Shown here: one piece after another, positions 1-64,000 of the stretch
How the letters are laid out: the number at the start of each line of letters is the position of its first letter
Position numbering within the stretch: the first letter of the stretch is position 1
NCBI RefSeq assembly: GCF_011043775.1
Contig: NZ_JAAKXY010000004.1
Span: 1-64,000 of the forward strand
Direction: 5' to 3'
DNA: 64,000 nucleotides
Origin: Natronolimnobius sp. AArcel1
Lineage (GTDB): Archaea > Halobacteriota > Halobacteria > Halobacteriales > Natrialbaceae
Notes under the pieces: generated by a model
What the model was told of the DNA's origin: nothing
What the model saw: the letters and a program-made list of their open reading frames with translations, nothing else
Databases searched by the model: none
Program-made: the position numbers and the translations under genes

Positions 1-255
1 CGTCTTTCTCGTCTTTCTTGTCCTTGTCATCTACTTCCTCGTCTTTCTCGTCTTTCTCGTCCTTGTCATCTACTTCCTCGTCTTTCTCATCTTTCTCGTC
101 CTTGTCATCTACTTCCTCGTCTTTCTCATCTTTCTCGTCCTTGTCATCTACTTCCTCGTCTTTCTCATCTTTCTCGTCCTTGTCATCTTCTTCCTCGTCT
201 TTCTCATCTTTCTCGTCCTTGTCATCTACTTCCTCGTCTTTCTCGTCCTTCTCGT
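1..255. repeat. 39-bp tandem repeat, about six copies
   Basis: The marker CCTTGTCAT occurs at 22, 61, 100, 139, 178 and 217, exactly 39 bases apart. The copies differ by a few bases; for example TAC becomes TTC in the copy starting at 178, changing Val to Glu. The period is a multiple of three, so the array stays in frame and encodes 13-residue units in the minus-strand gene. The array continues beyond the left edge. Confidence 0.93.
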
Positions 256-1015
256 CCTCTATGTCATCCGCTTTTGGTGCATCCTGTTTCTCATCTTCGT
301 CGTCTTTCTCCTCGTCCTCAACGGCATCTTTGTCGTCTGCAACCACTTGCTTCGCGTCAGTCTCTGTCAGGTCCGCACTAGCATCAGAAACAACTTCCTC
401 AGCAGCCTTCGGTTCGTCATCGTCCGCTGGCTCTTCGGGTTGCTCATCATCCTTTGGTGCCGTCTCCTCGTCTTCGCACTCGAGGGTGACTTCGGATTCG
501 TTGAGCGGCACGTCGTAGTCGTACTCGTCCGTCGCGTTGAGCTCGTACGTGCCGTCTGCGAGCCCGAGCAGCGAGACGGTGTCAGTTGCCTCGATCGACG
601 TCGAAAGCGTCGTGACAGTTTCGGTTTCGCCATCAGCTGTCGTCTCGACAGCGGTCGATGTCGAGAACTGCGTCTGTTGGGTCTGGGCGTCTCCGTCATC
701 GCCGTGGGCTTCGATTTGGATCGAAGACTGCGCAATGTCATCGGTCCAGTTGAGCCCAAGGAAGACGGTCTCATCGTTTGGGTTCTCGACAGTAAGGACG
801 TTTGTGTCGGCCTCACAGGTCGTCGAGACGAGCAGTTCCTCGTAGTCGTGTTCGTCGTGTGCGTCGTCCGGTCCAGTCACAGCGACTGCGCCCCCCGCGG
901 CCGCAACGGTGAGCCCAATGGTAACCGCAAGCGCTACGAAAAGTATCAATCCCGATTTCGCTGACGGTACAGCGTCGGTACCCCGCATCGACGGTAGTAT
1001 TCCCTGTTGTCTCAT
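1..1015 (-). CDS. Acidic exported protein with 13-residue repeats (partial, runs off left edge)
   Basis: The frame is open from an ATG at 1015 to the left edge, about 338 codons, so the C-terminus is missing. The N-terminus has a short charged leader and then a hydrophobic stretch at about residues 21-45 (LILFVALAVTIGL...), which fits a signal peptide or membrane anchor. A roughly 150-residue globular-looking region follows, with DETVFLGLNW and many Thr and Ser. From about residue 180 the chain becomes Asp/Glu/Lys rich and ends in tandem 13-residue units (DEKDEKDEEVDDK type). I do not recognise a family. The likely role is a surface protein whose charged, extended tail forms a stalk (inference). 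The gene lies in the same orientation as the next surface-type gene. The Ser/Phe-rich frame on the opposite strand is a shadow of the repeats. Confidence 0.72.
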   Translation of the reverse strand, partial: MRQQGILPSMRGTDAVPSAKSGLILFVALAVTIGLTVAAAGGAVAVTGPDDAHDEHDYEELLVSTTCEADTNVLTVENPNDETVFLGLNWTDDIAQSSIQIEAHGDDGDAQTQQTQFSTSTAVETTADGETETVTTLSTSIEATDTVSLLGLADGTYELNATDEYDYDVPLNESEVTLECEDEETAPKDDEQPEEPADDDEPKAAEEVVSDASADLTETDAKQVVADDKDAVEDEEKDDEDEKQDAPKADDIEDEKDEKDEEVDDKDEKDEKDEEEDDKDEKDEKDEEVDDKDEKDEKDEEVDDKDEKDEKDEEVDDKDEKDEKDEEVDDKDKKDEKD

Positions 1016-1396
1016 GGATAGTAAACTGCGATCGGTATCAAGCGGAGTCACGCCTTTGTTATGGGTTCCAGACATTCGGCACAGATCGAGCGGTATACTC
1101 GCAGAAACCATCGTTATATACGGGATAATCTAATTGTATAAAACAACAGCCAAATCTCGAGTTGTCCTGTCTGAAACAATGGTGACAACGATAGGAAACG
1201 ACGGCTAATCGTGTCGTTCAACTGGTCAACGCACTGTTTGAACCACGAGAGTAGACCAATACTGGCCCGACCAGTGACGAGCCATGTAACAGACGATATT
1301 GATCATTACTCTACCATCATGAGAGTCGAACTGACACGAAACAGTGTGTCATCGCGCGAGTAGTGAACTCGAAGAGGGTTGCGATCGACTGACGGT
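1016..1396. other. Intergenic region, 381 bp
   Basis: This is AT-richer than its neighbours and separates two minus-strand surface-protein genes. AT-rich stretches at about 1112-1142 (TTATATACGGG and GTATAAAAC on the plus strand) could serve as a promoter for the gene starting at 1015, with a leader near 90 bases. No credible ORF or RNA gene is visible. Confidence 0.4.
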
Positions 1397-2389
1397 TCAG
1401 TCGTCGTCTTCGTCGCCGAAGCTGAATATGCCCTCAAAGAACGAGCCGACCGGGTCGAAGAGGCCATCGTCATCGTCATCACCGTCCGCGGCCTCCTCAT
1501 CGTCGGACTCTGGGGGAGCGTCTGTCTCGTCGGGTACCGTGTCGTCTGCGTCGCCGTCAGTATCGGTTGTGTCATCCGTCGCTACGTCGTCACTGTCGTC
1601 TGCGTCACCGTCCGTATTGCCGTCGTCATCCGACGTCGTCGCCGCTTCATCGTCGTCAGTTCCAGCGTCATCATCATCTGCCTCAGCATCGTCATCGGAC
1701 CCCGAATCGTCATCATCCGCCGTGTCGACCTCACTCGCGGTTGTCGTCTCGTTATCCGACTCGAGCGCCTCATCGCTCGAATTGGACTCGTTCGAGATTG
1801 TTGTGTTCTCTGCTGTCGTCGCGTTATCTGCCTCGAGGGTTTCGTTCGCTTCGACCGAATCGTTCGCCGCGATATCATCGCTCGTGGTGTTATCCTCGAG
1901 CGATTCGTTTGTCGCTGTGCTCTCGTTTGCCGATTCGGAGACAGAGTCGTTCGAAGCGTTCAATTCGCTCGAGGCGTTGGCAGCCGATTCGTTTTCGAAC
2001 ACTGACTCGTTGAGGTCGGCTGATTCGTTCGAAGCGTTTTCTGCGACACGTTCGTTCTCGAGGGTGGTTTCGTTATCCTCGAGGATGTCTTCGGCGCTCT
2101 CGTTCACATGGTCGTCACTGCTTTCGTTTGTACTTTCGTTGTCGCTATCCGTCGTCTCATCGGTCGTGTTGCTCTCGTTGTCCGGTCCTGACTCGAGGAC
2201 GGTATCATTACCGAGTGCGCCAGTGGTGTCGCTTTCGTCGGTTTCAGCCTCATCGTTCGGATCCAGTTCGTCGGTGACGAATTCGGAGCCGACGACGGCG
2301 ACGGTCGTTCCAAACGCAACGAGGACGATTAGAATCGTCACGAGAAGGATGCCGACCGGGTCGCTGTTGTCGTCGGTTGTACCACTCAT
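1397..2389 (-). CDS. Membrane-anchored, N-glycosylation-sequon-rich acidic stalk protein
   Basis: A 330-residue protein. The start is set at the ATG at 2389 because the region upstream in frame lacks haloarchaeal composition. One hydrophobic segment (about residues 12-34) follows a short N-terminus. The rest is low complexity: residues 50-205 carry about 24 N-X-S/T sequons (NES, NET, NAS, NDS, NTT), and residues 210-300 are almost pure Asp/Glu/Thr/Ser/Ala. The tail is a short amphipathic FDPVGSFFEGIFSFG segment ending in acidic residues. I recognise no catalytic domain. The best reading is a single-pass surface protein with a glycosylated stalk (inference). A pilin-like role is an alternative, because the hydrophobic segment is near the N-terminus, but no prepilin-peptidase-like site is clear. 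Confidence 0.75.
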   Translation of the reverse strand: MSGTTDDNSDPVGILLVTILIVLVAFGTTVAVVGSEFVTDELDPNDEAETDESDTTGALGNDTVLESGPDNESNTTDETTDSDNESTNESSDDHVNESAEDILEDNETTLENERVAENASNESADLNESVFENESAANASSELNASNDSVSESANESTATNESLEDNTTSDDIAANDSVEANETLEADNATTAENTTISNESNSSDEALESDNETTTASEVDTADDDDSGSDDDAEADDDDAGTDDDEAATTSDDDGNTDGDADDSDDVATDDTTDTDGDADDTVPDETDAPPESDDEEAADGDDDDDGLFDPVGSFFEGIFSFGDEDDD

Positions 2390-2810
2390 ACACGGCGGTA
2401 CCAAGTCTCCACGTTTTGTTAAGCGCAGCAATTGAGGTATTCGGCCCGGTACTGTCCGGGTACACGGGTACCGACAGGAGACGTCGGACTGAGTGAGCAG
2501 TCTGTACGGTCGACCTATATTGACAGAAATATATAAGACACTACAGAGATCAAAACTGACGGCACACCCCTGCTGTGTCCCTGTCCAATCCAGCCACAGA
2601 CTGTCGCGGTGCACTGGAACTGGGTGCTACTGGTCTATCACCACCTCCGTGCTGGCCTCGAGTCCATCCAGTCACAATCACCTGCCTGCGTGCTGTTGGC
2701 ACCCATTTACGCGTGAAACAATCGAGACATTCATACCGATCCGTTGGTCTCGCCTTGAGTGGCTCTCCGGAACCCAAACGCCTACCGCCTCGAATCGAGA
2801 CAGGGCTCGT
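2390..2810. other. Divergent intergenic region, 421 bp
   Basis: This lies between the minus-strand stalk gene and the plus-strand S9 peptidase. A strong TATA-like AATATATAAG lies at about 2531-2540 and could act in either direction, but neither gene would be leaderless from it. The in-frame extension of the peptidase upstream of 2811 is Cys/Ser/His rich, unlike haloarchaeal protein, so it is treated as non-coding. Confidence 0.4.
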
Positions 2811-4646
2811 ATGAGCTACGACATCGAACGCTATCTCAACATCCGAAGCGCCTACGGCGCGTCGTTCGGCCCCGACGGCGAACAGCTGGCGTTTCTGATG
2901 GATACAACCGGCACGGGACAGGTCTGGACGCTCGAAGAGCCCCAATCCTGGCCCGAGCAGCGAACGTTTTACGACGAACGGGTCACGTTCGCCTCGTGGT
3001 CGCCCGAACGGCCCGAACTGATCTTCGGGATGGACGAGGGTGGCAACGAACGCGCACAGCTGTTCCGACTCGAGACCGAGACGGGCGAAATCGAGAATCT
3101 CACTGCAAAGCCGGATGCCAAACACCGCTGGGGTGGCTGGAGCCACGACGGCGACCGGTTCGCGTTTGCCTCGAACCGTCGCGACGAGTCGGTTTTTGAC
3201 ATTTACGTTCAGGGACGAGAAGAGACGGGAGACGATGCAACCCTGGTCTACGAGGGCGACGGCTGGCTCTCACTGTCTGGCTGGAGTCCCGACGATTCTC
3301 GAGTGCTCGTCTCGCAAGCGTACTCCAACTTCGACCAGGACCTCTACGTGCTCGATCTCGAGGCAGAAGAGCCCGAACTCGAGCACCTCACACCCCACGA
3401 GGGCGACGTGCGCTACCAGAGCGCGAGTTGGGCACCTGATGGTGAGGGGATCTATCTCGTGACCGACGAGGGAGATGCAGACACGTTGTATCTGGCGTAT
3501 CTCGATGTAGAGAGCCAGGAATTCGATCCCGTTGTCGACGGAGATGGATGGAACGTCGACGGCATCGCACTGGACGACGAAACGGGGCGGTTCGTCTACT
3601 CGCGTAATGTCGAGGGCTACACCGACCTAACGGTCGGCGAGTTCGATGCGGACGATCCGACGGCGTTCGAGACGTTCCCCGAACCCGACTTGCCGGGTGG
3701 AATCTCCGGCGGCGTGAGCTTCGACCCCGACGCAGAGCGGTTTGCGCTGTCGACCTCCGGAGACGCGGTCAATACGAACGTTTTCGTCGTCGACGTGAAA
3801 ACCGGGGAGAGCGAACAGTGGACGAACGCACCCACAGCGGGTATTCCACGGGAGACGTTCGACGAATCTGACCTCGTCCACGTCGAGAGTTTCGACGGGT
3901 TGGAAGTCCCCGGTTTCCTCACCCTCCCGAGCGAGGACGAAATGAGCGCATCGGCGAGCAACGGCGGCGCACCCGTCATCGTCGACATCCACGGCGGCCC
4001 AGAGAGCCAGCGTCGGCCCTCGTTCTCGAGCGTGAAACAGTACTTCCTCGACCGAGGCTACGCCTACTTCGAGCCGAACGTCCGCGGGTCGGCGGGCTAC
4101 GGTGCCGACTACGCCGCACTTGACGACGTGGAAAAGCGAATGGACTCCGTCGCCGATATCGAGGCCTGTGTCGAGTGGTTGCAGGACCACCCTGCAATCG
4201 ATTCTGACCAAATCATCGCCAAGGGAGGCTCCTACGGCGGGTTCATGGTGCTCGCTGCACTGACCGAGTACCCCGACCTCTGGGCGGCCGGCATCGATAT
4301 CGTCGGCATCGCGAACTTCGTCACCTTCCTCGAGAACACGGGCGACTGGCGTCGAGAGCTGCGAGAGGCCGAATACGGCTCACTCGCTGCGGATCGCGAG
4401 TTCTTAGAGGAAATTTCGCCGACGAACAACATCGAGCACATCGAGGCCCCACTGTTCGTCTTGCACGGCGAAAACGATCCTCGAGTGCCAGTCGGCGAAG
4501 CCGAACAGATCGCCGAGAAAGCCGAACAGCAGGGCGTTCCCGTCCGCAAACTCATCTTCGAGGACGAGGGGCATGGCTTCTCGAAACTCGAGAACCGCAT
4601 CGAAGCCTACTCTGCGATTGCGGACTTCCTCGACGAGCACGTCTGA
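2811..4646 (+). CDS. S9 family peptidase (prolyl oligopeptidase / acylaminoacyl-peptidase type)
   Basis: A 611-residue cytoplasmic-type serine peptidase. Residues 1 to about 340 form a WD40/PD40-like beta-propeller with repeated 'SWSPE', 'GWSPDDSRV' and 'SWAPDGEGI' blades. Residues 370-611 form the alpha/beta-hydrolase domain. The nucleophile motif GGSYGGF places Ser at about residue 474, the Asp lies in HGENDPRVP (about 556) and the His in EDEGHGF (about 588), completing the triad. No signal peptide is seen, consistent with turnover of short peptides in the cytoplasm. The start at 2811 begins MSYDIERYLNIRSAYG, typical of haloarchaeal S9 proteins. It converges with egsA, with 36 bases between the stops. 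Substrate cannot be read from sequence. Confidence 0.92.
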   Translation: MSYDIERYLNIRSAYGASFGPDGEQLAFLMDTTGTGQVWTLEEPQSWPEQRTFYDERVTFASWSPERPELIFGMDEGGNERAQLFRLETETGEIENLTAKPDAKHRWGGWSHDGDRFAFASNRRDESVFDIYVQGREETGDDATLVYEGDGWLSLSGWSPDDSRVLVSQAYSNFDQDLYVLDLEAEEPELEHLTPHEGDVRYQSASWAPDGEGIYLVTDEGDADTLYLAYLDVESQEFDPVVDGDGWNVDGIALDDETGRFVYSRNVEGYTDLTVGEFDADDPTAFETFPEPDLPGGISGGVSFDPDAERFALSTSGDAVNTNVFVVDVKTGESEQWTNAPTAGIPRETFDESDLVHVESFDGLEVPGFLTLPSEDEMSASASNGGAPVIVDIHGGPESQRRPSFSSVKQYFLDRGYAYFEPNVRGSAGYGADYAALDDVEKRMDSVADIEACVEWLQDHPAIDSDQIIAKGGSYGGFMVLAALTEYPDLWAAGIDIVGIANFVTFLENTGDWRRELREAEYGSLAADREFLEEISPTNNIEHIEAPLFVLHGENDPRVPVGEAEQIAEKAEQQGVPVRKLIFEDEGHGFSKLENRIEAYSAIADFLDEHV

Positions 4647-4682
4647 GGAGTCTGCAGACAGTGACGCAAGACGCTGACGCGA

Positions 4683-5744
4683 TCAGGAGATGACGCCAGT
4701 CTTTTTCGCCACATCTCGAGCCGCCCGTTCGTTCATTCCGTCGCCGAGAATTGTATACCGGTCGCGGATCTCGTGGCAGGTTGTCAACGCCTCCACCACA
4801 GTCTCGTCGTCGATCCCGAGTTCGTCCGCCGTCGTTGGCGCGTCGATGCTCGAGAGCGCATCACGAATATCCGTCCAGAAGCCGCGGTCGCCGCCGTGGA
4901 GGTACGCCGTCATGATCGAGCCGACGCCGACCTGATGGCCGTGCAGTGCCGCGTCGGGTGCGAGCCGGTCGAGTTGGTGCGAAAAGAGGTGCTCGGCTCC
5001 ACTGGCTGGGCGCGAGGAATCAGCGATACTCATCGCGACGCCCGAGGACATGAGCGCCTTGGTGACGACCCAGGCTGACTCCTCCAAGCCAGGGCGGATG
5101 AGATCGGCGTTATCGACGAGGATTTCGGCGGTCATCTCCGCGAGCGCGGCCGCGTATTCGGAGTACTCGACGTCTTTGAGTCGCTTTGCGAGTCGCCAAT
5201 CCATCACCGCGGTGTAGTTCGAAATGATATCGGCACAGCCCGCGGTGGTCAGCTCCCACGGCGCTTCGGCGAGGATACCAGTGTCCGCGACGACTGCAAG
5301 CGGCGGTTCCGCGGCGACGCTGTGGCGCGTATCGCCGTCCGGAACCGAGCCACGATTGCTCACGATGCCATCGTGACTGGCCGCCGTCGGAACGGAGAGA
5401 AAGCCCATCTCGAGGTGGTCACTGGCCATTTTGGCAATATCGATGGCTTTGCCGCCGCCGATGCCGACGAGATAGGAGGCGTCGGCAGCGTTGGCGGTTT
5501 CAATGACCTCCTCAACAGCATCGAAACTCGCGGTATCGACGGAGACGATAGCGGGGTCGATATCGCGGGCTTCGAAATCCGCAGCGATTGGATCAGCAGC
5601 GACTTTCCGCGGTGTCGGACTGGTGACGAACAGCGGCCGCCCCTGAAGGTGAAGATCGTCGACGACCTCGACGACCGACGAGCGGACGTCGTGGCCGACG
5701 ATGACGTTTCGCGGCAGTCGAATCCACGTCGACTTCTCGAACAT
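4683..5744 (-). CDS. egsA: sn-glycerol-1-phosphate dehydrogenase
   Basis: A 353-residue NAD(P)-dependent enzyme that reduces dihydroxyacetone phosphate to sn-glycerol-1-phosphate, the first committed step in making the archaeal lipid backbone. The sequence starts MFEKSTWIRLPRN, the usual haloarchaeal EgsA N-terminus. It has the glycine-rich GIGGGKAIDIAK nucleotide-binding motif (about residues 90-101) and the PTAASHDGIVS segment. Metal-ligand candidates of the iron-type alcohol dehydrogenase fold are the Asp in CADIISNYTAV and the His residues in SGAEHLFSH and ALHGHQVG. An in-frame ATG at 5771 would add nine residues but is not expected from the family. It is the last of three closely spaced minus-strand genes (53 bases after the transporter), so co-transcription is possible. 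Confidence 0.93.
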   Translation of the reverse strand: MFEKSTWIRLPRNVIVGHDVRSSVVEVVDDLHLQGRPLFVTSPTPRKVAADPIAADFEARDIDPAIVSVDTASFDAVEEVIETANAADASYLVGIGGGKAIDIAKMASDHLEMGFLSVPTAASHDGIVSNRGSVPDGDTRHSVAAEPPLAVVADTGILAEAPWELTTAGCADIISNYTAVMDWRLAKRLKDVEYSEYAAALAEMTAEILVDNADLIRPGLEESAWVVTKALMSSGVAMSIADSSRPASGAEHLFSHQLDRLAPDAALHGHQVGVGSIMTAYLHGGDRGFWTDIRDALSSIDAPTTADELGIDDETVVEALTTCHEIRDRYTILGDGMNERAARDVAKKTGVIS

Positions 5745-5797
5745 ATCTACCCAGTCACACCCATCGACCATACGTGTTGTTCCTCGAGTACGCACGC

Positions 5798-7210
5798 TCA
5801 ATACACCAGCCCAAACAGCGCCAGTTGTAGCGGGAGCAAGAACACGATTGTCGCAAGCGAACACAGAATTAGGGCTTTGATCAACTCGCCGGCGTCGACG
5901 ACGCCCTGTGCGAGGATCACGACGAGCACCGCCGACTGATACGGGAAGAAGAACGTGGTCAACGCCATCGTTTCGGTCAGCAACACGGGCTCGAGGGGCA
6001 GTCCGGCGGCCTCGGTATAGGAGATCAGGATGGGCGTAAAGACACTGGCGATGGCGAGTCCCTCCATCGAAACGGCAAGCAAGAGCGTACAGAGGAACAC
6101 AAACGCAAGCATGATTGGAAGCGGTGCATCCATCGGGGCGAGTGCCAGCAGCGACTCGGCTGCGGTGTCCGTAAATCCTGTTTCCGCGAGGCCGTCACCA
6201 ATCGCGAACACGGCTGCGATGAAAAACAGGATCGAGAAGTCCGTCTCGGTGCCGACGGTTTCGAAGTCGACGACGCCAATGCCTGGCAAGAACGCCAGCG
6301 CGACGACGGCAACCGCGCCGACGACTGGATGGAATCCGTGGACGAAATCGGTCGCCCAGACGAGTGCGCCAACGAGCAAGAACGCACCCATTCGGCGCTC
6401 GGCGCTGCCGGCAGTGTGTTCTCCACCGTCGAAGGCGATGGCAGACGCTGTCTGTCCAGTGGGTGGCCGAAACAGGAGATAGACGATACCAACGACGAGC
6501 AGGACCCGCGCCAGTCCCATGATCGGATACAGTTGCACCGCCCACTCGGCCCAGCCGATTCGGTGGCCTGCAATCGATTGGCCGAACTCCACGACGATGA
6601 TGTTCGCCAGATCGGCCGTCAAAATGCCAGACGAGCCATAGAACGAGGCAAGCAGCGGCCCAAGAAAGAGTCCCGCCTGTGCCTCCCGCGAGTCGAATCG
6701 AGAGCCGATTTCGATCAGCACAGGAGCGAGAATCAGCACGCGAACGAGCGACGACGGAATAAACAGTGCGAGCGCGTGCGCACCGAGAGCAAGCGCAAGG
6801 AGAAGTCGGCGATACGCCTGCAGCGGCGACGCCTTGGACGCACTCGAGAGCGTCACGGCTGCGAGTCGGTGGCCGGCACAGATCGCCAGCCCGCTTCGTC
6901 GCGTAGCCTCACCCATCAACAGGCCAAAGCCGATGAGCCACGTTGCGGGCTGTTGAAAGCCGGTCAGCGCGGCCGCCGGTGAGAACACAACTGCGAGCAG
7001 CCCGATGCCGAGGACGCCAGTGTAGGCCGGTGGAATCGGCGTTAGAATCCAGAGCCCGATACAGAAGACCGTTATCGCGACCATCGCCGCCGTCTCGAGC
7101 GAGCCAGTTGCCGACTCGAGAGCGAGGCAGGTTGCGAGTGCAGCCACCAGCGAGAGGGGAAACGCGACGACAGGACTCTGTAGCCGCTCGAGGAGTCGTC
7201 GGTGGCCCAT
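5798..7210 (-). CDS. SLC13/DASS-type anion (dicarboxylate/citrate-like) transporter
   Basis: A 470-residue polytopic membrane protein with about 11-12 hydrophobic segments. The hydrophobic pattern fits the divalent anion:Na+ symporter and CitM-like families: an N-terminal helix block, a reentrant-like FQQPATWLIGFGLLMGEATRRSGLA region near residues 85-110, and a C-terminal half with TALTTFFFPYQSAVLVVILAQG. The family imports dicarboxylates, citrate, sulfate or related anions with sodium; the substrate here is unknown. It lies between the MATE gene (101 bases upstream) and egsA (53 bases downstream) on the same strand. The start ATG at 7210 is the only convincing one. Confidence 0.8.
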   Translation of the reverse strand: MGHRRLLERLQSPVVAFPLSLVAALATCLALESATGSLETAAMVAITVFCIGLWILTPIPPAYTGVLGIGLLAVVFSPAAALTGFQQPATWLIGFGLLMGEATRRSGLAICAGHRLAAVTLSSASKASPLQAYRRLLLALALGAHALALFIPSSLVRVLILAPVLIEIGSRFDSREAQAGLFLGPLLASFYGSSGILTADLANIIVVEFGQSIAGHRIGWAEWAVQLYPIMGLARVLLVVGIVYLLFRPPTGQTASAIAFDGGEHTAGSAERRMGAFLLVGALVWATDFVHGFHPVVGAVAVVALAFLPGIGVVDFETVGTETDFSILFFIAAVFAIGDGLAETGFTDTAAESLLALAPMDAPLPIMLAFVFLCTLLLAVSMEGLAIASVFTPILISYTEAAGLPLEPVLLTETMALTTFFFPYQSAVLVVILAQGVVDAGELIKALILCSLATIVFLLPLQLALFGLVY

Positions 7211-7311
7211 TGTGTCCCAGTCTCGAGTGTGGTGTTAAATCTGTCTCGGCTCCCGGCTCGAGTATCGCGGGGTGATGCCGGGACTCGACGGAGACGCTGC
7301 GCAGCGAGCAG

Positions 7312-8775
7312 TCAGTCCGACGTGCTCGCGGCGTCGGGGCGGTAGCCCTCGCTGATCTTCTTCCACTTGTTCGTTCGGAACCGCCAGTAGTTGATAGCCG
7401 CGGGAACGGACGTCTCGGCGACGAATGCGAGGTACAGTCCCCAGTAGCCAAGACTCGTCGTCGCGCCGAGGAACGCAAGCGGGATCGCGACGAAGAACAT
7501 CCCGATCACCTGGCTGACGAACGGAATGCGCGTATCACCACTGGCATCTAACGGCCCTGCAGCAGCGCCGGAGACGCCCTGGAACAGCGTCGCGAAACAG
7601 GCGGCATAGACGAGGCTCACGGCAATCGGAATCACTGGCCCCGTCGGGTCTTCCGCGAACAGCATGACGATCTGTTCAGCGAAGATGGCGATGAGAACTG
7701 CAGAGACGGCGTACGTCGCGACAGCGAAGCGGATAATATCGCGACCATAGGCCTCCGCGACTCCCTCGTTGTTCTGCCCAAGCGACTGGCCGACCAGACT
7801 CGAGGATGCGAGTCCGAAGCCCCAGCCAGGCGTGTTCATCAGTCCCCAGATGCGCCGGGCGATGACGAACGCGGCGAGGGTCGTCTCGCCGAAGGAGCCA
7901 ACGATCCAGAGCATTGGGAACTCGGCAACGGTCCAGACCAGGTTTCGTGCGCCGATTGGGGTGCCGATGCTCACGATGTCGGCGACCATGTTAGAATCGA
8001 TGTATGTGCCGAACGGGTCGACCTTGACCGGGAACTCGCCGATACCGAAGACGCGGCCACGGGCGATCCCGAGAGCGAACACGGATGCAACGGCGAGGTT
8101 CGAAAAGACCGTCCCGAGTGCCGCGCCGGCGACGCCCCAGTCGAGGCCGAAAATGAAGACGGCATTGAGTCCGATGTTCATCACAGCGCCGCCAGCACGG
8201 ACTTGCATCGCCGTGTAGGCGTCGTCAGCACCGACGAGCACTCGGCTGCCGACGAGATTCAGCGCCGCGAACGGAATGCCGAGTGCTACGACCTGGAGGT
8301 ACGTCGCGCCGTGGTCGATCACCGGCGCTTCGTTGGTAAGCAACGAGACCAGTTCGACGGAGTACACCCAAAAAATGGCCGTCACCGGGAGCGTCAAGAT
8401 AATGGCGAGCAGCGTGCTCGAGCGAACAGCTCGGCCGAGTTCCTCGTGGGCGCCAGCACCGAATCGCTGTGAGACGAGCGCAATCGTTCCGCCGGCGACA
8501 CCGCCGCCGATAGCGAACGCGAGTCCCCAGTAGGGGCCAGCGAGACCGACACCCGCGATTGCCGATGAGCCGACGGCGACGCCAACCATTGCGACGTCGA
8601 CGGCGTTTTTCGACATTCGGGCGATACCGGTTACGATACGCGGCCAGGCGAGATCCGTCGTCTCGATTGCACGGTCGCGGTCGATGAGACCGACCCGTGC
8701 GAGTAGGAGTCCGATCCAGAGTATTGTCAGGCGAAGGGGGTTTGGATACCGAGACACGTCGAAGTACGCGGGCAC
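7312..8775 (-). CDS. MATE family efflux transporter
   Basis: A 487-residue polytopic protein with the two six-helix halves of multidrug and toxin extrusion proteins. The first half contains the conserved GVGLAGPYWGLAFAIGGGVAGGTIALVSQRFGAG region (about residues 77-110), and the second half repeats the pattern at GWGFGLASSSLVGQSLGQNNEG. MATE proteins export cationic compounds using a sodium or proton gradient. The substrate here cannot be inferred. It is divergent from the small gene at 8940 and is the first of a minus-strand run of three genes. Confidence 0.9.
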   Translation of the reverse strand: MPAYFDVSRYPNPLRLTILWIGLLLARVGLIDRDRAIETTDLAWPRIVTGIARMSKNAVDVAMVGVAVGSSAIAGVGLAGPYWGLAFAIGGGVAGGTIALVSQRFGAGAHEELGRAVRSSTLLAIILTLPVTAIFWVYSVELVSLLTNEAPVIDHGATYLQVVALGIPFAALNLVGSRVLVGADDAYTAMQVRAGGAVMNIGLNAVFIFGLDWGVAGAALGTVFSNLAVASVFALGIARGRVFGIGEFPVKVDPFGTYIDSNMVADIVSIGTPIGARNLVWTVAEFPMLWIVGSFGETTLAAFVIARRIWGLMNTPGWGFGLASSSLVGQSLGQNNEGVAEAYGRDIIRFAVATYAVSAVLIAIFAEQIVMLFAEDPTGPVIPIAVSLVYAACFATLFQGVSGAAAGPLDASGDTRIPFVSQVIGMFFVAIPLAFLGATTSLGYWGLYLAFVAETSVPAAINYWRFRTNKWKKISEGYRPDAASTSD

Positions 8776-8904
8776 TTTCGATGCGACAAGTATGGCTGTT
8801 CGTTACCCGGCAAGGAATTCCGTTACGTTTCGAAACATTGCTTGCTCGCAGTGGACGAACGTGAACATCTGTCACGGCAGTTGCTCCCGCGGGACGACTC
8901 GACT

Positions 8905-8913
8905 AGATATATT
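8905..8913 (+). promoter_or_regulatory. TATA-like box of the gene starting at 8940
   Basis: AGATATATT is centred about 30 bases upstream of the ATG at 8940. A leaderless transcript from this box would exclude the in-frame ATG at 8928, which lies upstream of the expected start of transcription. Confidence 0.5.
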
Positions 8914-8939
8914 TGTCTGCCCACCATATGCCAGCACAG

Positions 8940-9305
8940 ATGACGGACCCAACACGCTACGAGGGGGCTGTCGACGACGGTACACTCTATCTCGTCGAGG
9001 GCGACCACTGGATCAAAATCGGACAGATGGACGCTGTCGTTGACCTCATCGGCGGCGAAACGTACACCCTCGAGTACGACGAGAAACAGAGTTCAGTCGC
9101 TTGGCTCTCGACGGACGACGATAACACAATCACGTTCGATGTCCGCGAGGAGTTAGTTGACTGGGTCTACACCGAGGATCTGGTTCGAAACGTCGCTGAG
9201 GCCTCTCTCGAGCAAACTGGCGACAGCGGTCACCCAATCCGAACCGAAGTATTTGTCGATATGGTCACCTCAATCTGGGACTCGAAAGGCAATCTCGAGG
9301 CGTAA
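8940..9305 (+). CDS. Conserved haloarchaeal protein of unknown function
   Basis: A 121-residue acidic soluble protein starting MTDPTRYEGAVDDGTL. It contains short beta-like segments (TLYLVEGDHWIKIG, TYTLEYDEKQSSVAWL) and an amphipathic C-terminal region rich in Asp, Glu and Val. No signal peptide, membrane segment or metal motif is visible. The style is that of small halophile-specific proteins; I do not recognise a named family. The ATG at 8928 would add four residues (MPAQ), but the TATA-like box placement favours 8940. It is divergent from the MATE gene. Confidence 0.7.
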   Translation: MTDPTRYEGAVDDGTLYLVEGDHWIKIGQMDAVVDLIGGETYTLEYDEKQSSVAWLSTDDDNTITFDVREELVDWVYTEDLVRNVAEASLEQTGDSGHPIRTEVFVDMVTSIWDSKGNLEA

Positions 9306-9641
9306 CTGGTAGATACCATCCCAACTGGGCCACTGTTGTCCTGATCGTCCAGTTTTCGTGTGAATCGAAATGTGCTGGCGTGTAGTGACAATATTCTGTG
9401 AATTCGATCTTGGGTACAGACTCGAGAAACGCCTGCTATCTGCTCACCTATATTTGACTTTTGCATGTTTGAAGGAAAGTCTATCGTCGGTAACCCATAG
9501 TACTGACAGCTACTATTGTAAATAGATCCAGTTCCGAAACGGTGTTTTCACCCCCAGTGGCTGCTATTCGCTTCTAATTACACAGTCAATTATAACGCAC
9601 TCGACCAAGATAGAAAGCGTATATGATTTTCGAGTTATACG
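9306..9641. other. Intergenic region, 336 bp
   Basis: This AT-rich stretch lies between a plus-strand gene end and the minus-strand xylose dehydrogenase end, so it is a convergent terminator region. No ORF, hairpin of note or RNA gene was recognised. Confidence 0.4.
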
Positions 9642-10727
9642 CTATTCTGAGAGGTCGACACGCTCGTCGCGGTCTGCGGCTTCGTGAATCGCTTCGATTG
9701 TTCGCAGATCTGCGAGTCCGTGGTGGCCATCAGGGAGAATTGCGTTGTCATTGAGGACACGATCTGCGAAGTAATCGAACTCCTCGCGCATCTCTTCGAC
9801 GGCCGTGTACTCTGCATCCTCGATCGTCGCGCGCGTACTTCCTCGCGCCAGATGCAAAGTCGCCTCGCCGTGGAACGCTGGCTGGAGTTCAATAGTGCCC
9901 TCCGTGCCGATGATCTTGAGTTGGGTATCTTGCTGGGCGTGCTGGCTCGTCGTACAGACAAGCGGCAGGTCGCCCTCAAGCGTCAGCGTCACTGTTGCGT
10001 ACTGGTCTGGCACGTCATCAAAGGCCTCGTCAGGCGAGGACATGCGCGCCTCCGCGGCAATCGGATCACGCTCGAGAAGGAAGCGAGCAGTGTTAATTGG
10101 GTAGATTCCCAGATCCATCACAGAGGTCCCGTAACCGGTTACATCGCTGTCAAGACGCCACTGATCAGGATCCGGGATCATCTCGAGAATTGGCTGGGTG
10201 TTGTTGCCGTAGACGTGGGTCGGCTCCCCGATGAAGCCGTCCTCGATGAGTTCTTTGGCACGCCGGACGGCTGGTTCGGTGTGCATCCGGTAGGCCGTCA
10301 TCAGCGGAATGTCGGCCTCGTCGGCCGCTTCGACCAACTGCTCGGCGCGCTCGACGGTCGCCTCGAGTGGCTTCTCACAGAGAACCGCCTTCTCGAGGTC
10401 GGCGGCAGTCTCGACGTAATCGAGGTGGTAGGCGTTTGGCGTGCCGATGTAGACGGCATCGTACTTTTCGACCGCCGCACCGTCGTGGAATTCGTCGTAG
10501 GTAATGCCAGATTCGACGTTGTTCTCGTCGGCAAGTCGCTCAGCTTTTTCAGTCGAGGAACTGACCAGTACTGTCGTCTCACAGTAATCTGATTGCTCGA
10601 TTGCGGGAACGACGACATCCATCGTCCACCAGCCAAGCCCAACTAATGCGAATCGAATGGAGCCATCGGTTTCGTCTGTTTCCCAGTCACGCTCTGTAAA
10701 CCGCGTTATCATCGGGCGAGTGTCCAT
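9642..10727 (-). CDS. xacA: D-xylose 1-dehydrogenase (Gfo/Idh/MocA family), copy 1
   Basis: A 361-residue oxidoreductase of the type that oxidises D-xylose to xylono-lactone with NADP+ in Haloferax and Haloarcula, the first step of the oxidative pentose route. The Rossmann motif is ALVGLGWWTMDVVVPAI (about residues 26-42). The catalytic EKP motif lies in LCEKPLEATV, followed by the family C-terminal alpha/beta domain with TAYRMHTEPAVRRAKELI. The start at 10727 is 26 bases from the centre of a TATA-like box, fitting a leaderless mRNA. It is a paralogue of the gene at 18022-19101. Which copy is the main xylose enzyme, and whether the other prefers arabinose or an oligomer, cannot be told from sequence. 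Confidence 0.85.
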   Translation of the reverse strand: MDTRPMITRFTERDWETDETDGSIRFALVGLGWWTMDVVVPAIEQSDYCETTVLVSSSTEKAERLADENNVESGITYDEFHDGAAVEKYDAVYIGTPNAYHLDYVETAADLEKAVLCEKPLEATVERAEQLVEAADEADIPLMTAYRMHTEPAVRRAKELIEDGFIGEPTHVYGNNTQPILEMIPDPDQWRLDSDVTGYGTSVMDLGIYPINTARFLLERDPIAAEARMSSPDEAFDDVPDQYATVTLTLEGDLPLVCTTSQHAQQDTQLKIIGTEGTIELQPAFHGEATLHLARGSTRATIEDAEYTAVEEMREEFDYFADRVLNDNAILPDGHHGLADLRTIEAIHEAADRDERVDLSE

Positions 10728-10748
10728 ACGAACGATTACTGAGGGAAG

Positions 10749-10758
10749 TAAATAAAAT
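10749..10758 (-). promoter_or_regulatory. TATA-like box of xylose dehydrogenase copy 1
   Basis: On the minus strand this reads ATTTTATTTA, centred about 26 bases before the ATG at 10727, so the transcript is probably leaderless. Confidence 0.6.
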
Positions 10759-10847
10759 CGTTCGGTCACGGGCGGCCACAATCGCCTGTGGACGTATACA
10801 CTGCGGAGGAAGTTATGCTCGAGGTGAGTAGTGTTAGCCCGCAATTC

Positions 10848-10868
10848 ACTCAGAACCTAGTTCTGAGT
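10848..10868. promoter_or_regulatory. Inverted repeat upstream of xylose dehydrogenase copy 1
   Basis: ACTCAGAAC, a 3-base centre (CTA), then GTTCTGAGT: perfect 9-bp arms. It lies about 120 bases upstream of the start at 10727. It could be an operator for a dimeric regulator. No direct evidence links it to the IclR protein. Confidence 0.5.
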
Positions 10869-10984
10869 AAGAGAATATATCTAGTCCTTCAAAGAATGGA
10901 AAATGCCAGCTATCGGCCACGGACAGCGAGGGCGATTACCAACTCAATACAAGAGTACGACTGTAATTCGGTGTTTTGGTATTC

Positions 10985-11002
10985 GATCGGCAATTGCCGA
11001 TC
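10985..11002. promoter_or_regulatory. Perfect 18-bp palindrome in the xdh-xacD intergenic region
   Basis: GATCGGCAA followed directly by TTGCCGATC. It sits in the 761-bp stretch between the xylose dehydrogenase promoter and the xacD 3' end, where no ORF is credible. It is a candidate protein-binding site; function unknown. Confidence 0.45.
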
Positions 11003-11331
11003 ACAGCCAATGACCGCCGTAAACCACGGATTTGGGTGTGTTAGAAGGACGATCAGCAATCAGATTGTAGGTTGATGAGATGAGAGCAAATCATAAACCG
11101 TTCTCCAAGCGTATTCTGTAGAACTGAAGAGATACAGACCCTATTTCTCTATTATAGAACAAGATTCTGTAGAGTGAAATGGCGTTTTGCACGAGTTTGC
11201 AACCATCCTGCTTGGGACACATCCACCCCACTTGCGGAGTCAATCTGCCACCAGAAACACCAGAGCGCAAGGTGTTGGACGAGGATCGTATCGACAGATC
11301 GAGGGTGAAGAGAAAGGAAAGAGTCTGTTTG

Positions 11332-11510
11332 CATCTCGTCGAACAACTTGGAGCAAAGCTCCGTGAGTTCGACGTCGGCTTACGCCTCGTCGAACTTCGT
11401 GAATCAAAGATTCACGTGCTCGACGAAGCTTCACTTCGTTACGCTTCGTCGAACAACGCAGCGCAAGCGCTGCGAGTTTGACGTCAGCTTATGCTTCGTC
11501 AAACAACGTC
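11332..11510. repeat. Iterated xacD 3'-end repeats with short hairpins
   Basis: The end of xacD (minus strand; CTTCGTCAAACAACG on the plus strand) is echoed three more times downstream: CTCGTCGAACAAC at about 11335, GCCTCGTCGAAC at about 11383 and GCTTCGTCGAACAACG at about 11442. Between the echoes lie perfect inverted repeats: GGAGC-AAA-GCTCC (11350-11362), GTGAATC-AAA-GATTCAC (11399-11415) and GCAGCGC-AA-GCGCTGC (11458-11473). GTTCGACGTCGGCTTACG and GTTTGACGTCAGCTTATG also match one another. It looks like repeated duplication of the gene terminus with hairpins between copies, perhaps acting in 3'-end formation or mRNA stability. Confidence 0.75.
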
Positions 11511-12724
11511 TCGCCTTCGACCATGTGCTCTTCGACGGCGTCGAAGTTGAGCGTCAGGCCGAGGCCAGGCTTTTCTGGCACTTCCATGCGGCCGTTCTCG
11601 ATGAGGTTGTCCTCTTCGACGAGGTCTTCCCACCAGCCCAGCTGGTAGCTGTGGTACTCAACAGCGAGCGAGTTCGGAATCGCAACGGCGGCCTGTGCGG
11701 AGGCCATGGTTCCGATTGGCGAGGAAACGTTGTGCATCGCGACTGGCGTGTAGTAGAGATCTGCGAGGTTCGCGATCTTGACGGTCTCGCGAATACCACC
11801 GACGCGGGGCAGGTCCGGTGCGATGATGTCGACAGCCTGGTTCTCGAGCAGGCGGCGCTGACCGTGGGTGCGGTAGACGTTCTCCCCGGTGGCGATTGGC
11901 GTCGTCGAGCGCTGGGTAACCTGCTGCTGGACATCGTGGTTCTCTGGCGGGACAGGGTCCTCGAGCCACCAGACGTCGTACTCCTCGAGTGCCTCTGCGA
12001 GGCGGTGAGCACTGCCGGCGCTGAAGGCCCAGTGGCAGTCGAATGCGACGTCGGCGCGGTCGCCGACGCGTTCGGTGACTTCCTTGACGATCTGGACCTT
12101 GTGGTCGATTTCAGGGTCGCGCAGGTGACGGTTTGCGCGGTCCTTTTCGTGACCGGATGGCACGTCGAGGTCGAACTTGATCGCGTCGTAGCCGAGGTCT
12201 TCGACGACGCGTTCACCTTCGTCGGCACACGCGGTTGGGTTGGCTTCGTCTTCAGTGTGCAGGTCGCAGTAAATCCGAGCCTCGTCGCGGTACTTGCCAC
12301 CGACGAGCTGGTAGGCAGGCACGTCGAGGACCTTTCCAGCGATGTCGTGAAGCGCAATCTCGATACCCGAAATTGCGGAGATCGTCTTGCCCGAGATGGA
12401 GCCCTCACCGGACATCTTCTGGATCATGTGCTCGTAGAGTCGGTCGATGTCCAGTGGGTTTTCGCCGATGATGAACGGCGCCATCCGCTGCATGATTGCA
12501 TCGTCACCGCCGCCCCAGTAACACTCACCGTTGCCGACGATGCCGGCGTCGGTGTAGACGCGCACGAGGATCCACGGGTAGTTGCCGTCGACCATCGTCG
12601 TCTGAACGTCCGTGATTTTGACGTCACGTGGCCCTCGGTCGGCGTTGAGGTTCATCGTCTCCGCGGAGAGGTCCCGCATCGTATACTCTGCGTTCGGATC
12701 GTGGAGTTTCCGATAGTTCGGCAT
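11489..12724 (-). CDS. xacD: D-xylonate (pentonate) dehydratase, enolase superfamily
   Basis: A 411-residue mandelate racemase/muconate lactonising enzyme-type dehydratase that converts xylonate (and, in Haloferax, arabinonate) to 2-keto-3-deoxypentonate. The N-terminal capping domain contains GNGECYWGGGDDA. The barrel domain shows KFDLDVP, the metal-ligand series FDCHWAF and WLEDPVPPEN followed by ATGENV, and the conserved MHNVSSPIGTMAS region near the C-terminus. Length and N-terminus (MPNYRKLHDPNAEY) fit the haloarchaeal enzyme. A TATA-like box centred at about 12752 supports a leaderless start. It is the only xacD in the window, while the steps on either side have two copies. Its 3' end carries unusual repeats. 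Confidence 0.9.
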   Translation of the reverse strand: MPNYRKLHDPNAEYTMRDLSAETMNLNADRGPRDVKITDVQTTMVDGNYPWILVRVYTDAGIVGNGECYWGGGDDAIMQRMAPFIIGENPLDIDRLYEHMIQKMSGEGSISGKTISAISGIEIALHDIAGKVLDVPAYQLVGGKYRDEARIYCDLHTEDEANPTACADEGERVVEDLGYDAIKFDLDVPSGHEKDRANRHLRDPEIDHKVQIVKEVTERVGDRADVAFDCHWAFSAGSAHRLAEALEEYDVWWLEDPVPPENHDVQQQVTQRSTTPIATGENVYRTHGQRRLLENQAVDIIAPDLPRVGGIRETVKIANLADLYYTPVAMHNVSSPIGTMASAQAAVAIPNSLAVEYHSYQLGWWEDLVEEDNLIENGRMEVPEKPGLGLTLNFDAVEEHMVEGETLFDEA

Positions 12725-12748
12725 ACGATCAATGCAATGTTCGTCAGG

Positions 12749-12755
12749 GTATATC
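12749..12755 (-). promoter_or_regulatory. TATA-like box of xacD
   Basis: GATATAC on the minus strand, centred 28 bases before the ATG at 12724. Confidence 0.5.
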
Positions 12756-12850
12756 ACGTTTGGCATGTCCGTCGGCCAAGCGGTGTTACCACACAACGAA
12801 ATTACCATTCAGACACACCAGACTTCTCAATAGACGTGCACAATCGCGAC

Positions 12851-12860
12851 AAACAAAAAA
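12851..12860 (-). terminator. T-rich terminator after xacF copy 1
   Basis: TTTTTTGTTT on the minus strand, about 20 bases beyond the stop at 12880, the usual form of archaeal termination. Confidence 0.45.
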
Positions 12861-12879
12861 GCGAACAGCGGCCGGCGGC

Positions 12880-14328
12880 TTAGAAGCCGTCGTAGACGGT
12901 CTTCTCGATCGTGTAGAAGTCGATCCCTGCGTCACCCTGCTCTCGCCAGGTCTCGCTCGAGGACTGTTTGAAGCCACCGAACGGAACGTGCAGTTCGAGG
13001 CCGGTGGTCTTGTCGTTGACCTTCGCAACGCCGGATTCGACTTCGTCGATGAAGCGCTCTGCTTCCGTGTGGTCGTCCGTGACGATACTGGCCGACAGGC
13101 CGTAATCGATGTCGTTTGCGGCCTCGAGGCCTTCCTCGAAGTCCTCGACTTCGATGACAGCGAGGACTGGTCCGAAGACTTCCTCCTGTGCGATGCGGAA
13201 GTCGTTTTCAACATCGCTGAAGACGGTTGGCTCGACGTAGTAGCCCTCACCGAAGCGCTCACCCTCTGGCTGGCCGCCGCCAGTCTCGAGCGTTGCGCCC
13301 TCGTTCTCTGCGACGTCGATATAATCGAGGGTGCCCTCGAGTTCGCTTTCGGTTACCTGCGGGCCCATGTCGTACTCGTCGCCGGGGCCGATCTCGATAG
13401 ATTCGGCCTGTGCGACGACGGCGTCGACGAACTCGTCGTAGAGGTCGGTGTGGACGATTGCGCGTGAGCAGGCGGTACAGGCCTGGCCAGTGACGCCGAA
13501 TGCGCCGTTGGCGACGATTTCGGCGGCTTCTTCGACATCGGCGCTGTCGGAGACAACGGTTGGGTTCTTGCCACCGAGTTCAGTCTGGACGCGCTTGCCG
13601 TCGTTCGTGGCCTGATCGTAGACCATGTGGCCGACTTCGCCGGAGCCGGTAAAGGAGACGGCGTCGACGTCCTCGTGGTTGATGATCGCATCACCGACCG
13701 TGCTACCGGGACCAGTGACGACGTTTGCGACGCCGTCTGGGAGGCCGGCCTCGTCGAGCGCCTTGAAGATCTCGAGGGCGACGCCGGGAGCGACCGATGC
13801 CGGGTTGAGCACGAGCGTGTTGCCCGTCGCGAGCGCGGGCGCAATCTTCCATGCAGGGATCGCGATTGGGTAGTTCCACGGCGTGATCAGTGCGGCGACG
13901 CCGACTGGCTCATCTTTGATGTAGAGGTTCGTGCGCGGGCCGCTTGCGCTTTTGACCGAGCCACCGAGGTCACGGGTCTTCTCGGCGTAGTAGTAGAAGA
14001 TATCGATCGCACGCTGGACCTCACCGCCGGCTTCGGCGTGGGTCTTGCCCTCTTCGCGGGTCAGCAACTCCGTCAGTTCTTCCTTGCGGTCGGCGAGGAT
14101 GGTTGCCGTCTCGCGCAGGATGGCTCCACGAGCTGGTGCCGGGGTGTCAGCCCACTCGTCCTCGGCAGCCGCCGCAGCCTCAACAGCAGCGTTTGCGTCC
14201 TCAACACCCGACTCCTGATACTCCGCGATCGTCTCCGACGGGGCCGCCGGATCGGTCGTCTCGAGCGTGTCGCCTGTTTCCGCGTCCGTCCAGTTTCCGC
14301 CAACGTAGTTTTGGTAGCGTTCGGTCAC
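12880..14328 (-). CDS. xacF: Alpha-ketoglutarate semialdehyde dehydrogenase (ALDH family), copy 1, GTG start
   Basis: A 482-residue aldehyde dehydrogenase, assigned by context and similarity to the step oxidising alpha-ketoglutarate semialdehyde to 2-oxoglutarate. Visible motifs: TPWNYPI near residue 150, TELGGKNP with the general-base Glu, the catalytic Cys in GQACTA (about residue 284), and EEVFGPVL. The start is GTG at 14328: it gives the same N-terminus (TERYQNYV) as the paralogue, and a TATA-like box is centred 25 bases upstream. In the cofactor-binding stretch this copy reads LVLNPASVAPG where the paralogue has LVLKPAKVAPG, so the usual Lys is Asn. Cofactor affinity or preference may differ (inference). 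Confidence 0.88.
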   Translation of the reverse strand: MTERYQNYVGGNWTDAETGDTLETTDPAAPSETIAEYQESGVEDANAAVEAAAAAEDEWADTPAPARGAILRETATILADRKEELTELLTREEGKTHAEAGGEVQRAIDIFYYYAEKTRDLGGSVKSASGPRTNLYIKDEPVGVAALITPWNYPIAIPAWKIAPALATGNTLVLNPASVAPGVALEIFKALDEAGLPDGVANVVTGPGSTVGDAIINHEDVDAVSFTGSGEVGHMVYDQATNDGKRVQTELGGKNPTVVSDSADVEEAAEIVANGAFGVTGQACTACSRAIVHTDLYDEFVDAVVAQAESIEIGPGDEYDMGPQVTESELEGTLDYIDVAENEGATLETGGGQPEGERFGEGYYVEPTVFSDVENDFRIAQEEVFGPVLAVIEVEDFEEGLEAANDIDYGLSASIVTDDHTEAERFIDEVESGVAKVNDKTTGLELHVPFGGFKQSSSETWREQGDAGIDFYTIEKTVYDGF

Positions 14329-14348
14329 ATGCGTATCATCGCCATCCA

Positions 14349-14357
14349 GATATACGA
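14349..14357 (-). promoter_or_regulatory. TATA-like box that decides the GTG start of xacF copy 1
   Basis: CGTATATCT on the minus strand, centred about 25 bases upstream of the GTG at 14328. This argues for leaderless initiation at GTG rather than at an upstream codon. Confidence 0.55.
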
Positions 14358-14587
14358 TTCTTATGGTCTTGCCCGCTGGCTCGAGTGCACTAACATCCCG
14401 TCGGTCAGGACAGTACTGAGAGCCTGCCGTGCTTGCGGCAATCGGGATGGCAGTCACGCGTTTACGGCCGAATTCCACCACTCTGGTCGTCGCTGTAAGT
14501 CAGTACACATCTGCCCGGCAGATTGATCGGTGATCAACGGTGAATCTGTGCAGTTGTTCGATAGTGTAACACCGATGAGCACCAGAG

Positions 14588-14595
14588 CTAATATG
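14588..14595 (+). promoter_or_regulatory. TATA-like box of xacE copy 1
   Basis: CTAATATG, centred 28 bases upstream of the ATG at 14620. It favours that ATG over in-frame ATGs at 14575 and 14593. A GTAACACCGATGAG stretch at about 14566-14579 resembles the GTACCATGATG elements seen elsewhere in the island, weakly. Confidence 0.45.
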
Positions 14596-14619
14596 AACGA
14601 GCAGAAAAGTAGTAGCGAC

Positions 14620-15489
14620 ATGCGTTATTACCAGTTACGCGAGGACGGGACTCCCCGCCTCGCAGTGCAGACAACTGACGGATTGTACGATCTGACAGCC
14701 GCAAAAGATCGTCTCCAGACGCTCGAGGATCTCTTCTGTGCAGCCGATATCACTGATCGGTCAATTGATGCTGTCGCCGACGGCCTCCTCGAGGATGCAA
14801 CACCCCTCGATTCAGACGTTGTTGAGAGCGACGCACTCGCAACACCAGTCTCGAGTGAGATCTGGGCGGCCGGTGTCACCTACCGTATCAGCGAAGAGGC
14901 CCGACAGGCTGAGAGCGATACGCCGGATATGTATATTGACGTCTACGAGAGCGACCGGCCGGAGGTCTTCTTTAAGGCTACTCCAGAGCGAACCGTCGAT
15001 CCCGATGAGGCAGTCGGGATCCGCGCTGACTCAGAATGGGATGTCCCAGAGCCAGAGCTTGGTGTCGTCCTCTCGGACGGCGAAATCGTCGGCTACACCG
15101 TCGGAAACGACATGAGCAGTCGCTCGATTGAAGGTCGCAATCCGCTCTATCTCCCGCAGGCAAAAGTCTACGACAAGTGTTGTTCGATCGGCCCATGTGT
15201 CACGTCGGCGGACTCGATCGACGATCCACACGACCTCGAGATGTGGATGACGATCAGTCGCGACGGCGAGGTCCTGTATGACGACTCGACAAACACGGGC
15301 AAGATGGTCCGGTCGGTCGAGGAACTCGTTGAGTGCTATACAGCACACAATGCGATTCCCGACGTCGCAGTCTTGCTGACTGGGACCTCGCTTGTCCCCG
15401 ACGAGGAGTTCACGCTCGAGGAAGGCGACGTCATTGAAATCGGACTCGAGGATATCGGGACGCTCACGAACACCGTCGTCGAAGTCTAG
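14620..15489 (+). CDS. xacE: 2-keto-3-deoxyxylonate dehydratase (FAH family), copy 1
   Basis: A 289-residue fumarylacetoacetate-hydrolase-fold enzyme, the haloarchaeal dehydratase that turns 2-keto-3-deoxypentonate into alpha-ketoglutarate semialdehyde. It has the family core: FFKATPERTV, WDVPEPELGVVLS with acidic metal ligands, GYTVGNDMSSRSIEG and the C-terminal LLTGTSLVPDEEFTLEEGD. The start MRYYQLRE matches the paralogue at 50690, and a TATA-like box sits 28 bases upstream. The xacF gene diverges to the left. The gene converges with the solute-binding protein gene, leaving a 555-bp gap. Confidence 0.88.
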   Translation: MRYYQLREDGTPRLAVQTTDGLYDLTAAKDRLQTLEDLFCAADITDRSIDAVADGLLEDATPLDSDVVESDALATPVSSEIWAAGVTYRISEEARQAESDTPDMYIDVYESDRPEVFFKATPERTVDPDEAVGIRADSEWDVPEPELGVVLSDGEIVGYTVGNDMSSRSIEGRNPLYLPQAKVYDKCCSIGPCVTSADSIDDPHDLEMWMTISRDGEVLYDDSTNTGKMVRSVEELVECYTAHNAIPDVAVLLTGTSLVPDEEFTLEEGDVIEIGLEDIGTLTNTVVEV

Positions 15490-16044
15490 GCTCGAGACGT
15501 GGGGGATTGGGATCTGCGGACGTGCGTGTGCGACTATTATATAAAAGCGTGCGAGTCGCTCGCCAGTATTTACGTTTCTGAACAGATAGGCGGAGAGCTG
15601 TGAGCTTACGATCGAGGTACAGTCGTAACAACTGACGCGGTTGGTCAGTGCCTGTCAGTGTTATCACTGTTGCGTCGGGTTTCGACGCGACGATTGCCCT
15701 CCGCTACGGGGCCGTCGGCTGCTCCCCCAGCAAACGACGCCATCGACGCAGTCTGACTCGGGAAAGACTCTCTATGGTTGACGACTGAGACGACCCATCC
15801 TATGGGTGCGCCTCGGCCATTATCAATCAGATCGTTCCGGTATTATTTGCCAGTGGTAGTGGTCGATGGTAGACTCAGGCTTCAGCGATGGCCTCGGCAG
15901 CCAGAAATCGATACTGATGGTTTCAGACTCGAGACACAGTATCCAGTGTCGTCACTGGCGGAGTGTGAAAACAGGGCGACGCGAAAAGATGGTTCGAATC
16001 CGGCCGCCACTGAGATACCTATGATCGATCGGGTGGTGGGCCGC
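15490..16044. other. Intergenic region, 555 bp, with orphan TATA-like box and hairpin
   Basis: No credible ORF. ATTATATAAAAG at 15536-15547 is a strong TATA-like sequence in either orientation, with no gene placed to use it. Immediately beside it GCGAG-TCG-CTCGC (15551-15563) can form a hairpin. On the minus strand the hairpin followed by CTTTTATATAAT would resemble a terminator. The rest holds nothing I recognise. Confidence 0.45.
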
Positions 16045-17871
16045 TTATTCTGGCTGCAGTCCGTTCTCGACCAGGTAGTGAGCGATACGGTTCGAGGTCA
16101 GCCAGTCGTCAGTCTCGAGGTCGAAGTCCCAGTCCTCAGCGTTGACGAAGTAGTGCTCACTCCATGGGAAGACGGTCACACCGGGAAGGAGCTGGTTGTG
16201 GACCCATGCGAGGTTCGACGAGTGCTCCATGAGTTCGTCTTCGTCGGCTGCAGTTGCGATGGCCTCGAGTTCCTCTTCGATGTTGAACGTGACCATGTCA
16301 CCGTCTGGGTTGCCAACTTCAGGCACTTCGACTTCTTCGTCGACGATGCCGGTTCGCTCGGTGAACAGTCCACGGTCTGGGTTGTTGAACTCTTCATCGA
16401 GGTCAGCGTATGGGTGGTAGTCACGCGCCATCCCGTAGTTTAGGTGGACGGTCAGGTCGTAGTCGAGGTTGGCGTCGGTCTCGGATTCCCAGGTTGGGAA
16501 TTCCTCGACGTAGTAGTCCATGTCGATACCGAACTCGGCGAGGTTGTTGGACATGACCTCTGAGTGGGTTTCGAACCAGTCACCGACTGGGAAGTTAAGC
16601 GTCCAGGTGTCGCCGTCAGGGGTGAGCCACTCGTCACCATCGTTCTCGAACCCGACATCCTCAAGCAGTTCAGCTGCCATGTCGGTGTCTTGTGGCGCGT
16701 AGTTTGGCATCGCATCGAGAACGTCCTCGTGGACGAAGTTCTCGACGTAGCCGTAGTCGATACCGGTCGAGTACTCGTCAACCGGGGTACCGGGTGCGGC
16801 GACCTCAACGAGGTTCTCCATGTCGATGGCGTAGGCGATTGCCTGACGCACTTCTGGGTACTCGCGGATGTACTCGTCTTCGATTCCGAAGATAATCGCG
16901 AACGACTGACCAGAGAACGACACCGGCGGTTCGTCGTAAATGTCTGGCAGGTCTTCGATGGTTGGGTCGTTGTGGACCCAGTCGACTTCGCCGGCCTGGG
17001 CACCTTCTTCGTCCGTGTAGACACCGTAGCGGAGGTAGAACTCCCAGTCCTGTGCGATTGGGTGCTCTGGGTTTGGAACCTGGTCGGCGTACTGTTCGTT
17101 GGCTTCGACGAACACGAACGGGCCGGAGAACAGTGCCTCGTCCCAGCTTGGTTCGAAGTTGAGCACGTCCTCACGAATGCTCTGCATTTCGTCTTCGTCT
17201 TCTGCCTCTTCGAACTGTTCGATGTAGGTGCCGTACTGTTCGTCGTTGACCTGCAGGATCGTCTCTGCCCAGTTGTTCATCCAGAGCTCTTCTTCGAGGT
17301 CAGTGTACTCGTCGCGAGGCTCGATAACGAGCGTGTAGTCGTCCTCGGCATAGATGCCTTCGTCAGGGTCGACGAAGTCCTGCATGCCCATCTCCATGTA
17401 GGCAGCAAGGCGCATCTCGGTCTCGAAGTCGTGAGCCGTAATGTCGTCGCCGTTGGACCAGCCGTACTCGTCGCTGATATCAATCGTGGTGGTCAGATCG
17501 TCGTCGATATCCCAGCCGTCGGCAATACGTTCAACGAACTCACCAGTTTCGGTGTTGTAGACGGAGAGATACTCGTTGGTGAACTCCTGGCCACCGTCGC
17601 CCGAGTCCCAGGCGGGAGTGTACGGGTTAAAGAGGTACTGGTCGTTGTACGGGTTGACGTCACCCGCGGGAACAGCTTCGTCCCACTCGTCTTCGTAGTT
17701 TTCGTTGTAGTCAACCTCAACAGTGTCGAGTTCCTGACCGGGAATAATGTCGCTAGCGTCGTCGTCGTCGCCACCGAAACAGCCTGCGAGTGCTGCTGCA
17801 CCGGTTGCCCCCGAAAGGGCCAATAGCTTTCTGCGTGACAGATATTCCTTGCGGTGATTGTTTGCTGGCAT
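16045..17871 (-). CDS. ABC transporter solute-binding lipoprotein, family 5 (peptide/oligosaccharide type), copy 1
   Basis: A 608-residue secreted receptor. The N-terminus has a twin-arginine motif (SRRKLLALSG) and a lipobox LAGC at about residue 31, so it should be Tat-exported and lipid-anchored. An acidic linker and the large SBP_bac_5 fold follow, including the conserved EPRDEYTDLE, IPNPEHPIAQ-like and AYAIDM segments. In archaea, family-5 proteins linked to Dpp-type transporters often bind sugars and oligosaccharides. Its place between xacE and a xylose dehydrogenase argues for xylo-oligosaccharides or pentoses (inference). It is a clear paralogue of 48641-50521. A TATA-like box centred at 17898 gives a leaderless start. 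Confidence 0.88.
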   Translation of the reverse strand: MPANNHRKEYLSRRKLLALSGATGAAALAGCFGGDDDDASDIIPGQELDTVEVDYNENYEDEWDEAVPAGDVNPYNDQYLFNPYTPAWDSGDGGQEFTNEYLSVYNTETGEFVERIADGWDIDDDLTTTIDISDEYGWSNGDDITAHDFETEMRLAAYMEMGMQDFVDPDEGIYAEDDYTLVIEPRDEYTDLEEELWMNNWAETILQVNDEQYGTYIEQFEEAEDEDEMQSIREDVLNFEPSWDEALFSGPFVFVEANEQYADQVPNPEHPIAQDWEFYLRYGVYTDEEGAQAGEVDWVHNDPTIEDLPDIYDEPPVSFSGQSFAIIFGIEDEYIREYPEVRQAIAYAIDMENLVEVAAPGTPVDEYSTGIDYGYVENFVHEDVLDAMPNYAPQDTDMAAELLEDVGFENDGDEWLTPDGDTWTLNFPVGDWFETHSEVMSNNLAEFGIDMDYYVEEFPTWESETDANLDYDLTVHLNYGMARDYHPYADLDEEFNNPDRGLFTERTGIVDEEVEVPEVGNPDGDMVTFNIEEELEAIATAADEDELMEHSSNLAWVHNQLLPGVTVFPWSEHYFVNAEDWDFDLETDDWLTSNRIAHYLVENGLQPE

Positions 17872-17893
17872 CGGACTAATATGTAGTATTATG

Positions 17894-17902
17894 CATTATA
17901 AA
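17894..17902 (-). promoter_or_regulatory. TATA-like box of solute-binding protein copy 1
   Basis: TTTATAATG on the minus strand, 26-27 bases before the ATG at 17871. Confidence 0.6.
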
Positions 17903-17986
17903 TGTTCCGGGAAGTGATTCGACCGATAGCTGAGCCCACGCTCGAGCGACAGGACGGACTATACTGCAGATCATGTGTCACGACAA

Positions 17987-17994
17987 CATGGTAC
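17987..17994. promoter_or_regulatory. CATGGTAC element
   Basis: CATGGTAC within ACAACATGGTAC, about 115 bases upstream of the solute-binding protein start and just past the end of the xylose dehydrogenase copy 2 gene. The same core occurs upstream of the second GH11 and the CHEV GH4 genes. Confidence 0.35.
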
Positions 17995-18021
17995 TGACCT
18001 GAGAGGTATAGCTGTTACGAT

Positions 18022-19101
18022 TCACAGGGTAATGGTCTCCTCACGCTCCGCCGCGTCGTACACTGCCTCGATTGCTTGCATGTCTACGTAGCCGTGTTCT
18101 GGCGTGGCTTCCGGCTCGCGTCCATCGAGGACGCAATCGGCGAAATAGTCGAACTCTTCTTCCATCTGATCGACCTGTGGCGTGTCAATGCGGACGGTGG
18201 TATTCGCGCGCGTCAGTTCCAACTCGCTTTCGGAGTGGAATGCTGGATCAATGGAAATTGTCCCATCCGTTCCAACGATCCGCAAGAAACTATCGAGTTG
18301 GGAGTGTTGGCTTGCCGTACAACTGATACAGACGCCCCCCTCGAGCATGACAGTGAACGCGGCGACCTCATCGGGAACGTCTCCGAAGTACTCGTGACTC
18401 GAGTCCATCATCGCCTGAACGGCAACCGGATCGCGCTCGAGGATAAAGCGGGTTGTGTTGAGCGGGTAGATACCGAGGTCAGTCACACTGGCACCGCGAC
18501 CGGCCATCTCGGGGTCCAGTCGCCACTGGTTTTCACCCCAGCCGACGATTGACTGGGACATGTTGCCGTGAACGTGGACCGGCTCACCGATTGCGCCCTC
18601 TCGAACGAGTTCTCGAGCGCGACGGACAGCAGGCTCGGTGTGCATCCGGTAGGCGATCATCGACGGGGCCTCGAGGTCGGCACAGTCATCGACGATTGCG
18701 TTGGCATCCTCGAGGGTCGCTTCCATCGGTTTCTCACAGAGGATGGCTTTCTCGTGGGCAACAGCACTTTCGACGAAGGTCTGGTGGCGTGCGTTTGGTG
18801 TACAGATGTAGACGGCATCGTAGGCATCGGTAGCGGCGCCATCCTGGAGTTCGTCGTACGTCAGTCCGTGTTCGATAGTTTCGTGATCGTCGACGAACCG
18901 TTCGGCCTTTTCTTTAGAGCTGCTCGCGGCGACGGTGGCTTCACAGAACGTTGAGTTGTTGATGGCTGGAATCGCCTTATCGGCCGTCCACCAGCCGAGA
19001 CCGATCAGTGCAAATCGGACGGGACCGTCCCCGTCATCTGCTACCTGCCAGTCTCGATGTGTGAACGAATCTAGATACGTCTGGAACGCATTCGGATCCA
19101 T
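18022..19101 (-). CDS. Gfo/Idh/MocA sugar dehydrogenase, xylose dehydrogenase paralogue (copy 2)
   Basis: A 359-residue paralogue of the xylose dehydrogenase at 9642-10727. It shares the ALIGLGWWTADKAIPAI Rossmann motif (about residues 31-47), LCEKPMEAT with the catalytic Lys, AYRMHTEPAVRRARELV and a common C-terminal domain. The two diverge in the acceptor-side loops (here MSQSIVGWGENQWRLDPEMAGRG), so substrate may differ: xylose, arabinose or glucose are all possible. The start at 19101 lies 26-27 bases from a TATA-like box (leaderless). It is divergent from the ABC ATPase operon. Confidence 0.83.
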   Translation of the reverse strand: MDPNAFQTYLDSFTHRDWQVADDGDGPVRFALIGLGWWTADKAIPAINNSTFCEATVAASSSKEKAERFVDDHETIEHGLTYDELQDGAATDAYDAVYICTPNARHQTFVESAVAHEKAILCEKPMEATLEDANAIVDDCADLEAPSMIAYRMHTEPAVRRARELVREGAIGEPVHVHGNMSQSIVGWGENQWRLDPEMAGRGASVTDLGIYPLNTTRFILERDPVAVQAMMDSSHEYFGDVPDEVAAFTVMLEGGVCISCTASQHSQLDSFLRIVGTDGTISIDPAFHSESELELTRANTTVRIDTPQVDQMEEEFDYFADCVLDGREPEATPEHGYVDMQAIEAVYDAAEREETITL

Positions 19102-19122
19102 GCGTGGGTGTTTACAATATGG

Positions 19123-19132
19123 AATAATAAAT
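19123..19132 (-). promoter_or_regulatory. TATA-like box of xylose dehydrogenase copy 2
   Basis: ATTTATTATT on the minus strand, centred about 26 bases before the ATG at 19101. Confidence 0.6.
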
Positions 19133-19276
19133 CGGTGCGGTTATGTGCGCCCCGGCCCCTCACCAGATACTGTGTGCCGGAGACGAATTATGATGATCGT
19201 TTCGCTCGCACGCGCGGGCGACAACAATCAATGCCCCGGTATGCAGCACCCGGCCGTGCCTGTTCAGGGGATGGAA

Positions 19277-19286
19277 TGATATATAT
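19277..19286 (+). promoter_or_regulatory. TATA-like box of the ABC ATPase operon
   Basis: TGATATATAT lies 105-115 bases upstream of the ATG at 19391. Unlike most genes here, the transcript would have a leader of about 85 bases, in keeping with the Shine-Dalgarno sequence found just before the start. Confidence 0.5.
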
Positions 19287-19374
19287 GAGAAAAGCCCGAA
19301 CGTGATACCCAATGACATGTGCCAGTACTGCGTGGTATCTTACCATGTATGACAACAGAGTGACTACGTTGGAC

Positions 19375-19382
19375 GGAGGTGA
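19375..19382 (+). promoter_or_regulatory. Shine-Dalgarno site that sets the start of the first ABC ATPase
   Basis: GGAGGTGA, a full match to the 16S anti-Shine-Dalgarno, ends eight bases before the ATG at 19391. It argues against the in-frame GTG at 19379, which lies inside the site. Confidence 0.65.
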
Positions 19383-19390
19383 CACAACCG

Positions 19391-20455
19391 ATGTCAAGTG
19401 AACAAATCGGAACGGTAGAGACAGGAGCACGAGCAGCGGGGGATCCAGTACTTACGGTCCGAGACGCAAATGTCCGGTTTGACATGGACAAGGGAACCTC
19501 GAAGGTTCTCAACAACGTCACCATGGACATCCAGCGTGGCGAGACCCTCGGCGTTGTCGGCGAAAGTGGGTCCGGCAAATCGATGTTTGCCGATGCCCTA
19601 CTCGACGCCGTCGTCGATCCCGGTATCTTGACCGGCGAGATTACCTACTACCCTGAAGACCGAGAACCAATCGACCTCCTCAACCTCGCCCCATGGGAAC
19701 TGCGCGAGGTCCGCTGGGAAGACATCTCGATGGTGTTCCAGGGCGCAATGAGCGCGTTCAACCCGACGATGTCCATCGGGGAACACTTCGAAGAAACCCT
19801 CGAGGCCCACGGCTGGGACATCGAACCCGGCCTCGAGCGCGCACAAGAACTCTTCGAAGACTTACACCTCGAGCCAAACCGGATGCTCTCGTCGTTCCCA
19901 CACGAACTCTCGGGTGGCCAGAAACAGCGCTGCCTGATCGCACTCAGTCTGATCCTCGAGCCCGAAGTTCTTGTCATGGACGAGCCGACGGCCGCGCTCG
20001 ACCTCTTGATGCAGCGGTCGATTCTCAATCTGCTGTACGACATCAAAGACAAGTACGATCTCACGCTGGTGTTCATCAGTCATGACCTGCCGATTGTCTC
20101 CGGCTTCGCCGACCGGCTGGCCGTTCTCTATGCATTCGAATTCGTCGAGATCGGTGAGGCAAACGAAATCCTCGGCAACGCCGCACACCCATACACGCGG
20201 GCGCTGTTGAAGTCCACACCGAACCTCGAGATTCCGCTCGACGAAATGAAGCCGATCGAAGGAGAGAGTCCTGACCCAGTCAGCCATCCAGAGGGTTGTT
20301 CGTACCACCCACGATGTCCACTCGGCGACGAACGCTGTGAGGTAGACGACCCAGAGTTCAGTCCAGTTAACGACAAACACGACGTTCGCTGTCACTACTG
20401 GGAACGAGCGGACGAAGCGGTCCCACTCGCATTTGGCGGTGATTCCGATGAGTAA
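19391..20455 (+). CDS. Dpp/Opp-type ABC transporter ATP-binding protein (DppD-like)
   Basis: A 354-residue ATPase. Walker A is GESGSGKSM (about residues 52-60), the signature is LSGGQKQR and Walker B is EVLVMDEPTAALD, followed by a C-terminal Cys-containing oligopeptide-transporter extension (CSYHPRCPLGDERC). In bacterial Dpp and Opp systems the C-terminal Cys residues can bind an Fe-S cluster. It forms an operon with the next gene, overlapping it by eight bases (ATGAGTAA). It should energise import of the solute delivered by the family-5 binding proteins. The permease is not adjacent; the likely partner is the fused permease at 40925. A Shine-Dalgarno site supports this start. Confidence 0.9.
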   Translation: MSSEQIGTVETGARAAGDPVLTVRDANVRFDMDKGTSKVLNNVTMDIQRGETLGVVGESGSGKSMFADALLDAVVDPGILTGEITYYPEDREPIDLLNLAPWELREVRWEDISMVFQGAMSAFNPTMSIGEHFEETLEAHGWDIEPGLERAQELFEDLHLEPNRMLSSFPHELSGGQKQRCLIALSLILEPEVLVMDEPTAALDLLMQRSILNLLYDIKDKYDLTLVFISHDLPIVSGFADRLAVLYAFEFVEIGEANEILGNAAHPYTRALLKSTPNLEIPLDEMKPIEGESPDPVSHPEGCSYHPRCPLGDERCEVDDPEFSPVNDKHDVRCHYWERADEAVPLAFGGDSDE

Positions 20456-21617
20456 TAGCAACAGTTCCAACGAGCCAGTGGTTTCGGTCCGCGACCTGCA
20501 AGTGCACTTCGAAGACTCGTCGATGCTCAACTCGATGACCCCCGAGTGGCTCAGCGACAAACTCGGGTTGCAAGAAGATCCCACAGTTCGAGCCGTCGAC
20601 AATATCGACCTCGATCTCGGCGAAAACGACGTACTCGCACTGGTCGGCGAGAGTGGCAGCGGCAAGACCACACTCGGCAAAACGATGGTCGGCCTGACTC
20701 GCCCCTCCGGTGGGACCGTCCAGTACCGCGGCCACGACATCTGGGAAGTCCGTGACGGTGACGACGACGGCACCACGTTCGAAGAGATCCGTCGATCACT
20801 GCAGATCATCCATCAGGACCCGGGCGCTGCACTCAACCCCTACCGCTCCGTCCTCGAGAACCTCGAGGTCCCACTCAAGCGCTGGCATCCCCACCTCAAC
20901 TTCGCCGAGCGCCGAAGCCGTATCCATCAGATGCTCGAGCGAACGGGAATTAGCCCACCAGAAGACTACGCCAACCGCTACGTCCACCAGCTGTCCGGTG
21001 GCGAACAACAGCGTGTTGCCCTGATTCGTGCCCTGCTGGTCGAACCGGAAGTCATCCTCGCAGACGAGGCCGTCTCCGCACTCGACGTGTCGCTTCGAAT
21101 CGGTGTGATGGACCTGTTCCTCGAGATGCAGGATCTGTTCGACACCTCCTTTGTCTTCATCAGCCACGACCTCGCGAACGCGCGCTATCTCGCGGGCAAG
21201 TCGGGCGGCAAAATCGGTGTGATGTATCTCGGTGAACTCGTCGAAATCGGCACGGCAGAAGAGATCATCCAGAACCCACAGCATCCCTACACCAAGGTCC
21301 TGCAGTGGGCAACGCCGGAACTCGATCCGGAGCGAGCCGAGGAATCGATGCGTGAATCACCGCCGGTCCGCAAAATCGACATTCCGGACGCAACCAACCC
21401 GCCGTCTGGCTGTCGGTTCCACACGCGTTGTCCTGAAGCACGCGAAGCGTGTAAACAGGAAACCCCCGATCTCTACGAGAGCGGCGGCGAGCAACACCAC
21501 CAGACGAAGTGTTTCCGCGAACTCGAGGACCACGAGTACTGGCAGAGCGAAGAACTCACTGACGATGGACTCGAGGAGACATCGGCGACGGACCAGACTG
21601 ACGAAGCGTCGTCGTGA
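20448..21617 (+). CDS. Dpp/Opp-type ABC transporter ATP-binding protein (DppF-like)
   Basis: A 389-residue second ATPase of the same transporter. Walker A is GESGSGKTTLGK (about residues 68-79), the signature LSGGEQQRVALIRALL and Walker B EVILADEAVSALDVS. The C-terminal extension has CRFHTRCPEAREAC, the usual oligopeptide-transporter Cys motif. It starts inside the stop region of the upstream gene, so the two are translationally coupled. The pair would form a heterodimeric motor on the membrane subunits. The acidic C-terminal tail is ordinary for a halophile. Confidence 0.9.
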   Translation: MSNSNSSNEPVVSVRDLQVHFEDSSMLNSMTPEWLSDKLGLQEDPTVRAVDNIDLDLGENDVLALVGESGSGKTTLGKTMVGLTRPSGGTVQYRGHDIWEVRDGDDDGTTFEEIRRSLQIIHQDPGAALNPYRSVLENLEVPLKRWHPHLNFAERRSRIHQMLERTGISPPEDYANRYVHQLSGGEQQRVALIRALLVEPEVILADEAVSALDVSLRIGVMDLFLEMQDLFDTSFVFISHDLANARYLAGKSGGKIGVMYLGELVEIGTAEEIIQNPQHPYTKVLQWATPELDPERAEESMRESPPVRKIDIPDATNPPSGCRFHTRCPEAREACKQETPDLYESGGEQHHQTKCFRELEDHEYWQSEELTDDGLEETSATDQTDEASS

Positions 21618-21682
21618 CGTTCTCGCCGATTGGAATTGGAGTTACAGATATCGTTTTGTTCGGTAGTGGTTGTTCGACACGG

Positions 21683-21904
21683 TCAGAACGGTTTCCAACC
21701 AATATACAGCACGATCGCGGTACCGATGAGTGTACAGCCGAGGACGATTGCGCTGACTTGGCTGATGACGTATGATGGTGTCCCGGGCTCGAGATGGAGA
21801 AACGCCCACCCAAGTACCAGCAACATCGTCGCCGACAGTGTGAACATCCAGATCCAGATCTGTTGTCCGAAACTGGAGGGTCGATTTGCGGAAGGGTTCG
21901 GCAT
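21683..21904 (-). CDS. Small two-helix membrane protein, unknown function
   Basis: A 73-residue protein with two clear hydrophobic helices (about residues 19-36 and 46-69) and a short polar N-terminus with GQQIWIWMF. The long competing frame on the same strand is less protein-like. It converges with the ABC ATPase operon. No family recognised; similar small integral membrane proteins are common in haloarchaea and are usually uncharacterised. Confidence 0.6.
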   Translation of the reverse strand: MPNPSANRPSSFGQQIWIWMFTLSATMLLVLGWAFLHLEPGTPSYVISQVSAIVLGCTLIGTAIVLYIGWKPF

Positions 21905-22145
21905 TTGTACGGGCGACTACTGGCTCAATATAGATAAACATCTGGGAGCGCGCTGCAGACGGACTGTTGTTCAGTAGTGTCGGTACAACCGAACTGTTCT
22001 GTGGATGGTCGAGCACAGAGACAGCGGATCTTCCGACTCGCCGAACACGAATATCGCACGACGGCATCGGACTCGAGACGGGCAACCAGTTTTCAGCCGT
22101 GGAAGACCGCATGATTGATATGGTGTGGTATCCTCTAGTACAAGT

Positions 22146-22394
22146 ATGATAGACGTTTACATGGAGCGGTTCGAGCATCCGTACTTGTTCGCACTCATTC
22201 CAGCTGCAGGCGTCTTTTTCGCCGCTGCGGTGGGCGCCACAGCAATTGGATCTGACTTCGTCGCTGGATTCCTGAGCCTGTATGCTTCGGTCATGCTGGT
22301 TCTGTGTGCACTCGGCTATGGGACGATTGCGCTGTTTTCGTTCAGCACCAAGTACCTCCGACAGTGGCGGATTAACCGCTCTGGATTCGAGTAA
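22146..22394 (+). CDS. Small two-helix membrane protein, unknown function
   Basis: An 82-residue protein starting MIDVYMERFEHPYLFAL, with two hydrophobic segments (about residues 15-33 and 38-64) and a basic C-terminal tail (KYLRQWRINRSG) that would stay inside by the positive-inside rule. The upstream in-frame start is weak. Convergent with the GH67 gene. I do not recognise a family and see no functional link to xylan use. Confidence 0.58.
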   Translation: MIDVYMERFEHPYLFALIPAAGVFFAAAVGATAIGSDFVAGFLSLYASVMLVLCALGYGTIALFSFSTKYLRQWRINRSGFE

Positions 22395-22562
22395 CGACAA
22401 CCATTTTCCAACCGTATCACTACAGCTCACCCCAATAGCTGCGGTGCTTTCGGTCTCGGTTCCGTGAACCTGAAGCAGGTGACACAATAGTTAGCGACCT
22501 CGAGTCCGATACTCGAGCGAGTTAGAACGGTAACGATCGCTCCGAGAAGTCAGACGGGCGGG

Positions 22563-24641
22563 TTAGTCGTCGCTCGGGATGCGCCCGTGTGCGTCTGGAA
22601 TATCAGACTTTTCGTAGAAGTACTCACACAGTGTCTCGCACCAGCGTTCTGCCTGCACGACGTGTTCGTCGAAGCGCTCGGCGACGTGGCGAGACCGGCG
22701 TTCGTCGACGGCGTCTTCGATGGACGTCCACTGTGTTCGCATCTCTCGAACGGCTTCGACGCCAGCGTGGCAGTTGTCATACAGCGTCTGGACGACGGTT
22801 CGCCCGTCCTCGAGTTCGTGGTCCCACTCGAGATGGTGGAAGAAGAGGAGGAGTTCTTTCGGACAGGACTCGAGGTCGTCGTAGCGCTCGGTGATCGGGT
22901 CGCGGTACTGGGCGGCGTAGCCGCTGCCCTTGGAGGTACGGTCGACGCCGATGCCGTCTTCGGTCGCGCCGATGTACTCTGGCCACTCCCACGGCGCAGC
23001 GTCGTAGTGGTTCTCCAACTTCTCCTCGCCGTTGTACATCATGTGCATCAGGCCGATACCGCCGGTGTGGTAGTCGATACAGGCCTGCCAAGAGTCGTGG
23101 AGAATCTCGCTGACGGCGTCGACGACGGCCTCGTCGTGGCCGAACGTCTGGCGGACCCACTCGTCGGTGATTTCCTCGGTCTCGAGGTCGGGGTTCCAGC
23201 AGAGTCGCCCGAAGCCGTAGAGATTCGACTGAAGAAGGTAGTTGCCGGTCCAACTGGGGTCTTCGCCGACGATACCGACGCCAGCGATGCCCTGTCCCTC
23301 GCGTTCGGCGAGCACGTCCTTGACGGGTGTTCCCTCGCCGTCGGCGTAAGTGTCGAACTCGAGGGCTTCTTTCCACATCGGGACGTGGTAGGTGGGGTGG
23401 ACACCCTGGCCGGTGTACTCGCCGGTAATCTGGAGTTCACAGCCCAGATCGGTCTCAGGCATTGCACCGAACAGCGTCGAGATGGGCTCGCGCTGCTGGA
23501 AGTCGATCGGGCCGTTTTTGATCTGGACGGTGACGTTGTCGTGGAACTCGCCGTCAATATGGGAGAAAGCCTCGTAGGCCTGGACGGCGCGGTCGTCGTG
23601 CTCGGAGTAGACGAACGCACGCCACCAGACGCGGCCACTGTGGCCCTCGAAGGCCTCGCCGAGAACGTTCGCGCCTTCCGCGTGGCTCCGGTCGTAATCG
23701 TACGGACCCGGCTGCCCCTCGGAGTCGGCCTTGACGAGGAAGCCGCCGAAATCGGGGATAATTTCGTAGATTTCGTCGACCTTGTCCTGCCACCACTGTT
23801 GGACGTCGGGATCGTGTGGATCTGCCGTCTCGAGGCCGCCCAGTCGGATCGGCGCGGCGTAGTTGACTGAGAGATAGATCTGGATGCCGTACCGGCGGAA
23901 GACCGAGGCGAGTGCCTCGAGTTTCTCGAGGTTCTTCCGTTCTAAGAGCTGCCAGCCGGCGCGTTCGGCGACGGCGTCGTTGGCGGTTGGGCGGTCAGGA
24001 ATGCCGGTGTTGACGTTGTTCGGGACGACGCCGTTGATGCCGACGGAGGAGAGCAGGCGCGCGTAGTCGAAGTACCGCTGTCGGGTGTCGGGCAGGCGCT
24101 CCCAGTCGAAGATGGACTGGCCCGCGTAGCCGCGTTCGACGGAGCGACGGAACGGGTTGTCCCAGTGGTTGATGATCCGGGAGTTGTTCGCCGGTTCAGA
24201 GACGATATCGAGATCGTCGACTGGCTCGCCGAGTGCGATGCGTCGCAGCAGGTCGAAGGTTCCGTAGACGAGACCCGCGTCGTTCGGGGCCGTAATGACG
24301 GTACACTCGTGGCCCTCCCACTCGACGGTCCGGATGACGTAGCTGTCCTCGGCGAGGTCCCAGACCTCGTCGGGGTCGATTGTCTGGTGAATCGGTTGCA
24401 TCTCCTCGGGATGGCCGATGACAAGGAAGTTCTCGACTGATCGTGGCGGATGCTGCCAGAAGTGTGGTTCTTCGCCGAGCATGCCCTCGAGACCGAGTTG
24501 GAGTTCGGCGCGAACAGCCCCGAGTTCGGGTGCGCCTTCGGAGACGTAGGCGTGTGAGAGTCGCTCGCGATACGCGGCGAGGTCGGCATCGGCGACGGGC
24601 TCGTACTGGAGCCAACAGTCGTCGTAGGTGGTGTCGAACAT
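22563..24641 (-). CDS. Alpha-glucuronidase, GH67
   Basis: A 692-residue cytoplasmic enzyme (no signal peptide) that releases 4-O-methyl-glucuronic acid from the non-reducing end of aldouronic acids, the products of GH10 action on glucuronoxylan. Family hallmarks: FLVKADSEGQPGPYDYD near residue 300 and HAEGANVL; IKNGPIDFQQREPISTLFGAM with the conserved Asp; and ELQITGEYTGQGVH with the conserved Glu. These motifs carry the catalytic acidic residues in characterised GH67 enzymes. Length matches the family. The start at 24641 (MFDTTYDDCWLQYEPV) leaves out a basic upstream extension unlikely to be coding. It is divergent from the first GH10 gene, and uxaC, which would use its product, lies about 5 kb away. 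Confidence 0.93.
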   Translation of the reverse strand: MFDTTYDDCWLQYEPVADADLAAYRERLSHAYVSEGAPELGAVRAELQLGLEGMLGEEPHFWQHPPRSVENFLVIGHPEEMQPIHQTIDPDEVWDLAEDSYVIRTVEWEGHECTVITAPNDAGLVYGTFDLLRRIALGEPVDDLDIVSEPANNSRIINHWDNPFRRSVERGYAGQSIFDWERLPDTRQRYFDYARLLSSVGINGVVPNNVNTGIPDRPTANDAVAERAGWQLLERKNLEKLEALASVFRRYGIQIYLSVNYAAPIRLGGLETADPHDPDVQQWWQDKVDEIYEIIPDFGGFLVKADSEGQPGPYDYDRSHAEGANVLGEAFEGHSGRVWWRAFVYSEHDDRAVQAYEAFSHIDGEFHDNVTVQIKNGPIDFQQREPISTLFGAMPETDLGCELQITGEYTGQGVHPTYHVPMWKEALEFDTYADGEGTPVKDVLAEREGQGIAGVGIVGEDPSWTGNYLLQSNLYGFGRLCWNPDLETEEITDEWVRQTFGHDEAVVDAVSEILHDSWQACIDYHTGGIGLMHMMYNGEEKLENHYDAAPWEWPEYIGATEDGIGVDRTSKGSGYAAQYRDPITERYDDLESCPKELLLFFHHLEWDHELEDGRTVVQTLYDNCHAGVEAVREMRTQWTSIEDAVDERRSRHVAERFDEHVVQAERWCETLCEYFYEKSDIPDAHGRIPSDD

Positions 24642-24786
24642 TCGTCTCGAGATGAAGCGTGACCGCGGTAAAAACGTTCCTTGTTCCCTGATTGAGTCCA
24701 CACTGTGTTGACACGCGTCGACTCGAGAGTAACACGTAATCGAAGTACGATTACAAATTACCGGGTGGCATTACTGGGATGAAAAT

Positions 24787-24796
24787 CATTATAATT
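24787..24796 (+). promoter_or_regulatory. TATA-like box of the first GH10 gene
   Basis: CATTATAATT, centred about 30 bases before the ATG at 24822. Confidence 0.6.
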
Positions 24797-24821
24797 GGGT
24801 AGTCGCTAGGTCACGTGTAGC

Positions 24822-26504
24822 ATGCCCAAACACGACGCGGATGATAGCGACAGCGACGACGCACTTACCTTCCGACGACGCCCGGTTTTGGGTTCGATCG
24901 GTGCTGCTGGCGTCGCTGGCGCGCTTGGACTTTCTATTGATACGGGACGCGCCGCATCGATTGCACAGGACGGCGACTGGGAAGCTGATGCTGAGGAACG
25001 CATCGAAGAACACCGGACTGCAGACCTCGAGGTGACGGTCACCGACGCTGATGGGGCTGAACTCGACGGGGCCGAGGTTGAGGTTGCGATGCAAGAGCAC
25101 GAGTACGATTTCGGGACGATGATCCACGCGGAGTTCCTGACCGAGGGGACCGAGTGGGGCGGACCGATGACGGCCCCGGACGGCAGCGAGTACGACGAAG
25201 ACGACCAACAGGAGTACGAAGAGACCGTCGAGGAGCTATTCAACATGGTCGTCTTCGAGAATCTCCACAAGTGGGGCCAGTGGGAAGATAACCAGGAAAT
25301 TGCTGACAACGCTGTCGACTGGGCAGTCGACCACGACATGGACATCCGCGGTCACGTCGCCTTGTGGGGAAACATCGATGCGCACGCGATTCCTGCGGAC
25401 GTCGTTGAGGCGATGGGCGTCGAGTGGGAAGACGGCGGCGCGACCGATCCCGACCACGACCCCGAGTACGTCGTCGAGCGGTCGATGGACCACATCGAGG
25501 ACATCATCAGCCACTACGGCGACGACATCACCGAGTGGGAGATCAAAAACGAGGTCCTGCACGAGCCCGATATGATTCGGGCCGTCGAAGGCGACGGCGC
25601 TGACGACGACTCTGTCGATCACCTCGAGGCCGAGATTCTGGGCGACTGGTACGAGAAGGGCCAGGAAGTCGCTGATGAGTATGGCGTCGATATCGCGGTC
25701 AACGACTACAACACGCTCGAGGGAGGGTATCAGGACGAACAGGACGAGTACGAGCGCCAGATCGACTACCTGGTCAACGACCGTGATATTGATCTCGACG
25801 GGATCGGCTTCCAGTGTCACTTCGCTGCAAGCGAGATGCTCGAGCCGGACGAGATTATGGACAACCTCGAGCAGTTCGAGGACTACGGTGCGGGCTTCCG
25901 TGCGACGGAGTTCGACACGTTCCAGGAGTGGGACGAAGAGTGGGAGGATCCCGAAGAGCAAGGCGAATACCTCCACACGTTCTTGAAGACCTGGTTCAGC
26001 CATCCAAACACCGACTCGTTCCTTGTGTGGGGGCACTGGGACGGCGTCCACTGGGGGCCAGATCAGGGCCACGACCCAGACGGCGTGCTGTTCGATCACG
26101 ACTGGAACCCCAAGCCGGCGTACGACTACTACACCGACCTTGTCTTCGATGAGTGGTGGACTGAGGAGTCCGGCGAAACCAATGGCGGATCCTACACGAC
26201 GACTGGCTTCAAAGGCGAGTACGAAATTACCGCGAGCTACGACGGTGCGGAAACGACGACGACCGCGACGCTTTCCGACGATGGCGAGACCGTCGAACTC
26301 GAGATTGATGCGGACGGCATGGACGACTCAGAGCCAGCCGACGATTCGGCCGACGAACCAGCCGATGACAGTGACGATACGGGAGCGAGCGACGACGGTG
26401 ACGACGGCGACGGCATCCCTGGCCTGGGAATCGTCTCCTCACTGGCCGCCCTTTCGGGGCTTGCCGGCTACGCGCTTCGACGCGGTGGTGAAGACGAGTC
26501 CTAA
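24822..26504 (+). CDS. Secreted GH10 endo-beta-1,4-xylanase with PGF-CTERM-like anchor
   Basis: A 560-residue exported xylanase. The N-terminus has an arginine-rich Tat-like motif (FRRRPVLGSIGAAG, about residues 18-31). An N-terminal strand region (residues 55-100) leads into the TIM barrel. The acid/base is Glu244 in EWEIKNEV and the nucleophile Glu363 in ATEFDTF. After the barrel comes a beta-rich module (about 450-510), an Asp-rich linker, and a C-terminal IPGLGIVSSLAALSGLAGY-type helix followed by Arg, which fits a PGF-CTERM (archaeosortase) signal with Leu in place of Phe. It probably acts at the cell surface. The next GH10 gene follows 60 bases downstream. Confidence 0.92.
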   Translation: MPKHDADDSDSDDALTFRRRPVLGSIGAAGVAGALGLSIDTGRAASIAQDGDWEADAEERIEEHRTADLEVTVTDADGAELDGAEVEVAMQEHEYDFGTMIHAEFLTEGTEWGGPMTAPDGSEYDEDDQQEYEETVEELFNMVVFENLHKWGQWEDNQEIADNAVDWAVDHDMDIRGHVALWGNIDAHAIPADVVEAMGVEWEDGGATDPDHDPEYVVERSMDHIEDIISHYGDDITEWEIKNEVLHEPDMIRAVEGDGADDDSVDHLEAEILGDWYEKGQEVADEYGVDIAVNDYNTLEGGYQDEQDEYERQIDYLVNDRDIDLDGIGFQCHFAASEMLEPDEIMDNLEQFEDYGAGFRATEFDTFQEWDEEWEDPEEQGEYLHTFLKTWFSHPNTDSFLVWGHWDGVHWGPDQGHDPDGVLFDHDWNPKPAYDYYTDLVFDEWWTEESGETNGGSYTTTGFKGEYEITASYDGAETTTTATLSDDGETVELEIDADGMDDSEPADDSADEPADDSDDTGASDDGDDGDGIPGLGIVSSLAALSGLAGYALRRGGEDES

Positions 26505-26564
26505 CGCAAAATTATCATTAACATATAGAAACGTTATAGGAGGCTGAACCGAGACGACCCAGTA

Positions 26565-28079
26565 ATGGGTGACGAAACCACAGCGGGCGATTCGTCGCGG
26601 CAACGTTCCATGCTCCGCCGGCCGTTTCTTGGCGCAGTTGGGGCGTGCAGCGGGCTCGGTATTGCTAGCGCACTTGGACTCTCTCGTACCGATTCAGTAC
26701 GCGCGACACAGGACGACGACGAGGAAACGGACTGGGAAGCCGAAGCTGACGAACGCATCGAAGAGCATCGAACAACGGACCTCGAGGTGCGAGTCGTCGA
26801 CCGCAACGGCGATCCGATCGACGGCGCGGACGTCGATATCACGATGTCCGAACACGAGTACGGCTTCGGGACCGCTGTCAACGCGGGCACGCTACTCGAG
26901 GAGACTGAACCCGGCGACGAGTACCACGAGCACATTCCCGAGTTGTTCAACAAGGCCGTCCTCGAGAACCAACACAAGTGGCGGTTTTTTGAGGATGATC
27001 AGGACCTAGCCGACGAGGCGACTGAGTGGATTCTCGAGCAGGATCTCGAACTGCGCGGCCACACCTGTCTGTGGGCGAGTGTCGACTCGGCTGCGGTTCC
27101 AGAGGACGTGGTTTCGGCGATGGGCCGGGAGTGGGATGAAGGCGATGTGACTGATCCCGAGGAAGATCCCGACCACGTCTTAGAGCGAGCAACCGAACAC
27201 CTCGAGACGATCATGGAACACTACGGCGACGACATTACCGAGTGGGACGTGGTCAATGAGGCTGTCAACGAGCCGGGATTCATCCGCACAATCGACGGCG
27301 TCAACAGGGGCTTCGAAGGACCAACCCTCGCAGAGTGGTACCAGCGTGCGGCCGAAATCGGGGACGAATACGACGTCGGTGTCGACGTCAACGACTACAA
27401 CGTCCTCGTCGGTCCAAACCAGGGCACGCGGGAGTTCTATCAGGACCAGATCGAGTTCCTGCGCGAGGAAGGCGTCGACCTCGACGGAATCGGACTACAG
27501 TGTCACTTTAGCGAGGGGAACACCTTGGACTCTGAGCAGGTCATGGACGGCATCGATCTGTATGCCGATTACGACGCGGACGTTCGAATCACGGAGTTCG
27601 ACACCGAAGGCGGCTCGTGGGACGACAACGAAAAGGCCGACTATCTCCACATGTTCCTCAAAACGGTCTTCAGCCATCCCGCGACGACCGACTTCGTCAT
27701 GTGGGGCTTCTGGGACGGCCGTCACTGGTACGACGACGCCCCCCTGTTCTACGAGGACTGGGAGCCAAAACCCGGCTACGACGCCTACACCAACCTCGTC
27801 TTCGACGAATGGTGGACCGACGAAGACGGCCAGACCGACAGCGGCGTCTACGAAACGCAGGCGTTCCACGGCGAGTACGAACTGAGCGCAAGCTATGAAG
27901 ACGAGAGCGCCTCGACAACGACCACCATTACCGGCGAGGACGAAACCATCGAACTCGAGTTAGACAACGAGGCGGGCGAAGACAGTATCCCCGGCTTCGG
28001 CGTCGGTGCGGCACTTGCCGGCCTCGCCGGGCTTGCGGGCTATGCCTGGCTTCGCGACGGCGACGCAGAAACGGCGTAA
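26565..28079 (+). CDS. Secreted GH10 endo-beta-1,4-xylanase with PGF-CTERM anchor
   Basis: A 504-residue paralogue of the upstream xylanase. The Tat-like N-terminus has MLRRPFLGAVGA (about residues 16-27). The catalytic barrel has acid/base Glu232 in WDVVNEAV and nucleophile Glu344 in ITEFDTE. A beta-rich module (about 415-470, SGVYETQAFHGEYELSA) follows, and the C-terminus is IPGFGVGAALAGLAGLAGYA plus a short charged tail, a canonical PGF-CTERM for archaeosortase A processing and lipid attachment. It follows the first gene by 60 bases. A TATA-like GTTATA at about 26533 allows its own leaderless transcript, so operon or independent expression are both possible. Confidence 0.92.
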   Translation: MGDETTAGDSSRQRSMLRRPFLGAVGACSGLGIASALGLSRTDSVRATQDDDEETDWEAEADERIEEHRTTDLEVRVVDRNGDPIDGADVDITMSEHEYGFGTAVNAGTLLEETEPGDEYHEHIPELFNKAVLENQHKWRFFEDDQDLADEATEWILEQDLELRGHTCLWASVDSAAVPEDVVSAMGREWDEGDVTDPEEDPDHVLERATEHLETIMEHYGDDITEWDVVNEAVNEPGFIRTIDGVNRGFEGPTLAEWYQRAAEIGDEYDVGVDVNDYNVLVGPNQGTREFYQDQIEFLREEGVDLDGIGLQCHFSEGNTLDSEQVMDGIDLYADYDADVRITEFDTEGGSWDDNEKADYLHMFLKTVFSHPATTDFVMWGFWDGRHWYDDAPLFYEDWEPKPGYDAYTNLVFDEWWTDEDGQTDSGVYETQAFHGEYELSASYEDESASTTTTITGEDETIELELDNEAGEDSIPGFGVGAALAGLAGLAGYAWLRDGDAETA

Positions 28080-28127
28080 GCACCATACTCGATCCGTCTC
28101 ACATTTCGAGTCTTCTCAGCAACACTG

Positions 28128-28133
28128 CAAAAA
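28128..28133 (-). terminator. T-run after the cytoplasmic GH10 gene
   Basis: A GTTTTTG run on the minus strand about 20 bases past the stop at 28153. Confidence 0.35.
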
Positions 28134-28152
28134 CGGCTGTTGATCGGCGGTA

Positions 28153-29127
28153 TTAGTACTCCTCGAGGCCTTCTTTCACGGCGTCGTAGGCCGGCTTCTC
28201 GCCGTAGCGGCCATCGAACAGCAGCGGGTCGCCGGTGTAGCGCTGGCCGAAGTCCTTGAAGCCACGGATCCAGGAACTGCCGTCGTGGACGCCCCACGTG
28301 ACGAGATTGTCACAGCCAACATCAAGACAGGTCTCGACGACCTCGCGATAGTATTCGGCTTGTTCCTCGAGTGGGTTTTCGGGTTCCTCGCCGTCGTGGA
28401 AGGCGACATCCATCTCGGTGATGTGGACCTCGAGGCCGAGCTCTTGGAAGCGCTGGATGTTCTCCGCGATGGATTCTGGATCTGGCCAGTCGCCCAGTGC
28501 GTGGAGTTGGAGCCCAACACCGTCGATTGGGACGTCATCCTCGAGCAGTCCTTCGACTAAGTCGTAGATCGCGTCGGATTTCTCATTGATCTCGTCTGCG
28601 CCGTAGTCGTTGTAGAAGAGGTCGGCGTCGGTGACCTCGTCGGCCCAACGGAAGGCATCGGCGATGTAGTCCTCACCGAGGCCGTCGGACCAGACCGTCC
28701 GGCGCATCGAACCGTCGTCGTCGACGGCCTCGTTGACGACATCCCAGGCGTCGATTTTCGCGCGATACCGCCCGGCGACGGTATGAATGTGATCTCGCAG
28801 GAACGTTCGGAGTTGCTCGTCCGTGTAGTCCCACGCCTGGAACCAGTCGGGTTTCTGGTTGTGCCAGACGAGCGTGTGCCCGCGCACGTACATGTCGTTT
28901 TCGACGCCGAAGTTGACGATAGCGTCGCCGTTCTTGAAGTCGTAGGTATGTCGCGACGGGCGCAGTCGCGTCATCTTCAGGGCGTTTTCAGGTGTTACGG
29001 CGTTGAACTCCTCTGCAACGGTTTTCCAGTAACTCGGGTCGACGCGGAGCGCGTTGGGGTCGAGCGCCGCACCGATAGTAAACTCCTGTGCATCAGCAGC
29101 ATCACGAAGCGTTGCCTGCTCTGACAT
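28153..29127 (-). CDS. Cytoplasmic GH10 xylanase / xylo-oligosaccharidase
   Basis: A 324-residue single-domain GH10 enzyme with no signal peptide, no linker and no anchor. The barrel begins almost at the N-terminus (FTIGAALDPNAL). Visible motifs: GHTLVWHNQKPDW, acid/base Glu133 in WDVVNEAVDDD, and nucleophile Glu238 in ITEMDV. Signal-less GH10 enzymes in xylan-utilising bacteria hydrolyse imported xylo-oligosaccharides, which fits the ABC importer here. It is the only one of the five GH10 proteins of compact classical type; the other four share an extra N-terminal strand region and C-terminal module. The start at 29127 (MSEQATLRDA) avoids a non-haloarchaeal-looking extension. Confidence 0.92.
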   Translation of the reverse strand: MSEQATLRDAADAQEFTIGAALDPNALRVDPSYWKTVAEEFNAVTPENALKMTRLRPSRHTYDFKNGDAIVNFGVENDMYVRGHTLVWHNQKPDWFQAWDYTDEQLRTFLRDHIHTVAGRYRAKIDAWDVVNEAVDDDGSMRRTVWSDGLGEDYIADAFRWADEVTDADLFYNDYGADEINEKSDAIYDLVEGLLEDDVPIDGVGLQLHALGDWPDPESIAENIQRFQELGLEVHITEMDVAFHDGEEPENPLEEQAEYYREVVETCLDVGCDNLVTWGVHDGSSWIRGFKDFGQRYTGDPLLFDGRYGEKPAYDAVKEGLEEY

Positions 29128-29227
29128 TGAGCGAACAGAGGGAACGGATCGCATAAAACGTAGGGGTCCCGGCAGAGCCCACCCGACAGGCACAAGGGTT
29201 GTATAGTTGCTTTTCAAATGGCCTGCC

Positions 29228-29470
29228 ATGAGCACAACAGCGACACAGAAAAAGTTCGCCCGCGGGGCAATGTTGATCTCCGTGATCATTGGCATCATCG
29301 GATTGATGTATTTCACTACGCGTGGGGAGGTGGTGACCGGTCTCGTCGTCGGCACGCTGTTCGGAGTCGGCGGCTACTGGGAGTACAAACGACGCATTCG
29401 CGACCTCGAGCAAGCGGACATGGGTGGTGCCGAGCGCGATCCGTTCGAAGAGCGAGAGCGCCGCCGGTGA
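29228..29470 (+). CDS. Small two-helix membrane protein, unknown function
   Basis: An 80-residue protein starting MSTTATQKKFARGAML, with two hydrophobic helices (about 14-30 and 37-52) and a strongly charged C-terminal tail rich in Arg and Glu. Such proteins are common in haloarchaea without known function. It sits between the divergent cytoplasmic GH10 gene and uxaC, 78 bases before the latter. Confidence 0.65.
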   Translation: MSTTATQKKFARGAMLISVIIGIIGLMYFTTRGEVVTGLVVGTLFGVGGYWEYKRRIRDLEQADMGGAERDPFEERERRR

Positions 29471-29548
29471 CCGGCAAAAGCGCCATCGTCGCCGCTCGAA
29501 CACGCCGATCCGCAGGATTATAGTCGCCCCCCAGCGAACCGGTGGCGT

Positions 29549-30913
29549 ATGAGTTTCCTCGACGACGACTACCTCCTCGAGACCGATGCCGCACGCGAGT
29601 TGTACGCTGCAATCGAAGACCTGCCAATTATCGATCCCCACACCCACGCCGACGTTGCCGAAATCGTCGACAACGACGGCTGGGACGATATCTGGGAAGT
29701 CGAAGCCGCCACGGATCACTACGTCTGGGCGCTGATGCGAAACTGCGGCATCGACGAGGACCTGATCACCGGCGACGCCGACAACCGCGAGAAGTGGAAC
29801 GTGCTCGCTGAAGTTTTCCCGCAGTTCGCTGGGAACCCGACGTATGAGTGGGTTCACCTTGACCTCAAACGTCGATTCGGCATCGACGAACAGATCTCCG
29901 CCGAGACGGCCGACGAGATCTGGGCGGAGACGAAATCCCAACTCGAGACCGACGACATGCGGCCCCAGCAACTCCTCGCGGAGATGGATGTCGAAGTCGT
30001 CGGCAGCACCGACGATCCGACGGACGACCTCGAATACCACGAGCGCGCCGCCGAAGAACTCGAGGGCGTCGACCTCGTCCCGACCTGGCGGGCCGACCGC
30101 GCCGTCAAAATCGACCAACCGGAGTGGACCGACTTCGTCGCCGAACTCGAGGACGCAACCGAGATCAGCACTGACGACTTCGACGGCTTTCTGGCTGCAC
30201 TCGAGGCCTCTCACGACTATTTCGACGCCCGTGGCTGTCGGGCCTGCGATCTCGGCCTCGAACAGCCCGTTTCGCGACCCGTCAGCGACGAACGCGCACG
30301 CGAGGTGTACCAGCAGGCACTCGCCGGTGGCTCGCTTTCCGAGCGCGAAGTCGGTGACTTCATGGCCTACATTACGGCGTTCGTCGGCGAGTTAAACGCC
30401 GAGAAAAGCTGGGTCACCCAGTTGCACATCGGTCCCGTCCGCAACTACCGCAACTCGCTGTTCGAGCAGTTGGGCCCCGCGGCCGGCGGCGATATCTCCA
30501 CGCAGGACGTCGATATCGTCAAGCCACTCGAGCACTTCGTCAATCGCTTCGACGACGAGATGGACATCATCCTCTACACAATCGATCCAACTCACTATCC
30601 GTCGATGGCGACGATGGCTCGCGTCTTCCCGAACGTAACCATCGGCCCCGCCTGGTGGTTCAACGACAGCCCGTTCGGCATGGAACAGCAACTCGAGTAC
30701 GTCGGCACAGTTGAGTTGCTCTCCCAGCACGCCGGGATGGTCAGTGACTCGCGAAAACTGCTGTCGTATGGGTCGCGCTTCGAGATGTTCCGGCGCTCGC
30801 TTGCAAACGTCGTCGGGAAACAGGTCGAGCGCGGACAGGTGCCGATGGACGTGGCACAGGATCTGGTCGAACGACTGGCCTACGACCGGCCGAACGAACT
30901 GTACGAGCTCTAA
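29549..30913 (+). CDS. uxaC: Glucuronate (uronate) isomerase
   Basis: A 454-residue enzyme of the uronate isomerase family (amidohydrolase-like barrel) interconverting D-glucuronate and D-fructuronate. Diagnostic segments are IIDPHTHAD (about residues 27-35), the GPAWWFNDSPFGM motif near residue 370 and SYGSRFEMFRRSLANVVG near 408-425. Its substrate would be glucuronate released by the GH67 enzyme. No fructuronate reductase, mannonate dehydratase or KDG kinase is visible in the window, so the rest of the uronate branch must lie elsewhere. Confidence 0.93.
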   Translation: MSFLDDDYLLETDAARELYAAIEDLPIIDPHTHADVAEIVDNDGWDDIWEVEAATDHYVWALMRNCGIDEDLITGDADNREKWNVLAEVFPQFAGNPTYEWVHLDLKRRFGIDEQISAETADEIWAETKSQLETDDMRPQQLLAEMDVEVVGSTDDPTDDLEYHERAAEELEGVDLVPTWRADRAVKIDQPEWTDFVAELEDATEISTDDFDGFLAALEASHDYFDARGCRACDLGLEQPVSRPVSDERAREVYQQALAGGSLSEREVGDFMAYITAFVGELNAEKSWVTQLHIGPVRNYRNSLFEQLGPAAGGDISTQDVDIVKPLEHFVNRFDDEMDIILYTIDPTHYPSMATMARVFPNVTIGPAWWFNDSPFGMEQQLEYVGTVELLSQHAGMVSDSRKLLSYGSRFEMFRRSLANVVGKQVERGQVPMDVAQDLVERLAYDRPNELYEL

Positions 30914-31064
30914 GCGTCCGGACTCGAGGGCTGTTTCTGCCGTCTCGCCGGTGACCTGTTGCTGTTGGCCCCTTTTCCTCTGTACGTCGCTACGCAGGAA
31001 CAGTGGGTTCCGGCGCTCGAGTCGCTGTTCGAACCGCAACGTGTGGCTCGCCTGATTACGCGAC

Positions 31065-31070
31065 AAAAAA
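31065..31070 (-). terminator. T-run after the CBM-bearing GH10 gene
   Basis: TTTTTT on the minus strand, about 30 bases beyond the stop at 31099. Confidence 0.4.
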
Positions 31071-31098
31071 GCGGATTCTGTGATGCCAACAGACTGCG

Positions 31099-32802
31099 CT
31101 ACACTTCGTCCCAGGGGCCCCACTCGTCTGCGCCCGGTTCCTGATTTTGCGTGTGCCACTGGGCTTCCCAATTGGTGCCGTCCCAACTTACTCGGTCGCC
31201 GTCTGTGTAGACCTCGTCTGCGTCCCACTCGGGGTAGTCTCCATCGTCGTTGTCGTCATCGTCGTCATCGCCGTTGTCGCCATTATCACCGTTCCCAGGA
31301 TCATCGCCGTTCCCATCGCCTTCGACGGTGATTTCGACCGTCGTCGTTCCGTCGGCGTCAGTCACTGACACCGTCTCCGTCGTCGAATCGTCGTCGGTCG
31401 AGACGGTGACTTCGTGCTCGCCAAGGAACGCCGTCGTTTCGTAGACGCCGTCGTCGCTCGCCCCGGACTCGTCGGTCCACCATTCGTCGAAGACAAGGTC
31501 TGTGTAGGCGTCGTAGCCGGGCTTTTCGTTCCAGTCCTCGTCGAACAGTGGTGCATCTGCATCCGAGCCGTCGTACTCAGGACCCCAGTGAACGCCATCC
31601 CAGTGACCCCAGACGAGGAATGCGTCGGTGTTGGGGTGGCTGAACCACGTCTTCATGAACTCATAGAGGTACTCGCCCTGCTCATCAGGTGAGGACCAGT
31701 TGCCCTGGAACGTATCGAACTCGGTTGCGCGAAAACCCGCGCCGTAGCCTTCGAACTGCTCGAGGCCGTCCAGAACCTCGTCTGGCTCGAGTGTTTCGTC
31801 ACTGGCGAAGTGACACTGGAAACCGATCCCGTCGAGATCGATGTCCCGGTCATTAACGAGGTAGTCGATCTGGCGCTCGTAGTCATCGCGCGTGTCCTGA
31901 TACGGGCCGACGAGAACGTTGAAGTCGTTGACGGCAATGTCAACGCCGTACTCGTCGGCGACTTCTTCGGCGTATTCATACCAGTCGCCCAGAATCTCGG
32001 CTTCGACGGGATCTGCGTCTTCGCCTTCGACAGCCTCAATCATCGCTGTTTCGTGGATCACTTCGTTTTTGACCTCCCACTCGCTGACGTCGTCGCCATA
32101 GTGGCTGATGATGTCCTCGATGTGGTCCATCGCTTCGGAGACGACGTAGTCCGGATCGGGATCGGCATCACCCGCTTCGTCCCACTCGCTCGCCCACGGA
32201 TCGCCCATCGCCTCGACGACTCGTGGCGGGACGGCGTAACCGTCGATGTTGCCCCACAACGCGACGTGGCCGCGAACGTCCATCTCTCGATCGATGGCCC
32301 AGTCGACGGCTGCGTCCGCGATATCGACGTTATCCTCCCAGAGATACCACTTATGTACGTTCTCGAGGACGACCATGTTGAACAGGTCCTCGACGGTCTC
32401 TTCGTACTCGGCTTGATCCTCGGGTGTGTGCATCTCCTCGCCCCACTCGGCCTGGTCGATGAGGAACTCCGCGTGGATCATCGTCCCGAAATCGTACTCG
32501 TGGTCTTGTTGTTCAATCTCGACAGTTGCTCCATCAACTGCTGATCCATCCGGATTGACGACATCGACCTCGAGATCGCCCGTTCGGTACTCCTCAATCC
32601 GATCCTCAGCTGCGTCCTCCCAGTCGCCCGCTTGCTGTGCGCCGACTGTTCCGGGGACGCCGGCACCGACGCCTAACCCGCCGAGCAATCCTGCGATACC
32701 GACCGACCGCAGGTAGTCTCGCCGCTCGAGTCGTCCGATGGTGTCGCCTGTGAGTTGATTCCCGCTCGAGTTGCTTCTCTGATTGCTATCATCATCGGTC
32801 AT
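31099..32802 (-). CDS. Secreted GH10 xylanase with C-terminal CBM5/12-like module
   Basis: A 567-residue Tat-exported xylanase. The signal motif is LERRDYLRSVGIAG (about residues 25-38). The barrel carries acid/base Glu247 in EWEVKNEV and nucleophile Glu361 in ATEFDTF, and is closest in style to the first GH10 (24822). A beta-rich module (about 450-500) is followed by an Asn/Gly/Asp linker and a terminal module of about 45 residues, YPEWDADEVYTDGDRVSW...EAQWHTQNQEPG...WGPW, with the spacing of CBM5/12 chitin/cellulose-binding modules. It has no PGF-CTERM, so it is probably released and held to the polysaccharide by its CBM. The TATA-like region at 32834-32846 gives a leader of about 10 bases. 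Confidence 0.9.
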   Translation of the reverse strand: MTDDDSNQRSNSSGNQLTGDTIGRLERRDYLRSVGIAGLLGGLGVGAGVPGTVGAQQAGDWEDAAEDRIEEYRTGDLEVDVVNPDGSAVDGATVEIEQQDHEYDFGTMIHAEFLIDQAEWGEEMHTPEDQAEYEETVEDLFNMVVLENVHKWYLWEDNVDIADAAVDWAIDREMDVRGHVALWGNIDGYAVPPRVVEAMGDPWASEWDEAGDADPDPDYVVSEAMDHIEDIISHYGDDVSEWEVKNEVIHETAMIEAVEGEDADPVEAEILGDWYEYAEEVADEYGVDIAVNDFNVLVGPYQDTRDDYERQIDYLVNDRDIDLDGIGFQCHFASDETLEPDEVLDGLEQFEGYGAGFRATEFDTFQGNWSSPDEQGEYLYEFMKTWFSHPNTDAFLVWGHWDGVHWGPEYDGSDADAPLFDEDWNEKPGYDAYTDLVFDEWWTDESGASDDGVYETTAFLGEHEVTVSTDDDSTTETVSVTDADGTTTVEITVEGDGNGDDPGNGDNGDNGDDDDDDNDDGDYPEWDADEVYTDGDRVSWDGTNWEAQWHTQNQEPGADEWGPWDEV

Positions 32803-32911
32803 TGGTATGCCCCACAATCACACGCATCGTCAATTATAATAAATGTTATTTCGAGCAGATTATAATATTTGCTTGAATGTTGTTTGAGAAAATATCCGAG
32901 TGCAGACGACG

Positions 32912-32917
32912 AAAAAA
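32912..32917 (-). terminator. T-run after the multidomain GH10 gene
   Basis: TTTTTT on the minus strand, 13 bases past the stop at 32930. Confidence 0.4.
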
Positions 32918-32929
32918 CGGTTCGCGGCG

Positions 32930-35203
32930 TTACAGACGGTCGAAACCGACGATAATGTCGCCGTCAGTCGTTCGACCGGTTACCATCGCAACGTCCTCGA
33001 GTTCGCTGCTCGGACCGTCGAAGTGAACCAGCTGTGAGCGGTTGCCGCGCCCGTTTCCACCACCGCCTGGCAGGTGCACGACATCGCTGCCATCGCCGGC
33101 TGTGACCAGGTCTGGATTGCCAAAGCGAACCGTATCGTAGTCGACATCGGCAGGATCGAATGCGTCACCGGCGTGGATATGTACCGGGACACGTCCGTTA
33201 CCCTGTCCCGAGCCACGAACATCGATATCGACGAGGACGATTTCGATCGATTCGTCGGTTGGCTCCTCGAGCGAGAACGACGTCGCAATTTCGCCGTCAC
33301 CGGTGTCGACGGTCAGTTCGTACTCGCCGAGGAACGCGGTCACGTCAAACGTGCCGTCGGCGTCCGTCTCGCCGGTTTCGTCGGTCCACCACTCCTCGAA
33401 GACGAGGTCCGTGTAAACATCGTGTGTCGGCTTGGGATTCCAATCGGCGTCGAACAGCGGCGCGTCGTCCTGCCAGTGTTCGTCGTCCCAAAAGCCCCAC
33501 ATGAGAAAGTCCGCTGCCTTGGGGTGGCTGAAGAATGTCTTAAGGAACCAGTGGAAGAAGTCGGCTTTGTCTTCTTCGAGCCAGTTTGGATCGGCCATGT
33601 CGAACTCAGTGATGCGAAGGGCGGCCCCGTCGCCAGCCTCAGCATAGCGGTCGAGTGCGTCCATGATCTCGCCCGGCGTGAGTTGCTCGCCACGGCTGAA
33701 GTGACTCTGCAGTCCGATGCCGCCAAGGTCGACTCCGTCTGCGTCGACAAGGAAGTCGATCTGGCGTTCGTAATCGTCGCGCGTCCCCTCATACGGGCCA
33801 GAGAGCACGTTGTAATCATTGACATCGATTGCAACGCCCTCGGGTGCGACCTCCGTGGCCGTCTCATACCACTCCTCGAGTATCGGGGCTTCGACGGGAT
33901 CGACGTCTTCGCCGTCGATGAGCTGTGTCATCTCGGTTTCGTGGACCGCTTCGTTGACCACGTCCCAATGTTCGATGTCGTCGCCGTAGTGCTCGATAAT
34001 CGTCTCGATATGCTCGAGTGAGCGCTCTGCGACATACTCGGCGTCGCCTTCGTCCATCGCGTCCTCGACATCTTCGGGGATGGAGTTCGAATCTCGACTC
34101 GACCACAGGCAAGCGTGACCGCGAATATCGAGATCCTGCTCGAGAATCCAGTCGGTCGCGTCGTCGGCTAGGTCCTGATTGTCCTCAAAGAAGCGCCACT
34201 TGTGTTGATTCTCGAGGACTGTCCCGTTGAACAACTCGGGAATGTGCTCGCGATACTGCTCGGCGTCCGAATCGTCTTCTTGCAGTCGAGGAGCATCAAC
34301 AGCAGTCCCGAACGTGAACTCGTGGTCTTGCATCTCGAGAGCGACATCGGCGTCGACGGCGTCGCCGTCGGCGTCGGCAACCGAAACCGTGAGATCGGCT
34401 GTCCGATGCTCCTGAATGCGTGCGTCTGCATCTTCTTCCCAGCCGTCCTCGAGATCGATCTCGTCGTCCCAGGAGGGGAGTTCATTGGCATCGACATCCT
34501 GTCCAAAGTCAAGCAGGGCGAGGCCGCCGATGTCGACGGTCTGGCCCTCAATACCGACCCAGAATTCAGTCCACCACTCACCGGAGTCACCGCTGGTCTG
34601 GAAGTTGATCGGGAAGAAGTAGCGCTCCCACTCTTGGCCAGCGGCAACGCCACCGTTCAGGACGTAGTTCTCTGCCTCGTTGTCCGCGTCGGTCGTCTTG
34701 TACGTCACGTCGGCAGTCGAACCACCAGTGCCGGGATTCCGGAGATAGGCAACCCCAAGAAGCGTATCATCCACTGATACCCCACGGTCGTCGACGGTCG
34801 CCTGAAAGTTGACACCCCATGGATCGACTGATCCGTCCTCGAGTTCGCCAACCTCAATTCGGGTCGCTTCGGCGAACGGAACATCATCGTCGCTGACATC
34901 GAGTGATTCGCGGTCGGCAAGATCCTCGTGCTCTCCCGCGAGGTCGTAGGCCTCGTGGGTGTCGGCCTCGTTGTCTGCGTACACGAACTCGCCGGGTGCG
35001 ATGTCGAGTTGTGAAAGTTCGTCGACTAACTCCCCGTAGTAGGAATCGTCCGGCGACGGCCACTCGGCGTCATCCGCGCCGACGCGGCCTGCCAACCCTG
35101 CCGCAAGGCCAAATGCGCCAACTGTTCCCAAGAAGGGACGGCGACGAATCGATCTATCCGACGATGGCTGCGGTCGCTCCTCCCGATTGGTTGGATCTGT
35201 CAT
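32930..35203 (-). CDS. Large multidomain secreted GH10 xylanase
   Basis: A 757-residue protein. The Tat-like start has IRRRPFLGTVGAFG (about residues 19-32). Residues 105-240 look like a CBM4/9-type beta-sandwich (VNFQATVDDRGVSVDDTLL ... VDIGGLALLDFG). The GH10 region runs from about 255 to 590, with acid/base Glu418 in WDVVNEAV and nucleophile Glu533 in ITEFDM. A beta-rich module follows (about 600-655). Residues 658-757 form an extra module with GRVPVHIHAGDAFDPADVDY and a terminal TTDGDIIVGFDRL, which I do not recognise as a named family. No C-terminal anchor helix is seen, so the enzyme is probably secreted. The TATA-like box at about 35229-35240 indicates a leaderless transcript. Confidence 0.88.
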   Translation of the reverse strand: MTDPTNREERPQPSSDRSIRRRPFLGTVGAFGLAAGLAGRVGADDAEWPSPDDSYYGELVDELSQLDIAPGEFVYADNEADTHEAYDLAGEHEDLADRESLDVSDDDVPFAEATRIEVGELEDGSVDPWGVNFQATVDDRGVSVDDTLLGVAYLRNPGTGGSTADVTYKTTDADNEAENYVLNGGVAAGQEWERYFFPINFQTSGDSGEWWTEFWVGIEGQTVDIGGLALLDFGQDVDANELPSWDDEIDLEDGWEEDADARIQEHRTADLTVSVADADGDAVDADVALEMQDHEFTFGTAVDAPRLQEDDSDAEQYREHIPELFNGTVLENQHKWRFFEDNQDLADDATDWILEQDLDIRGHACLWSSRDSNSIPEDVEDAMDEGDAEYVAERSLEHIETIIEHYGDDIEHWDVVNEAVHETEMTQLIDGEDVDPVEAPILEEWYETATEVAPEGVAIDVNDYNVLSGPYEGTRDDYERQIDFLVDADGVDLGGIGLQSHFSRGEQLTPGEIMDALDRYAEAGDGAALRITEFDMADPNWLEEDKADFFHWFLKTFFSHPKAADFLMWGFWDDEHWQDDAPLFDADWNPKPTHDVYTDLVFEEWWTDETGETDADGTFDVTAFLGEYELTVDTGDGEIATSFSLEEPTDESIEIVLVDIDVRGSGQGNGRVPVHIHAGDAFDPADVDYDTVRFGNPDLVTAGDGSDVVHLPGGGGNGRGNRSQLVHFDGPSSELEDVAMVTGRTTDGDIIVGFDRL

Positions 35204-35385
35204 GTCCACCGATAGCTATTCCCAAACGCGAATAAAAAGGTTTCCAATTATTGTCTGTTAAGATAAGGTCGTAACCACGGAGACAACAAGACCGCTCGAG
35301 ACGATGTACAGCTCGATCACAACACCACGTTGCAATCGGGCATGCACTACGTTCTTAGTAGGGATGATTCCTATGCGAGTCCGAA

Positions 35386-36681
35386 TTAGCTATCAAACGT
35401 CCAGCGCTGATGAGCGTCGCCAGACCACGACCCCTGCTGGACGTTTGCACCGTCGTCACTCGAGGCATTTTCGACCTCGAGTGCAGCGCCGGTGTGGACG
35501 GGTTCGATACGATACTCGCCGTTCCCTTCGTCGGAGAGATAGAACCGCTGGTTGTCGCCACCGTGATCCGCGTACTGCTGGACGTTTGCACCGGCCGAGT
35601 CGCCGCCGACATCGAGGACGCTGCCGCTGTTGACGTTCTCGATGCGATACACACCGCCGCCTGTGTCCTCGACGTGCCACTGCTGGTTGTCACCGCCCCA
35701 GTACTCGTACTGCTGGATGTTCGCGCCGTCGTCTGTCGACTCTCCCGACACGTCAAGGCCCTTACCGCTGTTGACGTTCTGGATGCCGTAAGTTCCGTCG
35801 GCGAGGTCGCCCGAGGAGCCGCCGTTGCCGTCATCGTCACCGGGATCGCCGCCAGGGTCACCACCTGGGTCACCACCGTTGCCACCGTCGGCTTCACTGA
35901 ACGAGACGGAGGCACTGTTAGAGCCCTGATAGTCCCAGGCCTCGACAGCCATGATCTGGTAGTCGTGACTCCCTAACTCGAGGCCAGCGCTCTCCCAGGC
36001 GTCGAAGTGGTTGCCAATGTTGACGGTGCCGCTGGTTCGTGAATTATCCCGGATGCTCCAGTACTGGGTGAACGTTGCCGTCCCCTCGATCGACGGCTCC
36101 TCGATGCGTTCGGAGGTGTAGATATCGTAGGTACCGCCGTCACTCTCGTGACTGCCGTGTGCCTCGTCGCCAGGCCGGTACGTCCCGTAGTTCTCGATGA
36201 TGTAATATTCTACGAGCGGATCCGTTGTCCATCCGTACACGCATAGATAGGAGTTCTCCGACGGGTTGTGCGTGGCATCGTACTCGATCGTCCGACTCGC
36301 ACCAGGATCCCATCCCATGCCGACGACGAAGTTGCCGGTGTTTTGCCAATCGACGCTGTAACTACCGCCGTCCTCGAGCGTCATCGAAACCACGTCCTCG
36401 GTGTCGGTCCAGAACGACACGAACGAGCCATCGTAGCTGGTCTGTTGGTTTTCGGTGAGTGTTTCTTGGGCGGCAGCCGATGTTGCCATCGCTCCAACAC
36501 CGAGCCCGGTTGCTGCCGCGGCCCCGACTGCTTGCAGGTATCCTCGGCGCGCAAGTTCACTCGAGTCTCCGTCAGAGTCGGTCGACTGCTGGCTGTCCCC
36601 TGAGAAATCGGTTACGCTCTTCCCCACCGAAGTACTATCAGTTCGCTTCCCCGCCGCCTTCTCACTGTTGTCATCTGTCAT
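35386..36681 (-). CDS. Secreted GH11 xylanase with C-terminal ricin-type lectin module
   Basis: A 431-residue Tat-exported enzyme (ARRGYLQAVGAAAA, about residues 44-57). The catalytic jelly roll spans about residues 72-265, with nucleophile Glu158 in PLVEYYIIENYG and acid/base Glu247 in YQIMAVEAW. A Gly/Asp/Pro repeat linker (267-292) leads to a beta-trefoil (about 293-431) with three QQW/QRF/QRW-type repeats (NQQWHV, NQRFYL, HQRWTF), that is, a CBM13/ricin-B fold likely to bind xylan. GH11 is mainly a bacterial and fungal family and is uncommon in archaea. The catalytic domain is nearly identical to the neighbouring gene (about 12 differences in 194 residues). Confidence 0.93.
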   Translation of the reverse strand: MTDDNSEKAAGKRTDSTSVGKSVTDFSGDSQQSTDSDGDSSELARRGYLQAVGAAAATGLGVGAMATSAAAQETLTENQQTSYDGSFVSFWTDTEDVVSMTLEDGGSYSVDWQNTGNFVVGMGWDPGASRTIEYDATHNPSENSYLCVYGWTTDPLVEYYIIENYGTYRPGDEAHGSHESDGGTYDIYTSERIEEPSIEGTATFTQYWSIRDNSRTSGTVNIGNHFDAWESAGLELGSHDYQIMAVEAWDYQGSNSASVSFSEADGGNGGDPGGDPGGDPGDDDGNGGSSGDLADGTYGIQNVNSGKGLDVSGESTDDGANIQQYEYWGGDNQQWHVEDTGGGVYRIENVNSGSVLDVGGDSAGANVQQYADHGGDNQRFYLSDEGNGEYRIEPVHTGAALEVENASSDDGANVQQGSWSGDAHQRWTFDS

Positions 36682-36707
36682 GCTGCGTCTGCAGCTATAT
36701 CACCATT

Positions 36708-36718
36708 GTTAATAAAGG
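36708..36718 (-). promoter_or_regulatory. TATA-like box of the lectin-bearing GH11 gene
   Basis: CCTTTATTAAC on the minus strand, centred about 32 bases before the ATG at 36681. Confidence 0.55.
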
Positions 36719-36851
36719 TTAGTATTAAATAATTTGGGTTATAAATTAATTTATTTCAGTAGTAAAAATACTGCGCAGGTGCTGGTACCTACCGAGTCCG
36801 CTGCTGATCCATCAACGGTGTTGCTGCAAGCCGAGTCAGCTAGGGAACTGA

Positions 36852-37619
36852 TTACCAGCCGCCCCAGCCGCCACCGCCGTCGTCACCACCGTTGCCACCG
36901 TCATCGGCTTCACTGAACGAGACGGAGGCACTGTTCGAACCCTGGTAGTCCCAGGCCTCGACAGCCATGATCTGGTAGTCGTGACTCCCTAACTCGAGGC
37001 CAGCGCTCTCCCAAGCGTCGAAGTGATTCCCAACGTCGATGGTACCACTGGTTCGCGAATTATCGCGAATGCTCCAGTACTGGGTGAACGTCGCCGTCCC
37101 CTCGATGGATGGCTCTTCGATGCGCTCGGAGGTGTACATATCGTAGGTGCCGCCGTCGCTCTCGTGACTACCGTGTTCCTCGTCACCAGGTCGGTACGTC
37201 CCGTAGTTCTCGATGATGTAGTACTCCACAAGTGGATCCGTCGTCCACCCGTACAGACACAGGTAGGAGTTTTCTGATGGATTGTGCGTGGCATCGTACT
37301 CAATTGTCCGACTCGAGCCGGGATCCCAGCCCATGCCGACGACGAAGTTGCCAGTATTTTCCCAGTCGACGCTGTAACTGCCGCCGTCCTCGAGCGTCAT
37401 CGAAACCGTATCGTCGGTGTCGGTCCAGAACGATACGAACGAGCCGTCGTGAGTGGTCTGTTGGTTCTCGGTGAGCGTTTCCTGGGCGGCAGCCGACGTC
37501 GCCATGGACCCAATTCCGAGACCAGCCACTGCGGTTGCTCCTGCCGCTTTCATGTAGTCGCGCCGGTCGATCAGTTTCGCTGCCGATTCGTCCACGTTGT
37601 GCGTCTCGTTGTCTGTCAT
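36852..37619 (-). CDS. Secreted GH11 xylanase, single domain
   Basis: A 255-residue Tat-exported xylanase (IDRRDYMKAAGATA, about residues 18-31). Nucleophile Glu132 (PLVEYY) and acid/base Glu221 (IMAVEAW). The chain ends shortly after the catalytic domain in a Gly/Asp/Trp tail (GGNGGDDGGGGWGGW), which looks like the start of the linker seen in the neighbour but without the lectin. It is a tandem paralogue of 35386-36681 on the same strand, 170 bases apart, each with its own Tat signal. No TATA-like box lies at the leaderless distance; the nearest good one is about 110 bases upstream, and an AAACATCATGGTAC element lies about 65-75 bases upstream. Confidence 0.93.
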   Translation of the reverse strand: MTDNETHNVDESAAKLIDRRDYMKAAGATAVAGLGIGSMATSAAAQETLTENQQTTHDGSFVSFWTDTDDTVSMTLEDGGSYSVDWENTGNFVVGMGWDPGSSRTIEYDATHNPSENSYLCLYGWTTDPLVEYYIIENYGTYRPGDEEHGSHESDGGTYDMYTSERIEEPSIEGTATFTQYWSIRDNSRTSGTIDVGNHFDAWESAGLELGSHDYQIMAVEAWDYQGSNSASVSFSEADDGGNGGDDGGGGWGGW

Positions 37620-37681
37620 CGTTCGATGATTGGATACGTCATTTGGTCGCCCGGTTCACGCCTGTCGTGTGGCATACTACC

Positions 37682-37695
37682 AAACATCATGGTAC
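37682..37695. promoter_or_regulatory. AAACATCATGGTAC element upstream of single-domain GH11
   Basis: The 14-base sequence recurs exactly at 44628-44641 upstream of the CHEV-type GH4 gene, in the same orientation relative to the gene. On the minus strand a second similar ATTATGATGTGG lies about 18 bases further upstream. Candidate binding site of a shared regulator. Confidence 0.45.
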
Positions 37696-37855
37696 TCAAC
37701 CACATCATAATGTCCAACGGCAATTATTGATAAATGTTTCTTATAGTTCTTTACTATAATTATAAAACACGTGCAGTGATAGACCAACCATCGCGTAGAT
37801 TACTGTTACTCGAGACTGTACGAGAGAGACTGAGTCACCCGTCAACGAACAGGCC

Positions 37856-37867
37856 TAAAAGAAAAAA
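37856..37867 (-). terminator. T-rich terminator after the GH3 gene
   Basis: GTTTTTTCTTTT on the minus strand, about 12 bases beyond the stop at 37878. Confidence 0.5.
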
Positions 37868-37877
37868 CGCGCTGCTG

Positions 37878-40226
37878 TTATTCTACGTCGACTGCCGACT
37901 CGGTGTAGTACGTGCGAGCGGTCTTCGGTACCGTTTTCGTGTCCGTAACCTCGAGCTCTGCAACAGACTCGATATCCGTCGCGGAGCTTCCGATGCGGAC
38001 CTCGTATGGTCCCTCTTCAACTGTGAGGTTCATATCGAGGTCGTGGAACGCAAGCTGGGTCGTGTTGAACTCGAAGGTGACGCGTTTGGACTCGCCAGCC
38101 TCGAGATCGACGCGTTCGAAGCCGAGCAGTTCCTGCACCGGACGGGCCTGGCTCGGGTTCGCTGCGTGCGTGTAGAGTTGGACGATCTCGGTACCGGCGC
38201 GGTCGCCGGTGTTCGTGACCGTCACGCTCGCAGAGACCGACTCGAGTGGCGTTGCGCTATCAGCCGACAGCGAGATGTCGCCGTACTCGAACTCGGTGTA
38301 GCTCAGGCCGTGACCGAACGGATACACTGGGTTGCTGTCAGTGTAGACGTAGTCCTTGTTCGCCGTGTTGGCTTTGCGGTTGTAGTAGACCGGGAGCTGG
38401 CCGACCGATTTCGGCAGCGAGACCGGGAGTTTTCCGGCAGGGTTGTACTCGCCGAACAGCGTTTCGGCGATTGCTGGCCCACCTTCGTCGCCTGGCAGCC
38501 AGGCGTAGAGAATCGCCGGGGCGTCCTCGGCGATGTCCTCGATTGCGTGTGGTCTCCCACTGACAACGACGACGATGACCGGGGTGTCCGTCTCGAGCAG
38601 TTCCGAAACGAGTTCCTCTTGCACGCCAGGGAGCCCGAGATGGGTCATGTCGCAGCCTTCGCCACTGGTTGGGACGCTTGGTTTCTCCTCTTTGTCGGCG
38701 TCCACATCGGAGAAGTCGACTGCGGAGCGAGCGCCGACGAACGCCAGCGCAATGTCTGCGTCGTCGGCAGCCTCGGTTGCCGCGTCGAAGCCGTCGGTCG
38801 ACGGCCCAGAGATCGTACAGCCCTGCTCGTAGGAGACGTCGATTTCGTCTCGCTCCTCGAGGGCGGCAAGCGGCGTGATGGCGTCGGCTTCGTACTCCTC
38901 TTCGGGGTAGTGGGCTGCGTAGGCGTAGTCGCCCATGAGCTCTTTCGGATCGTCTGCCTTGGGACCGACAACGGCGACGGAGTCGGCCTCGAGTGGCAGC
39001 AGGTCGTCGTCGTTTTTGAGCAGCGTCATCGACTGACGGGCGGCCTCGAGCGTTACGTCGCGGGCTTCGTCGGTGTGGAACGCGTCTGGGGCCTCGTCGG
39101 GGTCGACTCGCTCGTTGTCGAAGACACCCTTGCGGAACTTCTCTCGGAGAACGCGACGGACTGCCTCGTTGAGCGTCGATTCCGAGAGGTCGCCATCTTC
39201 GACGGCGCTGACGAGATGTTCGCCGTAGTACTCGGTGTAGGGCAGTTCGACGTCGAGACCGGCCTCGATCGAGGCGACGGCACCCTCCTGTTTCGTGTTG
39301 ATCGTGCCGTGTTCGGTCTCCAAGTGGCGAACGCTGTAGTAGTCCGAAACGACGGTGCCGTCGAAGCCGAACTCACCGCGCAGCAGATCGGTCAGGAGCC
39401 ACTCGTTGGTCACACATGGAACGCCGTCGAGGTCGTGATAGGCGTTCATCACCGACTCGGCGTTCGACTCGCTGATGACGGCCTCGTAGGGGAACAGATG
39501 GGTTTCACGGAGTTCGCGCATGCCGACGTTGAACGACGAGCGGTTCTTCCCACCATCGGTCGCGCCGTGGCCGACGAAGTGTTTCAAGGTTGCGGAGATA
39601 CCATCATCACGGCCCTCGCCTTGCAGTCCATCCACGTACGCGCGTGCCATCTCGGCGACCATGTACGGGTCCTCACCGAATGTCTCCTCAACACGGCCCC
39701 AGCGAAGGTCTCGAGCAACGTCGAGCACTGGCGACAACGCATGCACCGTCCCGATCGACTCGAGTTCGCCACGAATCGTCTCGGTGACGGTCTGGAGCAA
39801 TGCTGGGTTCCAGGTGCTTGCCATCCCGAGCATCTGCGGGAAGGTCGTCGCTTCCGGACCCATGTACCCGCTAAGACACTCTTCGTGGGGAATCGCCGGA
39901 ACACCGAGTCGTGTCTCGGTCTCGAGGTAGTCCTGGAGTTCGTTCGTGATGCGTGCAGCGTCGGCCGGTGCGAGGCCACCCTCGCCACCGATTCGGGTCA
40001 GGTGACCGATCCCGTCGCCGAGCCACTCCTCGACGGCTTCCTCGTCGAGTTCGTCGTCCGCAGTCAGAATACGCTCTGCGTTGACCGAACCCAACTGTGC
40101 GGCTTTCTCCTCGAGCGTCATCTGCTCGAGAAGATCCTCGACTCGAGCCGAGACGGACGCTGTTTCATCCCGATACGTCGCGGTAGGCTGTTCGTCTGTC
40201 ACATATTGTCCGAGGTGATCGATCAT
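37878..40226 (-). CDS. GH3 beta-xylosidase / beta-glucosidase
   Basis: A 782-residue cytoplasmic GH3 enzyme with the three usual parts: N-terminal barrel (about 20-370), alpha/beta sandwich (about 400-620) and C-terminal fibronectin-III-like domain (about 680-770, PVQELLGFERVDLEAGESKRV style). The nucleophile is the Asp in TVVSDYYS (about residue 294); SDY rather than SDW is common in xylosidase-type GH3. KHFVGHGATDGGKNR is the substrate-binding KH motif. No signal peptide. In this context the role is probably removal of xylose from imported xylo-oligosaccharides; beta-glucosidase or arabinosidase activity cannot be excluded. The start at 40226 (MIDHLGQYVTDEQP) excludes a Cys/Arg-rich upstream extension. 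Confidence 0.9.
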   Translation of the reverse strand: MIDHLGQYVTDEQPTATYRDETASVSARVEDLLEQMTLEEKAAQLGSVNAERILTADDELDEEAVEEWLGDGIGHLTRIGGEGGLAPADAARITNELQDYLETETRLGVPAIPHEECLSGYMGPEATTFPQMLGMASTWNPALLQTVTETIRGELESIGTVHALSPVLDVARDLRWGRVEETFGEDPYMVAEMARAYVDGLQGEGRDDGISATLKHFVGHGATDGGKNRSSFNVGMRELRETHLFPYEAVISESNAESVMNAYHDLDGVPCVTNEWLLTDLLRGEFGFDGTVVSDYYSVRHLETEHGTINTKQEGAVASIEAGLDVELPYTEYYGEHLVSAVEDGDLSESTLNEAVRRVLREKFRKGVFDNERVDPDEAPDAFHTDEARDVTLEAARQSMTLLKNDDDLLPLEADSVAVVGPKADDPKELMGDYAYAAHYPEEEYEADAITPLAALEERDEIDVSYEQGCTISGPSTDGFDAATEAADDADIALAFVGARSAVDFSDVDADKEEKPSVPTSGEGCDMTHLGLPGVQEELVSELLETDTPVIVVVVSGRPHAIEDIAEDAPAILYAWLPGDEGGPAIAETLFGEYNPAGKLPVSLPKSVGQLPVYYNRKANTANKDYVYTDSNPVYPFGHGLSYTEFEYGDISLSADSATPLESVSASVTVTNTGDRAGTEIVQLYTHAANPSQARPVQELLGFERVDLEAGESKRVTFEFNTTQLAFHDLDMNLTVEEGPYEVRIGSSATDIESVAELEVTDTKTVPKTARTYYTESAVDVE

Positions 40227-40924
40227 CTTAGTCCTTCTGACAGTGGATTCGTCGGACCGATTGGACACTATTCTCCGATATACCTTCGGCAGCGATCGGG
40301 TTCTGTTATGCAGACATCGATCAACCAAACACAAACAGAGTTCCATACAAGATAATTGTGTTCTCCAAAACAGAATCAAAGTCAGTTTGAGACAGTAATA
40401 CTGACCTGCTCAGAACGTATTTTTATTACACCTGTACTGCTGTAAATCGGTTCCGGCAAACTGTCGAGGGGGACCGCTATCTCTGGAATAGTATCACCAA
40501 CCGTTTGATGAGATACAGAGTACGATGAGTTACATAGGGAGAAAACCATTCTCTACCAAAGAACACACCTGTATATTGGTCCCACGTCACATGGCTGACA
40601 GACACACAACACACGCGAAACAAAAATTAGCGCAAGACTCGAAGGAATCCCACCAAATCAGTGTGGTCAGTGCTCACAAGCACTGTGGTACACCCCATGG
40701 AGTATTCCGGGTGGTTACGCCGACCGTAATTTCATCTTTCATATGTATTATTCAACTCCACAGCATCTGAATATATCTTAGTATAATTGCGATAGACTGA
40801 CAATCACTCCCAGAGACGGGAGTCCGCAGGCTGCTTGCGGTTCAACAGCGCCAGTGTTCTGCCAGACTCACCGAAACAGTAATTTTATTAGGGTAGGCAA
40901 GCAGTTCAACAGTATCAATAGACC
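40227..40924. other. Divergent intergenic region, 698 bp, upstream of the fused permease
   Basis: No credible gene; an 81-codon frame at 40525-40770 has non-haloarchaeal composition. It contains an inverted repeat CAGTGCT-CACA-AGCACTG (40668-40685) and a direct repeat GCTTGCGGTTCAACAG (40833-40848) / GCAAGCAGTTCAACAG (40897-40912) that brackets the TATA-like box of the permease. The size and the repeats suggest a regulated promoter region. Confidence 0.45.
40833..40912 (+). promoter_or_regulatory. Permease promoter flanked by direct repeats
   Basis: A TATA-like AATTTTATTA (40881-40890) is bracketed by two 16-base repeats that match at 13 positions (GCTTGCGGTTCAACAG and GCAAGCAGTTCAACAG), the second overlapping the expected start of transcription (about 40912). 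A regulator binding both would be placed to control the promoter. Confidence 0.45.
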
Positions 40925-42982
40925 ATGAGTAATTGGCTCCTCAAGCGAATCGGGCAGAGCATCTTGACGGTTGTCGTGGTGTTCCATCTGACATTCGTCT
41001 TGGTTCGGCTCATGCCGTCGGACCCTGTTCAGGCGATGTTCACGCAGATGATGGCGGAGAATCCGGACAATCCGGAACAAGCTCGCCAGCTCGTCGAACT
41101 ATATGTAAGTATCAACCCGCAAGACCCACTGTATATACAGTATATCGACTACATGGCTGCCCTCCTGCAGGGCGACCTCGGTTACTCGATGGCCGAGAAC
41201 GCCTCGGTGAACCAGGTTCTCGCTGAGGCAGTCCCGTGGACGATTTTCTACATGTCCGTGGCGATGGCCATCACGTTCGTGACGAGTATCTGTATCGGTG
41301 CGATTATGGCCTACTACGAGGGAACGAAATTCGACACCGCGATGACCGTCGTCGCTGTCATCGAGAGCTCGACCCCGTACTACGTCGTTGCACTGCTGTT
41401 GTTGTTCGTCTTCTCCTACCAGCTCGGCTGGTTCCCAACGAGCGCCCGCTACCCTGGTGGAGCCGACATCGGTCTGAACGCCGAGTTCGTCCTCGGTGCG
41501 TTCTATCACGCAGCGCTTCCGATCTTCTCGATGGTCGTTACAGGGGCTGCAGCATCGCTCGAGATGCGTGGGAACTCGATCAGTGTCCTCGGCTCTGACC
41601 ACATCCGAGTTGCACGCCTGCGTGGACTGCCGCCAATGCGTATCGCACTCCGATACGTCATGCGCAACGCATTGCTCCCGCTTTACACCGGCCTGTTGCT
41701 CCTCGTTGGCTTCATGATCGGTGGCTCGATCGTTCTCGAGGAGATCTTCAACTACCGCGGGATGGGGTGGTATATGTTCGAGGGGGTCAACAACCGTGAC
41801 TACCCACTGATGGTTGGTGGCTTCATGGTGATCTGTTTCACCGTCGTCATCATGATGTTCATCGCTGACCTTACCTACAGCAAAATCGACCCGCGTGCGA
41901 AAACCAGCGGTGACAACATGGAAGTGTACGGCAGCTCGGCCGGTGTCCCACTTCGCACACAGCTCAAACGCTACATCCAGCGTCTCACCAGCAGCAACGA
42001 GCCTCGAGCCGACGGCGGAACGACTCCACACGCGTTGTTCGGTGACGATGATGCGGCGAGCGTGAGCCGCAAAGACGTCATGTATCGGAAGTTCGACCGC
42101 TCGGTGTACGCGCCGGCCAAGATCGTCCTGAGTGACTGGCGTGGTCTCGTCGGGACCGTGCTGACTATGTCGTTCATCTTCATGGGCGTCTTCGGTCCGC
42201 AGTTTACCCACAGTCCAACAGCAACGTTCGACTCGTGGGTCTCGCCACTGGATGGCAACCTCGCACACCCGCTTGGAACGAGTAACACCGGGATTGACAT
42301 CCTGTCGCTCGTCGTCAATGGGACAACTCCGGTCCTCATCATGGTCGCAACTGGTGCGATTGTCACGGTGTCGCTCGGTGTCGCTGTCGGGACGGCAGCC
42401 GGCTTCCGTGGCGGTGCGCTCGACCGCGCGCTCATGACCATCTGTGACATCGTCGTCTCGATCCCTGGTCTGCCACTGATCATCGTCATTGCGGCGATCA
42501 TTGAACCGCGCCATCCCGCACTGATCGGTATCGTCCTCTCCGTTGCCGCCTGGGGTGGCCTTGGACGGGCGATCCGGTCTGAAGTGCTGAAAGTCCGCAG
42601 TCAGGAGTACGTCGAGGCCTCCCGCGCAATGGGCGTCGGGACCTTCGCAATTGTCCTGAAGGACATCCTGCCAAACATCTGGCCATACGTCCTCATCAAC
42701 CTCGCCAACCACGGACGGAACATCATCTTCTCGTCCGTCGCCCTGTACTACCTGGGCTTCCTGCCACGCAGCACCCAGAACTGGGGTGTCCTGCTCGATC
42801 AGGCAGAGTCGTCCAACGCGCTGTACTCCATAGGCCAGGTCCACTACATCCTGGCACCGATGCTGGTCATCATCCTGTTCTCGATGGGGCTGATCCTCAT
42901 CGCACAGGCACTCGACCGCATCAGTAACCCACGGATCCGCGCCCGTCACGCCAAGTCCGTCGACGACGACGAACCACGATAA
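40925..42982 (+). CDS. Fused DppB-DppC-type ABC transporter permease
   Basis: A 685-residue membrane protein carrying both permease subunits of a Dpp/Opp importer in one chain. Residues 1 to about 318 are DppB-like (starting LLKRIGQSILTVVVVFHLTFVLVRLMP, with the EAA-type loop VARLRGLPPMRIALRYVMRNALLP near 225-250). A hydrophilic linker (about 320-395) joins to a DppC-like half (about 400-680) with VEASRAMGVGTFAIVLKDILPNIWP near 565-590. In most systems these are two adjacent genes. There is no internal stop across the joint, so this is a true fusion. It has no ATPase or binding protein beside it; the likely partners are the ATPases at 19391-21617 and the two family-5 binding proteins. Confidence 0.92.
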   Translation: MSNWLLKRIGQSILTVVVVFHLTFVLVRLMPSDPVQAMFTQMMAENPDNPEQARQLVELYVSINPQDPLYIQYIDYMAALLQGDLGYSMAENASVNQVLAEAVPWTIFYMSVAMAITFVTSICIGAIMAYYEGTKFDTAMTVVAVIESSTPYYVVALLLLFVFSYQLGWFPTSARYPGGADIGLNAEFVLGAFYHAALPIFSMVVTGAAASLEMRGNSISVLGSDHIRVARLRGLPPMRIALRYVMRNALLPLYTGLLLLVGFMIGGSIVLEEIFNYRGMGWYMFEGVNNRDYPLMVGGFMVICFTVVIMMFIADLTYSKIDPRAKTSGDNMEVYGSSAGVPLRTQLKRYIQRLTSSNEPRADGGTTPHALFGDDDAASVSRKDVMYRKFDRSVYAPAKIVLSDWRGLVGTVLTMSFIFMGVFGPQFTHSPTATFDSWVSPLDGNLAHPLGTSNTGIDILSLVVNGTTPVLIMVATGAIVTVSLGVAVGTAAGFRGGALDRALMTICDIVVSIPGLPLIIVIAAIIEPRHPALIGIVLSVAAWGGLGRAIRSEVLKVRSQEYVEASRAMGVGTFAIVLKDILPNIWPYVLINLANHGRNIIFSSVALYYLGFLPRSTQNWGVLLDQAESSNALYSIGQVHYILAPMLVIILFSMGLILIAQALDRISNPRIRARHAKSVDDDEPR

Positions 42983-43005
42983 CGGCTGACGGCGATACGA
43001 TTACG

Positions 43006-43016
43006 GTTTCTTTTTT
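43006..43016 (+). terminator. T-rich terminator after the fused permease
   Basis: GTTTCTTTTTT about 25 bases past the stop at 42982. Confidence 0.45.
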
Positions 43017-43092
43017 GCGCCGCGTACGTGAACAGCGACGGCCTCGAAACGACTCGCTTGTACTAGCCACTACAGACACGGTGAGTGCCAGC

Positions 43093-43099
43093 AAAAAAA
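43093..43099 (-). terminator. T-run after the CHEV GH4 gene
   Basis: TTTTTTT on the minus strand, about 30 bases beyond the stop at 43129. Confidence 0.45.
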
Positions 43100-43128
43100 G
43101 TGTGATCGACGCCTGCAGTACTGCCTTT

Positions 43129-44598
43129 CTATCCCTGATAGGCGTCTGATTCTTCGAGCACGGCCGATTCCGAAAGGTCCCAGTCTGCGAGATACGCTTC
43201 CTGTGCGTCGACGAGTTCGGCAAACAGTTCCCGCGCTTCCTCGGTCTGGAGCGTTCGAATCTGCTGGTCGATGAGGAAGCCTTCGAATGCGGCGTCGATG
43301 TCGCCCTCGCGGGAGGCCTCGATGACCGTCTCGATAGTATCGACGTGGCCCTGAATCAGCGCGCGAACGGGCCGTGGGAAGCCGCCAGCGGCCATCGGCT
43401 TGACCTCGTTCGCTCGAACCGTCGCGTTCGTCTCGACAACGGCGTGTTCCTCCAGGTCGGAGACCTGCCCGACGTTCGGGAGGTTGATGTTCGTCACGTA
43501 GGTGTCTTTGCCGACGAGCGCGCGAAGAATGTCCACGAAGACCTCGTCGGATTCCTCGAGTTCGAACTCCTTCTCACCGGAGAGCCAGGCTTCGACATCG
43601 GTGGTCTGGTCGGATTCGGCGGGCGTCCAGTGTTTGGCGCGGTAGTCGCTGCCGGTACGTTTGACGCCCCAGCGGTTGAGTCCTTCTTGGCCGTTCTGGA
43701 TGAACGAGGTCGCATATTCGACGAGGTGGCGATCACCCGCGGCGGGCAAGACGTCGAATCGGCGGAACAGTTCCCAGGTTACCTGCCAGTTGTCCACGAA
43801 GACGCTTTCATCGGCGAGATCATCCCAGGTGAATTCCTGGTGGCCTTCCTCGCCCTCAACCAGGTCCTCGAGAACGGGCCAGAGGTCGACGCCCTTACAG
43901 CGGGCTTCATCGACCCACGTGAAGTGGTTGATCCCCTTGACGTTGACCGAGATGTCCGAGCGCTCGGCATCCATGTCGAGTTCCTCGCGGGCGTAGTGCG
44001 CGAGGCGATGGCGGGTGCCAAGCACTTCGTGACAGAGGCCGAGTGCGTTGATCTCGGGATACTCGTCATAGAGTGCGCGCGTGACGAAGTGGACCGGATT
44101 CGTGTAGTTGAACACCCATGCGTCGGGGCAGTGTTCGCGGATCGCAGCGGCGAACTTCCGATACTGTGGAACGGTCCGCATTGCCCGGAAGATGCCGCCG
44201 GGACCGATTGTCGCCGCAACGGCTCCGTAGATACCGTACTCCTTGGGAATGTCGAGGTCGTGAACGAACGTCTCTGCCGGATTGTACTGTGTCGAGAGAA
44301 TGACGACGTCCGCGCCGGTGAGTGCCTCCTCGAGTGTCTCGACTGCTGCGTAGGACCACTCCGAGGTTGGCTCGACGTCGGCATCGCTGTGGACCCAATT
44401 GCCGAACTCGGCGTTTCGCTGTGCGCTCTCGTAGAACTCGTCATAGAGTCGCACCTCTCCGCTGAGATCAGACTGTGCGAGGTCGCGGATCAGATTCGGT
44501 GCCCACTGGCGGCTGCCACCGCCGAGATAGGCGATCGTAATGTCGTCGGGATCGATTGCTGTCTCCGCTGTGACTGCAGTGTCCAATTGTTGTGACAT
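43129..44598 (-). CDS. GH4 family glycosidase with CHEV motif (candidate alpha-galacturonidase)
   Basis: A 489-residue NAD- and divalent-metal-dependent GH4 enzyme, which works by oxidation-elimination rather than direct hydrolysis. The nucleotide-binding start is ITIAYLGGGSRQW (about residues 19-31). The metal/active-site tetrad is CHEV (about residue 189), followed by VKGINHFTWV. In GH4 this tetrad tracks specificity, and CHEV has been described for alpha-galacturonidases (the LplD type), unlike the CHSV-type alpha-galactosidases. A uronic-acid-linked substrate from pectin or glucuronoxylan is therefore more likely than galactoside (inference). No signal peptide. A TTTATCA box gives a leaderless start. 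It is divergent from the GH43 gene. Confidence 0.88.
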   Translation of the reverse strand: MSQQLDTAVTAETAIDPDDITIAYLGGGSRQWAPNLIRDLAQSDLSGEVRLYDEFYESAQRNAEFGNWVHSDADVEPTSEWSYAAVETLEEALTGADVVILSTQYNPAETFVHDLDIPKEYGIYGAVAATIGPGGIFRAMRTVPQYRKFAAAIREHCPDAWVFNYTNPVHFVTRALYDEYPEINALGLCHEVLGTRHRLAHYAREELDMDAERSDISVNVKGINHFTWVDEARCKGVDLWPVLEDLVEGEEGHQEFTWDDLADESVFVDNWQVTWELFRRFDVLPAAGDRHLVEYATSFIQNGQEGLNRWGVKRTGSDYRAKHWTPAESDQTTDVEAWLSGEKEFELEESDEVFVDILRALVGKDTYVTNINLPNVGQVSDLEEHAVVETNATVRANEVKPMAAGGFPRPVRALIQGHVDTIETVIEASREGDIDAAFEGFLIDQQIRTLQTEEARELFAELVDAQEAYLADWDLSESAVLEESDAYQG

Positions 44599-44623
44599 CG
44601 TACGGAGGGAGCGTGAGCCACGC

Positions 44624-44631
44624 TGATAAAC
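44624..44631 (-). promoter_or_regulatory. TATA-like box of the CHEV GH4 gene
   Basis: GTTTATCA on the minus strand, centred about 29 bases before the ATG at 44598. Confidence 0.5.
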
Positions 44632-44641
44632 ATCATGGTAC
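44628..44641. promoter_or_regulatory. AAACATCATGGTAC element between GH4 and GH43
   Basis: An exact 14-base match to 37682-37695, here overlapping the upstream edge of the GH4 TATA-like box, the usual place for an activator or repressor contact. It lies in the divergent promoter region shared with the GH43 gene. Confidence 0.45.
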
Positions 44642-44734
44642 GAGTAACATCGCCCCATACCCGACTGTGGTGCTCTTTTCTTGCTGTCAAGTCCACGCCT
44701 GGATTTGCTCCTGTCTGCTGTATCCGATCAGTAC

Positions 44735-44745
44735 GCTTATCAAAT
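44735..44745 (+). promoter_or_regulatory. TATA-like box of the GH43 gene
   Basis: GCTTATCAAAT, centred 26 bases before the ATG at 44766. Confidence 0.55.
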
Positions 44746-44765
44746 ACTGGCTGTGAGAACCACGC

Positions 44766-46265
44766 ATGCAGTACGAAAATCCGGTCCTTCCCGGGTTCCA
44801 TCCAGACCCGAGCATCTGCCGCGTCGGCTCTGATTACTACCTCGCGACGAGTTCGTTCGAGTACACGCCAGGCATCCCACTGTATCACAGCGAGAACCTG
44901 GTCGACTGGGAGCCAATCGGTCACTGCCTCACCGCAGACCAACTCGACCTCGAGGATGCGGAACCCTCCCAAGGCATCTTCGCGCCGACGCTGCGCCATC
45001 ACGAGGGCACGTTCTATCTGGTCACGACGAACGTCTCTGCAGGTGGGCACTTCGTCATCACGGCAGACGAGCCAACCGGCGAGTGGTCTGACCCGCTCTG
45101 GATCGACGCGCCGGGAATCGACCCCGACCTGTTCTGGGACGATGGGACAGCGTACTTCACGTACCGCAGCGGCCCGGACGGCATCGAACAGGCCGAAATC
45201 GATCTTGAGACGGGCGAACTCGGGGAGTCCACCCAACTCTGTCGGCGGCTTGTCTCGGACTACACCGAAGCGCCACACCTCTACGAGGTCGATGGCACCT
45301 ACTACCTGATCGTCGCGGAAGGGGGCACCCACACCCGGCACATGGTCTGTGCGGCCCGCGCTGATGATCCGACGGGACCGTTCGAGCCCTGCCCCAACAA
45401 TCCAATTTTAAGCCACCGCAGCGTCAGCGGTGCGTACAACCCGATTCAGGCCATCGGCCACGCTGACCTCGTCGAGGCCCACGACGGCTCGTGGTGGCTC
45501 GTCTGTCTCGGCATCCGCAAACACGGCGGCCACCCCGGCTGGCACCACCTCGGCCGCGAAACGTTCCTCGCCCCCGTCACCTGGGAGGACGGCTGGCCAG
45601 TCGTCAACGACGGTGAGCCACTCGAGGCCGAGATGACCGTCCCCGACACGGCCCTCGAGACGGGCGAGACCCAATCCTGGGAGACAACAGCGCCGTTCGA
45701 CGGCGACGAACTTGGCCCACTGTGGAACTACCGATACCCACCCGAAACCGACCGGTACGTCCTCGAGGATGGAATCCTCACGCTCCATGGTGGCCCTGCA
45801 ACGCTTGACGACCGCGACTCGACGTTCGTCGGCCGCCGCCAGCAACACTTTGACTGCAAAGTCGAGACAGAACTCGTATTCAACCCCGAAGCGGACGGCG
45901 AGGCCGGCCTGACAGCCCTCTACGACGAGTCACACCACTACGAGATCGGGCTCACGCGCGAGGACGGCAACCGAGTCGTCGTCGCTCGAGCCACGGTTGG
46001 TGACATCAGCGACCGTCTCGGCGAGGTTCGCGTCCCGGAGGGGCCGGTGACGCTCCGACTCGAGGCAACGCAGGACGAGTACGACTGGCGTGTCGAGACA
46101 ACTGAAGGAACCGAACACCTTGCAACAGCGCCGACGAAGTACCTCGCGACGGAAGTTGCGGGCGGCTTTACTGGTGTCTATCTCGGCCCGTATGCGACCG
46201 GCAACGGCAACGAGTGCGACCAGCCCGCCCACTTCGAGTCGTTTGCATATCGCTCATCGGAGTAG
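44766..46265 (+). CDS. GH43 beta-xylosidase
   Basis: A 499-residue cytoplasmic enzyme with a five-bladed beta-propeller (about 1-300) and a C-terminal beta-sandwich (about 310-499), the layout of XynB-type GH43 beta-xylosidases. The catalytic set is visible: base Asp14 in GFHPDPS, pKa-modulating Asp121 in GIDPDLFW, and acid Glu168 in DYTEAPHLY. It should remove xylose from the non-reducing end of xylo-oligosaccharides; side activity on arabinofuranosides is common in the family. No signal peptide. It is divergent from the CHEV GH4 gene and has its own leaderless promoter. Confidence 0.93.
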   Translation: MQYENPVLPGFHPDPSICRVGSDYYLATSSFEYTPGIPLYHSENLVDWEPIGHCLTADQLDLEDAEPSQGIFAPTLRHHEGTFYLVTTNVSAGGHFVITADEPTGEWSDPLWIDAPGIDPDLFWDDGTAYFTYRSGPDGIEQAEIDLETGELGESTQLCRRLVSDYTEAPHLYEVDGTYYLIVAEGGTHTRHMVCAARADDPTGPFEPCPNNPILSHRSVSGAYNPIQAIGHADLVEAHDGSWWLVCLGIRKHGGHPGWHHLGRETFLAPVTWEDGWPVVNDGEPLEAEMTVPDTALETGETQSWETTAPFDGDELGPLWNYRYPPETDRYVLEDGILTLHGGPATLDDRDSTFVGRRQQHFDCKVETELVFNPEADGEAGLTALYDESHHYEIGLTREDGNRVVVARATVGDISDRLGEVRVPEGPVTLRLEATQDEYDWRVETTEGTEHLATAPTKYLATEVAGGFTGVYLGPYATGNGNECDQPAHFESFAYRSSE

Positions 46266-46299
46266 CCGGTCGCAATCGTTCGAACCGCAAGAAAGAATT

Positions 46300-46758
46300 T
46301 TAGTCGGTAACGACCGAGACGATCCCATCGAAGTTGAGGATCACGCCCTGTGCCGTATCGCCGAAGATTGCTTTCCCGGTCGGCGAGCGCTGTCGACCAG
46401 CGATGAAGATGTGATCACAGTCGTGTTCGGTTGCCGAAGCGACAATCCGCTGGGCTTCCGGTTCGCCATCGAGAACGACACAAAGGGGCTCGTACTCGAC
46501 CTCGAGACCATCGAGTTCTTCTCTGGCGATATCGCGTGCGAACTGGCGGCCGCTTTCGTTGATATCCGTCGACGGATAGGACGTGCCTTCCACGTCTGCA
46601 ATCGTCGACATCGTCTCGAGGTCGGCCTCGTACTCGTCTTTGTCCATCGTTACGAGCAAGACGAGCGAGGCATCGACGCCGGCTGCAAGCGATCCGGCTT
46701 CTCGAACTAATCGTCTGGCGCCATCGGCTGAGTCGACTACAACGAGTGCGCGATCCAT
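46300..46758 (-). CDS. Universal stress protein (UspA family)
   Basis: A 152-residue cytoplasmic UspA-fold protein. It starts RALVVVDSADGARRLVREA, has the central DLETM...TSYPS region, and ends with HIFIAGRQRSPTGKAIFGDTAQGVI, equivalent to the ATP-binding G-2x-G-9x-G(S/T) loop. Its role in the pentose island is unclear; haloarchaeal genomes carry many Usp genes. A TATA-like AAATATTTAT region at 46784-46793 supports the ATG at 46758. It converges with the GH43 gene, with 34 bases between the stops. Confidence 0.88.
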   Translation of the reverse strand: MDRALVVVDSADGARRLVREAGSLAAGVDASLVLLVTMDKDEYEADLETMSTIADVEGTSYPSTDINESGRQFARDIAREELDGLEVEYEPLCVVLDGEPEAQRIVASATEHDCDHIFIAGRQRSPTGKAIFGDTAQGVILNFDGIVSVVTD

Positions 46759-46928
46759 ACCCACCCCGTCACACTCACTCGAAATAAATATTTGGCCGTC
46801 GGCACGCGAGTACGGTGAGTGTCCGAGTGTGGGAGACACCGTAGCGGTGCCTGTGTGAGCAGTGGACGTGAATGAATTTCGATACCTTGTACGTGAAAAG
46901 CGCAGAACGACGAAACGACAGAGTCGCG

Positions 46929-48365
46929 TTAGAAGCCGTCGTAGACGGTCTTTTCGATCGTGTAGAAGTCGATACCTGCGTCACCCTGTTCGCGCCAGGT
47001 CTCACTCGAGGACTGCTTGAAGCCGCCGAATGGGACGTGGAGTTCGAGGCCGGTTGTCTTGTCGTTGATCTTCGCAACGCCGGCTTCAATCTCGTCGACG
47101 AAGCGCTCGGCTTCCGTGTGGTCGTTCGTCACGATACTCGAGGAGAGCCCGTAGTCGACGTCGTTGGCCGTCTCGAGTGCCTCCTCGAAGTCGTCGACTT
47201 CGATCACGGCGAGGACTGGCCCGAAGACTTCCTCCTGGGCGATGCGGAATTCGTTGTCGACGTCGGTGAAGACGGTCGGTTCGACGAAGTGACCCTCGTC
47301 GAACTCGTCAGGCTGGCCGCCGCCGGTTGCGAGCGTTGCGCCTTCGTTTTCAGCCACTTCGATGTAGTCGAGGGTGCCCTCAAGTTCGCTTTCGTTGACT
47401 TGTGGACCCATATCGGACTCCTTGCCGGGACCGATCTTAATGGACTCGGCTTCTGCGACGATAGCGTCAACGAACTCGTCATAGACGTCCGTGTGGACGA
47501 TTGCACGCGAGGTCGCGGTACAGGACTGGCCGGTGGTCCCGAATGCACCAGCGGCGATGATTGCTGCGGCTTCCTCGACATCGGCAGTGTCGCTGACGAC
47601 CGTCGGGTTCTTGCCGCCGAGTTCGGTCTGGACGCGTTTGCCGTCGTCGGTCGCTTTGTCGTAGATCATGTGCCCGACCTGACCGGAGCCGGTAAAGGAG
47701 ACGGCATCAACGTCCTCGTGGACAACGAGTTCGTTCCCAACGGTGCTGCCGGGGCCAACGACGACGTTTGCGACGCCATCTGGAAGGCCGGCCTCGTCGA
47801 GCGCCTTGAAGATCTCGAGGGCGACGCCGGGTGCGACCTTTGCGGGCTTGAGGACAAGCGTGTTGCCCGTCGCGAGCGCGGGCGCAATCTTCCATGCAGG
47901 GATCGCGATTGGGTAGTTCCATGGCGTGATCAGGGCGGCGACGCCGACTGGCTCGTTCTTCGTGTAGAGATTCGTTCGCGGGCTGCTTGCGCTTTTGACC
48001 GAGCCACCAAGGTCGCGAGTCTTCTCGGCATAGTAGTAGAAAATGTCGATCGCACGCTGGACTTCACCGCCGGCTTCAGCCTGTGTTTTGCCCTCCTCGG
48101 CGATCAACAGGTCGGTGATCTCAGCTTTCCGATCCGCGAGAATCGAGGCGGCCTCGCGCAAGATTGCACCGCGCTGTGGGGCTGGGGTGTTTGCCCACTC
48201 GTCTTCGGCGGCAGCAGCGGCCTCGACGGCGGCGGCAGCGTCCTCGACGGTTGCTTCCTGATACGTCGCAACCGTTTCGGACGGTACCGCTGGGTTCGCC
48301 GTTTCAAAGGTCGTTCCCGTTTGGATCCACTCCCCGTCAACGTAGTTCTGATAGTCCGCAGTCAT
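46929..48365 (-). CDS. xacF: Alpha-ketoglutarate semialdehyde dehydrogenase (ALDH family), copy 2
   Basis: A 478-residue paralogue of the aldehyde dehydrogenase at 12880-14328 and highly alike along the whole length, down to the shared C-terminal DFYTIEKTVYDGF. The catalytic Cys is in GQSCTA (about residue 281), the general base in TELGGKNP, and the cofactor stretch LVLKPAKVAPG keeps the Lys that is Asn in copy 1. It starts with ATG (MTADYQNYV). Divergent from the second solute-binding protein gene. With two copies, one may serve the xylose route and the other arabinose or another semialdehyde, or be expressed differently (inference). Confidence 0.9.
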   Translation of the reverse strand: MTADYQNYVDGEWIQTGTTFETANPAVPSETVATYQEATVEDAAAAVEAAAAAEDEWANTPAPQRGAILREAASILADRKAEITDLLIAEEGKTQAEAGGEVQRAIDIFYYYAEKTRDLGGSVKSASSPRTNLYTKNEPVGVAALITPWNYPIAIPAWKIAPALATGNTLVLKPAKVAPGVALEIFKALDEAGLPDGVANVVVGPGSTVGNELVVHEDVDAVSFTGSGQVGHMIYDKATDDGKRVQTELGGKNPTVVSDTADVEEAAAIIAAGAFGTTGQSCTATSRAIVHTDVYDEFVDAIVAEAESIKIGPGKESDMGPQVNESELEGTLDYIEVAENEGATLATGGGQPDEFDEGHFVEPTVFTDVDNEFRIAQEEVFGPVLAVIEVDDFEEALETANDVDYGLSSSIVTNDHTEAERFVDEIEAGVAKINDKTTGLELHVPFGGFKQSSSETWREQGDAGIDFYTIEKTVYDGF

Positions 48366-48436
48366 GGCTACACAATTGCTCTGCGGGTATACGGGTCTTG
48401 CGATCAGGGTGAATATCGCTCCAGCGTTCTATTGTC

Positions 48437-48451
48437 ATCATGTTACGGGTA
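48437..48451. promoter_or_regulatory. CATCATGTTAC-type element in the xacF copy 2 / binding-protein divergent region
   Basis: TCATCATGTTACGGG resembles the AAACATCATGGTAC elements (one base different in the ATCATGGTAC core). It lies about 75-85 bases upstream of the xacF copy 2 start, a distance like that at the single-domain GH11. Confidence 0.3.
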
Positions 48452-48607
48452 TGCCACCTTCCAATCTATTACTCATATCTGAATAGCGAATTATGAGGTC
48501 ATAATCCGGCCGTCATTTCCAGAATGCGCGGGTAAAATGGATGTGTCAGGTAGCCTCTGGCTGTTGTCTCCCTCTTTCTACCAAAACAGCCGCTCCCAAA
48601 CCCAATC

Positions 48608-48616
48608 ATTTATAAC
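48608..48616 (+). promoter_or_regulatory. TATA-like box of solute-binding protein copy 2
   Basis: ATTTATAAC, centred 29 bases upstream of the ATG at 48641. Confidence 0.6.
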
Positions 48617-48640
48617 CTATTATCTCATTTCTTCACGAGA

Positions 48641-50521
48641 ATGTCTGTTAGTGACACCCAAGTATGGTACCTAGCGAATCGATACGGTGCAGATGATTCC
48701 AAGTACAATCAATATCTCTCTCGGCGACAGTTGTTAGCCGCGCAAGGTGCAGCCGGCGTGGCCGCCTTTGCAGGGTGTATGGGTGATGACGACGGCGAAG
48801 ATATCCTTGGAGATACAACGCCAGAATCGGTGCTCGGTGATGTCGACTACAACGAGGACTACGAAGACGAGTTCAATGTTATCTACCCGTCGGCAGATCT
48901 CAACCCAGTCGACGATGACTACATTTTCAACCCATATCATTCCCAATGGAACGCCGGCGATCTGGGCCAGGAGTTCGGCTTCGAGTATCTAGCGGTGTTC
49001 CACACCGAACGTGGCGAGTATATCCCTCGAGTCGCCGAAGAGTGGTCGATTGACGAAGAGGGCCTCCGAACCGAAGTAACGCTCTCAGACGAGTACGCCT
49101 GGTCGACGGGTGAGCCGATCACGGCTCACGACTTCGTCACTGCCTACAAGCTAGACGGCTACATGGGTCTCGGCATGGAGGACTTCGTCGACATCGAAGA
49201 GGGAGTCTACGCTGAGGACGACTATACGATCGTGATCGAGCCTCGTGACGAGTACCGTGATATGGAAGAAGAACTCTGGATCGAAGAGTGGGCCGAGATG
49301 ATCCTGCAGGTTTCCGACGAACAGTACGGTCACTTCGTCGAGGAGTTCGAAGAGGCAGAGACCGACGAGGAGATTGAGAGCGTTCAAGAAAGCATCCTCA
49401 ACTATGACCTGAGCTGGGACGAAGTTATGTACTCAGGCCCCTGGATCTTTGTCGAGGCAAACGAAGAGTTCGCCGACCAGATCCCGAACCCAGAACACCC
49501 AATCGCACAGGAGTGGGACTTTTTCCAGCGGATCGGCGTCTATGTGGACGAAGAGGGTGTCCAATCCGGCGAGGTCGACTGGGGAGATGATAGCCCAGAC
49601 CTCGATGACGTTCCAGACATGTACGGAGAAGGGCCATTGCCGTACGATGGGCAATCGTTTGCGATCATCTTTGGAACCGAAGACGAGTATATCCGCGACT
49701 ACCCAGAGGTGCGCCAAGCAATCGCTTACGCCGTCGACGTTCCGTTCCTCACCGAGACCACCGCGACAGAAGGGACCGACTACGACGAGTACTCGACAGG
49801 GGTTGACTCGCTGTACGTCGAAGACTACGTCGAATCCGATGTTCTCGAGGCAATGGAAAATTACGGACCTGAGGACACCGACAGAGCCGCAGAACTGCTC
49901 GAGGACGTTGGGTTCGAGCAGGAAGATGGTGAGTGGCTCACCCCTGACGGCGAGACCTGGACGCTCAATTTCCCAGTCGGCGACTGGTTCGACATCCACT
50001 CGGAGATGATCTCGAACAACCTCGCCGAGTTCGGCATCGACATGGACTTTTACGTTGAAGAGATGCCGACGTGGCAGGCTGAGACCGAAGACAACCTCGA
50101 CTACGACCTGACGGTCCAGTTGAACTATGGGATGGCTCGAGATTACCACCCATATGCAGACTTCGATGATGTGTTCAACAACAACACGATGGGGCTGTTT
50201 ACTGAACGCACCGGCATGATCGATGAAGAGGTTGAAGTACCCGAAGTCGGCAACCCTGACGGGGACACGGTTACGATCGACATCGAAGAGGAACTCGATG
50301 AGATGTCGACAGCTGATTCCGAGGAAGACCTCATCGATCACGCAACGACGCTTGCCTGGGTCCACAATCAGACGCTGCCAGCGCTTGTCTGTTACCCATG
50401 GGGCGGTGGGCACTACTGGGTGAATACTGAAGACTGGGACTTCGACCTCGAGAGCGATGACTGGCTGACCTCGAACCGCATCACTCACTACCTGCTCGAG
50501 AACGGTCTCGAGCCGGTCTAG
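48641..50521 (+). CDS. ABC transporter solute-binding lipoprotein, family 5, copy 2
   Basis: A 626-residue paralogue of the binding protein at 16045-17871. The Tat motif is SRRQLLAAQG (about residues 27-36) and the lipobox FAGC at about residue 46. The N-terminal segment before the twin arginines is longer than in copy 1. The SBP_bac_5 fold follows, with the same marker segments (VIEPRDEYRDMEEELW, IPNPEHPIAQEW, RQAIAYAVD, TSNRITHYLLENGL). It probably delivers xylo-oligosaccharides or another hemicellulose fragment to the same fused permease and ATPase pair, since no second set is seen (inference). Confidence 0.9.
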   Translation: MSVSDTQVWYLANRYGADDSKYNQYLSRRQLLAAQGAAGVAAFAGCMGDDDGEDILGDTTPESVLGDVDYNEDYEDEFNVIYPSADLNPVDDDYIFNPYHSQWNAGDLGQEFGFEYLAVFHTERGEYIPRVAEEWSIDEEGLRTEVTLSDEYAWSTGEPITAHDFVTAYKLDGYMGLGMEDFVDIEEGVYAEDDYTIVIEPRDEYRDMEEELWIEEWAEMILQVSDEQYGHFVEEFEEAETDEEIESVQESILNYDLSWDEVMYSGPWIFVEANEEFADQIPNPEHPIAQEWDFFQRIGVYVDEEGVQSGEVDWGDDSPDLDDVPDMYGEGPLPYDGQSFAIIFGTEDEYIRDYPEVRQAIAYAVDVPFLTETTATEGTDYDEYSTGVDSLYVEDYVESDVLEAMENYGPEDTDRAAELLEDVGFEQEDGEWLTPDGETWTLNFPVGDWFDIHSEMISNNLAEFGIDMDFYVEEMPTWQAETEDNLDYDLTVQLNYGMARDYHPYADFDDVFNNNTMGLFTERTGMIDEEVEVPEVGNPDGDTVTIDIEEELDEMSTADSEEDLIDHATTLAWVHNQTLPALVCYPWGGGHYWVNTEDWDFDLESDDWLTSNRITHYLLENGLEPV

Positions 50522-50689
50522 GTCGGTATCTAACACTCATTTTTCGCGAACGGTATTCGCTGACGGAAGCAAGTCGTGATCGTACCCTGACTCACCCTAC
50601 TCGAGCCGTCCTGACAGATGCGTGTGGAGACGAGGTGTTCACGGAAAGCTAAAACTAAGGTGATTGATCAAGAAGGTAGCTATCAATAC

Positions 50690-51562
50690 ATGCGTTACTA
50701 CCAACTTCGCGAGGAGGGAACTCCCCATCTTGTCGTTGAAACTGCAGATACTCTGTACGATCTCACAACTGCGCGACCACAACTCCAGACATTCGAGGAA
50801 CTGCTTGAGGCCGCAACGATCACAACCGACTCGATCGATACGCTTGTCGAAGGACTGCTCGAGGATGCAACGACTCGATCGATGGACATCCTCGAGAACG
50901 GGGCCGTCGCTGCACCGATTTCCTCCGGCGAGATTTGGGCGGCTGGCGTTACCTACCAGATCAGTGAAGAGGCTCGACAAGCCGAGAGCGATACGCCGGA
51001 TATGTACATCGACGTCTACGAAAGTGACCGGCCGGAAGTCTTCTTCAAGGCCACGCCAGAGCGAACCGTTGGACCGAAAGAAGCAGTCGGAATCCGGGCT
51101 GATTCCGAGTGGGACGTGCCAGAACCGGAATTGGGAGTCGTCCTCGCGGGCGAAGAAATCGTCGGTTACACGGTTGGGAACGATATGAGCAGTCGCTCGA
51201 TCGAAGGACAAAATCCGCTCTATCTCCCGCAGGCAAAGGTCTACGACAAGTGTTGTTCGATCGGTCCTGGCATCCGCTCTGCGGACTCGATCGACGATCC
51301 ACACGACCTCGAGATGTGGATGACGATCAGCCGAGACGGCGAGGTGCTGTACGACGACTCGACGAACACTGGGAAAATGGTCCGAACAGTTGAGGAACTC
51401 GTTGAGTGCTACACGTCACACAACGCCGTTCCGGATGTCTCGATTCTGCTGACCGGTACCTCACTTGTCCCCGACGAAGAGTTCACGCTCGAAGAAGGCG
51501 ACGAGATCGAAATCGGGCTCGAAGAGATTGGAACGCTCACGAACACCGTTGTCGAAGTCTAA
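50690..51562 (+). CDS. xacE: 2-keto-3-deoxyxylonate dehydratase (FAH family), copy 2
   Basis: A 290-residue paralogue of 14620-15489 with the same length (one extra Gly in PISSGEIWAAG) and the same core: FFKATPERTV, WDVPEPELGVVLA, GYTVGNDMSSRSIEG, and the LLTGTSLVPDEEFTLEEGDEIEIGL end. The start MRYYQLRE follows the paralogue. It lies on the same strand as the binding protein and 168 bases after it, and before the IclR gene, so this copy is linked to transport and regulation, as copy 1 is. Confidence 0.9.
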   Translation: MRYYQLREEGTPHLVVETADTLYDLTTARPQLQTFEELLEAATITTDSIDTLVEGLLEDATTRSMDILENGAVAAPISSGEIWAAGVTYQISEEARQAESDTPDMYIDVYESDRPEVFFKATPERTVGPKEAVGIRADSEWDVPEPELGVVLAGEEIVGYTVGNDMSSRSIEGQNPLYLPQAKVYDKCCSIGPGIRSADSIDDPHDLEMWMTISRDGEVLYDDSTNTGKMVRTVEELVECYTSHNAVPDVSILLTGTSLVPDEEFTLEEGDEIEIGLEEIGTLTNTVVEV

Positions 51563-51694
51563 GCAGCCCACAAATAGTCCGTACTAGACACTCGGTTCGA
51601 CACTCGCAGCCGCCGTTGTCTGTATGCAAGCCTGTTCTGCGCTGTAACGTGAGTGACTGGTGAAAGAAAACAGGGTTCGCCAGCACAGAACAAT

Positions 51695-51702
51695 CTATAT
51701 GT
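51695..51702 (+). promoter_or_regulatory. TATA-like box of the IclR regulator gene
   Basis: CTATATGT, centred about 28 bases before the ATG at 51726. Confidence 0.55.
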
Positions 51703-51725
51703 GTGTTCAAACCATGCATACGCAT

Positions 51726-52487
51726 ATGCCAGAACCAAAACACCCCGTTCGGACTGTCGACAGAACCTTCGAGATTCTCGAGATTATTCAGGAACTCGAT
51801 GGGGCGGGCATTTCTGAGATTGCTGAGCAGGTCGATATCGGTAAAAGTGCGGTTCACAATCACCTGACGACGCTTGCCAATCGCGAGTACGTCGACAAGG
51901 ACGGCGACGAGTACCACATTGGACTCTCGTTTCTAGGCCTCGGGGCGTACGCTCGCAACCGCACGCCAATCTACGATACGGCTCAGAAAGAAGTCGACAA
52001 ACTCGCCGACGACACTGGCGAACTCGTCAATCTCCTCGTCGAGAAAAACGGCCGCGGCATCTACCTCTACCAGGCAAAAGGCGAGAACGCGGTCGAACTT
52101 GATACCCACGAAGGCAAACGCGTCCCGCTTCACTGTACCGGACTCGGCAAGGCAATTCTCGGATTCCGACCCGACGAACAAGTCGAACGCATCGTCGAGG
52201 AGTATGGCCTGCCATCCGTAACGAACAAGACGATCACCGACCGCGAGGAATTCTTCGCTGAACTCGAGGAGATTCACGAGCAACGCTTTGCCGTCGACCG
52301 CGAGGAGCGACTCAACGGCCTGCGGTGTATCGCCGCGCCGATCACAGACGATAACGATGAGAGTATCGCGGCGGTCAGCGTTTCCTGCCCCGTCCACCGC
52401 GTCGGCGACGAACGTTTCTACGAAGACCTTCCAGAGGCCGTCCTGGGGACGGCAAACGTCATCGAACTCGAGCATAATTATTCGTAA
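51726..52487 (+). CDS. xacR: IclR-family transcriptional regulator, XacR type
   Basis: A 253-residue regulator. The N-terminal winged helix-turn-helix (about residues 8-68) starts VRTVDRTFEILEIIQEL and includes the recognition-helix region IGKSAVHNHLTTLANREYV. The C-terminal IclR effector domain (about 80-250) has PLHCTGLGKAILGF and RCIAAPITD. In Haloferax volcanii an IclR protein, XacR, activates the xylose and arabinose genes; position beside xacE and family make this the likely counterpart. Leaderless start at 51726. Targets may include the repeated ATCATGGTAC-type elements in the island, but that is untested. Confidence 0.85.
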   Translation: MPEPKHPVRTVDRTFEILEIIQELDGAGISEIAEQVDIGKSAVHNHLTTLANREYVDKDGDEYHIGLSFLGLGAYARNRTPIYDTAQKEVDKLADDTGELVNLLVEKNGRGIYLYQAKGENAVELDTHEGKRVPLHCTGLGKAILGFRPDEQVERIVEEYGLPSVTNKTITDREEFFAELEEIHEQRFAVDREERLNGLRCIAAPITDDNDESIAAVSVSCPVHRVGDERFYEDLPEAVLGTANVIELEHNYS

Positions 52488-52685
52488 TTCGAGTAAACAG
52501 AGAGAACAGTATTCGCTAGTGGTGAACAGTAGGTCGGTTACACACCATCATGAACTGATGTGAGACGTGATCGTCGACTACTGCGACAAACTACTCGTCA
52601 GTGACTGCTGGCCAGCCATCGAGTCGAATCCGGATGTATACACCCTGGTAGCAACTATTATGGGTTGTGTTGGCAATGGTCAAGT

Positions 52686-54020
52686 ATGGTGAAAGTTGCG
52701 TTTATCGGCGCTGGCAGTCTCACGTTCACACAGACGCTCGTTCGGGATATTCTCTCGTTTGCAGAGTTACAGGAAACGACGTTCGCATTGATGGATATCG
52801 ACGCCGAGCGTTTAGAGCGAATCGAAGCGGCGACGAACGCACTCATCGACGAACACGACCTTCCGGCGACCGTGGAGGCAACGACAGACCGGCGCGAAGC
52901 CCTCACCGATGCGGACTACGTCGTCACAACAATACAGGTCGGCGGCGTCGAGCCCGTCGAGAACGAAGTTGAAATCCCACAGCGCTATGGCATCAACCAA
53001 TCCGTCGGTGACACGCTCGGACCGGGTGGTGTCTTCCGGGCACAGCGAACGATTCCGACGATGCTCGAGATTGCCCGCGATATGGAAGAGCTGTGTCCTG
53101 ATGCGCCGCTGTTACAGCACACTAATCCGATGGCGATGGTCTGTTGGGCGCTCGAGCGCGAAACGGAGATCGACGTCTACGGAATTTGTCACAGTATCCG
53201 CGGGACGGCACACGACATTGCGAACTACGTCGACGTCCCCTTCGAGGACCTCGAGTACTGGGTTGCTGGCATCAACCACATGGCGTGGTTTCTCGACCTC
53301 GAGTGCGAGGGAGCAGACCTCTATCCCGACCTCTATGACGCGATGGGTGACGACGAATTCTACGCCAAAGACATCGTGCGATTCGACGTGATGGATCACT
53401 TCGGCGCGTTCATCACCGAATCAAGTCACCACCTGAGCGAGTATTTGCCGTACTTCCGACATACGCAAGACGAGATCGACAACCTCGTCGAGAAAAGTGC
53501 ATACAAATCAGACGAGGACGCGTTTGAATATTCGCCTGTCTGCTGGATGCCCACTGGGGAGTATCTCAAACACTGGCGAGCCCGCGATCCAGCGGACGAG
53601 TTCGACCTCGACAATCTTGATCTCTCGCTCGAGCGCTCGGGCGAGTACGCCGCCCGCATTATCCACTCGATCGAGACGGACGAGACTCGTCGAATGAATC
53701 TCAACGTGCCGAACGACGGCCGATTGATCACGAACCTGCCCGACGACGCACTCGTCGAGGTGCCATGTCTCGTCGATGGAACCGGGGTTCGCCCGTGCAG
53801 CGTCGGCGACCTGCCACCGCAACTGGCCGCGCTCAACCGTACGAACGTCAACGTGCAGTCGCTGGCCGTCGACGCCGCGATTGACGGTGACGAGGCTGCA
53901 CTGCGACGCGCGGTCAAACTCGATCCGTTGACCAGCGCCGTCTGTACGCTCGAGGAAATCGACGGCCTGGTCGATGAGTTGCTCGAGGCGAATGCCGCGT
54001 ACCTGCCGGCGTTCGACTGA
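52686..54020 (+). CDS. GH4 family glycosidase with CHSI motif (alpha-galactosidase type)
   Basis: A 444-residue NAD- and metal-dependent GH4 enzyme. The nucleotide-binding start is VKVAFIGAGSLTFTQ. The active-site tetrad CHSI (Cys at about residue 168) is closest to the CHSV type of MelA alpha-galactosidases, with VAGINHMAWF downstream. No signal peptide, so it acts on imported sugars. Galactose or galactosyl side groups occur on some hemicelluloses, which would fit the island; the substrate is not certain. It follows xacR by about 200 bases and converges with xacC, with 31 bases between the stops. Confidence 0.88.
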   Translation: MVKVAFIGAGSLTFTQTLVRDILSFAELQETTFALMDIDAERLERIEAATNALIDEHDLPATVEATTDRREALTDADYVVTTIQVGGVEPVENEVEIPQRYGINQSVGDTLGPGGVFRAQRTIPTMLEIARDMEELCPDAPLLQHTNPMAMVCWALERETEIDVYGICHSIRGTAHDIANYVDVPFEDLEYWVAGINHMAWFLDLECEGADLYPDLYDAMGDDEFYAKDIVRFDVMDHFGAFITESSHHLSEYLPYFRHTQDEIDNLVEKSAYKSDEDAFEYSPVCWMPTGEYLKHWRARDPADEFDLDNLDLSLERSGEYAARIIHSIETDETRRMNLNVPNDGRLITNLPDDALVEVPCLVDGTGVRPCSVGDLPPQLAALNRTNVNVQSLAVDAAIDGDEAALRRAVKLDPLTSAVCTLEEIDGLVDELLEANAAYLPAFD

Positions 54021-54051
54021 TCGCGAAAAGGGGTTGACTGATACGCGAGAC

Positions 54052-54924
54052 CTACTCGAGGCTGATACGCGAACGGAACTCGGGGACGCCGCTGGGGCCA
54101 ACGTCTGAAACGCGGAACAAGGCACCTGCGCCGTCGCCTTCCTCGTCGCGGTCGTTGTCAGTGAGTGCAGTCGTCAGGTACAGGTCCTCGTATTCTGGTC
54201 CGCCAAAGGTCGCCGAGGAGACTTTCCGTGCTGGAAGTTCAATCTCCTCGAGGACTTCGCCGTCTGGACTGTAGCGGACGACGCGGCCGCCGTCCCAGCG
54301 AGCCGACCAGATATCACCGTTTTCGTCGATGGTCATCCCGTCTGGGATGCCATCGTCGGTTGGGACCTCAACGAACGTCCGCTGGTTCGACAGCTCGCCA
54401 GTCTCGCGGTCGTAGTCGAACGCGTAGATGACGTGGGCTTCGGATTCGGTGAAATAAAACGTCTCGAGGTCGTCGGTAAAGCCCATGCCGTTGGGGATGT
54501 CGACGTCCTCGACAACGAGCGTGACACTGCCGTCGGGGTCGACGCGATAGAGGTCGCCGAGTTCGTTTTCGCCGGGCATCGTCCCACAGAAAACACGGCC
54601 CTCGGGGTCGGCGATGACATCGTTGAACCGCGTCTCGGCATCGCTGACTTCGGCGATCGGCTCGGCCTTGTCCGCGCCGGGCTCGAGGCGACTGACGGTG
54701 CCGTGAGTGAACAGGAGCAACGCGCCGTCTTCTTCGATAGTGTAGCCACCGAGTGGGACGCCGTCGGTTTGATACACCAGGTCGTACTCGTCCGTCTCGG
54801 GGTCGTACGCGAAGAGCTTGCCGTTTGGAATGTCGACCCAGTAGACCAGTTCCTCCTCGGGGTGCCACAGCGGCCCTTCGCCGGTGTGAGCGGTCGTATC
54901 CGCGACGCGTTCGTACTGTGTCAT
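54052..54924 (-). CDS. xacC: SMP-30/gluconolactonase-type pentonolactonase
   Basis: A 290-residue six-bladed propeller enzyme of the SMP-30/regucalcin family, which hydrolyses aldonolactones with a bound divalent metal. Metal-ligand candidates are Glu16 in GEGPLWH, Asn in RFNDVIADPEGRVF, Asn in IPNGMGFT and Asp in IPDGMTID. In Haloferax the homologous XacC opens xylono- and arabinono-lactone, the step between xylose dehydrogenase and xylonate dehydratase. Only one copy is present in the window. The start at 54924 (MTQYERVADTTAHTGEGP) fits the family. It is the right-hand end of the pentose island. Confidence 0.88.
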   Translation of the reverse strand: MTQYERVADTTAHTGEGPLWHPEEELVYWVDIPNGKLFAYDPETDEYDLVYQTDGVPLGGYTIEEDGALLLFTHGTVSRLEPGADKAEPIAEVSDAETRFNDVIADPEGRVFCGTMPGENELGDLYRVDPDGSVTLVVEDVDIPNGMGFTDDLETFYFTESEAHVIYAFDYDRETGELSNQRTFVEVPTDDGIPDGMTIDENGDIWSARWDGGRVVRYSPDGEVLEEIELPARKVSSATFGGPEYEDLYLTTALTDNDRDEEGDGAGALFRVSDVGPSGVPEFRSRISLE

Positions 54925-55352
54925 ACCAAACCGTACCGCCCGTTCATACTTGAATTGTGCCGTCTCGAGCGTGACTCGCGTCGCCAGCACGAGAGCGATA
55001 CGGAGCGTCTGGCAGTAACGAGAGTAGATTTGTCGGATACCAGTGTATAATGCTGATAAACCATTAGTTAGATGAAATCTCTGGCAGCGATCCCAGCAAT
55101 CCAGCTAAAACAACTGTATCTGGCACAGGAGCGACTAGTACCGACAGTCCAGTAAAAAGATAGCAACCGACACCTACACAACGACATTGCTGGAGATTCA
55201 AAGAAGTATAGTTTCGAGGAAGCCAGCTATGGGCTCGTGGTTCGTATAGTGATAGAAAAAGCGGTATCTGAGAAGGTACTATAATCAGAGTGAATTATTT
55301 GCGTATGTGTCGGTTATCCGAAAACCAGAAATCGATTCTCGAGGAAGAGCTC
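54925..55352. other. Intergenic region, 428 bp, right boundary of the pentose island
   Basis: AT-richer sequence between xacC and the epimerase gene. No ORF, tRNA-like fold or insertion-element end was recognised. An AT-rich GAATTATTTG stretch near 55290 has no gene to serve. Confidence 0.4.
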
Positions 55353-56342
55353 CTACAGCGTATCCAAAATTCCGAGAACACGCTCTTCTGTGGCTCGGTC
55401 CGGGCCGTTCTCGCGGCCGTCACGATCACTCTCGAGGTGGTCCTCGACGGCGCGGGCCATCGCCTCCTCGAGTGGCGTCGACTCCCAGCCGAGGGCGGCG
55501 AGTTTGGCGGTCGAAAGCAGATGTGGATACTCCCGGTAAAGAACGTAATCGTCCGGCGCGATGCCGCCGGCCTCGAGTTCGCGCGGGCCGGCGTGGACGA
55601 CGTCGACGCTCGTGTCTAACTGCGAAGCGATCAGGTTGATCATCTCCTCAAGCGTAACAGCGCGTTGGTCGCCAACGTTGTAGGATTCGCCGGGCTCGCC
55701 GCGTTCGGCGACGATGCGCATCGCGCGTGCAACGTCCTCGACGTAGACGCGCTGCCAGAGGTTCGTGCCGTCGCCAGGGACGAGGACGCGGTCGAAGCGA
55801 TTGACGCGGTCGATCCAGAAATCGAGGCGCTCGGTGTAGTCGTGCGGGCCGTAGACGATTGGCGGGCGCACGGACATCGCGTTGACGCCTGACTCCGCTG
55901 CGGCGACCACCGCGCGGTCGCCCTCGGCCTTTCGCTTGCCGTAGGTTTCCTGCGAGTCGTCGGTCGCTTCCTCGGCCGTACAGGACTCAAGTGGTGTCCT
56001 GTCTTCGCGTTTTGGAATGTCTTCGCGCCCGTAGGCTGCGCCACTCGAGATGTAGACGTAGGCGTCACAGTCGGCGAAGATGGTTGTCGCTGCGCGAACG
56101 TCACGCGGGTAGTAGGCCACGCAGTCGAAGACGGCGTCAGGATCGACCGTCATCGCAGCGGCCTCGAGTGCGGAATCGTTTGTCCGGTCGCCTTCGATGT
56201 GGTCGACGCGGTCGTCGTCGGCGAAGGGGTTGTCGTGGTTCCCACGGTTGAAAATCGTCACATCGTAGTCGTGTGCAAGCAGTTCGGAGACGAGATGGCG
56301 GCCAATAAAGCGCGTGCCGCCGATAACGAGTGCGCTGTCCAT
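55353..56342 (-). CDS. NAD-dependent epimerase/dehydratase family protein
   Basis: A 329-residue extended short-chain dehydrogenase/reductase. The Rossmann motif GGTRFIGRHL (about residues 8-17) is followed by an acidic/aromatic segment, the SSGAAYG region (about residue 100) and a Tyr-x-x-x-Lys pair in TYGKRKAEGD (about residue 132). The C-terminal region sets substrate; similar haloarchaeal proteins are annotated as nucleoside-diphosphate-sugar epimerases. No sugar-nucleotide gene is nearby to narrow it down. Confidence 0.85.
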   Translation of the reverse strand: MDSALVIGGTRFIGRHLVSELLAHDYDVTIFNRGNHDNPFADDDRVDHIEGDRTNDSALEAAAMTVDPDAVFDCVAYYPRDVRAATTIFADCDAYVYISSGAAYGREDIPKREDRTPLESCTAEEATDDSQETYGKRKAEGDRAVVAAAESGVNAMSVRPPIVYGPHDYTERLDFWIDRVNRFDRVLVPGDGTNLWQRVYVEDVARAMRIVAERGEPGESYNVGDQRAVTLEEMINLIASQLDTSVDVVHAGPRELEAGGIAPDDYVLYREYPHLLSTAKLAALGWESTPLEEAMARAVEDHLESDRDGRENGPDRATEERVLGILDTL

Positions 56343-56471
56343 ACTCGCTCGTCGTCACTGCGAGAGAAAACGGTGGCGATGACCGCTGTCACGACCGACT
56401 CGAGCGCGCCGTCTGCTCGACGGTTTCTCGAGGTCGAACACTAGTGACTCAGTCGAAAAACGAGACGCCGA

Positions 56472-59400
56472 TCAGTCGTCGCTCGCGGCGTAACTGGTCG
56501 AGTCAGCCTCGACGACGGACTCTGGGACACCAGGCAGTTCCTCGCGAACGTCGTCGCTTCCCTGCTCGGTGATCGCCTCGTGGTATGCTTCGGGCATGAT
56601 CTTCACGAACGCCTCGAGTGCCTGCTCCCAGTTTGCGAGCAGTTCCTCGCCGCGGTCGGAGTCCGTGTAGGCGACGTGGTTTTCGACGAGTCGGCGGACC
56701 ATCGCCTCGTCTGCGTCCTCGAGATCGTCGTGCAGTGAGACCATTCCAGTGTTTGCCTTCGCTTTGAGTTCCTCGTCTGGGTCGTAGACGTAGGCGACAC
56801 CGCCGGACATTCCGGCTGCGAAGTTCTTGCCAGTCTCTCCGAGGACGGCGACGACGCCGCCGGTCATGTACTCACAGCCGTGGTCGCCAACGCCTTCGAC
56901 GACGGCTTTCGAACCGGAGTTTCGGACGGCGAATCGCTCGCCAGCAACGCCGTTGACGTACAGTTGGCCGTCGGTTGCACCGTAGAGTGCGACGTTCCCG
57001 ATAGCGACGTTCTCGGTCGGATCGTAGGCTGCCGACTCGGGCGTGCGGATCGCGAGCTTTCCGCCCGAGAGGCCTTTCCCGACGTAGTCGTTCGCGCTGC
57101 CCTCGAGGTGCATCGAGACACCGCTTGCGAGGAACGCACCAAAGCTCTGTCCGGCAGTTCCCTCGAGGTCGACCGTGATCGTGTCCTCGGGAAGCCCGGG
57201 TTCGCCGTAACGGCTGGTGATGCGGTTCGAGAGCATCGCGCCGACGGTTCGGTCGACGTTCGAAATGTCGGCCTCGAGTGCGACTGGTTCTTCGGTCTCG
57301 ATGGTGTCTGCTGCGGCCTCGATCAGGTCACGGTCGAGTTGCTCCTCGAGTTCGTGATCCTGGTCGCGAATTTTGCGCCGGACGTCGCTTCCGGGGTCGG
57401 CGATGACGGCAGAGAGGTCGACCGTACGCGCTTTCGGATGGTCGATATCGTCGCGCTGGTCCAGCACCTCGACGTGGCCGATCATCTCGTCGATGGTTGC
57501 AAAGCCGAGTTCGGCCATGATTTCGCGCAGTTCCTGTGCGATGAACGTCATGTAGTTGATGACGTGTTCTGGCTCGCCGGGGAACCGCTTCCGGAGGTCC
57601 TCGCGCTGGGTAGCGACCCCAACCGGGCAGGTGTTCTTGTGACACTGCCGGGCCATCACGCAGCCGGAGGTGACGAGCGAGGCCGTCCCGAAGATGTACT
57701 CCTCGGCTCCGAGGAGGGCAGCGACAGCGACATCACGGCCCGTTTTCATGCCACCGTCAGCGGAGACACGAATCCGGTCGCGCAGGCCGGTCTGACAAAG
57801 CATCTGGTTGGCTTCGGCAAGCCCCAGTTCCCATGGAAGGCCGGCGCTTTTGATCGACGTGCGCGGGGAGGCACCCGTCCCGCCGGAGTGACCCGAAATG
57901 TGGACCACGTCGGCGTTTGCCTTTGCGACACCAGCTGCGACGGTGCCGATGCCGGCCTCGGAGACGAGTTTAACGTTGATGTCTGCCTCCTCGTTCGCCG
58001 CTTTCAGATCGAAGATCAGCTGTTTGAGGTCCTCGATGGAGTAGATGTCGTGCAGCGGCGGCGGCGAGATGAGGCCAACGCCCGGCGTCGATTTGCGGAC
58101 GTGCGCGATCATCTCGTTTACCTTCTCGCCGGGGAGATGGCCACCCTCACCAGGCTTAGAGCCCTGAGCCATCTTGATCTGGAGTTCGTCCGCACTCGAG
58201 AGGTAGGTACTCGTAACGCCGAAACGGCCGGATGCGACCTGTTTGACGTTGCACTCCTTTTCGGTGCCAAATCGCTCTGGTGGCTCGCCACCCTCTCCGG
58301 AGTTGGACTTGCCGCCGATGCGGTTCATCGCAATCGAGTTGTTTTCGTGTGCTTCCGGCGAGAGCGAGCCGAGACTCATCGCGGCCGTCGAGAAGCGTTC
58401 GACGATGTCTTTGATCGGCTCGACGTCATCGACCGGGATCGACTCGCGGTCCGAATCGAACTCGAGGAGGCCACGAAGCGTCTGGAGATTCTGTTGCTGG
58501 TCGTTGATCAGCTCAGCGAACTCCTGGTAGCGCTCGTAGTCGTTCGCACGGACTGCCTGTTGGAGCGTACCAACGGTATCCGGGTTCCACTGATGGTGAA
58601 TTCCATCGGAGCGGTGTTCGAATTCGCCGTGGCGGTCGAGCGTCGGCTTCTCTTCGGTCTCGACGAACGCCTGCTTGTGGCGTTCGCGAACGTCTTCTTC
58701 GATTTCGGCGAGGCCGATCCCCTCAGTGCGGTTTTCGGTGCCGTCGAAGTATTCTGTGACGAGGTCGGAATCGAGTCCGACGGCTTCGAATATTTGGGCG
58801 CCCTGGTAGCTTTCGACGGTCGAGATACCCATCTTGGCCATGATCTTCAGGAGGCCGTCTTCGACAGCGCCGACGTAGGCGTCGATGGCGACCTCGGTCT
58901 CGGCTCCGTCGGGACCGGCGGTGATGTCGTCGATTGTCTGGTAGGCCAGGTACGGGTTGACGGCGCCCGCGCCGTAGCCGACGAGCGTCGCGAAGTGATG
59001 GACCGTCCGCGGGTCCGCGGATTCGACAACCAGTCCAACGTGGTTACGCAGGCCGTTTCGGACGAGGTGATGATGAACGCCACCCGTCGCGAGCAGGCTT
59101 GGAATCGCAACACGGTCTTCGTCGACGCCACGATCCGAGAGGATGAGCACGTCGTGGCCGCCGTCTTCGATGGCCTCGACGACATCCTCGCGAACGCGTT
59201 CGAGTGCGGCCTCGAGATCCGAACCGACCTCGTCGCTTTTCGGTTCGTAGGTGATGTCGATGGTTGCAGCCGTGATGCCGTTCGCATCGCACTCCCGAAT
59301 TGACTCGAGTTCGCCGTCGGTCAGAATCGGCGAATCGAGGACGAGTTGGCGGGCGTGTTCGGGCGATTCGGCAAGCAGGTTGCGCTGGAAGCCGAGTCGG

Positions 59401-61037
59401 GACTCCATCGAGGTGACGAGTTCCTCGCGGATGTAGTCGAGTGGCGGATTCGTCACCTGCGCGAACAGCTGTCTGAAGTACGAGAACAGCGGGCGGTTGA
59501 ACTCCGTCAGTACCGACAGCGGCGTGTCATCGCCCATCGAGCCGACTGGGTCCTTGCCCTTCGTCGTCATCGGCTCGATCATGTTCTCGAGTTCGTCGTG
59601 CGTGTAGCCAAACGCCGTCTGCTGGTCGCGCAGATTCTCAACCGACTGCTGCGGGGCGCTCGAGTCGGTCGTCCGGACGTCCTCGAGTGAAACCTGTTCT
59701 TCGGCAACCCACTCGCCGTAGCGGTCGTCGGTCAGGTCGTCGAAAACCTCGTCGTCTGGGATGACGCGTCCCTCTTCTGGGTCGGCGAGGAACAACTGGC
59801 CGGGCTGGAGCCGACCGCGTTCTTCGATTTCCTCGGGAGGCCGCTCGAGTGCGCCGGCCTCGCTGGCCATGATGAGCTGGTTGTCCGTCGTCACGTCGTA
59901 GCGACACGGACGAAGTCCGTTACGATCGAGGACGGCACCGACGCGTTCGCCGTCGGTTGCCGCGACGAGTGCGGGGCCGTCCCACGGCTCGACGAGTGAG
60001 GCGTGGAAGTCGTACCAGTCCTTGCGGTCGGAATCCATTGCGTCGTCGCCGCGCCAGGCTTCGGGGACGAGCATCCGAAGCGCGTGTGCGAGATCTCGTC
60101 CGTCCTGCATCAGGAGTTCGAGGGCGTTATCGACGCTTGCGGTATCGGACTGGTCAGGGTCGTCGATAATCGGCTTGACGGCCTCGAGGTCGTCTAAGAC
60201 CTCACTTTCGATGTCCGTCTCACGGGCGCGCATCCAGTTGATGTTGCCCTGAATCGTGTTGAACTCGCCGTTGTGGATGATGTTGCGGTATGGATGGGCG
60301 AGATGCCAGGCACCGAGCGTGTTCGTCGAGAACCGCTCGTGGACCATGACGAAGTTCGATTCGACGCGCTCGTCAGTCAGATCCGGGTAGTAGCTCGGAA
60401 CCTGTTCCCCCTTGAGCAGGCCCTTGTAGACGAGCGTCTTCGAGTCGAGCGAGACAACGTAGAAGCGTTCTTTGTTCGCGATGTTGGCGTCCTCAACCGC
60501 ATTCTCGAGTGCGCGTCGAGCGACGTAGAGTCGCCGGTCGAAGTCGTCCTCGGAAAGGTCGTCTCCGTCTGCGGGTGCAACAACGACCTGTCGTACGTCC
60601 GGTTCAGAGTCGACCGCTGTCGCGCCGAGGTCGTCATTTTCTGTTGGGACGTCGCGCCACTCGAGCACCTCGAGATCGTACGTCCCGAAGGTTGATTCTG
60701 CGAGATCGGCGAGTGAGTCGCGTGCCTCGTCGTCCTGTGGCATGAACAGCGAGCCGACAGCGTACGTCTCTGGAAGTGAGGTCTCGAGAACGTCTGCAAA
60801 GAACCCGTGTGGCGTCTGCAACATGATACCGGCCCCGTCGCCGGTGTTTTTCTCCGCACCTGTGGTCCCCCGGTGCTCGAGATTTTTCAAAAGATCAAGA
60901 CCGTCCGCGACGACGTTGTGGCCAGTATCCCCATCAAGGTCCATGACGACGCCGACGCCGCAGTTCGACCGTTCGTCCGCTGGGTCGGCAAGACCCTGGG
61001 AACGCTCGGTGGATGACGCTCCGTGTGGCTGTGACAT
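56472..61037 (-). CDS. gltB: Glutamate synthase large subunit
   Basis: A 1521-residue GltB, which makes two glutamates from glutamine and 2-oxoglutarate. Domain order: class-II glutamine amidotransferase with the Cys in RSNCGVGVV (about residue 26, so a short N-terminal extension would be removed or the start lies further in), a central domain, the FMN-binding synthase barrel with GKSNSGEGGEPPERF and GHSGGTGASPRTSIKSAGLP, the 3Fe-4S cluster Cys set CVMARQCHKNTCPVG (about 1118-1132), and the C-terminal beta-helix with GXGXG-like repeats (VVEGVGDHGCEYMTGG). 2-Oxoglutarate, the end product of the pentose pathway to the left, is its substrate. A TATA-like GTTATATG at 61058 gives a leaderless start at 61037. 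Confidence 0.95.
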   Translation of the reverse strand: MSQPHGASSTERSQGLADPADERSNCGVGVVMDLDGDTGHNVVADGLDLLKNLEHRGTTGAEKNTGDGAGIMLQTPHGFFADVLETSLPETYAVGSLFMPQDDEARDSLADLAESTFGTYDLEVLEWRDVPTENDDLGATAVDSEPDVRQVVVAPADGDDLSEDDFDRRLYVARRALENAVEDANIANKERFYVVSLDSKTLVYKGLLKGEQVPSYYPDLTDERVESNFVMVHERFSTNTLGAWHLAHPYRNIIHNGEFNTIQGNINWMRARETDIESEVLDDLEAVKPIIDDPDQSDTASVDNALELLMQDGRDLAHALRMLVPEAWRGDDAMDSDRKDWYDFHASLVEPWDGPALVAATDGERVGAVLDRNGLRPCRYDVTTDNQLIMASEAGALERPPEEIEERGRLQPGQLFLADPEEGRVIPDDEVFDDLTDDRYGEWVAEEQVSLEDVRTTDSSAPQQSVENLRDQQTAFGYTHDELENMIEPMTTKGKDPVGSMGDDTPLSVLTEFNRPLFSYFRQLFAQVTNPPLDYIREELVTSMESRLGFQRNLLAESPEHARQLVLDSPILTDGELESIRECDANGITAATIDITYEPKSDEVGSDLEAALERVREDVVEAIEDGGHDVLILSDRGVDEDRVAIPSLLATGGVHHHLVRNGLRNHVGLVVESADPRTVHHFATLVGYGAGAVNPYLAYQTIDDITAGPDGAETEVAIDAYVGAVEDGLLKIMAKMGISTVESYQGAQIFEAVGLDSDLVTEYFDGTENRTEGIGLAEIEEDVRERHKQAFVETEEKPTLDRHGEFEHRSDGIHHQWNPDTVGTLQQAVRANDYERYQEFAELINDQQQNLQTLRGLLEFDSDRESIPVDDVEPIKDIVERFSTAAMSLGSLSPEAHENNSIAMNRIGGKSNSGEGGEPPERFGTEKECNVKQVASGRFGVTSTYLSSADELQIKMAQGSKPGEGGHLPGEKVNEMIAHVRKSTPGVGLISPPPLHDIYSIEDLKQLIFDLKAANEEADINVKLVSEAGIGTVAAGVAKANADVVHISGHSGGTGASPRTSIKSAGLPWELGLAEANQMLCQTGLRDRIRVSADGGMKTGRDVAVAALLGAEEYIFGTASLVTSGCVMARQCHKNTCPVGVATQREDLRKRFPGEPEHVINYMTFIAQELREIMAELGFATIDEMIGHVEVLDQRDDIDHPKARTVDLSAVIADPGSDVRRKIRDQDHELEEQLDRDLIEAAADTIETEEPVALEADISNVDRTVGAMLSNRITSRYGEPGLPEDTITVDLEGTAGQSFGAFLASGVSMHLEGSANDYVGKGLSGGKLAIRTPESAAYDPTENVAIGNVALYGATDGQLYVNGVAGERFAVRNSGSKAVVEGVGDHGCEYMTGGVVAVLGETGKNFAAGMSGGVAYVYDPDEELKAKANTGMVSLHDDLEDADEAMVRRLVENHVAYTDSDRGEELLANWEQALEAFVKIMPEAYHEAITEQGSDDVREELPGVPESVVEADSTSYAASDD

Positions 61038-61057
61038 ACACTCTCATAACGAGTTCT

Positions 61058-61065
61058 GTTATATG
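61058..61065 (-). promoter_or_regulatory. TATA-like box of gltB
   Basis: CATATAAC on the minus strand, centred about 25 bases before the ATG at 61037. Confidence 0.5.
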
Positions 61066-61289
61066 AGGCTACCCCATAATGACTAAGTGTATTATAGACA
61101 CATATGGAGGAATATAATGCATATGGAGATAATTTATATTCATGGATCATTACGTTTACAGAGAGAATTTACTCGAGCGTATCAGTGATATCTAATAAAA
61201 GTAACTGGCGTTTCGAACGACAAACGTCCGGCTACAGCCGTCGCTCGTGTGCATTCGTTTCTCGGAAAAGGTTTTGTCAGAGGCACGTA

Positions 61290-61313
61290 GTGTTCACCCA
61301 CCAAAGTGAACAC
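61290..61313. promoter_or_regulatory. Inverted repeat GTGTTCAC-N8-GTGAACAC
   Basis: Perfect 8-bp arms about 250 bases upstream of gltB and about 215 bases beyond the proS stop. It could be a protein-binding site or a weak hairpin. Confidence 0.4.
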
Positions 61314-61529
61314 CACAATTGTACATCCATCTCCATTGGTAAGCAACCTCGGGCTAAAGAGTTAGGCTATACTGATCGACATGATGGGTGGTGATAGCGA
61401 TTGCTTGGTTTCAACTGGTGCTGCTTATCATCTCGTGGATGACCATCCTAACAATTTCAGTCCCCACCTGACGGAGTTGAGAACAGACCGGTTGGGGTCG
61501 ATAGCTGATCGTATACCGTGTCGTCGTGC

Positions 61530-63011
61530 TCAGTAGCTCTTTGCGAAATACGCAATCTCGTCTGCCGGGTCGCCACAGACACCGCACTCGTCGTGGTCGG
61601 GTTCGGGCACGTCGCCCGACGACTCGCCGCCTTCATCCTCGAGTGGCTGCATGACGATTTCGGCGGCAATCTTCTCCTTGATGACCTCTTCGCAGGCCTC
61701 GTCGCCACACCACGGCGTCTTTACGTAGCCGCCGTGCTTGCCGATCGTTCCCAGAATGTCCTCCGGGCTGTGGGCCTCGCGAATATTCTCCGCCAGGTTC
61801 TCCTCGGCTGTGTCGTACAGTTTATCGAAGATGTCTTCGAGATGCGTATCGACAGCGTCGACGATCTCGTCGCGGTCCTCGACGGACTCCTCGTTGTCGG
61901 GCCGGTGGACGAGCGTGACTTCCTCGTCCTCGACCTCGTAGGGACCGATTTCCAGTCGGAGGGGGACGCCGTTCAACTCGTGTTCGTTGAACTTGAAGCC
62001 GGGGTTGCGCTCGTCGCGGTCGTCGAGTTCGACGCGGAAGCCAGCCTCCTCGAGGTCGTCGGCAATGGACTGGGAGTACTCGAGGACGTCGTCTTTCGTA
62101 TCCTCTTGCCAGATGGGGACGATGACGACCTGTGTGGGCGCGATGGTCGGCGGGAGCACGAGCCCCTGGTCGTCGGAGTGGGTCATGATGAGTGCGCCGA
62201 GTGCGCGCCAGGAGAGGCCCCACGAGGTGGTGTAGGCGGTTCGGTCTTCCTCGTCCTCGTCGACGAAGGTGATGTCGAACGCCTCCGCGAACGATTGGCC
62301 GAGGTGGTGGCTGGTGCCACCCTGGACGGACTTGCCATCGGGCATCAGCGCTTCGACGGTGGTCGTCGTGTCCGCGCCGGGGAACTTGTCGTGGTCTGGC
62401 TTCTTCCCGCGCAGGACCGGGATTGCGAGTACCTCCTCGTAGACTTTCTCGTACTGTCCCAGTCGGGTCCAGACCTCCGCCCACGCGCCCTCGTCGCTCG
62501 CGTGGGCGGTGTGGCCTTCCTGCCACATGAACTCCTTCGTGCGGAAGAAGGGCTTTGTTTCGGTTGCTTCCCAGCGAACCACGGAACACCACTGGTTCAG
62601 TCGCAGCGGCAGATCACGGTGGCTGCGCGTCCAGTCGGCCATAAACGGCGCGATGATCGACTCACTCGTCGGTCGGACGGCGAGTCGCTCCTCGAGTTCG
62701 TCGTGGCCGCCCTGGGTCACCCACGCGACTTCAGGGTCGAAGCCTTCGACGATGTCCTTCTCGCGCTCTAAGAAGGACTCGGGGATGAACATCGGGAAGT
62801 AGACGTTGTCGACGTCGGTTTCTTTGAACCAGCCGTCGAGTGCGTCCTGAATGCGTTCCCAGAGGGCGTAGCCCCGTGGTTTCGTGACGATGAACCCGCC
62901 CATCGGCGCGTAGTCGGCGAGACCGGCCTTCTGGACGACCTCGGCGTACCAGTCGCCGGGTTTGTGCGATTTCGACTCGGTGATCCCGAGTTCCTGACTC
63001 TCGTCGCTCAT
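61530..63011 (-). CDS. proS: Prolyl-tRNA synthetase, archaeal/eukaryotic type
   Basis: A 493-residue class II aminoacyl-tRNA synthetase. Motif 2 region RWEATETKPFFRTKEFMWQEGHTAH lies near residues 145-170; VQGGTSHHLGQSF and SWGLSWRALGALIMTHSDDQGLVLPP carry the adenylate site and motif 3; the anticodon-binding domain follows. The C-terminus has the archaeal/eukaryotic zinc-binding domain (WCGDEACEE ... CGVCGDPADEIAYFAKSY) ending in Tyr, as is typical of this class. The start at 63011 follows the haloarchaeal N-terminus MSDESQELGITESK. A TATA-like CTTAAAC at about 63036 supports it. Confidence 0.95.
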   Translation of the reverse strand: MSDESQELGITESKSHKPGDWYAEVVQKAGLADYAPMGGFIVTKPRGYALWERIQDALDGWFKETDVDNVYFPMFIPESFLEREKDIVEGFDPEVAWVTQGGHDELEERLAVRPTSESIIAPFMADWTRSHRDLPLRLNQWCSVVRWEATETKPFFRTKEFMWQEGHTAHASDEGAWAEVWTRLGQYEKVYEEVLAIPVLRGKKPDHDKFPGADTTTTVEALMPDGKSVQGGTSHHLGQSFAEAFDITFVDEDEEDRTAYTTSWGLSWRALGALIMTHSDDQGLVLPPTIAPTQVVIVPIWQEDTKDDVLEYSQSIADDLEEAGFRVELDDRDERNPGFKFNEHELNGVPLRLEIGPYEVEDEEVTLVHRPDNEESVEDRDEIVDAVDTHLEDIFDKLYDTAEENLAENIREAHSPEDILGTIGKHGGYVKTPWCGDEACEEVIKEKIAAEIVMQPLEDEGGESSGDVPEPDHDECGVCGDPADEIAYFAKSY

Positions 63012-63109
63012 ACATCGACTCACTGCCACCGCAGGCTTAAACGATACGAAGGGCCGACGCACCTCGAGGTCGGCTACACTCGTTTCGAATGTGAGTGAAA
63101 ACTATGATG

Positions 63110-63118
63110 TTTTATTAC
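63110..63118 (+). promoter_or_regulatory. TATA-like box of the GH13 gene
   Basis: TTTTATTAC, centred about 30 bases before the ATG at 63144. A second AT-rich stretch at 63124-63133 is too close to the start to act as the box. Confidence 0.45.
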
Positions 63119-63143
63119 ACCATACATTATATCCGAGGGTGGA

Positions 63144-64000
63144 ATGGGAGACAATAACAATCGAGACCAGCCGCGATCGACAGTCGGCCGGCGAACGCTG
63201 TTGTCGGCAGGAGCAACCCTTGGCGCACTCACCGTTGCCGGTTGCTCCTTTGGCGGCACCGAGAACGCACAGGCACTTCCCGACCAGCCAACTGCCGACG
63301 ACGGCACGGTCGCCTACCAGTACTTCCACGCCGAGTGGACAGAGATTGAGGCCGACGTACCCCGCCTCGCCGACGCCGGCATCGACGCCATCTGGGTGCA
63401 ACAACCTGCTCGAGGAAAGCTCGGCTGGGACGACCTCTCGTACGACGGCGAATACGGCTACTACGATGAGACCTCACCCTACGGCTTTCGTGACCCGCAT
63501 CCACCGGTTGGCTACCAACCTGTCGACCTCTCCGATCTCGACTCGACGTTCGGCACGGCGGACGAACTCGAGTCCATGATCGAGGCCTGCCACGCACACG
63601 ATATCGAGGTCATCGTCGACGTGGTCGCGAATCACATGGCGACGGCAGACGGGCCGGATGGGGAGGTGGAACTCCCGCAGTTCGACCGCGACGAGCACTT
63701 CCACGACAACGGCACGCTCGGCGAGGACTGCCAACTCGACGGCGAGGAAGCCGAGTACGAGTGTGATTTGCTCGGGTTGCCCTCGTTCGACCTCGAGAAC
63801 TCACACGTACAGGACGTACATGCTGACTACCTCGGGCAGATCGCCGACTTGGGCGCTGACGGCCTGCGATACGATGCGGCGGGCCACATCTGGCCGTGGT
63901 ACTTCGAGTCCGAGCTCAACGCGCTGGCGGACGACCTCGACCTCTGGCGCGTCGGTGAAGTCTGGGACTACGACGTGGAGCGACTGCTCGAGTTCGCCGA
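63144..64000 (+). CDS. Secreted GH13 alpha-amylase-type lipoprotein (partial, runs off right edge)
   Basis: The first 285 codons of a Tat-exported amylase-family enzyme. The start MGDNNNRDQPRSTVGRRTLLSAG has the twin-arginine motif, and VAGC at about residue 34 is the lipobox. The barrel shows GIDAIWVQQP, VGYQPVDLSDLDSTFGTADEL, region I VIVDVVANH (about residues 158-166), region II DGLRYDAAGH with the nucleophile Asp (about 246), and region III GEVWDYD with the acid Glu (about 272). It should cut starch or a related alpha-glucan outside the cell. It lies next to proS and is not clearly part of the xylan island. The frame is open to the window end. Confidence 0.88.
   Translation, partial: MGDNNNRDQPRSTVGRRTLLSAGATLGALTVAGCSFGGTENAQALPDQPTADDGTVAYQYFHAEWTEIEADVPRLADAGIDAIWVQQPARGKLGWDDLSYDGEYGYYDETSPYGFRDPHPPVGYQPVDLSDLDSTFGTADELESMIEACHAHDIEVIVDVVANHMATADGPDGEVELPQFDRDEHFHDNGTLGEDCQLDGEEAEYECDLLGLPSFDLENSHVQDVHADYLGQIADLGADGLRYDAAGHIWPWYFESELNALADDLDLWRVGEVWDYDVERLLEFA

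Follow-up and report, generated by a model that had tools for sequence, protein, structure and literature searches.

The GH4 enzyme encoded by an island of xylan-degradation genes in Natronolimnobius sp. AArcel1 carries the CHEV tetrad reported as the mark of alpha-galacturonidases, yet it belongs to a haloarchaeal lineage that has lost an aspartate from an active-site loop and sits in xylan and glucuronate loci. Considering that this lineage kept CHEV but lost the Asp by one change, CHEV does not fix the substrate. We favour, by a modest degree and from sequence comparison and genomic context, the reading that the enzyme is a xylan-dedicated, NAD-dependent alpha-glucuronidase that would act on short aldouronic acids alongside GH67.

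The gene is intact and lies on the minus strand at 43129–44598 of the window, the 64,000-nucleotide stretch that we analyzed (positions 1 to 64,000 of contig NZ_JAAKXY010000004.1). The minus-strand ORF is longer (43129–44658, 509 aa), and position 44598 corresponds to its Met21 (MSQQLDTAV...). Because confidence in the structural model fell below 50 at residues 1–23 of the longer ORF, 44598 is probably the true start, as the first-pass annotation had assumed. The protein matched both GH4 Pfam domains (PF02056, E=2.8e-40; PF11975, E=1.6e-39). It contains the NAD-binding motif GGGS (44512–44523), with G46–G48 invariant in the alignment, the CHEV motif (44023–44034), in which C209 is the expected metal ligand, and an INH motif (43924–43932) providing H245, the expected second metal ligand. 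C209, H245 and GGGS were invariant, as expected for the NAD and metal sites of the family, and the earlier assignment of the gene to GH4 with CHEV was thus borne out. CHEV was retained in 65 of 65 extracted haloarchaeal relatives and throughout the bacterial relatives, except for two with CHEI; since it also occupies the GH4 motif column, it is not a chance tetrapeptide.

A phmmer search of the PDB returned LplD, the Bacillus subtilis enzyme labelled alpha-galacturonidase (3FEF), as the top match at 304 bits, the next GH4 protein scoring 98 bits. The AlphaFold2 model (pLDDT 87, pTM 0.88) adopts the GH4 fold and aligned with 3FEF with a TM-score of 0.91 (relative to the target) and 37% identity. 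In a phylogeny including LplD, a check that the first-pass annotation had suggested, the haloarchaeal CHEV branch was placed beside the bacterial LplD-type enzymes (SH-aLRT 91). The literature basis of the CHEV mark was traced, through a citation in PMC4650693, to Thompson et al. (2013, FEBS Lett 587:799), a paper that by its title reports strict specificity and a CHEV motif unique to these enzymes. Membership of the CHEV/LplD group of GH4 therefore stood, and with it uronidase activity as the natural guess, but the step from CHEV to alpha-galacturonidase was not supported: CHEV is common to all the haloarchaeal relatives examined, although one set of them is linked to pectin and another to xylan and glucuronate. 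The window gene falls in the latter set, where the loop Asp is lost.

The surroundings of the gene agree with the glucuronoxylan island described previously. A GH43 gene with a beta-xylosidase C-terminal domain (44766–46265, plus strand) is transcribed divergently from the GH4 gene, with 167 bp between the two starts. On the other side lie, on the minus strand, a GH3 gene of the beta-xylosidase/beta-glucosidase type (37878–40379) and two GH11 xylanase genes (36852–37619 and 35386–36681), the latter with a ricin-type lectin domain. Further away are a GH67 alpha-glucuronidase gene encoding all three domains (22563–24701, minus strand), the glucuronate isomerase gene uxaC (29549–30913, plus strand) and five GH10 genes, two on the plus strand (24822–26504 and 26565–28079) and three on the minus strand (28153–29355, a GH10 xylanase; 31099–32817; 32930–35209). 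The D-xylose 1-dehydrogenase Gfo6 (18022–19101, minus strand) scored 532 bits against a cut-off of 350. The island also includes aldehyde dehydrogenase genes and, on the plus strand, genes for a two-domain ABC permease of the oligopeptide type (40925–42982), an SBP_bac_5 solute-binding protein (48641–50521) and an IclR-type regulator (51660–52487).

Several features of the island were recorded in their own right. The permease at 40925–42982 combines two BPD_transp_1 domains in a single 685-aa ORF, an apparent fusion of two permease subunits, and matches to it were found in several loci of the same lineage. The five GH10 genes are packed into about 10 kb (24822–35209); one scored typically on the GH10 model (330 bits) and several scored weakly (108–140 bits), possibly representing a divergent GH10-like family. 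A universal stress protein gene (46300–46839, minus strand) is embedded in the sugar island, and a cluster that contains relatives of this protein turns up around both kinds of GH4 gene, in 19 of 62 loci. Two plus-strand ORFs (37734–40355 and 46872–48482) were rejected as genes, being shadows of the minus-strand GH3 and aldehyde dehydrogenase genes; such shadow ORFs are a trap in a high-GC genome.

The first-pass annotation had predicted that automatic pipelines would call the protein an alpha-galactosidase or alpha-glucosidase. The best NCBIfam model was indeed alpha-galactosidase, but at 233.2 bits the protein stayed far below the cut-off of 486, and its relatives are annotated simply as 'glycoside hydrolase family 4'. 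That the enzyme is a neutral alpha-glycosidase of one of these types, for example one taking galactose off xylan side chains, is suggested by this best model, yet we regard it as very improbable. The island encodes a second GH4 protein (52665–54020, plus strand), of the MelA/PRK15076 alpha-galactosidase type, which shares the family and the island but differs in having CHSI instead of CHEV, ESSHH where the CHEV enzyme has AGDRH, and a neutral sugar type; it keeps the loop Asp. With CHSI and a score of 562 bits, above the alpha-galactosidase cut-off, this second GH4 already fills the neutral role.

To place the gene among its relatives, we searched 391 Halobacteria genomes for close GH4 homologs and found them in 57. 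They group into clade A, to which the window gene belongs and whose members are 64–94% identical to it, a pectin-linked set B (45–50% identical) and small intermediate groups. The genome of strain AArcel1 holds both kinds, its set-B paralogue lying at C1:371605–373002 (locus L048). We compared about 10 kb around 29 clade-A copies with the same region around 28 other haloarchaeal copies. Genes of a xylan set, defined as GH10, GH11, GH67 and xylose dehydrogenase, were found near 23 of the 29 clade-A copies compared with 1 of the 28 others (p=2e-9); uxaC was near 20 versus 2, and a UxuA-like (mannonate dehydratase-like) gene near 20 versus 1. By contrast, GH28, GH78, PL11 and PL22 were each absent from the 10 kb around all 29 clade-A copies, while among the 28 others these genes were nearby in 10, 12, 5 and 7 cases, respectively. 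The two arrangements can be seen in individual loci. In the clade-A loci of Halorussus vallis and Halarchaeum, genes for xylanase, Gfo6, mannonate dehydratase, UxaC, an SDR and GH4 lie together, whereas in Halopiger pHALXA01 (set B, L100) the neighbors encode GH28, oligogalacturonate lyase, rhamnogalacturonan lyase and rhamnonate dehydratase; a bacterial relative in Nitratireductor has uxaC, kduI and GH88 as neighbors. The pectin/galacturonate context expected of the LplD class was not found around the window gene.

Whole-genome content gave the same picture. GH67 occurs in 39 of the 391 genomes, and 28 of the 30 clade-A genomes have it (Fisher p=1e-31, a value not corrected for kinship of the genomes). 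A GH28 search gave no match in 17 of the 30 clade-A genomes, and GH78 was missing from 15. Given the co-occurrence with GH67 and the 17 genomes without GH28, clade A follows glucuronoxylan use rather than pectin. The altronate dehydratase family PF04295, present in 11 of the 30 genomes, was set aside as a galacturonate marker, because it also covers other sugar-acid dehydratases and is uninformative. Around L048, GH78, GH28, the Asp-keeping CHEV GH4 and GH115 fall within about 33 kb (G000 C1:352669–385136), a probable pectin/rhamnogalacturonan island. At L035, L036 and L037 (and at L183, in Haloarcula marina), two CHEV GH4 genes lie near each other in opposite orientation, the Asp being missing from one and present in the other, in what looks like a duplicated pair with split roles; these loci also carry genes for a CBM9-like protein and a TCP-1/cpn60 chaperonin.

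The lineage is defined by its active-site loop. The IYQSVGDTxGPGG of LplD reads IYGAVAATxGPGG in the window protein: the altered stretch GAVAAT (44209–44226, minus strand) places Gly145 and Ala149 at the positions that are Gln and Asp (QSVGDT) in LplD and the pectin-linked relatives. The Asp column is Ala in all 36 clade-A sequences and in all three of group C1 (L035–L037, e.g. Natronococcus and Haloarcula marina), and Ile in both sequences of the Haloarcula halophila type. It is Asp in 38 of 38 set-B sequences, in all 72 bacterial sequences (71 besides LplD) and in the alpha-galactosidase, and 6-phospho-glucosidases have Glu at the aligned place. The Asp is thus gone from 41 of 41 lineage sequences and kept in 110 of 110 other CHEV sequences. 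In a 60-sequence tree, the Asp-less proteins formed one group (SH-aLRT 100), and a single change still explained the loss with the loop, TNP and 335–350 stretches removed from the tree (support 99). Further marks of the lineage are SDYRAKHW and TNPVHFVTR, the latter replacing TNPMxxCTR. C209, H245, N187, R310, H311 and R340 are unchanged, and two clade-A copies have Glu in place of D309. In GlvA numbering, the GH4 loop acid is Glu111. A search of the structural literature on the role of this acid in GH4 found nothing usable, and for this reason we claim no function for it.

These data bear directly on whether the protein could be, as the first-pass annotation proposed, an alpha-galacturonidase like LplD, acting on plant-wall galacturonides (digalacturonate, or else the alpha-GalA found in the reducing-end sequence of xylan). 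LplD is by far the best match, CHEV is conserved and the model lies close to 3FEF; moreover, the reducing-end sequence of glucuronoxylan includes alpha-GalA linked to xylose. Nevertheless, we consider this unlikely, given the xylan/glucuronate context, the lack of nearby pectin genes, and the genomes without GH28 or GH78, the latter being needed for the reducing-end route. The version in which the enzyme serves the reducing-end Rha-GalA-Xyl sequence was rejected, half of the clade-A genomes being without GH78 and none having GH78 within 10 kb. In addition, neither LplD nor any of the 71 other CHEV proteins from bacteria shares this loop, and the strain already has a pectin-linked LplD-type paralogue, L048. 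The QxVxDT loop, with its Gln and Asp by the active site, may be needed for galacturonide specificity. The features common to all CHEV uronidases are kept in the lineage: GDR of the GDRH motif (43726–43737, minus strand) and R340 are invariant in these enzymes, apart from Glu for Asp in the two copies, and missing from the alpha-galactosidase. R310 and H311 are invariant in all CHEV enzymes examined, and R310, absent from the alpha-galactosidase, is a candidate carboxylate binder.

If the enzyme is an alpha-glucuronidase, as we favour, its substrates would be short aldouronic acids, (4-O-methyl)GlcA-alpha-1,2-xylose(n) among them. Xylanases would cleave glucuronoxylan extracellularly, the acidic oligosaccharides would be imported by an ABC transporter, and the uronic side group would be taken off by GH67 and by the window GH4, which is probably intracellular. 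Xylose would then pass through Gfo6 into the remaining xylose pathway, and glucuronate through UxaC, an SDR reductase and mannonate dehydratase. Following GH4 chemistry, bound NAD+ would oxidize C3, the C2 proton would be lost, the aglycone eliminated, water added and the sugar re-reduced, with the predicted dependence on a divalent metal and a redox cofactor. Loci of clade A combine uxaC with UxuA-like and SDR genes, and UxuA acts on mannonate, in the glucuronate branch. The UxuA-like protein tested from clade A scored 148.7, below the NCBIfam curated cut-off of 191, and one copy of the Haloarcula type passed it (236).

The weightiest genomic cases come from genomes in which GH67, GH115, GH10 and GH11 were not found. 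In the Asp-less lineage, the Haloarcula halophila cluster comprises genes for IclR, UxaC, SDR, GH4, a sugar ABC transporter, GH2 and mannonate dehydratase. We found no GH67, GH115, GH10 or GH11 in two genomes of this type (G384 and G367), so that the Asp-less GH4 is their only evident alpha-glucuronide hydrolase. Similarly, in genome G276 a clade-A GH4 gene lies beside genes for xylose dehydrogenase, UxaC and UxuA, and searches for the same four families found none; this gene set is as expected for an enzyme splitting GlcA-xylose. Most weight falls on the Haloarcula-type and G276 cases, since in other genomes GH67 could by itself account for UxaC and UxuA. The idea that GH4 simply replaces GH67 in xylan degraders was discarded: the two families occur together, and in the two clade-A genomes that are without GH67, GH10 and GH11 are missing as well.

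Several points count against the glucuronidase reading. UxaC and UxuA may be present just for the product of GH67, UxaC can also serve galacturonate, the UxuA-like protein tested from clade A fell short of the curated cut-off, and a different substrate could lie behind the loss of the loop Asp. The nearest characterized enzyme is LplD, of a class described as strictly specific. TM0752, the GH4 alpha-glucuronidase of Thermotoga maritima, is distant (49 bits) and retains acidic residues in the equivalent stretch. A further alternative would be GH4 NAD chemistry on a uronic acid by something other than a simple glycosidase, for example a 3-dehydrogenase, epimerase or eliminase, for disposal of 4-O-methylglucuronate or for work with GH67. 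An otherwise invariant active-site acid is gone in every member of the lineage while the NAD and metal motifs stay, GH67 is a near-constant partner and oxidoreductase neighbors are frequent. Against this, CHEV, N187, C209, H245 and R310–H311 are all intact, and the Haloarcula operons without GH67 still need a hydrolase; moreover, no GH4 enzyme of this kind is known to be other than a glycosidase. We therefore judge this function improbable, more so than galacturonidase activity.

The window protein shares with LplD the GH4 fold, CHEV, INH, AAGDRH and the NAD motif, and differs in having IYGAVAAT and TNPVHFVTR where LplD has IYQSVGDT and TNPMSVCTR; LplD and the bacterial CHEV clade have a pectin context, whereas the window lineage has a xylan/glucuronate context and its own SDYRAKHW stretch. 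Set B (L048; Halopiger L100) has CHEV and the same domain pair, but keeps the loop Gln and Asp (38 of 38) and adjoins GH28, GH78, PL11, PL22 and rhamnonate dehydratase genes. TM0752/Agu4B (1VJT, 6KCX, 7BRF) has the GH4 fold and the proposed type of substrate; at 17% identity, and with a CHG motif instead of CHEV, it belongs to another GH4 branch, and the window enzyme may work like it while falling outside its sequence group. The GH67 enzyme would do the same job, removing (methyl)glucuronate from xylo-oligosaccharides, and is nearly always encoded in the same genome. GH67 is unrelated to GH4 in fold and hydrolysis chemistry and uses no NAD, and the two enzymes would presumably divide the labor.

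CHEV is open to use as a shortcut to galacturonidase, as in the first-pass annotation, yet this lineage keeps CHEV and sits in xylan loci. In published cultivation work, haloarchaeal strains that carry pectin genes were not seen to grow on this polymer (PMC9726719), a warning against inferring function from such genes alone, and the split between the CHEV lineages may bear on that puzzle. Tentatively, and with less assurance than for the window enzyme itself, we propose that the Asp-less proteins make up a functionally distinct subfamily of GH4 in Halobacteria. Its members would be alpha-(4-O-methyl)glucuronidases, dependent on NAD and dedicated to xylan, and would have arisen from pectin-type alpha-galacturonidases with the loop change, so that CHEV would no longer predict the substrate and haloarchaea would remove the side groups of glucuronoxylan by two unrelated chemistries, GH67 and GH4. 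If true, a redox glycosidase family would offer a clean example of a substrate change, xylan breakdown would have a second glucuronidase chemistry, and annotators would have a practical warning.
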